Origin: Bacteroidales bacterium
GTDB taxonomy: Bacteria; Bacteroidota; Bacteroidia; Bacteroidales; SM23-62
Reading direction: 5' to 3'
Length of the DNA stretch: 41,542 bases
Assembly: GCA_016783865.1 (NCBI GenBank)
Contig: JADHVS010000011.1
Location: forward strand, 1-41,542
The notes under the pieces were generated by a model, which saw only the letters and a list, made by a program, of their open reading frames with translations, was not told the origin of the DNA and did no database searches. The translations under genes were made by a program, and so were the position numbers. Below, piece by piece: positions 1-41,542 of the stretch (its first letter is position 1; every line of letters starts with the position of its first letter).

Positions 1-159
1 CTGAATATCGATCACAGGGTGAGTGGAGTGGGAGGAACTCCTATCACGGTGCGGCATGCATACAGGACCTATCCGGATTTATACCATTACCGGATAAGGA
101 TATCTCCGGCCACTGAAACGTTAACCGAGGTAGTTGAAAAAGCGTTGGAGGACTGGTAG
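1..159 (+). CDS. GH2-type beta-galactosidase, C-terminal end (partial)
   Basis: The open frame enters from the left edge and stops at TAG 157-159, leaving 52 residues. It contains VSGVGGTPITVR followed by YRTYP and YRIRI. A G-V-G-G turn followed by an aromatic-rich strand is how the last beta-sandwich domain of many large GH2 beta-galactosidases ends, so this is read as the tail of such an enzyme. That would fit the enzyme-rich genes downstream. The catalytic domain is outside the window, so the family call rests on this short tail and memory of the family. Confidence 0.5.
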   Translation: MNIDHRVSGVGGTPITVRHAYRTYPDLYHYRIRISPATETLTEVVEKALEDW

Positions 160-166
160 GGGGGAA

Positions 167-265
167 ATGACTAAAATGACTAAAATGACTAGAATGACTA
201 GAATGACTAAAATGACTAGAATGACTAAATTGACTAAATTGACTAGAATGACTAAATTGACTAAA
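167..265 (+). repeat. 11-copy 9-bp tandem repeat (ATGACTAAA type)
   Basis: Eleven head-to-tail units of ATGACTAAA and variants (ATGACTAGA, TTGACTAAA, TTGACTAGA) fill most of the spacer between the GH2 tail and the DUF5107 gene. Because 9 is a multiple of 3, one frame stays open as Met-Thr-Lys/Arg repeats from ATG 167 to TAA 269-271 (34 codons). The other two frames meet a stop (TGA, or TAA/TAG) in every unit. A purine tract (159-166) lies just before the first ATG. It is most simply a slippage-prone minisatellite; translation is not shown. Confidence 0.9.
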
Positions 266-278
266 TTATAAAATTGAT

Positions 279-3200
279 ATGAAACAATTGTTATTTTCCC
301 TGGTTGTTGTCTTTTTATCTGTTACAGATTTAACCAGTCAATCCCCGGTTAAAATATGGAAAGAGCCCGTAACCATGCCCACTTACCTGGTTGATCCCCC
401 CGGAAAGAATCCACGGTTCTACAATGGCAGGGCTTACCAGGGAGCCCAGGGGAGGGTTTATCCATATCCTATTTATGAAAGCCTTTCGGATACACGGGTC
501 GAGCGGGATTACGATATGGTCTTCCTGGAAAATGAATACATAAAGGTTGAGCTTCTTCCTGAAATAGGTGGCCGGCTGTTTGGTGCACTCGACAAAACCA
601 ATGATTATGATTTCATCTATAAGCAGCATGTGATCAAACCCCAGCTAATAGGAATGCTGGGGGCATGGATATCGGGTGGCATCGAGTGGAACTTTCCTCA
701 TCACCACCGGGCCACAGCATTTATGCCGGTGGACTATGTAATGGAAGAGAATCCGGATGGCAGTGCCACTGTCTGGATTGGTGAACTGGAAATACGCCAC
801 AGGATGAAATTCATGCTGGGTATTTCGGTTTATCCTGGAAAATCATATTTCGAAATTACTTTCAGGCCAATCAACAGGACACCATTACCCCATTCCTTTC
901 TCTATTTTGCCAACGTCGGTGTGCATACTAACCAGGAGTTCCAGGTTATGTTTCCCCCATCAACCCAATTCGGGACTTACCACGGGAAAAATCAGTTCGT
1001 AAACTGGCCCATTGCGGATGAGGTTTATAACAGGGTTGAGTACTACGATGGTATAGATATCAGCTGGTGGAAAAACCACCCTGAATGGACTTCGATCTTC
1101 TGCTGGAATTATGAAGATGATTTTGTAGGAGGGTATGATCATTCGCGGAATGCCGGGACCATGTGTTTTTCAAATCACCACATTGCGCCGGGAAAAAAAT
1201 TCTGGACCTGGAGTACGGGTCCGAGGGGACAGATGTGGGACGAAGCCCTGACCGAAACTGATGGTCCTGAGCTGGAGCTTATGATCGGGGGATACTCTGA
1301 TAATCAACCGGATTACAGCTGGTTACAGCCTTATGAGTCGAAATATCTGAAACAGTATTTATATCCGGTCCGGGAAATCGGAGGGGTAAAAAATGCAAAC
1401 AAGGATGCCGCAGTGAATCTTGAATTATCAGGCAATACTGCTCAGATTGGTTTCAATACCACCTCTGAAAGGAAAGGTGCGAAGGTAATTTTATATGCAT
1501 CCGGGGATATTATTTTTGAGGAAGCAATCGATATTGATCCCGGGAATCCTTATATGAAAAACATCGACGTTCCTGGCGGAACTTTGGAAACCGATTTGAA
1601 AATTGTTCTTCAGTCAGCAGATGGGATTGAGCTGGTAAGCTATGTGCCAGTTAAATCAGAGGACCTACCTATGCCTGATGTGGCTGAACCTCCAAGACCT
1701 CCTGCTGATATAGAAACCATTGAAGAATTGTACTATACCGGATTGAGGCTCGAACAGTTTTATAATCCATCGTTCAAACCCGATCCATATTACCAGGAGG
1801 CATTGTCGAGAGATCCGGGCGATTACCGGGTGAATACAGCGGTGGGACTGATGAATCTCAGGAAAGGTTTATATGCCAGTGCCGAGGAGCATTTGCAGCG
1901 GGCAGTCGACAGGATTACCAGTAATCATACAAAGCCCCGGGATGGTGAAGGATATTATTATCTTGGACTTTGCCAGAAGTACCAGGGTAAGTATGAGGTA
2001 GCCTACAAAAACCTGTACCAGGCCACATGGAGCCAGGCGTTTCATTCAGCAGGATATTATCAGCTGGCCCAGATCGACTCAAGGAATGGAGAGTATAAGA
2101 AAGCGCTTGATCATTTAAACAGGTCGCTTTCGACAAATAGCAAGAACATCTGTGCGAGCAATCTGAAATCAGCGATATTAAGGAAGCTGGGTAAAACCGA
2201 TCAGGCCATTCAAATTGCGAGCAATACCTCAATGAATGATCCGCTCGATTTCTGGTCCTTATTTGAAATGCACAGGGGCTACCTTGCCATGGATGAGGAG
2301 CGGAAGGCAATTGAATCTTTACAGGCTATCACTACCAGGATGAGTAATTATGTTCAGTGGTATATTGAGATTTCCCTGGAGTATGCACATGCAGGATTGT
2401 GGGATGATGCCATCAGCATCCTCTCACTGGTTGACACACGAACGAAGCAGAAAGGATTTGATCATCCTATGGTTTATTATTACCTGGGGTATTATAATCA
2501 TTTATCGGGAAAAGTGTCGCAGGCAGAAGCGGATTTCCGGTACGCAATGAGCCTGTCTCCGGATTATGTTTTTCCCTTCCGGCTTGAATCCATCGATGTG
2601 CTTGAGCTGGCTATGAAGGTTAATCCTGACGATTCCCGGGCTCCCTGTTACCTTGGAAATCTTCTTTTCGAAATGCAACCTGAAAGAGCCATTGCTAACT
2701 GGGAGTTGTCAAGGGATCTGGACGATTCATATTCAATGGTTTACAGGAACCTGGGGATGGCATATTACAGGACATTCAATGATATTCAAAAATCTATCGG
2801 GAGGTATGAGAAGGCTATACAATTGAATCCTTCGGACCAGCGGTTGATATTTGAGCTGGACCAGATCTGCGCCGATGGCCGGATCGATCCTGAGAAGCGA
2901 TTAAAAATGTTACAGGATCACCATGAGGTTATTGCCAATAACAATGTATCAGATGCCTTGTCCCGCGAGATCATGATACTCGTTCAGATGAAGAGATATG
3001 ATGAAGCAATGAAAGTTTTAAATGAGAATTATTTCAAGCAATGGGAAGGAATCAGTAAAGCATACGGTTCATATGTAGATGCCCATTTGTTGCTGGGCTT
3101 GGAAAATATAGATGCAGGTCAGTATGAACAGGCCCTGTATCATTATTCAGAAGCACTGAAATTTCCCAAAAACATGATGGTTGCAGAACCTTACAGGGGA

Positions 3201-3626
3201 GGCAGGCTGTGCGAGGTGTATTACCGTATGGGCACTATTTATGAATTGCTGGATGAACCGGGAAAAGCAAAGGAAGCCTATGAGAACGCTGCTGCCAGGA
3301 AACTGCATTCACAATTATCAGATAGCTATTTTTTCCGGGCGCGGGCCTTGCAGGAATTAGGCAGGGAAGAGGAGGCGCAGGAAATTTATGATGGATTAAT
3401 ATCCCTTGGAATAAGACAGCTTGAAAGTCCCGAATTAGACTTCTTCGCCAAGTTTGGGGAGCAGCAGACCCCGGATGACATGAAAGCCGATGCATATTAC
3501 CTGTTGGGTTTGGGATACCTGGGTAAGGGATTGAACGCAGATGCCACCAGGGAACTCGAAGCTGCCGTCAGGCTTAATTCAAATCATGTCTGGGCTGCAG
3601 CTATACTGGAACAGCTTAAAAAATGA
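279..3626 (+). CDS. Exported DUF5107 protein with TPR repeats
   Basis: This 1115-residue protein begins with a cleavable signal peptide (hydrophobic core ending near TSQ, about residue 21). Residues about 45-340 resemble DUF5107, a galactose-mutarotase-like beta-sandwich domain, seen in ENEYIKVELLPEIGGRLFG and ISGGIEWNFPHHH. A linker of about 150 residues is followed by tetratricopeptide repeats from about residue 490 to the end, with repeated patterns such as YYLGLCQKYQGKYEVAYKN. Such proteins are often found in Bacteroidota glycan-utilization loci, and this one precedes a GH43 gene by about 20 bases. It may be a periplasmic sugar-binding or sugar-active protein; no catalytic residue can be assigned with confidence. 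The ATG at 279 is 7 bases after the tandem-repeat frame stops. Confidence 0.8.
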   Translation: MKQLLFSLVVVFLSVTDLTSQSPVKIWKEPVTMPTYLVDPPGKNPRFYNGRAYQGAQGRVYPYPIYESLSDTRVERDYDMVFLENEYIKVELLPEIGGRLFGALDKTNDYDFIYKQHVIKPQLIGMLGAWISGGIEWNFPHHHRATAFMPVDYVMEENPDGSATVWIGELEIRHRMKFMLGISVYPGKSYFEITFRPINRTPLPHSFLYFANVGVHTNQEFQVMFPPSTQFGTYHGKNQFVNWPIADEVYNRVEYYDGIDISWWKNHPEWTSIFCWNYEDDFVGGYDHSRNAGTMCFSNHHIAPGKKFWTWSTGPRGQMWDEALTETDGPELELMIGGYSDNQPDYSWLQPYESKYLKQYLYPVREIGGVKNANKDAAVNLELSGNTAQIGFNTTSERKGAKVILYASGDIIFEEAIDIDPGNPYMKNIDVPGGTLETDLKIVLQSADGIELVSYVPVKSEDLPMPDVAEPPRPPADIETIEELYYTGLRLEQFYNPSFKPDPYYQEALSRDPGDYRVNTAVGLMNLRKGLYASAEEHLQRAVDRITSNHTKPRDGEGYYYLGLCQKYQGKYEVAYKNLYQATWSQAFHSAGYYQLAQIDSRNGEYKKALDHLNRSLSTNSKNICASNLKSAILRKLGKTDQAIQIASNTSMNDPLDFWSLFEMHRGYLAMDEERKAIESLQAITTRMSNYVQWYIEISLEYAHAGLWDDAISILSLVDTRTKQKGFDHPMVYYYLGYYNHLSGKVSQAEADFRYAMSLSPDYVFPFRLESIDVLELAMKVNPDDSRAPCYLGNLLFEMQPERAIANWELSRDLDDSYSMVYRNLGMAYYRTFNDIQKSIGRYEKAIQLNPSDQRLIFELDQICADGRIDPEKRLKMLQDHHEVIANNNVSDALSREIMILVQMKRYDEAMKVLNENYFKQWEGISKAYGSYVDAHLLLGLENIDAGQYEQALYHYSEALKFPKNMMVAEPYRGGRLCEVYYRMGTIYELLDEPGKAKEAYENAAARKLHSQLSDSYFFRARALQELGREEEAQEIYDGLISLGIRQLESPELDFFAKFGEQQTPDDMKADAYYLLGLGYLGKGLNADATRELEAAVRLNSNHVWAAAILEQLKK

Positions 3627-3646
3627 CATTCTAAATATAATTCGAA

Positions 3647-5041
3647 GTGAAAAGAAAGGTTGAAATTATTGTATTAGTAAGCTTATGCGCTGCAATGGTT
3701 ATTCCCGGATGCAGGATTAGCCAACCTGAACAGGAAAGTGTCCTTGAGGTTTCCCGAACAACAGGAGGTAATCCTGCGATAAAGGAAGGATCGGCCGATC
3801 CATCAGTAAGGGTTTTTAACGACCGGGTATATGTCTACTCTTCGCATGATTTCTCGCCGGAGAATGAGTTCTGGATCATGAAGGACTGGAAGGTATTTTC
3901 GACTGACGACCTGCTGAATTTCACGGATCATGGGGTTGCGCTGAAGGGTGAGGATGTGTCATGGGCACCAGAGCCTGACCATTGCTGGGCGCCGGATTGT
4001 ATTGAAAAAGACGGGAAGTATTATTTCTATTTCCCGCTGTCCGATATCAGGGGTGTCTGGAAAGGCCGGATCGGCGTTGGGGTATCTGATAAACCTTACG
4101 GGCCGTTTATTGATCCTTTGGGACATCCGCTGGTGGATAGCGATACCAAACTTCAGGATTCAGAGAGTGGAATTTATAATATCGATCCGGCTGCATTTAC
4201 TGACGATGACGGCAGGTCATACCTGTTCTGGGGTAATGGAGCCTGTTTATTGGTTGAACTCAATGATGATATGATCTCATTTAAGTCAGAGATCCGCGAT
4301 GTTATCATTGAAGATCATATCGGTTACCGGGAGGGTCCTTTTGTCTGGAAGCGGAACGGGATCTATTACCTACTTTATTCGAGGGTGGGTGGTTCTTCCT
4401 ATGATGTTCTTGATTATGCTACTTCAGATCATATTGCAGGACCTTATCATTTCAGGGGCACAGTCATTGCGCATGGAATGAAGGGAAATGAACATGGTTC
4501 AGTCTTTCAATACCGGGGACAATGGTATGTCGCTTACCATGATTTGTTCCCGACAGATAAATACCGGAAAACCTGCCTTGATATTATTCATTACCGGGAC
4601 AATGGAGAGATTGTCAGAAGTTTTCCATCCCGGAAAGGCGTGGGCTGGTACGATGCAATAGAATTGATCGAAGCCGAAAACTATTTTGAAAAATCTGGTG
4701 ATCTGGAATATGCTGAGCATAAAGAAACAGGATTTTATATTAGTCAGGTAGAGAATGGTAGTTGGTTACATTTTCCAAATGTAAAGATGCCGTTTGACTT
4801 TGGTGGAAACTTTTTTGCCAGGGTTGCTTCGGGGGGTGATGGAGGTACTATTGAGATTGTTGTGGACAGTCTTGACGGTACCATAATTGGCGATGTCAAT
4901 GTTGTATCAACAGACGGCTGGGATAACTGGAAAACAGTTAACACAGTTCTTGATCAGGTATCGCCCACTATGGATATTTACCTTAAATTTAAAGGGGGAG
5001 AAGGAGCACTGTTTAGTCTGGACTGGATTGATTTTATCTAA
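3647..5041 (+). CDS. GH43 glycosidase lipoprotein with C-terminal CBM6
   Basis: The 464-residue protein starts at GTG 3647 and has a lipoprotein signal with cysteine 22 (VIPGC). The five-bladed GH43 catalytic domain spans about residues 38-330. The expected triad is visible: base Asp51 in GSADPSV, pKa-tuning Asp180 in NIDPAAF, and acid Glu229 in REGPFVW. Residues about 340-464 form a CBM6-type beta-sandwich (IEAENY, GSWLHF, LDWIDFI). GH43 enzymes usually release arabinose, xylose or galactose from side chains. CBM6 modules bind xylan, beta-glucan or agarose chain ends, so the exact substrate is open. It probably acts at the cell envelope. The spacer of about 20 bases after the DUF5107 gene suggests co-transcription. 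Confidence 0.9.
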   Translation: MKRKVEIIVLVSLCAAMVIPGCRISQPEQESVLEVSRTTGGNPAIKEGSADPSVRVFNDRVYVYSSHDFSPENEFWIMKDWKVFSTDDLLNFTDHGVALKGEDVSWAPEPDHCWAPDCIEKDGKYYFYFPLSDIRGVWKGRIGVGVSDKPYGPFIDPLGHPLVDSDTKLQDSESGIYNIDPAAFTDDDGRSYLFWGNGACLLVELNDDMISFKSEIRDVIIEDHIGYREGPFVWKRNGIYYLLYSRVGGSSYDVLDYATSDHIAGPYHFRGTVIAHGMKGNEHGSVFQYRGQWYVAYHDLFPTDKYRKTCLDIIHYRDNGEIVRSFPSRKGVGWYDAIELIEAENYFEKSGDLEYAEHKETGFYISQVENGSWLHFPNVKMPFDFGGNFFARVASGGDGGTIEIVVDSLDGTIIGDVNVVSTDGWDNWKTVNTVLDQVSPTMDIYLKFKGGEGALFSLDWIDFI

Positions 5042-5048
5042 CTAACTC

Positions 5049-5134
5049 AAGTTGCCAGGTACTAGTTACCGGGTAAAATATGATTAAACTGTCATCCACA
5101 CACCTAGCAACCAGTACCCAGTAACTAGCAACTT
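5049..5134. repeat. Imperfect inverted repeat in spacer
   Basis: The 110-base spacer between the GH43 and deacetylase genes holds an imperfect dyad. AAGTTGC at 5049-5055 pairs with GCAACTT at 5128-5134. Inside, CTAGTTAC and GGGT on the left pair with ACCC and GTAACTAG on the right, with a bulge on the left arm. The right arm also contains CTAGCAAC twice (5104-5111 and 5125-5132). It resembles the extragenic palindromic repeats scattered through many Bacteroidota genomes. It has no T-tract typical of an intrinsic terminator. Confidence 0.6.
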
Positions 5135-5151
5135 AAATTAAACAGGCTATC

Positions 5152-5934
5152 ATGAATAAAATATTAAACAGGCGGGAAGCTGTCAAATTACTGGGCCTTG
5201 GAGCAGTTGGAGTAGTAACTGGTTCCTCCCTGATGTGCCAGCAGGAAAAGACCCATATCATTACACTCAGTTACGATGACGGCTTTGAAAAATCCAGCAT
5301 CAAAACTGCAGAGATATATGAAAAATATGGATTATCGGCCTGCATAAATGTGATTGCTTCAAGGCATCTGGATCAGAGCAAATTACCCGATGAATACCAT
5401 GCCTGGCCGGTGGGTGATTTTGAACTTTGGAATGAACTCAAATCAAGAGGGCATGAGATCATGCCCCATAGCTACAAGCATGCCAACCTGAATGAAGTGC
5501 CATTTGAAGAAGCCAAAGACCTGATCCGGAAATGCATGGACGTTTTTAACGATGAACTGGAAGGATTCGTTGAAGAAGAATCGATATACAACTTTGCCTA
5601 CAACGCTTCCAATCCTGAGATTGAGGAGTGGCTGTCTGCACAGGTGAGGGCATTCAGAACGGGTGGCGGGGCCATCAATCCATTCCCGTATGAGGGAATG
5701 AAAAAATTAACATGTACATCTTATGGTCCGGACAACATTGACAAACATTTAGAAGAGACAATTTCTAAATTCCTTGAAGGGCCATCGGGATGGCTGATCT
5801 ATAATACCCACGGATTGGATGACGAAGGTTGGGGACCGGTGAGTTCGTGGTTCCTGGATGAGTTGCTCGAGCGGTTGACGGAAATGAAGCATGTGGCTGT
5901 TTTGCCTGTGGCACCGGCTCTGGATCTGGCTTAG
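5152..5934 (+). CDS. Polysaccharide deacetylase-like (NodB/CE4) lipoprotein
   Basis: This 260-residue protein has an export signal with a twin-arginine-like NRREAVKLLG start and a possible lipobox cysteine at residue 29. The NodB-type barrel shows motif 1 SYDDG (Asp42, Asp43) and motif 2 HSYKH (His106, His110), which together supply the Asp-His-His metal site of CE4-type deacetylases. Later motifs are harder to place, although NTHG near the C-terminus resembles the final loop histidine motif. The likely role is removal of acetyl groups from a glycan before glycosidases act. Not every NodB-fold protein is a deacetylase, so the acetyl substrate is inferred. The gene is flanked on both sides by palindromic repeats. 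Confidence 0.8.
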   Translation: MNKILNRREAVKLLGLGAVGVVTGSSLMCQQEKTHIITLSYDDGFEKSSIKTAEIYEKYGLSACINVIASRHLDQSKLPDEYHAWPVGDFELWNELKSRGHEIMPHSYKHANLNEVPFEEAKDLIRKCMDVFNDELEGFVEEESIYNFAYNASNPEIEEWLSAQVRAFRTGGGAINPFPYEGMKKLTCTSYGPDNIDKHLEETISKFLEGPSGWLIYNTHGLDDEGWGPVSSWFLDELLERLTEMKHVAVLPVAPALDLA

Positions 5935-5942
5935 TAGAAATT

Positions 5943-5976
5943 AAACGTCCAAGGTTTTTCAAAACCTTGGACGTTT
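5943..5976. repeat. Perfect 16-bp-arm palindrome
   Basis: AAACGTCCAAGGTTTT (5943-5958) is followed by a 2-base loop and its exact reverse complement (5961-5976). It lies 8 bases after the deacetylase stop and 15 bases before the next start codon. There is no downstream T-run, so a normal intrinsic terminator is unlikely. A REP-like dispersed element, or an mRNA hairpin that stabilises or separates two parts of a transcript, fits better. Confidence 0.9.
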
Positions 5977-5991
5977 GTAACAATAAAAATC

Positions 5992-8445
5992 ATGAATAAA
6001 CTTAAGTATTGTATGTTTTTGATTATCAGCGCCTTGACGCTCGGATGCACCCAGGGTCCCGATGCTGATATTGAACAATTGTCTTTAAGCGATGGTCCCC
6101 GCACAACATTCCTGTTTGATTTCGATTGGAAGTATCACCGGGGAGCTGTCGATGGAGCAGAAATTGCAGAATTCGATGATGCCGGATGGCGTCAGCTCGA
6201 TCTGCCTCACGACTGGGGGGTAGAAGACCTTCCTGGTACCGAATCACCCATCACTGAAGATGCCATTGGCGGAATAGATGCAGGGTATACATTAGGCGGA
6301 ACGGCCTGGTACCGTAAAACATTCTTCGTGCCAGCAAAGATGGAAGGGAAATCTGTCCGTATCCAATTCGAAGGTGTTTATATGAATGCCGATATATGGC
6401 TGAATGGGGAACACCTGGGAAATCATCCTTACGGTTACACCAGTTTCTGGTATGATATAGCAGATAAACTGCAGTATGGTGCAGATAATTTGATCTCTGT
6501 CGAGGTTAAGAATGAAGGAGAAAACAGCCGGTGGTATTCCGGTTCGGGTATTTACAGGCATGTCTGGCTGACCATCCTCGATCCTGTGCATATAACACAA
6601 TGGGGTACTTATATAACGAGTAAGGAGATTACAGATAAGTCCGCAATGGTCACCGTTATAACCACCATGAACAATCAAAGCGACAGCCCACAGGAGGCAA
6701 CCCTGGTTACAACAATCCTTGGTCCGGATGGGGTTGAGATTGCCAAACACTCTGTTAGTCAGTCTGTTGATGCTGTTAGTTCAGTAGAGTTTATGGCAGA
6801 ATTTGAGGTGGTCTCACCGAACCTTTGGTCCATCGAAACTCCTGATCTTTATACTGCAGTATCCGAGGTATTCCTGGGTGAGTCTGCAGTCGACCAGTAT
6901 GAAACCAATTTCGGTATCCGGTCAATTGCCTTCAACATTGAACAGGGATTCCTTCTCAATGGTGAACCTGTTCTGTTAAAAGGAGGTTGTGTGCATCATG
7001 ATAACGGACCACTGGGTTCCGCCACTTTCGACAGGGCGGAGGAACGCAGGGTAGAGCTTATGAAAGCCAGCGGATATAACGCAATTCGGTGCGCACATAA
7101 TCCTCCATCACCAGCATTTCTTGATGCGTGCGACCGGCTTGGGGTAGTGGTTATAGATGAGGCATTTGATCATTGGAGGGATGGAAAAAATCCACAGGAT
7201 TACAACCTCTATTTTGATGACTGTTGGCAAAAAGACATTGAAAGCATGGTTTTCCGCGACCGCAACCATCCCTCGATAATCATGTGGAGTATTGGAAACG
7301 AGATTCCTGGTATGGAAACTCCTGAAGTGGTGGAGGTAGCCCAAATGCTGGGTGACTATGTCAGGGAATTGGAACCAACCCGTCCCGTAACATCAGCTGT
7401 CAATGGTTTGAATCCCAAAAAGGATCCCTACTTTGCCACACTGGATGTCAAGGGTTATAATTATCCGGTAGGAGGGGATCACTGGGAAAACAGCTTGTAT
7501 GAGAAGGATCATGAACGGGTTCCTGACCGGATCATGTACTGTGCTGAATCCTATCCGCTGGAGTCATTCGGCAGTTGGATGTCTGTTAAAAAATTTCCTT
7601 ATGTATTTGGCGATTTTGTCTGGACCGGATTTGATTACCTGGGAGAAGCCAGCATTGGATGGATGGGGTATCCCCAGGAGGGAAGCTTCTATCCATGGCT
7701 GCATGCCTTCTGCGGTGATATAGACATCTGCGGATTCAAACGGCCCCAGTCCTACTACCGGGATGTTTTATGGATGGAGAACCAGGTATCTATCTTCGTT
7801 CATCCACCTGTGCCATCATTCGAAATGACCAATCCGGACCTGCGTGACTGGAGCAAATGGAACTGGCTCGATGTAGTAGCCGACTGGAACTGGCCGGATC
7901 ATGAAGGAGAGGTTCTGAAAGTTAATGTATACTCTTCATGTCCTGAAGTTGAGCTTTTTCTGGATGGCGAATCAATGGGCAAAAAGAGCAGTAGCATGGA
8001 AAATGAATTTACCCCAACATGGGATATACCCTGGCAGCAGGGTGAACTAAAAGCAGTGGGTTATACTGATGGTCAGCAAGCAACAGTTGCGGAACTGGAA
8101 ACCGCCGCTGAACCTGTAGAAATTATTCTTACCGCCGATCATTCTGAACTGAAAGCTGACGGACAGGACCTGAGCTATGTAGTCGTTGAGCTTGTTGATG
8201 AAGAAGGAGTGAGGAATCCCAAATCACAAAACCTTATTGAATTTGAAATTGAAGGTCCCGGAACCATAGCAGCCGTAGGAAGCTCAAATCCCTTCGGACT
8301 TGAAAGCTTCAGGCTACCCAAACGCCAGGCCTACCAGGGAAGGTGCCTCGTGATAGTTAAAGCAGCAAGAGAACCGGGAGAGATAATACTTACTGCATCA
8401 TCAGAAGGATTAATACCTGCGAAAATGAGTATTGTTGTCGAATAA
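5992..8445 (+). CDS. GH2 beta-galactosidase-like lipoprotein
   Basis: The 817-residue protein has a lipoprotein signal with cysteine 19 (LTLGC). The N-terminal GH2 sugar-binding domain (about 40-200) has DLPHDW and GTAWYRKTF, followed by an immunoglobulin-like sandwich (about 205-310) and a TIM barrel (about 315-600). The acid/base is Glu437 in WSIGNEIPG and the best nucleophile candidate is Glu519 in YCAESYP. The region FGDFVWTGFDYLGE is typical of exported Bacteroidota GH2 enzymes carrying DUF4982. C-terminal DUF4982-like and Glyco_hydro2_C5-like sandwiches fill about 640-817. It most likely removes terminal beta-galactose, although this family also includes beta-glucuronidases and alpha-L-arabinopyranosidases. 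Confidence 0.9.
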   Translation: MNKLKYCMFLIISALTLGCTQGPDADIEQLSLSDGPRTTFLFDFDWKYHRGAVDGAEIAEFDDAGWRQLDLPHDWGVEDLPGTESPITEDAIGGIDAGYTLGGTAWYRKTFFVPAKMEGKSVRIQFEGVYMNADIWLNGEHLGNHPYGYTSFWYDIADKLQYGADNLISVEVKNEGENSRWYSGSGIYRHVWLTILDPVHITQWGTYITSKEITDKSAMVTVITTMNNQSDSPQEATLVTTILGPDGVEIAKHSVSQSVDAVSSVEFMAEFEVVSPNLWSIETPDLYTAVSEVFLGESAVDQYETNFGIRSIAFNIEQGFLLNGEPVLLKGGCVHHDNGPLGSATFDRAEERRVELMKASGYNAIRCAHNPPSPAFLDACDRLGVVVIDEAFDHWRDGKNPQDYNLYFDDCWQKDIESMVFRDRNHPSIIMWSIGNEIPGMETPEVVEVAQMLGDYVRELEPTRPVTSAVNGLNPKKDPYFATLDVKGYNYPVGGDHWENSLYEKDHERVPDRIMYCAESYPLESFGSWMSVKKFPYVFGDFVWTGFDYLGEASIGWMGYPQEGSFYPWLHAFCGDIDICGFKRPQSYYRDVLWMENQVSIFVHPPVPSFEMTNPDLRDWSKWNWLDVVADWNWPDHEGEVLKVNVYSSCPEVELFLDGESMGKKSSSMENEFTPTWDIPWQQGELKAVGYTDGQQATVAELETAAEPVEIILTADHSELKADGQDLSYVVVELVDEEGVRNPKSQNLIEFEIEGPGTIAAVGSSNPFGLESFRLPKRQAYQGRCLVIVKAAREPGEIILTASSEGLIPAKMSIVVE

Positions 8446-8473
8446 AGCATCGAAATAATACACCCAGACTGGA

Positions 8474-10666
8474 ATGACATTTTCAAAGTATTCGATTTTT
8501 CTTTTATTAATATTCATTCTCCTTTCTGGTTGCAGGAAGGAGATCCATTCTGTCATTGACCATGCTTCCGATACAGCCTGGGAACTCAGTATCGATGATG
8601 GACCCTGGCGCAACATAAAGGTACCTGGTGGTGGATACAACTCTGATATGCAGGAGGAGCCCCTTATTGATCAGAAAGATGTGAAAGACCAGGTGGTTTA
8701 CCGGCGCATGATTACCATTCCGGCATCTAATACCGGATCCGTATATAAAATTGAATTCGGTGCAGTAAACCATGGCTGTGAGGTCTACATTGATGATAAG
8801 CTTGTAGGGGAGCACACCGGACCCATGATGCCGTTTGAAGTCGATATTACAGATCATGTAGAACCGGGAAGAAAATATGAGTTAAATGTATTTTCCTATC
8901 CTCAGTGGCACTATGATTATAACGTCCCTCATGGGTTTATCTATGAAGAGGCGAGAAATCATCCTGACACAAAACCAGATTTCTCAATTGAGTCAGGCTG
9001 GGCATCGAAATTTGGCTATGGCATTACAAAATATGTCAGGTTAAGAATTTATCCGGAAGTATACATAAAAGACATATTTGTTCAGCCGTCCGTAACCGGT
9101 AACAATCTGAAGATTGATGTATGGGTACATAATCATTCTTCCCGGGACAAGGATTTGATGCTTGTTTCTGAACTGAATTCATGGAGCACGGAACAATGGA
9201 AATATCCTGAACTGGATAATGTACATCTCTCCGTAAAAGCTAATGAAGTCAAAAAGATTACTGTCGGTCCTGTGAAGTGGGACCTGGGTCCTGAAAGTTT
9301 CTGGTGGCCCAATAAACCTTTCAAGGAAGACTATACTGCCACCCTCCACAACCTCAATCTGGAAATCAGGGATCAGGATCAGATTATTGAGTCCAGGGTA
9401 CAACGTTTCGGATTTGTAGAGTGGGCTGAGGAAAAGAATTATTATACAGTGAATGAAGTTCGTATTAATATGATCAGCGATGGCACCCCGGAGCCTGCTA
9501 TGAGTGAATACGACTGTTATTCTGTCTCGCCTGCATTTTTGCCACCGACGGATAGCACACTTGGTTGTCCTGAAACATGGAAACGTTACATGCGTCTGGG
9601 TATCTGTGCAAACAGAATTCATCAGTCAACCCCCACAGAATACATGATGGATGTGGCTGATGAACTTGGATTTATCCTGATTGCTGAATCTCCTATCAGG
9701 GGTTGCCAGAATCAGTCATGGGAAATGCACGAACCATATCTGCAATCGGTCAAGGAGATGGCTCTCTACGGACGAGACCATCCTTCCATTTGCCGGTATA
9801 GCCTTTTAAATGAGGGAACCACAGAACATATTCCTGAGTTGATCGATGCCATACGAACGGTTGATTCATCACGTCCACTGGTTTTTGAAGATAACCAGAT
9901 CAGGGAACCTGTTATGATTAAAGGTACTGAGGGTCATGCCTATGCCATGCTTCATTATGTCGGTTATCCGAAACCGGCTGAAATGATTACCGGTATGGGA
10001 GAATATGCCTGGCACTGGGCCGACAGGTCGAAATGGGGTCCCGTATTACCTAATGCGGAAGGAGGATTGGAGGAGTTTATATACTATGGAGGGGATATGC
10101 GCAGGTGGAATATTGTATATTTCGCGGGATGGGATTTTATCAATTACTGGCCTGATTTTCTCGAGGGAATGAGCCATGAAAAACATGCATGGAAACAATC
10201 CTGTTACCATAAGGACAGGGAAGACAATGTTGATGGATGGGATTCCCCTGTCGTGCAATGGATGCAAAAATATTTTCATCCCTACCTGGTCATGGACCCG
10301 GGGATCCATGAAATGAACGGACCTCAGGCTGATCTTTCAAAATGGCCCGAATATACATCAGTCTATTCTCCGGGTGATCAGATTGAGAGAGAGTTAGAGA
10401 TCTTTAACGATGGGCTGGCAGGGAATCGTTTTACGCTCAGGTGGGAGGCACACTGGGATTCTCCGGATGGTGAACTTATCGATTCAGGTGTTTTTGACAA
10501 CCTGATAATAGAACCTGGATTCTATAAAAAGATAAAATATGGTTTTATCGCGCCGGAAGTAAATTCAGGCGAGAAAAAAATCCATGTTATCCTCTCATCT
10601 GAATTGGAGGGAGAACGGGTCTTTGAGGAGAATGATATTTATTTCATTGTGCAGGGTAGATTTTGA
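8474..10666 (+). CDS. Divergent GH2-like glycoside hydrolase lipoprotein
   Basis: This 730-residue lipoprotein (cysteine 20 in LLSGC) has a GH2-type jelly roll at about 40-190 (CEVYIDDKLVGEHTGP, MPFEVDITDHV). An immunoglobulin-like sandwich and a TIM barrel from about residue 310 follow. Glu447 in YSLLNEGT fits the GH2 acid/base Asn-Glu pair. Glu510 in GMGEYAWHW is a plausible nucleophile. The usual GH2 segments around the catalytic loop are weakly conserved, and the barrel lacks the common DUF4982-linked motif of its upstream neighbour. It sits 28 bases after the GH2 gene and 35 before the symporter. Beta-glycosidase activity is likely; the sugar cannot be told from sequence. Confidence 0.75.
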   Translation: MTFSKYSIFLLLIFILLSGCRKEIHSVIDHASDTAWELSIDDGPWRNIKVPGGGYNSDMQEEPLIDQKDVKDQVVYRRMITIPASNTGSVYKIEFGAVNHGCEVYIDDKLVGEHTGPMMPFEVDITDHVEPGRKYELNVFSYPQWHYDYNVPHGFIYEEARNHPDTKPDFSIESGWASKFGYGITKYVRLRIYPEVYIKDIFVQPSVTGNNLKIDVWVHNHSSRDKDLMLVSELNSWSTEQWKYPELDNVHLSVKANEVKKITVGPVKWDLGPESFWWPNKPFKEDYTATLHNLNLEIRDQDQIIESRVQRFGFVEWAEEKNYYTVNEVRINMISDGTPEPAMSEYDCYSVSPAFLPPTDSTLGCPETWKRYMRLGICANRIHQSTPTEYMMDVADELGFILIAESPIRGCQNQSWEMHEPYLQSVKEMALYGRDHPSICRYSLLNEGTTEHIPELIDAIRTVDSSRPLVFEDNQIREPVMIKGTEGHAYAMLHYVGYPKPAEMITGMGEYAWHWADRSKWGPVLPNAEGGLEEFIYYGGDMRRWNIVYFAGWDFINYWPDFLEGMSHEKHAWKQSCYHKDREDNVDGWDSPVVQWMQKYFHPYLVMDPGIHEMNGPQADLSKWPEYTSVYSPGDQIERELEIFNDGLAGNRFTLRWEAHWDSPDGELIDSGVFDNLIIEPGFYKKIKYGFIAPEVNSGEKKIHVILSSELEGERVFEENDIYFIVQGRF

Positions 10667-10701
10667 AATAAATTCAAAATGACAAATCCTACATATCTCA
10701 A

Positions 10702-12315
10702 ATGAACTCATTTGCAATTGTTGACTGGATTGTATTAGGTGGATTTTTCGTCCTGCTATTTGGAGTCGTTGTCTGGATTGTTAGACAAAGAAAAGAAGAT
10801 ACAACGGATTATTTTTTGGCAGGGAAAAATGTAGGATGGTTTGCCATCGGGGCATCGATTTTTGCATCCAATATTGGATCTGAACACCTGGTCGGTCTTG
10901 CCGGAGCCGGCGCTTCATCGGGTGTTGTTTTCGGCCATTTTGAATTAACCGGATGGATGATCCTGCTTCTCGGGTGGGTGTTTCTTCCCTTTTACCTGAG
11001 AAGCGGAGTATTTACAATGCCCGGGTTTCTGGAGAAAAGATACTCCTCTTCCTCAAGGTGGTTCTTGTCACTTATCTCCCTGATCAGCTACATCCTGACA
11101 AAAGTCTCGGTAACAGTCTATGCCGGTGGAATCGTTCTTGAAGCTGTTCTCGGGATTAATTTCTGGACCGGGGCGATAATTGTTGTGGTCGCTACTGGTT
11201 TGTACACAATTTTTGGCGGGATGAAGGCTGTCTTGTACACTTCAATAATCCAAACGCCCATACTTGTTATTGGCTCATTATTGGTAACTGCCATTGGACT
11301 GATTAAGCTTGGCGGTTGGAACAATATGGTTGAAATTGTCGGTCCTGAAAAACTGGATATGTTTAAGCCGGTAACTGATCCGGATTACCCCTGGACAGGA
11401 ATGGTTTTTGGTGTCCCGGTTGTTGGATTATGGTACTGGTGTACAGACCAGTATATTGTCCAGCGTACGCTTACTGCCAGGAATGAAACACAAGCCAGGC
11501 GTGGTACTATTTTCGCCGCATATTTAAAAATGCTTCCCTTGTTTATATTTATCATTCCCGGGTTAATTGCATTTGCTTTAAGTGAGAAAGGTATAATACA
11601 ACTTGATTCGGCAGACCAGGCGTTCCCGACACTCGTGAGAGAGCTTTTGCCGGTGGGTATAAAAGGATTGGTTATAGGAGGACTCTTTGCTGCATTGATG
11701 AGTTCATTGTCGTCACTTTTTAACTCATGTTCTGTTTTATTCACTGTTGATTTCTATAAAAAATACAAACCGGCATCGAGTGAAAGACACCTGGTAAAGG
11801 TAGGTCAGATTGCGACCGCCATTGTGGTAGTCCTGGGAATAGCCTGGATACCCACCATGAAACTCATTGCAGATGTATTGTATGAATACCTTCAGAAGGT
11901 CCAGACCTTGATAGGCCCGTCCATTGCTGCTGTTTTTTTACTCGGCATATTTTTTAAAAGGATAACCGAAAAGGGTGCGTTTATCGGCTTGGTTTCGGGA
12001 TTTGTAATTGGCATGACGAGATTGGGCCTGAGCATGGCGGAGGATCGTTTAAACCCGGAAGGTATCTTATATGATTTTGTGAGCATTAACTGGCTGCACT
12101 TTTGTATTTTCTTGTTCCTATTCTGCATTTTTCTGATTGTGATCATAAGTTTTAGCACCCGAAAACCGGATGAGGAAAAAATAAAAGGATTAACTTACAG
12201 ATCATTAACCAGGGAACACAGGGAGGCCACTTTTAAAAGCTGGAACTATATTGATGTTGTTCATACAGTGGTTATAGTGGCACTTACTATTACGATATTT
12301 ATAGTCTTTAGTTAA
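10702..12315 (+). CDS. SSS-family sodium:solute (sugar) symporter
   Basis: The 537-residue polytopic membrane protein has about 14 hydrophobic segments and no cleaved signal. Early motifs DYFLAGKNVGWFAIGAS and GSEHLVGLAGAGASSG match the SGLT-like branch of the solute:sodium symporter family, as do FTMPGFLEKRYS and GLFAALMSSLSSLFNS further on. Length agrees with bacterial SglT-type transporters. Its position among exported glycosidases suggests it imports a monosaccharide, such as galactose or arabinose, across the inner membrane using the sodium gradient. The specific sugar is inferred from context only. Confidence 0.92.
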   Translation: MNSFAIVDWIVLGGFFVLLFGVVVWIVRQRKEDTTDYFLAGKNVGWFAIGASIFASNIGSEHLVGLAGAGASSGVVFGHFELTGWMILLLGWVFLPFYLRSGVFTMPGFLEKRYSSSSRWFLSLISLISYILTKVSVTVYAGGIVLEAVLGINFWTGAIIVVVATGLYTIFGGMKAVLYTSIIQTPILVIGSLLVTAIGLIKLGGWNNMVEIVGPEKLDMFKPVTDPDYPWTGMVFGVPVVGLWYWCTDQYIVQRTLTARNETQARRGTIFAAYLKMLPLFIFIIPGLIAFALSEKGIIQLDSADQAFPTLVRELLPVGIKGLVIGGLFAALMSSLSSLFNSCSVLFTVDFYKKYKPASSERHLVKVGQIATAIVVVLGIAWIPTMKLIADVLYEYLQKVQTLIGPSIAAVFLLGIFFKRITEKGAFIGLVSGFVIGMTRLGLSMAEDRLNPEGILYDFVSINWLHFCIFLFLFCIFLIVIISFSTRKPDEEKIKGLTYRSLTREHREATFKSWNYIDVVHTVVIVALTITIFIVFS

Positions 12316-12343
12316 TGAATCTGGTTTCAGAAATAATATAATT

Positions 12344-14332
12344 ATGAGAGCACTATTCAATACCGTTTTATTATTAGTCCTGGCAGGTAATTTATATGGA
12401 CAGGAATATGACCTGATAGTATATGGCGGAACTGCCAGTGGCACAATAGCCTCTGTTGCTGCTGCCGATGAGGGCCTTTCGGTTTTGTTAATTGAACCAG
12501 GAAAAAATATTGGCGGAATGGTTACAGGGGGACTCTCCCATAATGATTATGGCGACCGTACTGTTATCGGCGGGATGGCCCTGGATTTCTACGAAAAGGT
12601 AGCTGAATATTACAATAAACCACTTTATTACTGGAGAGGACCTGAACCTCATATTGGTGAGAATATTTTCCGGGATTGGCTGGAAGAGTCTGGAGTGGAG
12701 GTATTATTTGATAAGCGGGTGATGGAGGTGAAAAAGGAACATCAGGTAATAAGTAAAATTGTTCTGTCTGATGGATCAGACTTTACCGCGAAAATATTTA
12801 TTGATGCCACATATGAGGGTGATCTCATGGCCCGGGCAGGCGTAAGTTATGTCATTGGAAGAGAGGGTGTTAATGAGTATGGCGAATCGTGGGCGGGCCG
12901 TCGTGCCATTCTCCAGGATGGTCACCAGATGTTGCCTAGGGTTGATCCTTTTAATGAAGAAGGAGATCTATTACCACTTATTAACCCGGTTCCACTGGTA
13001 GGAGAGGGAGAAGCGGATAAAGCTGTACAGGGTTATGGATTCCGGTTGCTTGTAACTACAGATGAAGACAACAGAGTACCCTTCCCGAAACCTGATGCGT
13101 ATGATCCTGATCAATTTGAACTGGTCAAAAGATATTATGAAGTTCATCCCGATGCAGGTAATATGGTGCATATATGGCCGACATTGCCGAACGGGAAAAC
13201 AGATATGAATTCCTCAGGGCCGATTTCCACCAATGTGGTAAATGGTTTAAACTGGGAATATCCTGATGCAGATTACAATCGAAGGGATGAAATATGGCAG
13301 GCCATGAAAGATTATACCCTGTGCCTTTTATATTTTCTTTCATATGATCCGTCAGTTCCTGAACGCATTCATCAGGATACAAGGAAGATGGGATTATGTA
13401 AAGATGAATTTATTGAGAATGACCACTGGCCGCATCAGCTTTATATCCGTGTGGCACGCAGGATGCATGGTGAATATTTCATGACACAGCATGACCTTGA
13501 AACCGATACTGTAAAATATGATGCCATCGGTATGGGATCGTACAATATTGATGTCAGGCATGTTCAGCGAACATACATCCCGGTCAGCCGGTTTCCTGAA
13601 TTACATTACGAGGTATACAATGAGGGTTATATATCTATTCCCGTCGCTCCCTATCAGATTCCATTCAGGGCCCTTCTCCCTAAATTCAATGAGTGCACCA
13701 ACCTGATTGTACCGGTCTGTATGTCGGCCAGTTTTATAGCTAATGCCTCCATCCGGATGGAACCACAATACATGATCATGGGGCATGCGGCTGGTATTGC
13801 AGCCGCCATGGCAGTACAAACGGAGCGGCCGGTACAGAAAATTGATATTTATGAACTGCAAACTAAATTGAAGGAGGATGGCCAGATTTTATCACTTCAG
13901 GACAATACCTATGGTGCGTTCAATTATACCGATGAGATCATTATTGATAATAATATGAAGAGGTTCACCAGGAAAACAGGATCATGGTCGGGTAATGAAA
14001 TTGAGCATAACGGGAGGTACCAGATGAATTATGCCCAAAATGAAAGCCAGAAAGGAACATTTACCTTCCGGCCATGGATAGAACATTCCGGAACTTACGA
14101 GCTCAGCATCTGGTATCCTGCGAAAGAGACCTATGCCAGCAGGGTGCCGGTGATCATTTCCCACAGGGGTGGCATGGAGGAGAAAACTATAAATCAGAAA
14201 AAATCAGGTGGCCAGTGGATCAGCCTGGGCAGATTTGAACTGGAAAGGGGTTATCATGAAGTCGTTACCATTATTGCTGAGGATTCGGATGGAATCGTTG
14301 TGGCTGATGCGGTAAGACTACTCAAACAATAA
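12344..14332 (+). CDS. Exported FAD-dependent oxidoreductase with C-terminal sandwich domain
   Basis: The 662-residue protein has a signal peptide ending near LYGQ (about residue 20). A Rossmann FAD-binding start, DLIVYGGTASGTIASVAA followed by an acidic strand end at LLIEP, matches the FAD_oxidored family (PF12831 type). IGGMVTGGLSHNDYG is also characteristic, and HAAGIAAAMA closes the FAD domain near residue 485. Residues about 525-662 resemble the golvesin/xanthan-lyase-type beta-sandwich (SGTYELSIWYPA, GIVVADAVRLL). Members are common in Bacteroidota glycan loci but their substrates are mostly unknown. Oxidation of a released sugar in the periplasm is possible. The gene is 28 bases after the symporter. 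Confidence 0.85.
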   Translation: MRALFNTVLLLVLAGNLYGQEYDLIVYGGTASGTIASVAAADEGLSVLLIEPGKNIGGMVTGGLSHNDYGDRTVIGGMALDFYEKVAEYYNKPLYYWRGPEPHIGENIFRDWLEESGVEVLFDKRVMEVKKEHQVISKIVLSDGSDFTAKIFIDATYEGDLMARAGVSYVIGREGVNEYGESWAGRRAILQDGHQMLPRVDPFNEEGDLLPLINPVPLVGEGEADKAVQGYGFRLLVTTDEDNRVPFPKPDAYDPDQFELVKRYYEVHPDAGNMVHIWPTLPNGKTDMNSSGPISTNVVNGLNWEYPDADYNRRDEIWQAMKDYTLCLLYFLSYDPSVPERIHQDTRKMGLCKDEFIENDHWPHQLYIRVARRMHGEYFMTQHDLETDTVKYDAIGMGSYNIDVRHVQRTYIPVSRFPELHYEVYNEGYISIPVAPYQIPFRALLPKFNECTNLIVPVCMSASFIANASIRMEPQYMIMGHAAGIAAAMAVQTERPVQKIDIYELQTKLKEDGQILSLQDNTYGAFNYTDEIIIDNNMKRFTRKTGSWSGNEIEHNGRYQMNYAQNESQKGTFTFRPWIEHSGTYELSIWYPAKETYASRVPVIISHRGGMEEKTINQKKSGGQWISLGRFELERGYHEVVTIIAEDSDGIVVADAVRLLKQ

Positions 14333-14342
14333 AACCTTGATT

Positions 14343-15836
14343 ATGAATTTTAAAAACTTGGAACAATGCGGAACCATCTGGTGGAAAAGATCTACGTCTT
14401 TTCTATTTGGTTCACTGATTTTGATTATGGCCTGGATGGGTTGTAAGAAAGAAGATTCAGCCATTCAAATCAGAGTCTATCCAGATTCGGTTATTGCCGA
14501 TATTTCCCATCATCCAATAGGCATTAATGTTGATTATTTTATGGATGATGATAATTATCTAAAACCTGAACGGCGGACTGCAGATGCACTCAAGGCTATG
14601 GGAGTAAAATATGTTCGGTATCCTGGAGGGAACAAATCCGATTTTTATTTTTTCTCAAAACCGCCCTGGGACAAGTCTGAACCTACCCTGGCCCGAACCG
14701 GGAAAGGGGCAGTTGGAGGAAGGCACAAGGTGATGAATAATTATTCTGAATTTGCTGTGGATGTTCTCGATTTTGATGAATTTATTGAGATGTGCCGGGA
14801 GATCGGTGCTGAGCCAATCCTTTGTGTTGCCGCCGATGAATATTTGGTCAACTACCCGGAAGGTTGTACCTGGTCGACCCGTGAAGAATTGATAGAGCAT
14901 GCAGTGGAGTGGGTCAGGTATTCAAATATTAAAAAGGGCTATGATGTAAAATACTGGATGATCGGCAATGAAAGCTGGCACAGGCAGAACGTGAATTCAA
15001 CGGCGGAAATATATGCCAGGGATGTGGTGGATTTTTCGATTGCCATGAAGGCTGTCGATCCATCTATCTATATTATTCCTAATGGCAATTCGGTGGAGTT
15101 TTGTGAAACTGTTCTGGACATTGCGGGTAAGTACATAGATTATTTCTGTATCAGTAATTACCCGGTCTGGCAATATTGGGCAGGCTATGCATCGTATCGG
15201 GATACCCTTCAGGACCTGATGCATCCGGTTGACAGGGCATTGACTGCGATCAATAAATATGCCGACCGGAACGGTGGCAAAAAGTTTGATCTGATCGTTT
15301 GTGAATATGGTCCCTTTGATTGGGCTGATATGTGGCCATTTATCAATGATATGGGACATGCCTTGTGTAATTTTGAAATGACGGGTAAACAGCTGTTGGT
15401 TCCCGAGATCGCATTTTCACAGTTCTGGAATACCCGGTGGATTGACAATGATTTGGATGAGCACAGTGTATTTGATGCCCTGGATATGCACGGTAACTTC
15501 AATGCGAATGGATACTCGATGATGATCTGGGGAAATTATCTTGGAGATAAGATGGTGAAGACGACTTCAACCCTGCACCTGAGAACGTTTGCCAGTTATG
15601 TGCCGGATGAGAAACGGCTGTTTGTTTACCTGATGAATATGACCGAAGAACCACAATCTGTTCAATTGAGGCTTGATGGAAATGCGTTGGATTCCGTTAT
15701 TGATGCCTGGGAACTGGTTGGGGATGGACCGGATGATGTGGATCCGGTGTGGCAGAAATGTGCGGAAATTAAAAAGCCTTCACATTTTGAGATTCAAGGT
15801 ACAAGTATAACAGTCATCGAATTCAAATTAAAATAG
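14343..15836 (+). CDS. GH51-like alpha-L-arabinofuranosidase lipoprotein
   Basis: ATG 14343 is chosen over TTG 14337, two codons earlier. The resulting 497-residue protein has a lipoprotein signal with cysteine 34 (WMGC) after a longer than usual N-terminus. The clan GH-A barrel opens with HHPIGINVDYF and MGVKYVRYPGGNKSDFYF. Acid/base Glu210 lies in MIGNESWHR and nucleophile Glu321 in IVCEYGPFDW. A beta-sandwich follows to the end (FVYLMNMTEEPQSVQLRL). These are the features of exported alpha-L-arabinofuranosidase-like proteins near GH51. GH39 or an unclassified GH-A family cannot be excluded. The start is 10 bases after the previous stop, so translation is probably coupled. Confidence 0.75.
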   Translation: MNFKNLEQCGTIWWKRSTSFLFGSLILIMAWMGCKKEDSAIQIRVYPDSVIADISHHPIGINVDYFMDDDNYLKPERRTADALKAMGVKYVRYPGGNKSDFYFFSKPPWDKSEPTLARTGKGAVGGRHKVMNNYSEFAVDVLDFDEFIEMCREIGAEPILCVAADEYLVNYPEGCTWSTREELIEHAVEWVRYSNIKKGYDVKYWMIGNESWHRQNVNSTAEIYARDVVDFSIAMKAVDPSIYIIPNGNSVEFCETVLDIAGKYIDYFCISNYPVWQYWAGYASYRDTLQDLMHPVDRALTAINKYADRNGGKKFDLIVCEYGPFDWADMWPFINDMGHALCNFEMTGKQLLVPEIAFSQFWNTRWIDNDLDEHSVFDALDMHGNFNANGYSMMIWGNYLGDKMVKTTSTLHLRTFASYVPDEKRLFVYLMNMTEEPQSVQLRLDGNALDSVIDAWELVGDGPDDVDPVWQKCAEIKKPSHFEIQGTSITVIEFKLK

Positions 15837-15874
15837 TATAGTTAAAGATTTATACGTCGATCAAATCTTCAGAT

Positions 15875-16906
15875 ATGAGAACAGGAAATAAACTCATTAC
15901 GGGACTACTCATCTTGTTGATAACCAGTTGTGCAACAACAAATCGACAGACTTCGGATGGATTGATGAAAGGAATTGCCTATCGGCAGCTTGAACCAGAA
16001 GGACTGGAATGCAGTGATATTGAGAATTTGAATGTATCGTGGTATTATAACTGGACCCCTGTTCCGAATTGTCCTGAGGATGAAGATGTTGAATTCATTC
16101 CCATGATCTGGAGCGAGAAGTACCTGGCGGATGATAATTATGAAAATTATCTCGTCCCGTTGATCGGATCGGATTATTCTGCCCTGCTGGGGTATAATGA
16201 ACCTAACTGGAAAGGTCAGGCTGAGATGTCCGTCGAAACCGCCCTGGAATACTGGCCCATGCTGGAAGAAACGGGTCTGAGGCTTGGCAGCCCTTCCACC
16301 ACTGGCCGGTCAGGACTCGACTGGTCCATAGAATTCATGAAAGGGGCCAAAGAGAAGGGGTACAGAATTGATTTCCTTGCGCTTCACTGGTATGGGAACT
16401 GCAGTAATACAGAAGGTTTGAGAGAATTCCTTGACTATTACGATGCCTTTGGTATGCCCATGTGGCTAACTGAGTGGTCTTGCTACAAGCAGGACATGAC
16501 CACCAATACAGCATTTCTTGAAAAGATCATGCCGGTCCTGGAGTCCTATGAAAGTCTGGAAAGGTACGCCTGGTATTCGAACCGCACCACACATGAAACC
16601 TACCTGGGTGCAGCGTTGTTTGACAGTATCGGTAAGCCGACTCCTACTGGTGATATATATATAAGTCAGCCGGCTATGCATACGAAATCAATTGACACTT
16701 CAGTAATACCAGATATTGAGCTTGAAATTGTTGATTGGCATGAGGGGCCGGTCATTCAAAAGGGAGATCCCGGAACAGAAGATATCAAACATGGTTTTGA
16801 AGGGGGAAGGGTGATCAGGCAGGATGGTGTTTACCACCTGTTTACTTCCGAGCAGTCAGGCGATCCCAAATGGGTAAAAATGCGAATGGCACACTGGTTA
16901 CTGTAA
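15875..16906 (+). CDS. GH128-like glycosidase with disrupted C-terminal propeller
   Basis: The lipoprotein signal ends at cysteine 19 (LITSC). Residues about 30-265 match the Glyco_hydro_cc/GH128 barrel: acid/base Glu109 in LLGYNEPNW, the DFLALHWYG strand, and nucleophile Glu200 in MWLTEWSC. GH128 enzymes act on beta-1,3-glucan, although divergent members may not. From about residue 280 a second domain like the first blade of a GH43-type propeller begins (GFEGGRVIRQDGVYHLFTS). It stops abruptly after MRMAHW at TAA 16904-16906. The remaining blade sequence continues in the -1 frame. The catalytic domain appears complete, so a shortened active enzyme is possible. Confidence 0.75.
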   Translation: MRTGNKLITGLLILLITSCATTNRQTSDGLMKGIAYRQLEPEGLECSDIENLNVSWYYNWTPVPNCPEDEDVEFIPMIWSEKYLADDNYENYLVPLIGSDYSALLGYNEPNWKGQAEMSVETALEYWPMLEETGLRLGSPSTTGRSGLDWSIEFMKGAKEKGYRIDFLALHWYGNCSNTEGLREFLDYYDAFGMPMWLTEWSCYKQDMTTNTAFLEKIMPVLESYESLERYAWYSNRTTHETYLGAALFDSIGKPTPTGDIYISQPAMHTKSIDTSVIPDIELEIVDWHEGPVIQKGDPGTEDIKHGFEGGRVIRQDGVYHLFTSEQSGDPKWVKMRMAHWLL

Positions 16907-17187
16907 TGGATTCCCATGGTACTGGGTTCGGTTATTCGGTATCTGTGGATGGTGTAAACTGGTCTGCGATGAAGCATGTAGAGGTTACGGATAAACTGGA
17001 TAAATGGTGGGCAGAATTCAGGACACCCCTGGGACTGGTTCCGGAAGATGATGGCACCTTTTCAATATTTTTTACAGTGATGAAGGAGTCCACCGATTAC
17101 TGGCAGCATATCGGGGAGGATGATTATGTGCTGGATACGGGATTTGACAGCGTTGGATGGTTGAAAGTTAAAATAGTCTCTAAATAG
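16870..17187 (+). pseudogene. Out-of-frame remnant of the GH128 protein's propeller tail
   Basis: This frame overlaps the previous gene by 37 bases in the -1 frame and has no signal peptide. Its product includes NGTLVTVMD, GFGYSVSVDGVNW and WAEFRTPLGL, which read like the last blades of a GH43-type propeller (a buried strand, then S-x-D-G-x-x-W). The two pieces together give only about 180 residues of propeller, well short of the roughly 300 expected. This suggests an internal deletion plus a frame change, not a single-base error alone. No clear slippery heptamer for programmed -1 frameshifting is visible in the overlap. The ATG at 16870 is probably not a real start. Confidence 0.65.
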
Positions 17188-17196
17188 TTTACCGTT

Positions 17197-19239
17197 ATGA
17201 GAAATCTGTTTGCTCTTGTTATTTCCATAATAATTTGTTCAGGTTGCGCTGAAAAAACAATTGATAAACTTGTTTTGTTTGATCCAGGGCAGCATGATGC
17301 CGGACTTGTGAAATCTGCCAATGAGGACAAGATCTCTATTGAAGATGGCAGGGTCAATATATCGTTTGAGCCTGGTTCGGAATACTCAACCGTTTCATTC
17401 TATCCGGAAGCAGGTACCTGGGATGCATCTGATTATCGTTTTGTTTTTTGCGAGATTGAAAACCTCAGCGAAAAACAGCAATTGGTCGAACTTGGATTCG
17501 GTGATTATGACCTTACGCTTGGCGGGACACTACTCCCACCCGGTGAAAAGAAAATTCTGAAAGCCATTATTTACCGAACGGAGCATCCTGCCTATATCGA
17601 CAGTGTATTTCCGGTAATGCATGGAAAACCGGATGGAGCTTTAAGGGGCTGGATGGCAAGTACATATAGCTCTATTGAATATATAAAACTCTTATTCCCG
17701 CTGGCCGAAAAAGGCGATTTTGTGAAGGTAGGCCAGATATGGCTGGAAGGAGAATATGAACTACTTTCAGAAGATGAGTTGAGGGAAAAATATTATCCTT
17801 TTGTGGATGAATTCGGCCAATATATGTATGCCGACTGGCGCGATAAAATTCATTCTGAAGAAGACCTGAATATTCATGATGAGAAAGAAAACCAGGACCT
17901 GGATGATCATCCGGGCAGTCAGGATTGGAATAAATATGGAGGATGGGAGACCGGTCCTCAGCTGGAAGTAACCGGACGGTTCAGGGTGGAGAAATACGAT
18001 GAAAAATGGTGGTTTGTTGATCCCGATGGAAAACTTTTCTGGTCACACGGATTGGATTGTGTTGAATATGGCACACAGAGCCAGACCAGGATAGACGGAT
18101 GTGAGCAGTACTTTTCATATCTTCCTGAAGAGGGCTCAGAACTTTATGTTGACAGAATCTGGAGGGGAAATGAATATAAAATGTTGAGTTTCCACAAGGT
18201 GAATCTTTTCAGGAAATATGGTGAATCCTGGAGGGAGACCAGTCATGATAAACTTCATAAACGCATGCGCAGCTGGGGGATGAACACCATCGGGAACTGG
18301 TCCGACAGTGATATCTACCTGCAGGACAGGACACCCTATGTGCTTACTGCCTATACCAGAAAGACCGGAGAAATTGCCGATCCTTATGCTGATGGTTTTC
18401 AAGAAGATCTGGAAGCCTCATTGATGACGAGAGAGAAAGAACTGAACGATCCATGGTGTTTAGGTGTATTTGTCGATAATGAACTGAAGTGGGGTGTAAA
18501 GTGGGCTCCCAAAATCCCGGAGCAGATCCAGGTGGCAACGGAAAGTCAGCCAGCCAAATTAGTTTTCGCTGAGCGAATGAAGAAACAATATGGCAGCATT
18601 GAGGCCCTGAATGAGTCATGGAGTAGTTCCTTTGCTGCTTGGGACGGACTATTGAAAAATGATAAAGTCATTCCAGGTGCTGCTGGCGATATGCGCGAAT
18701 TCATGAAAGAATTCACTTCGTTGTATTATTCAAGCTGCCGGGATGCGGTAAAAAAAGTCGCTCCCGACCTGCTGTACCTGGGTTGCCGTATGGACTTCCA
18801 TTTATATCCTGAAGATACATCGCTTAATTATATTATAAAGCTAGCAGCCGACTATTGCGATGTGGTCAGTTTTAACCGGTACAGATATTCTTCTTCTGAA
18901 CTGGTTCCACCCGATGGAGGGGATTATCCTATCATCATTGGCGAATTTCATTTTGGATCGCTGGAGACCGGATTGCTTCAGCCGGGTTTGAGATATGCTG
19001 CCGATAATGATGAGCGGGCTGCCTTTTATGAATTTTTTGTCGGTAGCGCACTTAAGAATCCATACATCGTGGGAACGCACTGGTTCCAGCTCGTTGACCA
19101 GGCCGTCACCGGCCGTCCCGACGGTGAAAACTACCAGGCGGGATTTTTAACGGTCGGGGATGTCCCGCAACAGGAGATCATTGAAAAATCAAGGGAGGTT
19201 GGGTATAATATGTACAAGATCAGGTCTGAAGGAAATTAG
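17197..19239 (+). CDS. GH50-like exo-beta-agarase/galactanase lipoprotein
   Basis: The 680-residue protein has a lipoprotein signal with cysteine 17 (CSGC). An N-terminal beta-sandwich (about 25-230) precedes a TIM barrel that opens with WWFVDPDGKLFWSHGLDCV. Acid/base Glu429 lies in GVFVDNELKWG and nucleophile Glu583 in IIGEFHFGSLETG. The VDNE and GEFHFG pairing is the hallmark of GH50, which contains beta-agarases. Length and two-domain layout agree with that family. In this locus it would cleave beta-1,4-linked galactose in an agar-like or other galactan. Specificity outside classical agarases is poorly known, so the substrate is left open. Confidence 0.8.
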   Translation: MRNLFALVISIIICSGCAEKTIDKLVLFDPGQHDAGLVKSANEDKISIEDGRVNISFEPGSEYSTVSFYPEAGTWDASDYRFVFCEIENLSEKQQLVELGFGDYDLTLGGTLLPPGEKKILKAIIYRTEHPAYIDSVFPVMHGKPDGALRGWMASTYSSIEYIKLLFPLAEKGDFVKVGQIWLEGEYELLSEDELREKYYPFVDEFGQYMYADWRDKIHSEEDLNIHDEKENQDLDDHPGSQDWNKYGGWETGPQLEVTGRFRVEKYDEKWWFVDPDGKLFWSHGLDCVEYGTQSQTRIDGCEQYFSYLPEEGSELYVDRIWRGNEYKMLSFHKVNLFRKYGESWRETSHDKLHKRMRSWGMNTIGNWSDSDIYLQDRTPYVLTAYTRKTGEIADPYADGFQEDLEASLMTREKELNDPWCLGVFVDNELKWGVKWAPKIPEQIQVATESQPAKLVFAERMKKQYGSIEALNESWSSSFAAWDGLLKNDKVIPGAAGDMREFMKEFTSLYYSSCRDAVKKVAPDLLYLGCRMDFHLYPEDTSLNYIIKLAADYCDVVSFNRYRYSSSELVPPDGGDYPIIIGEFHFGSLETGLLQPGLRYAADNDERAAFYEFFVGSALKNPYIVGTHWFQLVDQAVTGRPDGENYQAGFLTVGDVPQQEIIEKSREVGYNMYKIRSEGN

Positions 19240-19276
19240 AACGAATCATTAAATCTAAATATTTGGAGGAGAACCC

Positions 19277-20920
19277 ATGAAAAGTATTACAATTTTAATC
19301 TTAGCATGTTTTGCAGCTTTACTTATTGGCTGTAATTCAAATGTTCATGAGTATTATGTTAGTAATTCCGGTGATGATGCAGCATCAGGTACATCACCTG
19401 GCAAGGCATGGAAAAGCATCGAAAAGGTAAATGAAACAACATTTAAACCGGGCGATAAAATTTTGTTTGAAGGTGGTGAATCCTTTACCGGTGCGCTGAA
19501 ATTTGATATTGAGGACAGCGGCACCCCCGATAATCCTGTAACTGTCACCTCTTTCGGTGAGGGCCGCGCGACGATCAGTTCTGGCAGTGAAACAGGCCTT
19601 CTCGCCGTAAATACATCAGGAATGGTCGTGGAAGAATTGAATTTTATTGGTGCCGGTGTAATAGATGGAGAAAACTTCAGTGGTATCCATTTCTACACAG
19701 ACCTCGATACCGTTAAACCAGAGTTCATCCGGATTAATAATGTTGAGGTGAGCGGTTATCGCTGGGATGGGATCAGTATTCAAGGTGAGAGGAAAAAAGG
19801 AAGCAGCGGCTACAGGGACGTCAGGATTACACATGCCGTAGTTCGTGATGGTGGTGATAAAGGGATCGCAATCGGGGGAACGATGCCTGAAGGGGATTGG
19901 GGGCATAAGGATATTTACATTGGTAACTGCAAAGTTTATAATATCAGGGGTATTTCAGGAAAATCCGGGCACAGTGGGAACGGGATCATTGTTTCTCAGT
20001 TGGACGGTGGTGTCATTGAGTATTGTGTGGTCTATAATAATGGCGAATTTTCCGATGACATGAACAGTGGCGGACCTATTGGAATATGGGCCTGGGATTC
20101 CCGCAATGTTGTGTTCCAGTTCAATGAGGCTTACGAAAACAAAACCGGCAACAGGGCCGATGGGGGTGGATTTGACCTGGACGGGGGCTGTGTTAATTGT
20201 ATAATGCAGTACAACTATTCGCATGATAACCATGGAGGAGGTTATGGAATTTACCAGTATAGGGGAGCGAGGGAATTTAAAGGAAATATTTTTCGGTATA
20301 ATATCAGCGAAAATGACGGTATAACCAACAAACATGGTGGGATAAACCTTTGGTCGACCAATTCATCAGGCGGAATGCAGGATACAAAGATTTATAACAA
20401 CACCATATATGTCTCGGAGAATACAGTTGGTGCTGCCATTGAAGACTTTCCGGATGTGCAGGGCGAATGCTATATATACAATACACAAGTGTATAACAAC
20501 ATTTTTGTTGGTCCGCCGGGCAAAGAGCTTGTCAAGATCCTTAATCCAAGTGAAGAATGGATATTTAAGAATAACTGCTATTATTCTTATGGTGATAAAA
20601 TTGAAATCATTTGGGGAGACGAAATTTATTCGAGCCTGGATGAATGGCGTGCAGCAACCGGTCAGGAAAGGCATAATGATTCGGATGTTGGATTTGAGAT
20701 TGATCCGGAACTTGCTGATCCAGGAAATGGGGGGACTATTGGTGATGCCCATCAGCTTGGTACGCTGGGTGCATACATGCTGAAACAAAGCTCTCCTCTT
20801 ATTGACCGTGGATTAGATATCAAGACTGAATTTGGTTTTGATGTGGGTCCCCGGGATTATTTCGGTACACCGGTGCCTGTAAATGAGAAATTTGATGTTG
20901 GGGCTGCAGAAAATAAATAA
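19277..20920 (+). CDS. Right-handed parallel beta-helix lipoprotein
   Basis: The 547-residue protein has a lipoprotein signal with cysteine 19 (LLIGC). It starts with YYVSNSGDDAASGTSPGKAW, the typical opening of secreted right-handed beta-helix proteins. Repeated short strands follow (IRINNVEVSGYRWDGISI, IYIGNCKVYNI, VVFQFNEAYEN). The C-terminus ends with FDVGAAE, also usual for this group. Related folds include polysaccharide lyases, pectinases and GH families such as GH110 and GH120, but no catalytic set can be assigned. It is unusual here in having a clear GGAGG ribosome-binding site about 10 bases before the ATG. Confidence 0.8.
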   Translation: MKSITILILACFAALLIGCNSNVHEYYVSNSGDDAASGTSPGKAWKSIEKVNETTFKPGDKILFEGGESFTGALKFDIEDSGTPDNPVTVTSFGEGRATISSGSETGLLAVNTSGMVVEELNFIGAGVIDGENFSGIHFYTDLDTVKPEFIRINNVEVSGYRWDGISIQGERKKGSSGYRDVRITHAVVRDGGDKGIAIGGTMPEGDWGHKDIYIGNCKVYNIRGISGKSGHSGNGIIVSQLDGGVIEYCVVYNNGEFSDDMNSGGPIGIWAWDSRNVVFQFNEAYENKTGNRADGGGFDLDGGCVNCIMQYNYSHDNHGGGYGIYQYRGAREFKGNIFRYNISENDGITNKHGGINLWSTNSSGGMQDTKIYNNTIYVSENTVGAAIEDFPDVQGECYIYNTQVYNNIFVGPPGKELVKILNPSEEWIFKNNCYYSYGDKIEIIWGDEIYSSLDEWRAATGQERHNDSDVGFEIDPELADPGNGGTIGDAHQLGTLGAYMLKQSSPLIDRGLDIKTEFGFDVGPRDYFGTPVPVNEKFDVGAAENK

Positions 20921-20935
20921 TATTAAGATTTCTTT

Positions 20936-22261
20936 ATGGTTACAGGACCGTTACTAATAGTCATATTCCTGCTTTCAATATTATTATTGCTGTTTATAAT
21001 TATCAAGCTAAAGGTCAATCCCTTCCTGGCTTTATTACTGATTTGTATCCTTACAGGATTTGCCGTCAGGATGCCTGCCGATGAAATAACTGCCAATACA
21101 ATCACTGGCTTCGGTAATACATTAAAAGGAATTGGTATTGTGATCGGATTGGGTATCGTTCTCGGTAAATTATTGTCAAAGTCGGGGGCTGCCGAAACGA
21201 TTTCAAGGAGCCTCATTAACAGGGTAGGGAAAAGGAATGCCCCCATTGCACTTTCCATTACAGGACTGCTTGTTTCTATTCCGGTATTTTTCGATGCGGG
21301 ATTTGTTATTTTGAGTTCGCTTGTTAAAAACATCGGCCGCATTACAAAGATTCCTCTGGTTACTTTATTTACTGCTCTTGCAATCGGACTGATCGTTTCG
21401 CATAACATGATTGTTCCAACACCGGGCCCCGTTGATGTAGGGGAATCACTCAAACTGAGCTTTGGCTCATTCGCTTTCTGGGCTATCATTGTATCTGTCC
21501 CTGCAGTTCTGGTCGGAGGATTGCTATACGGACGTATTATTGGCAGATCAAAAAGTGCCGCCATCCCGGAAAAAGGAGAGGAGGTCGTGGATCTGGAAGA
21601 ACAGAAATTACCGGGAGCATTCCGCTCATATTTTTCACTGTTACTACCGATCATTCTCATTCTTACGGGAAACATAATGAATCTTTTTATCCAGGAAGGC
21701 ACATGGTTTTATAAAATGTTTGCTTTTATCGGGGATAAGAATATTGCGCTGCTGGCCAGTGTATTTGTGGCAATCGTATTGCTCAGAAAATATATCGTAC
21801 AGGAAACGAACTCCCTTATCATCGAAGCAGCCGAAGCTTCGGGAATGATTTTACTGATTACCGGTGCAGGAGGAGCCTTTGGTTATATTGTTGATCAGAG
21901 CGGAATTGGAGAATATCTGGTGACTTCAATGACTGAACTGAATATCCCATTACTGGTGACCTGCTTTCTACTCGCAGCCATCCTGCGTGGAGCGCAGGGC
22001 TCATCCACAGTTTCCCTTGTGGCGACATCATCTATCCTGGGACCTGTAATTCTCCAGTCAGGGATCTCTCCTTTGATGGCAGGGCTGGCTATTTGTTCTG
22101 GCGGAATATGCCTGTCCTTGCCCAATGATTCGGCTTTTTGGGTGGTGTCGAGGTTTTCAGGTATGACCGTCCAGCAAACATTAAAATCGTGGACATTGGG
22201 AAGTACACTGGCCGGGTTGGTTGGTCTGATTGTAATATTGATCATCAATAGTATTTTTTGA
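20936..22261 (+). CDS. GntP-family permease
   Basis: The 441-residue integral membrane protein has about 12 hydrophobic segments. It shows GntP features: an N-terminal VNPFLALLLICILTG segment, FGNTLKGIGIVIGLG, and SIPVFFDAGFVIL. The SHNMIVPTPGPVDV loop and the RGAQGSSTVSLVATSS segment are also typical. GntP carriers import gluconate, other sugar acids, glycerate or related carboxylates by proton symport. Its presence beside an exported FAD oxidoreductase suggests uptake of an oxidised sugar. It lies 15 bases after the beta-helix gene and is the last gene before a promoter-sized gap. Confidence 0.92.
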   Translation: MVTGPLLIVIFLLSILLLLFIIIKLKVNPFLALLLICILTGFAVRMPADEITANTITGFGNTLKGIGIVIGLGIVLGKLLSKSGAAETISRSLINRVGKRNAPIALSITGLLVSIPVFFDAGFVILSSLVKNIGRITKIPLVTLFTALAIGLIVSHNMIVPTPGPVDVGESLKLSFGSFAFWAIIVSVPAVLVGGLLYGRIIGRSKSAAIPEKGEEVVDLEEQKLPGAFRSYFSLLLPIILILTGNIMNLFIQEGTWFYKMFAFIGDKNIALLASVFVAIVLLRKYIVQETNSLIIEAAEASGMILLITGAGGAFGYIVDQSGIGEYLVTSMTELNIPLLVTCFLLAAILRGAQGSSTVSLVATSSILGPVILQSGISPLMAGLAICSGGICLSLPNDSAFWVVSRFSGMTVQQTLKSWTLGSTLAGLVGLIVILIINSIF

Positions 22262-22323
22262 AATGCGATGGATCAGTATAATTCTCAGTATTTTGCATCC
22301 GGGAATTAGTCTATATATTAACA

Positions 22324-22340
22324 TGAAACAAGTTGTTTCA
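22324..22340. promoter_or_regulatory. Candidate operator dyad
   Basis: TGAAACAAGTTGTTTCA is a perfect 8-bp-arm palindrome around one central base. It is the sharpest dyad in the 275-base gap between the GntP gene and the FAS1/Sus operon. It sits about 100 bases before the predicted -33 box, so it could bind an activator or remote repressor. No regulator gene is in the window to match it with. Confidence 0.4.
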
Positions 22341-22440
22341 AACAAAATGTTTTCTCTGTATTTTAAAGCAAATGCAATCTGCTACCTGGAGCCATTTTAT
22401 TAAGAATTGAACTAAATAATCCAGACCTTTCTTCCAAATA

Positions 22441-22471
22441 TTGATTTAGTGCAAAAAAAATCTTAATTTAG
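22441..22471 (+). promoter_or_regulatory. Predicted Bacteroidota promoter for the FAS1/Sus operon
   Basis: TTG at 22441-22443 is separated by 20 bases from TAATTTAG at 22464-22471. This resembles the Bacteroidota -33 TTTG and -7 TAnnTTTG arrangement, with the last G-side position one base off. Transcription would start near 22478 and give a leader of about 60 bases. It is the only substantial gap between the GntP gene and the downstream operon, so a promoter here is expected. Confidence 0.55.
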
Positions 22472-22483
22472 AGCTGTAATATT

Positions 22484-22502
22484 AAATGTATTTATTACAT
22501 TT
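22484..22502. promoter_or_regulatory. Dyad in predicted leader
   Basis: AAATGTA and TACATTT form 7-bp arms around TTTAT, just after the predicted transcription start and about 35 bases before the FAS1 start codon. It could be a repressor site or a weak leader hairpin. AT-rich chance dyads are common, so support is modest. Confidence 0.3.
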
Positions 22503-22536
22503 ATAAACACTAATTAAAACCTCAACCGGTACCACG

Positions 22537-24672
22537 ATGAAAATTCGCTGGGTTCATATTATCGGTTTGCTCCTACTGCCAATAATCTTTGTATTTGAAA
22601 GCTGTGAAAAAAAGTTTGATGAGTATTATCAGGTCCCTGATGATCTTATCGGTACCGTACTGGATGTGCTTGAGGAGGATGGTAATTATACCCAGTTTAT
22701 AAAGGCTGTTGAACTGGTGGAGTATGATGATGTGCTCGGTAAAACAGGGAATTTTACCGTTTTTGTTCCTGATGATGCTGCGTTCACAGAATTCTTCTCA
22801 GAATACGGTTACACCTCGCTGGAGGACATCCCCGATGAAGAACTGGAAGGGATCGTGTATTACCACATCATTTTCTGGGCATATTCGAAGTTCATGCTTT
22901 TATATGGTCTGGGTGTGCAGGATGTAACCATCGAGTACAGTACTCTGAACTTCAAAAAACCCACAAGGTATGTACCGCCCACTACCCTTGAGTATGATAC
23001 AATCGGCCGGAAGTATAATGTCTATCATGAACCAAAATTTATTCCGGTTTATTCAGATGAGATGTTTTCAGAATTGGAAGAGGATGCCTCTGTGAATTAT
23101 TCATTTCTATATCCCGGAAGTGTTTTCGGTGGCTTCCATGTTGACCGGGCTGAAGTTGTTGAATACGATGTCCCAGCCCAGAATGGATGGATACACAAGA
23201 TCGACAAGGTTCTTATACCCCCGGATAATCATGATCAAATTCTGGAGAAAAGGGAAGAATTCAGTATTTACAGAGAATTGCTTGAGAAAAACACCTTTTA
23301 CCAGTACAGTAGTAGCTATACAACGGCCCAGGACAATGAAGGTGATGTCGATGAGGACGGGGAGCTGGATTCATTGTTCCTGAAGATGAACAGCATTTTT
23401 CCTTTTGGAGCTTCATTGGACATCGAGAATGTATTATATGACGGACAGCAGAATATCCTGACCCTTTTTGCTCCTACCAACCAGGCCCTGCAGGATTTTA
23501 TGGCGGAACGGACGACGGGATATAATACCATAAACCAGATCGGTGAGTTCTGGATAAACTGGTATTTGGCGCACTATATTGGCGTCAACTATTGGCCATC
23601 CGGATTCAACAACCTTACAGAAGACTGGACCTGGGACCTTACATCCTCACTAGTGGATTGCAATATAACTGAAAGTGACATACACTATATCGAGGTAGCA
23701 AGTAATGGACCATTCTGCGGGATCAACAAGTACTTCCTTCCGAAAATATTTGAATCAATAGCTCAGCCGATCTTCGGTAACAGCGAGTATGAATGGTTCT
23801 GCAATATGCTGGTGTTTTACCTTGCCGACAGGTTACTCAATGAAGAGAACCTCGAGTTTACCTTGTTTGCGCCTACAAATACTGCAATTCAGAAGGCAGG
23901 TTATATTTTCAGGGGAGGATTAGGGGGATACGGATTATATGGTCCGGACCCGTTTTATCCCATTTCAAGAAAGGAGGCAACAGACATCGTGAATTCACAT
24001 ATAATTTTTGGTGAGCTATCCGGGAGCGATTTCGAGGAGGGTACTTTTATTGAGACCTCACAAAGTACTTTTCTTGCTGTGGACAACGATGGGATCTATG
24101 CTGGTGGCGACGTGACACCATCAAAAATAGGTGATTCGGAAATTGTCAGTGGCAAGGGTATCGTATATGAGATTGACAGGATGCTGGTGGCTCCTAACAC
24201 TTCTATATTTGAAGTTATTACTGATCCGGCCAACTTCCCGCAATACCAGAAGTTTTATCAGTTATGTTACACTTCGGGTTTAATAGTGCTGGATAGCGAA
24301 AACAGGCCACAAAGCCTCGATAATGTCTCTGTAGGAACCTCGTATAGTTGCTTTATTCCAACCAATGAGGCCCTGGAGGCAGGTATTGCAAACGGATCGA
24401 TACCTGCTGAATCGGATTCAATTCAGCAATTTCTGCAGTATCATTTTGTTGAAGGTGTGATCTTCCCTGATGGAGAAAAATCCGGGATATTCAATACGAC
24501 AAGAATTGATGAGGAAAGCGGCTACCTGTTCAATACTATTGAAATTTTGAATCAAAAATATGACCTGAGAATTAAGGATAACCTGGGAAACATCAGAAGT
24601 GTTGTAACCCCCAATCACATAGTGGAAGATGGAGTGATCCACCAGATTGATTCATATCTGCTGTTTAAATAA
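22537..24672 (+). CDS. Four-domain FAS1 (fasciclin) lipoprotein
   Basis: The 711-residue protein has a lipoprotein-like signal with cysteine 23 (VFESC). Four FAS1 units can be traced by their conserved boxes. The first is FTVFVPDDAAFTEF with YYHIIFW and WIHKIDKVLIP. The second is LTLFAPTNQALQDF. The third is FTLFAPTNTAIQ with GIVYEIDRMLVAP. The fourth is YSCFIPTNEALEA with GVIHQIDSYLLF. FAS1 domains mediate adhesion or ligand binding. Here the gene comes first in an operon just before SusC, which suggests a surface-exposed accessory for glycan or protein capture. No enzyme motif is visible. Confidence 0.88.
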   Translation: MKIRWVHIIGLLLLPIIFVFESCEKKFDEYYQVPDDLIGTVLDVLEEDGNYTQFIKAVELVEYDDVLGKTGNFTVFVPDDAAFTEFFSEYGYTSLEDIPDEELEGIVYYHIIFWAYSKFMLLYGLGVQDVTIEYSTLNFKKPTRYVPPTTLEYDTIGRKYNVYHEPKFIPVYSDEMFSELEEDASVNYSFLYPGSVFGGFHVDRAEVVEYDVPAQNGWIHKIDKVLIPPDNHDQILEKREEFSIYRELLEKNTFYQYSSSYTTAQDNEGDVDEDGELDSLFLKMNSIFPFGASLDIENVLYDGQQNILTLFAPTNQALQDFMAERTTGYNTINQIGEFWINWYLAHYIGVNYWPSGFNNLTEDWTWDLTSSLVDCNITESDIHYIEVASNGPFCGINKYFLPKIFESIAQPIFGNSEYEWFCNMLVFYLADRLLNEENLEFTLFAPTNTAIQKAGYIFRGGLGGYGLYGPDPFYPISRKEATDIVNSHIIFGELSGSDFEEGTFIETSQSTFLAVDNDGIYAGGDVTPSKIGDSEIVSGKGIVYEIDRMLVAPNTSIFEVITDPANFPQYQKFYQLCYTSGLIVLDSENRPQSLDNVSVGTSYSCFIPTNEALEAGIANGSIPAESDSIQQFLQYHFVEGVIFPDGEKSGIFNTTRIDEESGYLFNTIEILNQKYDLRIKDNLGNIRSVVTPNHIVEDGVIHQIDSYLLFK

Positions 24673-24682
24673 ACACGGTATT

Positions 24683-27600
24683 ATGTTGAGTAAATTCTAT
24701 ATCGTTTTTTTGATTTTAATGCTGGCCAGTCTCTATACCTATAGCCAGGATCCCACAGTCCTTAAAGGTAAGGTTGTTGATGATGTAACAGGAGAAGCTT
24801 TAATAGGTGTTACTGTAATCGAAATAAATGAACTGAACAGGTCATTAAACGGCACGGTGACCGATTTAAACGGGAACTTCGCCCTGAGACTTTCCAGTTC
24901 GAATACGATGGTTAAAATATCTTACATCGGGTTCAAAACAGAAGAGCATACCATATCCGGACAAACTTATCTGGATATTAGCCTGGAAGAAGAAACCCAA
25001 CTCCTTGACGAGGTAGTGGTAACTGCTGAAGGTAAGAAAATAGGCGGATTAAATCCCGTATCTGAAAGGGATCTCACCAGTGCCGTATCAACAATCGAAA
25101 TGAAGGAGCTTGAAGAAGTAAAGGTTTCTTCTGTAGCTGAGATGTTGCAAGGCCGTGCAAGTAATGTTGATATTTCCCTTGCGTCGGGAGATCCGGGAGC
25201 TGGTATGTCAGTAAGGATAAGGGGTACGGCCTCAATAAGCGGTTCCAATCAACCCCTGATTGTGGTAGACGGTGTTCCGTTTGAAATTGTACTGGACAAT
25301 GACTTTAATTTTTCTGCCGTCACACAGGAGCAGTTCAGCGGCCTCCTGAATATGGCTCCCGAAGATATTCTTACCATACAGATCCTTAAGGATGCTGCTG
25401 CAACAGCAGTTTGGGGCTCAAGGGGCGCCAATGGTGTGCTGCTTATTGAAACAAAAAGGGGCATAAAGGGGAAGACTAGTTTCGATTACCTGTACAAGAT
25501 GAGTATTTATCAGCAACCCAAGTCAATTCCGTTACTTAACGGTGATTCCTATTCCATGCTTATGCTTGAGGGGATTTTGAATTCCGGGTCCACGGAGATC
25601 CCACAGGAACTTGCATATAATAAGAATTGGGAGGAATACTATAATTACTCACAGAATACAAACTGGCTGAATGAAATAACTCAGACCGGAGTTGCACACG
25701 ACCATAATTTCTCACTGATGGGTGGAGGTGAAAGTGCTCTTTACAGGTTTTCGCTGGGATACCTGGATCAGGAAGGGACCACAAAAGGAACTCATTTCAC
25801 AAGATTTACATCACGGTTTAACCTCGACTACCATGTTTCACGAAAGTTGCTTTTTTCCGGAGATCTATCCTATGCGTATTCGGATAATGATCTGGCCTAT
25901 AGAGAAAGCGAAGAACATTACAAAGATTACAGGGGAGTTCGTCAATTAGCCTATATCAAGGCACCCAATATGAGTATTTATGATTTCAATCCTGAAGGCA
26001 ATCTATCGGATAATTATTTTTCACCGGGTGAGAACTTCCAGGGATCGGGATCCCGGTGGTATAATCCGGTAGCCATGGCAAACGAATCCACCTGGAACCA
26101 GAATCAACATCGTTTGAGAACAAAGCTTCATTTTAAGTATAATATTCTGGATGATCTGGTTTTTCAGAGTTTTGTTGCCTATGATATAGATAACCAGTTG
26201 GAGAATAGATTCCTGCCACAAACAGTTACAGGTCTTCACTGGACATCCACGTTTGTTAATCTTGCATCAGGTATGGATTACCAAAGTTCTGTCCTGGAAA
26301 GCCAGACACAACTGGTCCACACTTTTCTGCGTGGCAGCAAGCATAAGCTTACCTCCATGATCGCATTTACCCTCTCAGATAAAAAGAACCAATGGTATTA
26401 TGGCAGTACATCAAATATGCCGTCTTCATATCTTATCAATTATGCTCAACCAGCTCCAATCTACTGGATAGGTGACGGCTATAGCCAGAACCGGATGATA
26501 GCTTTCCTGGGATTCGCACATTACAGTCTGCTGGACAGATACCTGATCCAGTTCAATATACGAAGAGAGGGTTCATCACGGTTTGGTTATGAATCCAGAT
26601 GGGGTACCTTCCCCTCTATTTCTGTTGCCTACAGAATATCATCTGAGCCATTTATGAACGGCATTGAGTTTCTAAATGATCTGAAGCTGAGGTATAGTTA
26701 CGGTGTAAACGGTAACCAGCCCAGCGGGAGTTACGGGTATTTCAATCTCTACAGCACCGGACAGGAGTATATTGATATGGCCGTTGTAATCCCGACCAAC
26801 CTGCAACTCGATCATTTCCGTTGGGAGAAGAACTCACAGATCAATTACGGACTCGATCTTTTTGCATTTAAAAATTACCTGGAATTTCATTTCGATGTAT
26901 ATAATCAACACAGTAAGGATCTGATCTGGGAAAATCTTAGATTGCCTTCCACTTCGGGTTTTTCAAATATTACCAGGAACTGGGGATCAATGGATAATAA
27001 GGGCTGGGAGGTCATGTTTGCTACAGATATCCTAAGGAGGGAAAAGTTCAATTTCAATGTCAATTTCAATATTGCGCATAACGAAAATAAGATTACCGAG
27101 ATCCCTGAGAATTTCGATTTCGAATTCGGATCTGAGGCCATTAACGGGGAATATGCCCGAAGAGCAGTTGAAGGCCATCCAATAGGCTCATTCTACGGAT
27201 TCAAATATTTAGGTGTATATCCGACCGATGCCGATGCTACAGCACATGACGCAGTCGGGAACATAATATATGATATGGGGGGATATCCACTGTACATGAG
27301 GTATGGAAATGCGGATGGGTATCGATTCAGAGGTGGGGATGCGATTTATCAGGACATCAATCACGATGGCTTGATAAATGAACTGGATATCGTAAAGCTG
27401 GGTGATTCAAATCCAAGATTCCTGGGAGGATTCGGTTCCAAATTGACCTGGGGAAACTTCATTACCACATTTTTCTTTCATTACCGACTGGGACAAGACA
27501 TTGTTAACAAAACCAAAATGAACAATGAGAATATGTATTACAGGTATAACCAGAGCGTATCAGTGCTTAACCGCTGGAGAAGGCAGGGAGATATTACTGA

Positions 27601-27907
27601 TATTCCCAGGGCACTTTATAATCAGGGTTATAACTGGCTTGGTTCTGACCGTTTTGTAGAAGATGGTTCGTTTGTCAGATTCAAGAGCGCCAGCATCAGC
27701 TATAGTTTCAAGGATCTGGCGAACAGGATCAAGCTAAAGGGTCTTAAACTTCATTTTATGGTGTACAACTTGTATACATGGACTTTGTATACAGGTGTGG
27801 ATCCTGAGGTCCCTATGCTAAGCAATGATCCCTTTTTTATAGGACTAGACAAAGCTGATACACCTCCTCCGATGAGTTATATATTTAGTTTAAATGTGAA
27901 GTTCTGA
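24683..27907 (+). CDS. SusC/RagA-family TonB-dependent outer-membrane transporter (first)
   Basis: ATG 24683 is preferred to ATG 24647. The upstream start overlaps the FAS1 gene and adds 12 polar residues, whereas 24683 gives a normal signal peptide ending near YSQ. The 1074-residue protein has a carboxypeptidase-regulatory-like domain (about 20-110, VLKGKVVDDVTGEALIGVTV), then the LLDEVVVTAEG segment. The plug carries VSVRIRGTASISGSNQPLIV and AAATAVWGSRGANGVLLIET. A 22-strand barrel follows, ending in an aromatic-containing VKF. With its SusD partner it would import oligosaccharides into the periplasm using TonB energy. There is no STN domain, so sigma/anti-sigma signalling is unlikely. Confidence 0.95.
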   Translation: MLSKFYIVFLILMLASLYTYSQDPTVLKGKVVDDVTGEALIGVTVIEINELNRSLNGTVTDLNGNFALRLSSSNTMVKISYIGFKTEEHTISGQTYLDISLEEETQLLDEVVVTAEGKKIGGLNPVSERDLTSAVSTIEMKELEEVKVSSVAEMLQGRASNVDISLASGDPGAGMSVRIRGTASISGSNQPLIVVDGVPFEIVLDNDFNFSAVTQEQFSGLLNMAPEDILTIQILKDAAATAVWGSRGANGVLLIETKRGIKGKTSFDYLYKMSIYQQPKSIPLLNGDSYSMLMLEGILNSGSTEIPQELAYNKNWEEYYNYSQNTNWLNEITQTGVAHDHNFSLMGGGESALYRFSLGYLDQEGTTKGTHFTRFTSRFNLDYHVSRKLLFSGDLSYAYSDNDLAYRESEEHYKDYRGVRQLAYIKAPNMSIYDFNPEGNLSDNYFSPGENFQGSGSRWYNPVAMANESTWNQNQHRLRTKLHFKYNILDDLVFQSFVAYDIDNQLENRFLPQTVTGLHWTSTFVNLASGMDYQSSVLESQTQLVHTFLRGSKHKLTSMIAFTLSDKKNQWYYGSTSNMPSSYLINYAQPAPIYWIGDGYSQNRMIAFLGFAHYSLLDRYLIQFNIRREGSSRFGYESRWGTFPSISVAYRISSEPFMNGIEFLNDLKLRYSYGVNGNQPSGSYGYFNLYSTGQEYIDMAVVIPTNLQLDHFRWEKNSQINYGLDLFAFKNYLEFHFDVYNQHSKDLIWENLRLPSTSGFSNITRNWGSMDNKGWEVMFATDILRREKFNFNVNFNIAHNENKITEIPENFDFEFGSEAINGEYARRAVEGHPIGSFYGFKYLGVYPTDADATAHDAVGNIIYDMGGYPLYMRYGNADGYRFRGGDAIYQDINHDGLINELDIVKLGDSNPRFLGGFGSKLTWGNFITTFFFHYRLGQDIVNKTKMNNENMYYRYNQSVSVLNRWRRQGDITDIPRALYNQGYNWLGSDRFVEDGSFVRFKSASISYSFKDLANRIKLKGLKLHFMVYNLYTWTLYTGVDPEVPMLSNDPFFIGLDKADTPPPMSYIFSLNVKF

Positions 27908-27920
27908 AAATTAATTGAAA

Positions 27921-29456
27921 ATGAACAAATGGCCCAGATATATCCTGGTGATTATCACGTTAAACCTCTATACTGGATGTTCCGAGTGGCTACAGCTTGA
28001 ACCTGAAAGTCAGCTGATCAGGGAAGAGTTCTGGCAATCAGGCGATGATGTCCAGGCTGTTGTTGCCGGAACATATAAAGAATTGGCAGGAGTCGTGGAA
28101 AAATTGTTTAAATGGGGCGAACTCAGGGGGGATCTTTTTATTCCGGGCCAGAATATAAATCCTGATGACAGGAGGATAATGGACGGTTTTATTTATCCGG
28201 AGAACGAGCTCAATAAATGGGGCCAGCTGTACCGGACCATAAATTTTGCCAATACGGTACTTAAATTCTCTCCCATAGTTATTGAGCGGGACCAGACATT
28301 TGATGAGAACGAAAGCAAAGCATTTGAAGCGGAAGCGCTGTTCCTCAGAAGCCTTTGCTATTTCTATCTTGTCAGGATATTCAGGGATATTCCATTAATA
28401 CTTGAAGCTTCAGAAAACGATGCACAGAATTATTATCCTGAAGTCAGTTCTGAACAGGAGATATTCCTTCAGATCATTGACGATCTGCAGATTGCCGTGG
28501 AAAATTTACCAACCTCCTATGCGAAAACAGAATATGACAAGGGAAGGGCAACTAAATCAGCCGCATATGCCCTGATGGCGGATGTATACTTGTATTTTGA
28601 AAAGTACCAGGCCTGTATCGATGCATGCAATCAGGTAATAGGCAGCGGATTATATGGAATGATTGACGGGGAAGACTGGTTTATGAATTTCTTTCCAGGG
28701 AATTCCAACGAGAGTATTTTCGAGATCCAGTTTGACAAAGAACTTAATCAGACCAATCTATTGTATCAGATGATGGCCCCTTATCCGAGAGATGGAACAT
28801 ATCCCGATGGGCATGATGAATTCAGGGTATCCCCTTATTTCGTGACTGAATTTGAAAAGTTTCCGGGTGACAGGAGAGCAGGGAACAGAACTTACATGAC
28901 CTATACGGGTGGAGGATGGTATATTTATGCAACATCACACGTATTATGGAAGTATGTTGGTACGGAAGGCATCCCGAGTCTTGTCACAGGAGCTTCAGCA
29001 AGTGGATACAGAATTGGGAACATGGAAAGCGATGCCAACTGGATTGTTTACCGCTATCCTGATATCCTTTTAATGAAAGCAGAGGCTCTGGTCCAGCAAG
29101 GTGAATACGGGCAGGCTGTCCAGCTTATAAATCAGGTAAGACTGAGAGCGTTGATAGAACCAATTGCAGATATTTCCAGTAAAAATGAACTTGAAGATAT
29201 CATATTAGAGGAGAGAGCAAAGGAATTTTGCGGAGAGGGTAAGCGTTGGTTTGACCTGATCCGGTTTGGAAGAAGAAATAATCTTGAAAGAAGGGATCGG
29301 TTCACTGAAATTCTTGCTGACAATAAATCTTATGAGGAAGCTGAAGTCATCAGGAGCAAATATTCAAATCCTGACAGCTGGTATCTTCCAATACATCAGG
29401 ATGAGATTGACCAAAATAATAAACTGGTACAAAATCCATACTATATTAACCAATAG
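27921..29456 (+). CDS. SusD/RagB-family surface lipoprotein (first)
   Basis: ATG 27921 is preferred to the TTG two codons upstream. The 511-residue protein has a lipoprotein signal with cysteine 20 (LYTGC). It shows the alpha-helical SusD scaffold: FWQSGDDVQAVVAGTYKEL near the N-terminus, LRSLCYFYLVRIFRDIPLI, and KSAAYALMADVYLYFEKY. The C-terminal ERAKEFCGEGKRWFDLIRFG is followed by the usual SWYLPI ending. It is the glycan-binding lid of the SusC barrel directly upstream, with 13 bases between the genes. The ligand is unknown. Confidence 0.95.
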   Translation: MNKWPRYILVIITLNLYTGCSEWLQLEPESQLIREEFWQSGDDVQAVVAGTYKELAGVVEKLFKWGELRGDLFIPGQNINPDDRRIMDGFIYPENELNKWGQLYRTINFANTVLKFSPIVIERDQTFDENESKAFEAEALFLRSLCYFYLVRIFRDIPLILEASENDAQNYYPEVSSEQEIFLQIIDDLQIAVENLPTSYAKTEYDKGRATKSAAYALMADVYLYFEKYQACIDACNQVIGSGLYGMIDGEDWFMNFFPGNSNESIFEIQFDKELNQTNLLYQMMAPYPRDGTYPDGHDEFRVSPYFVTEFEKFPGDRRAGNRTYMTYTGGGWYIYATSHVLWKYVGTEGIPSLVTGASASGYRIGNMESDANWIVYRYPDILLMKAEALVQQGEYGQAVQLINQVRLRALIEPIADISSKNELEDIILEERAKEFCGEGKRWFDLIRFGRRNNLERRDRFTEILADNKSYEEAEVIRSKYSNPDSWYLPIHQDEIDQNNKLVQNPYYINQ

Positions 29457-29461
29457 GAGAT

Positions 29462-31006
29462 ATGAACAGGTCAAGTGGTGATATAATAATTCTGTTACTG
29501 TTCACAGCTGCTGTATATACGCTTTGTATAAGCTGCCAGGACAAAGAACCGCTTGAAGTATTTTTTGAAGAGGATGAAATGCTTATATCAGCTTATCTTG
29601 AGAAGCATTCGGAGGATTATTCCACGCTGATCAGGATACTTGAGATTACAAACCTAAAGTCAACCCTGAATGCATACGGCCATTATACATTTTTTGCACC
29701 GGATAATGATGCGTTCCAGGAATTCTTTGCACAGCAAGGTAAATCCACCGCTGAAGAATTTGATCCGGGTTACCTGGCAACGCTGATCCGGTATCACCTG
29801 CTCGACATTGAAATTGAAAGCTCATACTTCAGGGATGGTGTTATTCAGGATACCACCTATTCAGGGGATCACCTGGTCATTACATTTTCTACAGGAGGAC
29901 TTGAAACAATTATGGTCAATGATGCAAGTATCAGTGAGCGTGATATTCATGTCGAAAATGGCCTTATTCATAGAATTAACGGAGTTCTTACTCCGATTAT
30001 CGGATCCATCGTGGATCGGCTCAGGGAATTTGAGGAGTACAGGATCTTTACTGATGCACTTGATATTTCCGGGCTCTCTGACAGCCTGAACATTATCAGG
30101 ATTGATCTTAATGAAGATATTTTTATCCGAAGCAGGTTCACAATTTTCGTTGAATCGGATGAAGTTTATAAACAGGAAGGGATAAAAAATGCAAACGATC
30201 TCGTTGCAAAGTATTCGGATACAGGTGATCCCACAGATGAGGATAATGGATTTTATCAGTTTATGGCCTATCACATTATTCCAGGTCTGCATTATCTGAA
30301 TGAGATCGATTCATTCAATTATCCCACACTGGCAGAAAACCAGTTGATCAATGTAAGAATAACCGAGAATATTTACCTGAACTCGAAAGGTGGGGACGGG
30401 GGTGTGCAGCCGGCGGAGTCATCCGTAATGGTAATTGAAGGGCAATCAAACCGGCAGGCCAAAAATGGTGTATTTCATGAAATCGACCATCTTCTGGAAC
30501 CCTTGTTACCTCCTCCTGTTTACCTGGTTGTGGATCTAACGGATTACCAGGGCATTTCCATCGGAAAAGATTATTCTGAAAAAGATCTGGAGGATATTCC
30601 GGGTTTATCTTCCGAACATACGGGTATTTACTTCAGGAACTCCATCCTGGGCGATGGTGAAACCAACCTGCAGACCACCAGTAACAGTGCTGGCTGGATG
30701 GTTGAATTCGAATTAGCTCCCATCCTGCGTGGCAGATACGATGTTTACCTGCATTTTGCCAGTCATCGAACCAATACAAATCAGGTACAGGGATTCTGGG
30801 ACGAAGCACGATTCGGGGGTATCCAGGACTTTCAGCATCAGAGGAGAGATCCTGAAGCGGGTTCATGGCTTAGGGATTTCAATACGAATAATTATATCGG
30901 GAGGCTTCTTTTAACAGAGACTGCAACCCACACCATAAAGTTTATAGCCCTGGGAGGTGGTTTTGGAAATTTTGATTACCTGGTATTCCAGCCGATAGAA
31001 GATTAG
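29462..31006 (+). CDS. FAS1 lipoprotein with C-terminal sandwich domain, copy A
   Basis: The 514-residue protein has a lipoprotein signal with cysteine 25 (CISC) and an acidic stretch after it (EVFFEEDE), like surface-export signals of Bacteroidota lipoproteins. FAS1 unit 1 covers about 40-180 (YTFFAPDNDAFQEFF, GLIHRINGVLTP). A second, more divergent unit covers about 185-350 (RFTIFVESDEVY, FMAYHIIPGLHYLNEI, GVFHEIDHLLEP). Residues about 355-514 form a predicted beta-sandwich of unknown family (GRYDVYLHFASH, FGNFDYLVFQPI) that looks like a carbohydrate-binding fold. The gene starts 5 bases after the SusD stop and ends 1 base before its paralogue. Confidence 0.85.
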   Translation: MNRSSGDIIILLLFTAAVYTLCISCQDKEPLEVFFEEDEMLISAYLEKHSEDYSTLIRILEITNLKSTLNAYGHYTFFAPDNDAFQEFFAQQGKSTAEEFDPGYLATLIRYHLLDIEIESSYFRDGVIQDTTYSGDHLVITFSTGGLETIMVNDASISERDIHVENGLIHRINGVLTPIIGSIVDRLREFEEYRIFTDALDISGLSDSLNIIRIDLNEDIFIRSRFTIFVESDEVYKQEGIKNANDLVAKYSDTGDPTDEDNGFYQFMAYHIIPGLHYLNEIDSFNYPTLAENQLINVRITENIYLNSKGGDGGVQPAESSVMVIEGQSNRQAKNGVFHEIDHLLEPLLPPPVYLVVDLTDYQGISIGKDYSEKDLEDIPGLSSEHTGIYFRNSILGDGETNLQTTSNSAGWMVEFELAPILRGRYDVYLHFASHRTNTNQVQGFWDEARFGGIQDFQHQRRDPEAGSWLRDFNTNNYIGRLLLTETATHTIKFIALGGGFGNFDYLVFQPIED

Positions 31007-31007
31007 T

Positions 31008-32546
31008 ATGGAATGGAATTATAAAAATAGGATCCTGATATTACTCGTGTCACTGACATGTATAATGCTACAGAACTGCAAGGAAGAGGAGCCGTTGGAG
31101 GTTTTCTTTGAAGAAGAGGAATTACTGATCTCGGCCTACCTGGAAGAACATAATGATGTTTTTTCATCGCTTATAAAAGTATTGGAGATAACGGAATTGA
31201 AGAATACCCTTAATGCATACGGTCATTATACTTTCTTTGCCCCCGATGACAATGCCTTCAAGAAATTCTGTGAGGATAATGGAAAAAGTTCAATTGAAGA
31301 ATTCGAAAAGGAATATCTGGTAACGCTGGTTAAATATCACTTGATTGATGTTAAACTGGAAAGTTCCTATTTCAGGGATGGGGCAATTCAGGATACTACC
31401 TATTCCGGTGATTACCTTGTTATTACTTTCTCCGAAGGTGGCCTCGTAACGATACTGGTCAATGATGCCCTCATTACGGATCGTGATATTAATGTTGAAA
31501 ACGGGATCATACACGCAATAGACAAGGTGCTCACTCCATTGGTAGGCTCTATCTTCGACCGAATACAGGAATTTGAGGAATTTAGTATATTCAGTGAAGC
31601 CCTGGAAATCACAGGGCTCGATGACACTTTAGACCTGATCAGGATCGATCTTAACAAGGATATATTTATCAGAAGCAGATTCACAGTGTTTGCCGAACCA
31701 GATTACATATATAAGGAAAATGGGATAGCTACGGTAAGTGACCTCGTTGGAGTGTATTCAGATACGGATGATCCTGCAAATAGAGAAGACGGCCTGTATC
31801 AATTTATGGCCTATCACATTGTACCCGGCTTGCATTACCTCAATGAGATCGATTCTTTTAACTACCCTACCCTGGCTGAAAATATGTTGATCAATGTGAA
31901 GCTTGAAAACAAAGTCCTATTGAACTGGCACCAGGAAGAAGCGGGCGGACAGTTGACCGAAAAATACGTTACTATAGTCGAGGAAAATTCCAACCAGCAG
32001 GCCAAGAACGGGGTATTGCATGAGATCGATAACATGTTGGAACCCTATGTGCCAAACCCTGCTCATTTGATTATTGATCTTACTGATTATCAGGGTCTTA
32101 GCATTGGGGAGTCCTACTCCGAAAAAGACATTGAGGATATCCCGGGTATTTCATCTGAGAGAACTGGTTTGCTGTTCCGAAACTCGATCCTGGCTGATGG
32201 TGAGACCAACCTGCAGACGACAAACAATACTGCGGGCTGGGAAGTTGAGTTCGAACTGCCACCCATCCTGCGTGGCAAATACGATGTCTACCTGCACTGG
32301 GCCAGTCATCCTATAAATACAGGATCAGCACAGGGATTCTGGGATGGAGCACGTTTCGGGAGCCTGTTCAGTTTTGTACACGGTAAGCGATGGCCTGGCG
32401 TGGAATGGAAGTATGATTACAATACGAGTTTTTACATGGGCAGATTACTGCTAGCAGAAACCGGGACTCACAAAATAAGATTTATATCCCTGCAGGATGG
32501 TTACGGTAATTTTGATTACCTGGTATTCTGGCCGATAAAGGAATAA
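31008..32546 (+). CDS. FAS1 lipoprotein with C-terminal sandwich domain, copy B
   Basis: The 512-residue protein aligns along its full length with the gene just upstream. Shared segments include EPLEVFFEE, TLNAYGHYTFFAPD, ESSYFRDG, HYLNEIDSFNYPTLAEN and DGETNLQTT. It has a lipoprotein cysteine at residue 24 followed by KEEE, a good match to the K-(D/E)-(D/E) surface-export signal. The same two FAS1 units and C-terminal sandwich are present. The variable parts lie mostly in the second FAS1 unit and the loops near VLLNWHQEEAGG. This is a diverged tandem duplication, which may broaden ligand range. Confidence 0.85.
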   Translation: MEWNYKNRILILLVSLTCIMLQNCKEEEPLEVFFEEEELLISAYLEEHNDVFSSLIKVLEITELKNTLNAYGHYTFFAPDDNAFKKFCEDNGKSSIEEFEKEYLVTLVKYHLIDVKLESSYFRDGAIQDTTYSGDYLVITFSEGGLVTILVNDALITDRDINVENGIIHAIDKVLTPLVGSIFDRIQEFEEFSIFSEALEITGLDDTLDLIRIDLNKDIFIRSRFTVFAEPDYIYKENGIATVSDLVGVYSDTDDPANREDGLYQFMAYHIVPGLHYLNEIDSFNYPTLAENMLINVKLENKVLLNWHQEEAGGQLTEKYVTIVEENSNQQAKNGVLHEIDNMLEPYVPNPAHLIIDLTDYQGLSIGESYSEKDIEDIPGISSERTGLLFRNSILADGETNLQTTNNTAGWEVEFELPPILRGKYDVYLHWASHPINTGSAQGFWDGARFGSLFSFVHGKRWPGVEWKYDYNTSFYMGRLLLAETGTHKIRFISLQDGYGNFDYLVFWPIKE

Positions 32547-32551
32547 TATAA

Positions 32552-34033
32552 ATGAAAAAAGTCGTTAAATATATTATTAAAAACCTGGCTGCGATAATGG
32601 TAGTCATGGCAGCGATCATGTTGATTGATTCATGCAATTTGAATGACGAGTGGGATAAATACTATGAAAACGCACCGGAGCGGACAGGTGAAAACGTGCT
32701 CACCATTATTGTGGAAAATGAAAACTACAGTCATTTCTACAATGCCCTGATTGAATACGGTTTTGAGACATTGCTTTCCAAGAATCAGTATTTTACAGTA
32801 TTTGTACCTATCAATTCAGCTTTCGAGGGACTGCCTGACTATACCGATGAGGAATGGACCGGAATTCTCGGTTTCCATATCATTTATGCGAAGCTCTTGT
32901 CCCATGAATTTTCTGATCTTGATCTTATGACAACAATGGGAAAGTATCTCAAAATGAAAACAGGTACAAATAATGAAGTTACAATCTTCGAATCCGCCAT
33001 TAATATGGACGAAGTGGATAACTACTGCCGGAATGGGGTCATCCATGAAATTGATAAATTACTTGTGCCCATGCCAAATATATATGAATACATTATGGAC
33101 CTGGACTCGTCATTCAGTATTCTGCAGGATTTTATTCTCTCAATGGATGAACGATTTATTGATTATGAGAATAGTGAAAGATTAGGCGTGGATGATAACG
33201 GTGATGCCATCTATGATACCGTGTGGATAACGGAAAACTATTTCCTCGATAAGATTGCCGGATTAAAAAACGAATCAGAGGCATATACTGGATTTATTCC
33301 CAGGAACAATAATGTTCGTGAAGCCCTGAGTATGGTTGATGAGTATTTTGGAAACATAGAGGAATTGGATGAGACAGCGTACAGCCAGTTATTGTACATC
33401 ACATTCAGCGGAAGTTTCATGAAAGAAGCATATTTCCATGCAAATTTACCGGATTCTATTGTATCTGTGACTGGAAAGAAGTACGAAAAGTCAATTCTGA
33501 GCTTCAATCAGACAGACCTGGTACTGAGCAATGGAATGGTGCATATGTTAGACGGTATGACAATACCAAAGAGTTTTTTCTTGCTGCCCATTGTAATTGA
33601 GTGTGACCGGAAACAAAACAGGAAAGTTTCGAATACCATTTATCCCATTGAAGTGAAAAGTGACACCCGGGCTACAAATGGTTCATTCGTTTTCTATGGC
33701 TGTGCGTTTGTTGGAGATTACATTGAATACACTGTCGATATGGTTCTGAGGACCAAATACTGGTTCATCTGGACCGGACCCAGGCAGGGGCCCTCTACTT
33801 ATCAGTTATCGATAAAAGATGAAATTACCGGAGAATTCGTCTATCTGGGGGATCCTGTAAATAATTGGACGAAAGGATGGTTCATTCCTGTAGAGGGAGG
33901 ATCATATACATTTAATGAATTCGGCACAAAGACTGTCAGGATAAACATTGTGGATGAATTACCAGTCGTGGGACTTAATTCAATTTATATTGATTACATA
34001 AAATTGGTACCGGATGAAGTTTATAATCAATAG
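32552..34033 (+). CDS. Two-domain FAS1 lipoprotein with C-terminal beta-sandwich
   Basis: The 493-residue protein has a lipoprotein signal with cysteine 28 (LIDSC). FAS1 unit 1 (about 45-185) shows FTVFVPINSAFEG, ILGFHIIYAK and GVIHEIDKLLVP. Unit 2 (about 190-350) is more diverged (YTGFIPRNNNVREAL, GMVHMLDGMTIP). Residues about 360-493 form a galactose-binding-like sandwich (FVGDYIEYTVDMVL, NSIYIDYIKLVP) different from that of the two preceding FAS1 proteins. It starts 5 bases after them and overlaps the second SusC by 20 bases, which implies tight translational coupling with that transporter. Confidence 0.85.
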   Translation: MKKVVKYIIKNLAAIMVVMAAIMLIDSCNLNDEWDKYYENAPERTGENVLTIIVENENYSHFYNALIEYGFETLLSKNQYFTVFVPINSAFEGLPDYTDEEWTGILGFHIIYAKLLSHEFSDLDLMTTMGKYLKMKTGTNNEVTIFESAINMDEVDNYCRNGVIHEIDKLLVPMPNIYEYIMDLDSSFSILQDFILSMDERFIDYENSERLGVDDNGDAIYDTVWITENYFLDKIAGLKNESEAYTGFIPRNNNVREALSMVDEYFGNIEELDETAYSQLLYITFSGSFMKEAYFHANLPDSIVSVTGKKYEKSILSFNQTDLVLSNGMVHMLDGMTIPKSFFLLPIVIECDRKQNRKVSNTIYPIEVKSDTRATNGSFVFYGCAFVGDYIEYTVDMVLRTKYWFIWTGPRQGPSTYQLSIKDEITGEFVYLGDPVNNWTKGWFIPVEGGSYTFNEFGTKTVRINIVDELPVVGLNSIYIDYIKLVPDEVYNQ

Positions 34034-37000
34034 GAGCAAATACCATATTTTGACATTACTAATAATGGTATTTCTGAGCAATCTGACGATACTCGGACAG
34101 AATAATACGGTGACCGTCAAGGGCCGGATTTATTCTGCAAAAACAGGGATGCCATTGGGTGACATTGGAATAAATGCTGCAAATGCTCCGGTTGAGCCGG
34201 TCAGGACAAACCAGGAGGGCGAATTTGAGATTACACTACCCAGCAGGAATGAACAAATCCATATATCATATCCCGGTTATAAGGATAAAACAATATTTGT
34301 TAATGGCAGGGAAGAAGTTGAGATATGGTTGCTTGGAGAGGATGAAATTTCAGTCAGCAATGCAACACGCATGATTTTCAGGGAGGTGCCACTGAAGGAT
34401 ATACCGGCCGCTATTGATGCTGGCAATCTGGTTGAATTTAACAGATCCACTAACACTTCATTTTGCCAGGATCTACAGGGGATGATGGGTGGTCTGAATG
34501 TAATCAACCGATCGGGAATGCCGGGTGAGGGAGCATTCATGTATACAAGAGGTTATTCTTCATTATTCTCTTCCTCCAACCCGTTGGTTGTTGTGGATGG
34601 AATGCTCATCAGATCGGAAGGTTTTGACAATCCTGTTACCAACGGATTTCATCATAATTCCCTGGTGGATATTGATAAAAGAGATATTTCAGGTATTACT
34701 TTGTTGAAGGATGCAGCAAGCTGTGGGCCATACGGTGTAAAAGCCTCAAACGGTATACTACTGATTTCTACAATTCCACCAAGAGGAGGTAAGACAACAC
34801 TTGATGTCTCCGTGTCAGGAGGAATATCAACTACACCATCACAAATACCGGTAATGGATGCCAGCCATTACAGTTCTTATATCATGGAGCAATTGTATGA
34901 TGCAGGGATGGCCAGTGAAGAAATTTTTAAGGCATACCCCTTTCTGGAATTTAATCCTGAGTATTTCTATTATCCACGCTATAACAATAATACAAATTGG
35001 CAGAATGAAATCTTCAAAACAGGGAAACTTTATGATGCACACCTGATCGTTAGAGGTGGAGATGAACGCGCCAAGTATTCCCTATCGGGTGGATACCTGA
35101 TGAATGAAGCGATATTGAAAAACACTTCTTACAGCAGGTTTAATTTCCGATTCAATTCTGTTGTCCAGGTTTCCCCAAAATTTGATATCGGATTTAATCT
35201 CGGCTACACAAGTGGTCGGTATAACCTAATGGAAACCGGCGCTTCACCTCAGACAAATCCCATATTTGCCAGTTTGATCAAATCACCTCTGCTAACTGTT
35301 TACCAGAAAGACCAGGAAGGAATAAACCTGCCGGTTTATGATGATGTTGCTGATTTTGGATACAGCAATCCCTCAGTTATTGTAAATGAAGTGGAGGCAT
35401 CCGATGCTACATCAAAATTCCTTGGCGTTTCTTACTTACAACTGAAAATTACTAATCAACTGACCGCACGGGTGCAGTTTGGGTTGGACAGGCTTAAGTC
35501 AAATGAGAGGATATTTCTGCCTTCATGGGGTATGGCCAACCAGGGAGATGGATCAGCAGAGAGGTCCATGAAGGTAAAAGTGGATCAGTATTTCTCAATT
35601 CTGAGCGAGGCAGGGATCAATTACCAGAACCGGTTCAATTACATTCACGACCTCTCCCTTGATGCCGGGGCCCGGTACATGGTTAACAGGCTTGCCCAGG
35701 ACTTTGGCGCTTCACAGAATTCGGCAACCGATGAATTCAAGGATCTGAATTCCGGAAAGGCTGATGAAAAGTCTGTTGGAGGATTTGAAGAAAAATGGAG
35801 CTGGTTAAATTATTACGTGTCCGGAAATTATATTTTGAAAGACCGATACCTGCTTTCAGCAAATCTCTCCGTGGATGCATCTTCCAAATTTGGCAATGAA
35901 GTGCTGGATGGTATATCAATGGCAGGATATCCTTTCGCAGTCCTGCCATCGATAGGAATCGCCTGGAGGATATCCTCAGAATCCTTCATGCAGGATATTA
36001 AATTCCTGGACGAACTGAAGTTTAGGGTATCTTACGGATTGACAGGCAGCGATGATTTTATTAATTACTATACCAGGTTGTATTACTCCACCATTCCTTA
36101 TTATTCAATTACAGGATTTCACCTGAACGGCCTTTTCAATCCCGGATTAAAATGGGAGGTGGTAAAACAAAGTAATATTGGACTTGACCTGGCCCTTTTC
36201 AGAGAGCGGCTGATACTGAACGCAGATTGGTTTAAGGCCCTGACCGAGGATATGATAACATATGTGTCATTACCAACTTATTATGGATATGAATCCTATG
36301 CCTCCAACGGGGGATCCTGCCAGAATACCGGTTTTGAGGTTAGTATTTATGGAAAATTGATTAACAGGACGTTTAAATGGGAGGCTGATGCCAGAATTTC
36401 AAAATACGATAACAAAATCATCACACTTGAGAATAATGAGGTCATCACAACCTTTACGGGAGGAGAAAAGATCACCCGGGCAGGGGATCCCATGGGATTG
36501 TTCTACGGATACAGGGCAGAAGGTGTCTTTGATTCACAGCAACAGGCGGATGAGGCAAATCTTCTTGATAAGTCCGGACGAATGTTCAATGCCGGGGATA
36601 TCCGTTTTGCTGATCTTGATGGTAATGGGATCATTGATGAACAGGATAAAACCATTATTGGCAATCCTCATCCCGATATCGTCGCCGGCCTTTATAATAA
36701 ATTCTCCTATAAGGGTTGGGCATTGAGTTTATTTGTCCAGGGCGTAAATGGTGTTGATGTTTTTAATTACATCAGATCGCAAGCTGAATCAATGACCGGT
36801 GTTGAGAATCAAACGACAGCAATTTATAACCGGTGGACCACCAACGGACAACAAACAAATATCCCCAGGGCAAGTTATGGAGATCCAATGGGGAATAACC
36901 GGTTTTCAACCCGCTGGATTGAAGACGGATCCTATATCAGATTAAAATATGTTACAATTTCTTATACTTTTCCAGGGAAACTGGCATTTATTGAAAACCT

Positions 37001-37160
37001 GAACGTATATATAACTGCTGCAAACCTTGTTACATGGACAAAGTATCTTGGTTATGATCCGGAATTCAGCTATGCGGATGGGGTTCTCGGTCAGGGGATC
37101 GATTACGGGAAAATCCCGCAACCCCGCTCAATGGTTATCGGGTTAAAGGTTGGCTTATAG
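34014..37160 (+). CDS. SusC/RagA-family TonB-dependent transporter (second, divergent)
   Basis: The 1048-residue protein begins inside the end of the FAS1 gene and has a signal peptide ending near ILGQ. It has a regulatory-like N-terminal domain (VTVKGRIYSAKTGMPLGDIG) and a plug with FMYTRGYSSLFSSSNPLVVV, GITLLKDAASCGPYGVKASN and GILLIST. The barrel ends in MVIGLKVGL. The usual DEVVVTA-type segment between the two domains is missing; EDEISVSNATRMIF is found there instead, along with cysteines in the plug. It is a clear SusC, but from a different branch than the first one. It probably pairs with the SusD directly downstream. Confidence 0.93.
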   Translation: MKFIINRSKYHILTLLIMVFLSNLTILGQNNTVTVKGRIYSAKTGMPLGDIGINAANAPVEPVRTNQEGEFEITLPSRNEQIHISYPGYKDKTIFVNGREEVEIWLLGEDEISVSNATRMIFREVPLKDIPAAIDAGNLVEFNRSTNTSFCQDLQGMMGGLNVINRSGMPGEGAFMYTRGYSSLFSSSNPLVVVDGMLIRSEGFDNPVTNGFHHNSLVDIDKRDISGITLLKDAASCGPYGVKASNGILLISTIPPRGGKTTLDVSVSGGISTTPSQIPVMDASHYSSYIMEQLYDAGMASEEIFKAYPFLEFNPEYFYYPRYNNNTNWQNEIFKTGKLYDAHLIVRGGDERAKYSLSGGYLMNEAILKNTSYSRFNFRFNSVVQVSPKFDIGFNLGYTSGRYNLMETGASPQTNPIFASLIKSPLLTVYQKDQEGINLPVYDDVADFGYSNPSVIVNEVEASDATSKFLGVSYLQLKITNQLTARVQFGLDRLKSNERIFLPSWGMANQGDGSAERSMKVKVDQYFSILSEAGINYQNRFNYIHDLSLDAGARYMVNRLAQDFGASQNSATDEFKDLNSGKADEKSVGGFEEKWSWLNYYVSGNYILKDRYLLSANLSVDASSKFGNEVLDGISMAGYPFAVLPSIGIAWRISSESFMQDIKFLDELKFRVSYGLTGSDDFINYYTRLYYSTIPYYSITGFHLNGLFNPGLKWEVVKQSNIGLDLALFRERLILNADWFKALTEDMITYVSLPTYYGYESYASNGGSCQNTGFEVSIYGKLINRTFKWEADARISKYDNKIITLENNEVITTFTGGEKITRAGDPMGLFYGYRAEGVFDSQQQADEANLLDKSGRMFNAGDIRFADLDGNGIIDEQDKTIIGNPHPDIVAGLYNKFSYKGWALSLFVQGVNGVDVFNYIRSQAESMTGVENQTTAIYNRWTTNGQQTNIPRASYGDPMGNNRFSTRWIEDGSYIRLKYVTISYTFPGKLAFIENLNVYITAANLVTWTKYLGYDPEFSYADGVLGQGIDYGKIPQPRSMVIGLKVGL

Positions 37161-37179
37161 TTATCTAATCAGGTAAATT

Positions 37180-38739
37180 ATGAAGTTCAAAAACATATTG
37201 TTCCTGTCAGGCAGTCTTTTAGTTATCGTGCTGCTCATTTCATCCTGTGAAAAAATGCTTGAATTGCCAAATGACAGCCTATTGCCGGAAGATAAGGCCT
37301 TCGTTGATGAATTTTCAGCACGATCATCTGTCATTGGTGTATATGCTTTGTTGCAGGATGTTGCCCAGCAGATTATAATTCTGGGTGAACTACAGGGTGA
37401 TCTTCTTACGGTAACCAAGAATGCAGATAATGATCTTAGGCAATTGAATGAGCACAGGGCAGATGTAACAAATATATATGCAGATCCTTCAGCATTTTTT
37501 AAGGTGATCGTGAATTGCAATGAGGTATTGCATAAAATTCACCGCGCCAGGGAATACGATGAAAATATCTCTGAACTGGAACTGGCCACCTATATGGCTG
37601 AATTAAAGCTTATACGTGCATGGGTCTATTTTAAAATGGTCCAGATTTATGGTCAGGTTCCTTATTTCGAGGAGCCTTTGAGTAATTATAACCAGAGCCA
37701 GGCACTGAAATCAAAACTCGATTCATTGCAAACAGAAGATTATATTCTTGATACATTACTGGCACAGATCATTGAGGTAGATACATTTGAGCTGAACATG
37801 CTGGAAGAGAGTCCATTTTTTGCCATACGCTTCAACAAATTCACAAACTGGGCCATCCAGGGAGATATCTACCTCTGGAGGAATAATTATTCCCAGGCAA
37901 GGGTAACCTATGACAGGGTTGCTGATATCATGGCCAATGAAGGATTTGCCGGAACCACACGCTTGCCTTATTTGAGCACCTTCAATTTCCAGGATGTGAA
38001 CTGGAAGGATATTTTTCAATTCAATTACAGTTCCGGGCCTTTTGAGACCCTGGCCATTCTGGTGGTCCCATTCTCAAAGCTCTACAATCAGCAGCATTCC
38101 CTGCAACGCATGTTTATATATGGTGAAGGAGGGGAATACCTGGTCAGGCCCACAGAATATATATTAAATGCATACCAGGCTCAGCAGGTAATCAGATATG
38201 AAGTCCAGGTGGATCATGAAAGGGGCGCACCGGGAGACCTGAACAGGGGGAAAGGTGTGACCTATGACAGTATTAATGGCCGTCCAGTGGTGTATAAATA
38301 TTCATTGTTCCGGGAACCGTTTGATAATGATGCCGGCATTCTTGTATACAGGACTGCAGATTTTCATTTGAAGACCTGTGAAGCATACGCAAGGCTCAAA
38401 CAGACAAAGGATGCGCTTGCACATCTGAATGAAGGCACCCTATATAAATCTGCCTGGGGAACAGGTACCCGAACCAGGGCAAATGTAACAAGTGTTAGTG
38501 TAGAAGATCTGCGATTTGTTGACCCGGTGGAAGACCTGATTGTTGAGGAGCGTGCCCTTGAGCTTGCCTATGAGGGACACAGATGGTTTGATCTCATGCG
38601 GATCGCCAGGCACAGGGATGACCCGGGGTACCTGGCGGATAAAGTGGCGGCCAAGTTCACCGATGAACAGAAGCGTGAGGAAGTAAGAAACCGCCTAATG
38701 GATGTAAATAACTGGTACCTGCCTTTAAAGCTGAAATAA
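37180..38739 (+). CDS. SusD/RagB-family surface lipoprotein (second)
   Basis: The 519-residue protein has a lipoprotein signal with cysteine 23 (LISSC). SusD features include VDEFSARSSVIGVYALLQDV, ELKLIRAWVYFKMVQIYGQV, and the C-terminal ERALELAYEGHRWFDLMRIA before NWYLPLKLK. It follows the second SusC by 19 bases and would form its lid. Sequence is only distantly similar to the first SusD, in keeping with two transporters for different fragments of the same glycan or for two glycans. Confidence 0.94.
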   Translation: MKFKNILFLSGSLLVIVLLISSCEKMLELPNDSLLPEDKAFVDEFSARSSVIGVYALLQDVAQQIIILGELQGDLLTVTKNADNDLRQLNEHRADVTNIYADPSAFFKVIVNCNEVLHKIHRAREYDENISELELATYMAELKLIRAWVYFKMVQIYGQVPYFEEPLSNYNQSQALKSKLDSLQTEDYILDTLLAQIIEVDTFELNMLEESPFFAIRFNKFTNWAIQGDIYLWRNNYSQARVTYDRVADIMANEGFAGTTRLPYLSTFNFQDVNWKDIFQFNYSSGPFETLAILVVPFSKLYNQQHSLQRMFIYGEGGEYLVRPTEYILNAYQAQQVIRYEVQVDHERGAPGDLNRGKGVTYDSINGRPVVYKYSLFREPFDNDAGILVYRTADFHLKTCEAYARLKQTKDALAHLNEGTLYKSAWGTGTRTRANVTSVSVEDLRFVDPVEDLIVEERALELAYEGHRWFDLMRIARHRDDPGYLADKVAAKFTDEQKREEVRNRLMDVNNWYLPLKLK

Positions 38740-38783
38740 TGAGTTAATTTATTATACATTCTAGTTTCTAAACTTTAATTTAA

Positions 38784-39773
38784 ATGCTTATGAAAACGAA
38801 ACAAGTACTATTGTCAACGATGATCCTCCTACTAGCCGTAGGATGGCAGGTTCCTGTCCAGGCACAGGATATACCTGTAAATTACACCCAGAATCCAAAC
38901 ATGGAGCATGATCTCAACTCTATATTCTGGTATGGTGGGTGGGATGCGAATAACGGATCGAACGGCATCGCAGCCTTTCCATCACAATATCTGACTAACT
39001 CAGAGTCCCATTCCGGGGACTGGAGTCTTTATTTCTTTGCTCAATGGCATTACATATGGGTTTCATATCCCGTCAGGGGCCATGAGCAGAAAAGAATGAA
39101 GGCCAGTTTCTGGTATAAGGGCAGTCTTATGTCTTACTGGAATTTCATCTACCGTGACGTAGGGATGACGGAGGAGGATCTGCATCCATCACTGGCTGAA
39201 TACGTAGGAGCAGATACCGCATGGCATCACATAGATGGTCAGAACGCGATGAGGTTTGACTTAGGCGGACCCGATGACTGGACGGAGGACTGGACTTATT
39301 TTGAATTTGTGTGGGATATGCCGGGAACAATACCAGGATGGGGAAATACTGCCATGTGGTATGCTGATGTTCCGGAAGCCTGGGTTGATGACCTCTACTA
39401 TGGAGAATGGTACGACGGTTGGTATTCAGGGGAGGAGCCATTCGGATTTATCAACGGGGATTTTGAAATGACCGGATTGCCCACGGAATGGTTGGTAAAT
39501 GTAGCTTACTGGGATAATTATTTTCTAAACAGTGACTTCTTATCATGGACGGAGAACCATTCACCGGAACCGGGCCTTCAGAGTTTGCGCCTGATGGATT
39601 ACTGGGAGGTATTCCCCGACACGAATGATGTTGTAGCACCTTATGATTCCATTGCCCAGGATACATCCTTCATGGATAAGGATGTAACCTACTACCTCCC
39701 TGCACTTAACGCTGAAGGGAAAGATATGGAATTAAGGGCTTGCTCAAAATTAATTTCCGAATTTAGTATTTAA
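38784..39773 (+). pseudogene. Secreted protein with repeated CBM-like domains, cut by an IS
   Basis: The frame encodes 329 residues with a signal peptide ending near VQAQ; ATG 38790 is an alternative start. I do not recognise a named family. It holds two related beta-sandwich units. The first (about 30-215) has NPNMEHDLN, SGDWSLYFFA and KRMKASFWYKG. The second starts at FGFINGDFEM and reaches EGKDMEL, where the first unit would continue SFWYKG. At that point the sequence changes to RACSKLISEFSI and stops. The switch coincides with the onset of AT-rich DNA of the insertion sequence, so the gene is probably interrupted. The position after SusD suggests a surface glycan-binding protein. Confidence 0.65.
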
Positions 39774-39860
39774 CATTAACAATTTAAGTGTTTATATCCT
39801 AGTCCTGTTTTGCTTGCACTGTATTGATATTCAATTGTATAATAAATATATCAACAATGT

Positions 39861-39891
39861 TTTGTAAATGTTATAATTATACATAACTTTG
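39861..39891 (+). promoter_or_regulatory. Predicted Bacteroidota promoter of the transposase
   Basis: TTTG at 39861-39864, a 19-base spacer, then TAACTTTG at 39884-39891 match the Bacteroidota -33/-7 consensus (TTTG and TAnnTTTG) fully. Transcription would start near 39898, about 25 bases before the ATG at 39923. Confidence 0.75.
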
Positions 39892-39916
39892 TACTTTATG
39901 TTTAATTATAACATTT
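39866..39916. promoter_or_regulatory. Perfect 14-bp inverted repeat around the transposase promoter
   Basis: AAATGTTATAATTA (39866-39879) and its exact complement TAATTATAACATTT (39903-39916) flank a 23-base spacer that contains the -7 box. The left arm begins just after the -33 box and the right arm falls at the transcription start. Placement suggests an operator that blocks transposase expression when bound at both arms, possibly by the transposase's own N-terminal domain. Confidence 0.6.
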
Positions 39917-39922
39917 TTTATT

Positions 39923-40705
39923 ATGGAAGATATTAAGAAACAGTTGATTAAGGATTTAATAATACGAAATAAGATTGTCACTCTTGATGAAATAAAAACA
40001 TATATTCAAAATAATGTGACAATGACCATTATGAGGAAGTTAAATGAACTCTCTTACCTTTCAAGCTATTCACATAGAGGGAAATATTATACACTGGGAA
40101 CTATACCAAAATTTTCTAATCAGGGTTTGTGGAGTTATCAATCCGTTTATTTTTCAAAATATGGCACATTAAAAAACACTTGTTGCCAATTAATAAACAT
40201 TTCACAGGCTGGTTATAGTGTTAAAGAGTTGGATCAGATTCTTCAGGTGTCAGTACGATTACCGGTATTGAACTTATTTAAAGAAGGTAAATTGTTTAGG
40301 GCACCATTTGGTGGAGAAGAGGTGTGTTTTTCAAGTAATAAACAAATAATGAAGCAGCAATCCATCATTCGTGAATCGCAGTATACCAATAAGGTATTCA
40401 CAGTAGGAAAGTTATCCACACAAGTAATTACCGATGAGTTGAAGGCAGCCATTATATTGTTTTACAGCACTTTAAATGAGAAGCAAAGAAGGTTGTATGC
40501 AGGACTTGAGGCTATTAAAATTGGCTATGGCGGAGACAAGCTAATTGCCCAATTATTTAACATAAATCAGGAAACCGTCAGTAAAGGCAGGCAGGAATTA
40601 GTATCGGGAGATTTTGAAAAACAAGGAGTGAGAAAACCAGGTTCAGGACGACCGGGAATAAAAAAAAACGCCAGGCCTAATACATCAAATCGAAAAACTA
40701 CTTGA
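39923..40705 (+). CDS. ISAzo13-like transposase, N-terminal frame with winged-helix-like extension
   Basis: This frame gives 260 residues. Residues about 1-170 look like DNA-binding winged-helix units (IVTLDEIKTYIQ, LSSYSHRGKYYTLG, AGYSVKELDQILQVSV). From about residue 184, LNEKQRRLYAGLEAIKIGYG, then VSKGRQEL and GSGRPG match the start of ISAzo13-family transposases, including their helix-turn-helix. The frame then runs into nine A residues (40660-40668), reads NARPNTSNRKTT and stops. The family sequence resumes in the other frame at TPGLIHQIEK. The N-terminal extension is longer than I expect for this family. Alone, this product could act as a DNA-binding regulator. Confidence 0.75.
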   Translation: MEDIKKQLIKDLIIRNKIVTLDEIKTYIQNNVTMTIMRKLNELSYLSSYSHRGKYYTLGTIPKFSNQGLWSYQSVYFSKYGTLKNTCCQLINISQAGYSVKELDQILQVSVRLPVLNLFKEGKLFRAPFGGEEVCFSSNKQIMKQQSIIRESQYTNKVFTVGKLSTQVITDELKAAIILFYSTLNEKQRRLYAGLEAIKIGYGGDKLIAQLFNINQETVSKGRQELVSGDFEKQGVRKPGSGRPGIKKNARPNTSNRKTT

Positions 40706-41542
40706 AGAAGATACAGCGGGTGATCCAATTACCGGTTTAAAATGGACCCGAAAAACTATTCGCAAAATAGCTGATGCACTAAGAAAAACAGGTATTAATG
40801 TGAGTCCAAATACAGTCAGTAAATTATTAGCAGAGATGGATTATTCATTGAAAATCAATTATAAGAAAATAGAATCAAACCCTAAAAAAGTTACTCCTGA
40901 ATCTCGACAAAAAAGAGACTGTCAATTTAATTATATTAGCCAAATGCGAAGCTTATTCCAGCAACAATATGATGCAATAATAAGTACAGATGCCAAAAAA
41001 AGAGAATTGGTCGGAAACTTTAAAAATAATGGTTCCACTTGGTGTCGAACGTCAATTCCGGTAAACGCGTATGACTTTAAATCATTATCCGAAGGAGTAT
41101 TTATACCTTATGGTATTTACGATGTGGTACAAAACACAGGTTTAGTTGTTGGTGGTATATCTTATAATACCAGTGAATTTGCTGTTAATACTATTTGCAG
41201 GTGGCTAAACTTTGAATTGAAAAGTCGAGAAACACCTATTAAATCTCTTTTAATACTGGCAGATGGAGGTGGGAGTAATGGTTCAAAAAATAGACTTTGG
41301 AAATTATCAATTCAAGAAAAACTATCTAACCAATATGGAATGAGTGTGACGGTTTGTCATTATCCACCCGGAACATCAAAATATAATCCAATTGAACATC
41401 GGATGTTTAGTGAAATAAGTAAGAACTGGGCAGGAAAACCTCTTGTCAGTTACGAAACAATTTTAAAATATATAAGCACAACAAAAACTTCTTCCGGATT
41501 GACTGTAAAAGCTTGTATTGATCAAACAATTTATGAAAAGGG
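40662..41542 (+). CDS. ISAzo13-like transposase, catalytic frame (partial)
   Basis: Frame opened by TAA at 40659-40661 and still open at the window edge (293 codons). No in-frame start precedes the conserved region, so it is probably expressed only by fusion to the previous frame. It contains DPITGLKWTRKTIRKIADAL, STDAKKRELVGNF, LILADGGGSNG, CHYPPGTSKYNPIEHRMFSE and GKPLVSYETI. These follow ISAzo13-family order closely. The predicted DDE triad is intact: Asp at 40989-40991, Asp at 41263-41265, Glu at 41394-41396. The intact catalytic core suggests the element is recent and perhaps active. Confidence 0.85.

Follow-up and report, generated by a model that had tools for sequence, protein, structure and literature searches.

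A gene module in which FAS1 (fasciclin) lipoproteins are interleaved with two SusC/SusD pairs recurs, as seven to eight genes in the same order, in scattered genomes of the Bacteroidota. Its sequences suggest a distinct type of sugar-uptake machine. The module was analysed in a window of 41,542 nt from a Bacteroidales bacterium (contig JADHVS010000011.1, assembly GCA_016783865.1); coordinates are positions within this window. We consider it probable that the locus codes for the central outer-membrane components of a glycan importer of the PUL type, namely two SusCD pairs, FAS1 arms and CBM-mediated capture. The original prediction of a less-studied type of uptake locus is supported as far as a distinct and conserved locus type with FAS1 lipoproteins is concerned.

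An ORF check confirmed the eight predicted genes with their coordinates and their order, F4-C1-D1-Fa-Fb-Fc-C2-D2, all on the + strand. F4 (22537..24672) codes for a 711-aa lipoprotein. It is followed by C1 (24647..27907), a gene for a SusC/RagA TonB-dependent transporter with an ORF start overlapping F4, and by D1 (27915..29456), which codes for a SusD lipoprotein. The next three genes code for FAS1 lipoproteins: the tandem duplicates Fa (29462..31006) and Fb (31008..32546), both with the architecture FAS1-FAS1-CBM, and Fc (32552..34033), with FAS1-(FAS1-like)-CBM. A second SusC/RagA transporter, C2 (34014..37160), has an ORF start overlapping Fc and precedes a second SusD lipoprotein, D2 (37180..38739). 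The eight genes are one tight gene run: the spacings from F4 to D2 are -26, 7, 5, 1, 5, -20, and 19 bases, and a 275-base gap lies upstream of F4. Promoter and terminator scans gave chance levels (39 found vs 45.2 expected, and 12 found vs 12.8 expected, respectively), and the window contains neither an Rfam match nor a tRNA.

Both SusC/SusD pairs proved to be complete, as had been proposed. The two SusCs score well above the 368-bit cut-off of NCBIfam TIGR04056 (771.7 bits for C1, 656.1 bits for C2), and both SusDs match PF07980 (E 3.1e-39 for D1, 4.9e-17 for D2) and PF14322 (E 2.3e-22 and 2.7e-09). The solved chains nearest to C1 and C2 carry the name SusC homolog (8aa4, 5t3r); 8aa4 is the nearest to C1 (E 7.2e-125) and matches C2 with E 9e-112. 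In trees, SusC1 and SusC2 form separate old clades. A sister relationship between them had a support of 98 when 14 other SusCs were included but was left undecided with 25 (p-AU 0.554), and is therefore not claimed. The idea that FAS1 proteins act as lids of the SusCD complex was dropped, because both SusDs are present and fill that role.

All four proteins assigned to the fasciclin family belong to it, with Pfam scores from 64.3 to 141.5 bits (cut-off 22). Pfam delimits four Fasciclin stretches in F4 (PF02469, E 1.9e-41), two each in Fa and Fb, and one in Fc. The predicted number of about ten FAS1 units is fair: to the nine found by Pfam, the model of Fc (mean pLDDT 85.3) adds a second, FAS1-like domain, its FAS1 pair extending to residue ~342. 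Each protein starts with a hydrophobic stretch and a Cys whose conservation across the aligned sequences is complete or no lower than 90% (Cys23 of F4 is invariant in the 12-row alignment A3), while a simple lipobox pattern failed on several alignment rows. Alignments A2 and A3 include proteins from four of the ten genomes with the module (G006, G041, G071, G046), the other six being unused. With their predicted lipidation and gene position, the FAS1 proteins show the SGBP trait of a lipoprotein encoded next to SusD, and they occupy, in conserved order across modules, the places where SusE and SusF were expected. Searches of Pfam (E <= 0.1) and NCBIfam (E <= 0.01) matched none of the four to a SusE/SusF family. 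Since PF02469 is the only match at that level in Pfam and NCBIfam gives nothing, the FAS1 proteins may work like SGBPs but lie outside the SusE/F family.

The C-terminal beta-sandwich claimed for three of these proteins is present in the models of Fa (mean pLDDT 84.1; residues 349-512, 30506..30997, + strand) and Fc (residues 343-490, 33578..34021, + strand), and by homology in Fb (~32055-32540, + strand), which is 64% identical to Fa. The predicted domains of Fa and Fc have a CBM6/35/84-type fold, that of the xanthan-binding module MiXBM (7ehg), which we take to be a member of family CBM84, and of CBM6/CBM35. Identity to MiXBM is 14-24%, and Pfam yields no CBM sequence-family match at E <= 0.1, although it may hold no CBM84 model. 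Two tryptophans of Fa, W412 and W469, are invariant in a 30-row alignment. Against the close relatives L004 and L007, the CBM and the first FAS1 domain are equally conserved (0.65-0.74 vs 0.56-0.73). Against distant modules the CBM is lower, with means of 0.19 (Fb) and 0.17 (Fc) vs 0.33 and 0.25 for FAS1, which would fit a CBM that changes with the substrate. The postulated sugar-binding domain has thus been given a predicted carbohydrate-binding fold, and the models point to this CBM-like domain as the glycan-binding part.

Full-length F4 loci were found in 10 of 395 genomes, and all 12 that were scored are in module order. Relatives of Fb occur in the same 10 genomes. Because at most two F4 candidates and three Fb relatives were scored per genome, extra copies may be missed in these counts. 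Positional orthology was examined in 16 modules that were selected for completeness from F4 through C2, the window and two of its close relatives being among them. Of these modules, L042 is devoid of D2, D2 is cut in L091, and C2 is cut in L087. For FAS1 proteins, with Fa and Fb treated as a single position, the best match occupies the corresponding place in 641 of 651 comparisons; for SusC this is so in 471 of 480, and for SusD in 424 of 450. Comparisons lacking a counterpart (39 for Fc, 15 for D2) were excluded. Pairwise, the gene trees have 5-10 of 9-13 splits in common, compared to a maximum of 2-4 over 500 label shuffles. The module is passed on as a whole among divergent Bacteroidota. 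Two exceptions were seen: an F4-type gene outside a module (L044) and an Fb-type gene (L048) with a TonB-receptor-like neighbour on the other strand and no SusC/SusD match. The Plug domain of that neighbour was detected by Pfam only; SusC/D proteins in the fetched loci were called by phmmer against the window proteins, so that very divergent ones may be missed.

It had been expected that FAS1 genes would not be rare neighbours of SusC/D in related genomes. For the FAS1 family of the window this holds, as it nearly always adjoins SusCD. For FAS1 genes generally it does not: only 8 of 43 non-module FAS1 loci (9 of 49 FAS1 positions) have SusC/D within 2 kb, four of the eight being from a single genome (G046), and a general FAS1-SusCD linkage was rejected. 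These 43 loci were hand-picked from search rows and are not a random sample. Loci with a single SusCD also occur, with FAS1 directly after SusD or one gene later, and other outer-membrane barrels adjoin FAS1 genes as well (L145, L146).

In the importer that we favour, Fa/Fb and Fc would be located on the cell surface, where their FAS1 pairs would dock to the SusCD complexes as arms or serve there as spacers. The C-terminal CBMs would catch glycan chains and pass them to SusD and SusC, a function otherwise performed by SGBPs of the SusE/F type. F4, with its four FAS1 stretches and no CBM, might be a scaffold or bridge, and the substrate would be cut by the flanking enzymes. A more elaborate version, which we regard as doubtful, is a hetero-dimeric utilisome in which SusC1D1 and SusC2D2 pair with one another rather than as homodimers, F4 is the bridge, and both barrels share the FAS1-armed CBM receptors Fb and Fc, so that a fixed seven-part chassis would serve different glycans across the Bacteroidota. 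The outer-membrane parts might form a stable complex, as in a utilisome; what is observed is gene linkage and matching trees.

The two SusCD pairs could instead work independently, each as a homodimeric transporter for its own products of one polysaccharide, with the FAS1 genes merely co-transcribed. Two pairs per PUL have been reported elsewhere (PMC10199937), and SusC1 and SusC2 fit this as separate old clades with undecided sisterhood. However, none of the 12 scored F4 loci lacks SusC2, and the trees of both module halves agree, so we hold this explanation to be somewhat unlikely; the 16 modules provide no separate test of it, since they were chosen to be complete from F4 to C2. Less probable is that the FAS1 proteins are co-regulated adhesins or matrix-binding lipoproteins, holding the cell on a polymer or glycoprotein without delivery to SusCD. 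Fixed positions among SusC/SusD genes would be unnecessary for an adhesin, and the interleaving with both pairs, the positional orthology, and the matching trees link FAS1 to the transporters. We find it improbable that the FAS1 parts bind the ligand (glycan, hydrophobic or protein cargo) and that the CBM-like tail is structural, although F4 consists of FAS1 only and the fold matches include FAS1 domains with a bound or named ligand: 8c18 and 22iy with carotenoid, and stabilin-2 (5n86), which is labelled 'hyaluronic acid receptor'. We reject an origin of the gene order by chance or by faulty contig assembly, as the same order is found on contigs of other genomes, MAGs included.

A PUL is also indicated by the surroundings: the window carries two adjacent SusC/SusD pairs (by NCBIfam and Pfam) and, in the same cluster, carbohydrate-active enzymes. 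By Pfam these are GH43-CBM6, a deacetylase, two GH2, and Glyco_hydro_cc; matches to PDB chains add agarase-, arabinofuranosidase-, and lacto-N-biosidase-like proteins, presumably of families GH50, GH51, and GH136. The GH43 is closest to xylosidase/arabinofuranosidase chains and one other neighbour to beta-agarases. Taken together, the neighbours in the window suggest a complex, perhaps galactose-containing, polysaccharide substrate. Several enzymes of the same kinds lie downstream of D2 in L115. Other modules are accompanied by PL4 and GH2, GH5-CBM6, GH2 and an AA12-like protein, BNR and sulfatase, or SASA/GDSL esterase. HTCS regulators are found upstream of F4 in L004 and L007; no HTCS-type sensor/regulator was detected among the window ORFs scanned.

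As far as PMC7618045 describes them, the levan and dextran utilisomes of Bacteroides thetaiotaomicron consist of SusCD, an SGBP, and a surface GH. The module resembles them in having extra surface lipoproteins encoded alongside a SusCD core but differs by its two pairs instead of one and by the absence of an internal surface GH lipoprotein. The levan SGBP has two N-terminal spacer domains followed by a C-terminal binding domain (PMC7618045), an arrangement that Fa, Fb and Fc resemble, with putative spacers that are FAS1 rather than Ig-like. The starch utilization system (SusCD, SusE, SusF, SusG), in the account of the same source, likewise has at least two accessory lipoproteins; unlike it, the window has the FAS1 fold, no SusE/SusF match, a second SusCD pair, and a FAS1 protein also 5' of SusC1. 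Gramella portivictoriae likewise has FAS1 together with SusD in one PUL, a cellulose/hemicellulose-like one for which a 'FAS1 domain protein' is named in the legend to a figure (PMC4891872); section 19 of that paper neither proposes a FAS1 role nor describes a double-SusCD FAS1 module. In the portions consulted of the open-access PMC literature found, including PMC2668756, PMC7661554, PMC7618045, PMC10199937, and PMC4891872, the double module is undescribed. MiXBM and CBM6/CBM35 are attached to enzymes, whereas the window CBMs lie behind FAS1 pairs in lipoproteins. Tandem FAS1 domains are found in the eukaryotic adhesion proteins periostin and TGFBIp, for which we know of no link to transporters. 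Relatives of the FAS1 proteins are named only 'fasciclin domain-containing protein', 'uncharacterized surface protein with fasciclin repeats' or similar. If our interpretation is correct, one FAS1 family would carry a CBM fold and have the look of an obligate component in a glycan importer, many FAS1 proteins of environmental Bacteroidales would gain a testable function, and FAS1 would join Ig-like spacers as a way of building surface glycan receptors. One would then also have to ask why two SusCD pairs are kept together.

The SusC2 proteins of L051 and L092 are short, mainly devoid of N-terminal stretches (residues ~20-88 and 109-147, numbered as in the SusC2 of the window). With the window SusC2 as query they reach 330 and 358 bits, respectively, vs 417 for a non-module SusC, so they are set apart from other SusCs by trees only, not by score. 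A coupling of Fc loss to lost SusC2 loops was not seen in these two loci. Downstream of D2, an ORF (38784..39773, + strand) represents the truncated start of a ~750-aa protein; it is 63% identical to an L007 protein over 315 alignment columns, where the homology ends. Intact relatives of ~750 aa, which have a type IX secretion tail (Por_Secre_tail), are encoded after D2 in L004 and L007.

Eight forward-strand genes make up the module, as called from open reading frames and from Pfam and NCBIfam matches: a lipoprotein with four FAS1 stretches (F4, 22537-24672), a SusC (C1, 24647-27907), a SusD (D1, 27915-29456), three further FAS1 lipoproteins with two, two, and one FAS1 stretches (Fa, 29462-31006; Fb, 31008-32546; Fc, 32552-34033), and a second SusC/SusD pair (C2, 34014-37160; D2, 37180-38739). 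This confirms the gene order of the original prediction. The spacings from F4 to D2 are -26, 7, 5, 1, 5, -20, and 19 bases, and a gap of 275 bases precedes F4. No family other than FAS1 was found in the four FAS1 proteins (Pfam, E ≤ 0.1; NCBIfam, E ≤ 0.01); a C-terminal CBM fold is predicted by modelling in Fa and Fc and by homology in Fb.

Thirty aligned Fa/Fb relatives served as the query profile for a search of genome contigs, which yielded seven loci, from MAGs of Bacteroides sp. (six) and of a Bacteroidales bacterium (one); two of the loci (L003 and L006) are contigs from a single MAG. All seven keep the module order as far as their contigs extend. Fa and Fb are both present in L002 and L003. 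Because a single gene occupies their place in L004, L005, and L007, the two look like a tandem duplication in the close kin of the window. A FAS1 search of the genomes carrying these seven loci, followed by fetching of the places found, revealed further, more distant modules that share this order, either intact or truncated at a contig end (L038-L043, L045-L047, L049-L051), of which L039, L047, and L051 have no Fc. Conservation of the order beside SusC/SusD, proposed earlier as a check, thus extends from the seven loci to these modules. The divergent modules L051 and L092, both devoid of Fc, have a short SusC2 in which N-terminal stretches are missing.

When 395 genomes from the phylum of genome G006 were searched with an alignment of 12 F4-type proteins (scoring at most the best two candidates per genome), at least 12 full-length matches (E ≤ 3.6e-97) were obtained in 10 genomes, the next match being at 8.9e-22. 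An Fb-type alignment (at most the best three candidates) gave at least 13 full-length matches (E ≤ 2e-90; next, 7e-33), in precisely the same 10 genomes, six of which had contributed no sequence to either alignment. The association with SusC/SusD on which the proposed uptake role leans is thus nearly constant in the F4 family, with 12 of 12 scored full-length matches lying in a module, but not in FAS1 genes at large: among 43 hand-picked and fetched non-module FAS1 loci, eight have SusC or SusD within 2 kb, four of them in one genome. Two exceptions without an adjoining SusC/SusD match are known, an F4-type gene (L044) and an Fb-type gene (L048); next to the latter, on the other strand, lies a TonB-receptor-like gene in which a Plug domain is found. 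In L044 (6954-10307), the F4-type gene and a shorter FAS1 gene are on opposite strands, with a two-component sensor nearby, as well as a type-IX-tailed protein.

Sixteen modules taken as complete from F4 through C2 were compared. The best match fell at the equivalent position in 641 of 651 comparisons for the FAS1 proteins (with Fa and Fb treated as a single position; 39 more, with no Fc to match, were left out), 471 of 480 for SusC, and 424 of 450 for SusD (15 more had no counterpart). C1 and C2 (16 each) form one group each in the SusC tree (support 99-100), which does not settle whether these are sisters. Gene trees of the seven parts have 5-10 of 9-13 splits in common pairwise, compared to a maximum of 2-4 in 500 label shuffles. 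We consider co-inheritance of the module parts established at the sequence level. In a search of the 10 genomes with SusC1 from the window, module C1s scored at least 637 bits versus at most 433 among the others listed; the top match outside the modules (L125) also has SusD and a FAS1 lipoprotein downstream of it. With SusC2 from the window, a gap was seen for 11 matches (at least 582 versus 417), and the SusC2 proteins of L051 and L092 score within the range of other SusCs.

We file the module as a PUL core whose accessory lipoproteins are of FAS1-CBM type and whose double SusCD looks obligate. No description of a FAS1 double-SusCD module was found in the open-access literature searched. A figure legend on a Gramella PUL lists a FAS1 domain protein (PMC4891872), and a study of one symbiont reports a FAS1 transcript, interpreted as adhesion, and a two-SusCD PUL, their adjacency being unstated there (PMC10199937). 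In the levan/dextran utilisome model (PMC7618045), SusD serves as the lid, and further lipoproteins are seated on the lip of SusC; in the levan SGBP, a pair of Ig-like domains is joined to a C-terminal binding domain. By analogy, SusD would close SusC as a lid, and Fa, Fb, and Fc, presumably at the cell surface, would dock on the SusC lip, their CBM binding glycan and their FAS1 pairs serving as spacers. Spacers plus a C-terminal binding domain would thus be common to both systems, whereas the spacers are Ig-like in the levan SGBP and are proposed to be FAS1 pairs here. F4 may act as a bridge.

A second, looser theme is a single SusCD pair with one FAS1 gene directly or one gene after SusD: SusC-SusD-FAS1 (about 480 aa; L125, L128, L129), the same with an intervening TIG (L136) or DUF5017 (L147) gene, and a shorter FAS1 after SusD (L053, L126, L127). 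In L145 and L146, FAS1 lipoproteins are near a TonB receptor with FecR_C, a DUF4397 protein, and OMP_b-brl_4 barrels; FAS1 may therefore serve other outer-membrane barrels too.

Upstream of the module, Pfam and PDB matches indicate a DUF5107-TPR protein, GH43-CBM6, a deacetylase, two GH2, an SSF symporter, an FAD oxidoreductase with a golvesin domain, a GntP permease, Glyco_hydro_cc, and arabinofuranosidase-like, beta-agarase-like, and lacto-N-biosidase-like proteins. This region (279-22261) is a dense carbohydrate-gene cluster with two inner-membrane carriers (SSF, GntP) and mixed substrate signals (galactan, xylan, arabinan). In L007, a relative that continues in L115, F4 is preceded by an HTCS regulator, and D2 is followed by a 750-aa type-IX-tailed protein, a homolog of the window's lacto-N-biosidase-like gene, GH2, a glyoxalase, DUF5107-TPR, a deacetylase, the FAD oxidoreductase, and another GH2. 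Several cargo genes are therefore common to both but differently arranged. Across modules, the core is constant and the cargo variable: PL4 and GH2 (L113), GH5-CBM6 on the other strand (L117), GH2 and an AA12-like protein (L111), a weak beta-helix match and a LamG protein (L112), a SASA/GDSL esterase (L110), BNR proteins (L118, L119) with a sulfatase in L118, and a transposase beside the L086 module (L106). BNR proteins follow both the L051 and L092 modules, with a sulfatase on the L092 side.

In the window, the gene after D2 (38784-39773) is cut: homology to the 750-aa type-IX-tailed protein ends near residue 317, at roughly 39.74 kb. Next come a 260-aa ORF and, running past the window end at 41542, an ISAZ013-like transposase, so this gene was probably broken by a mobile element.
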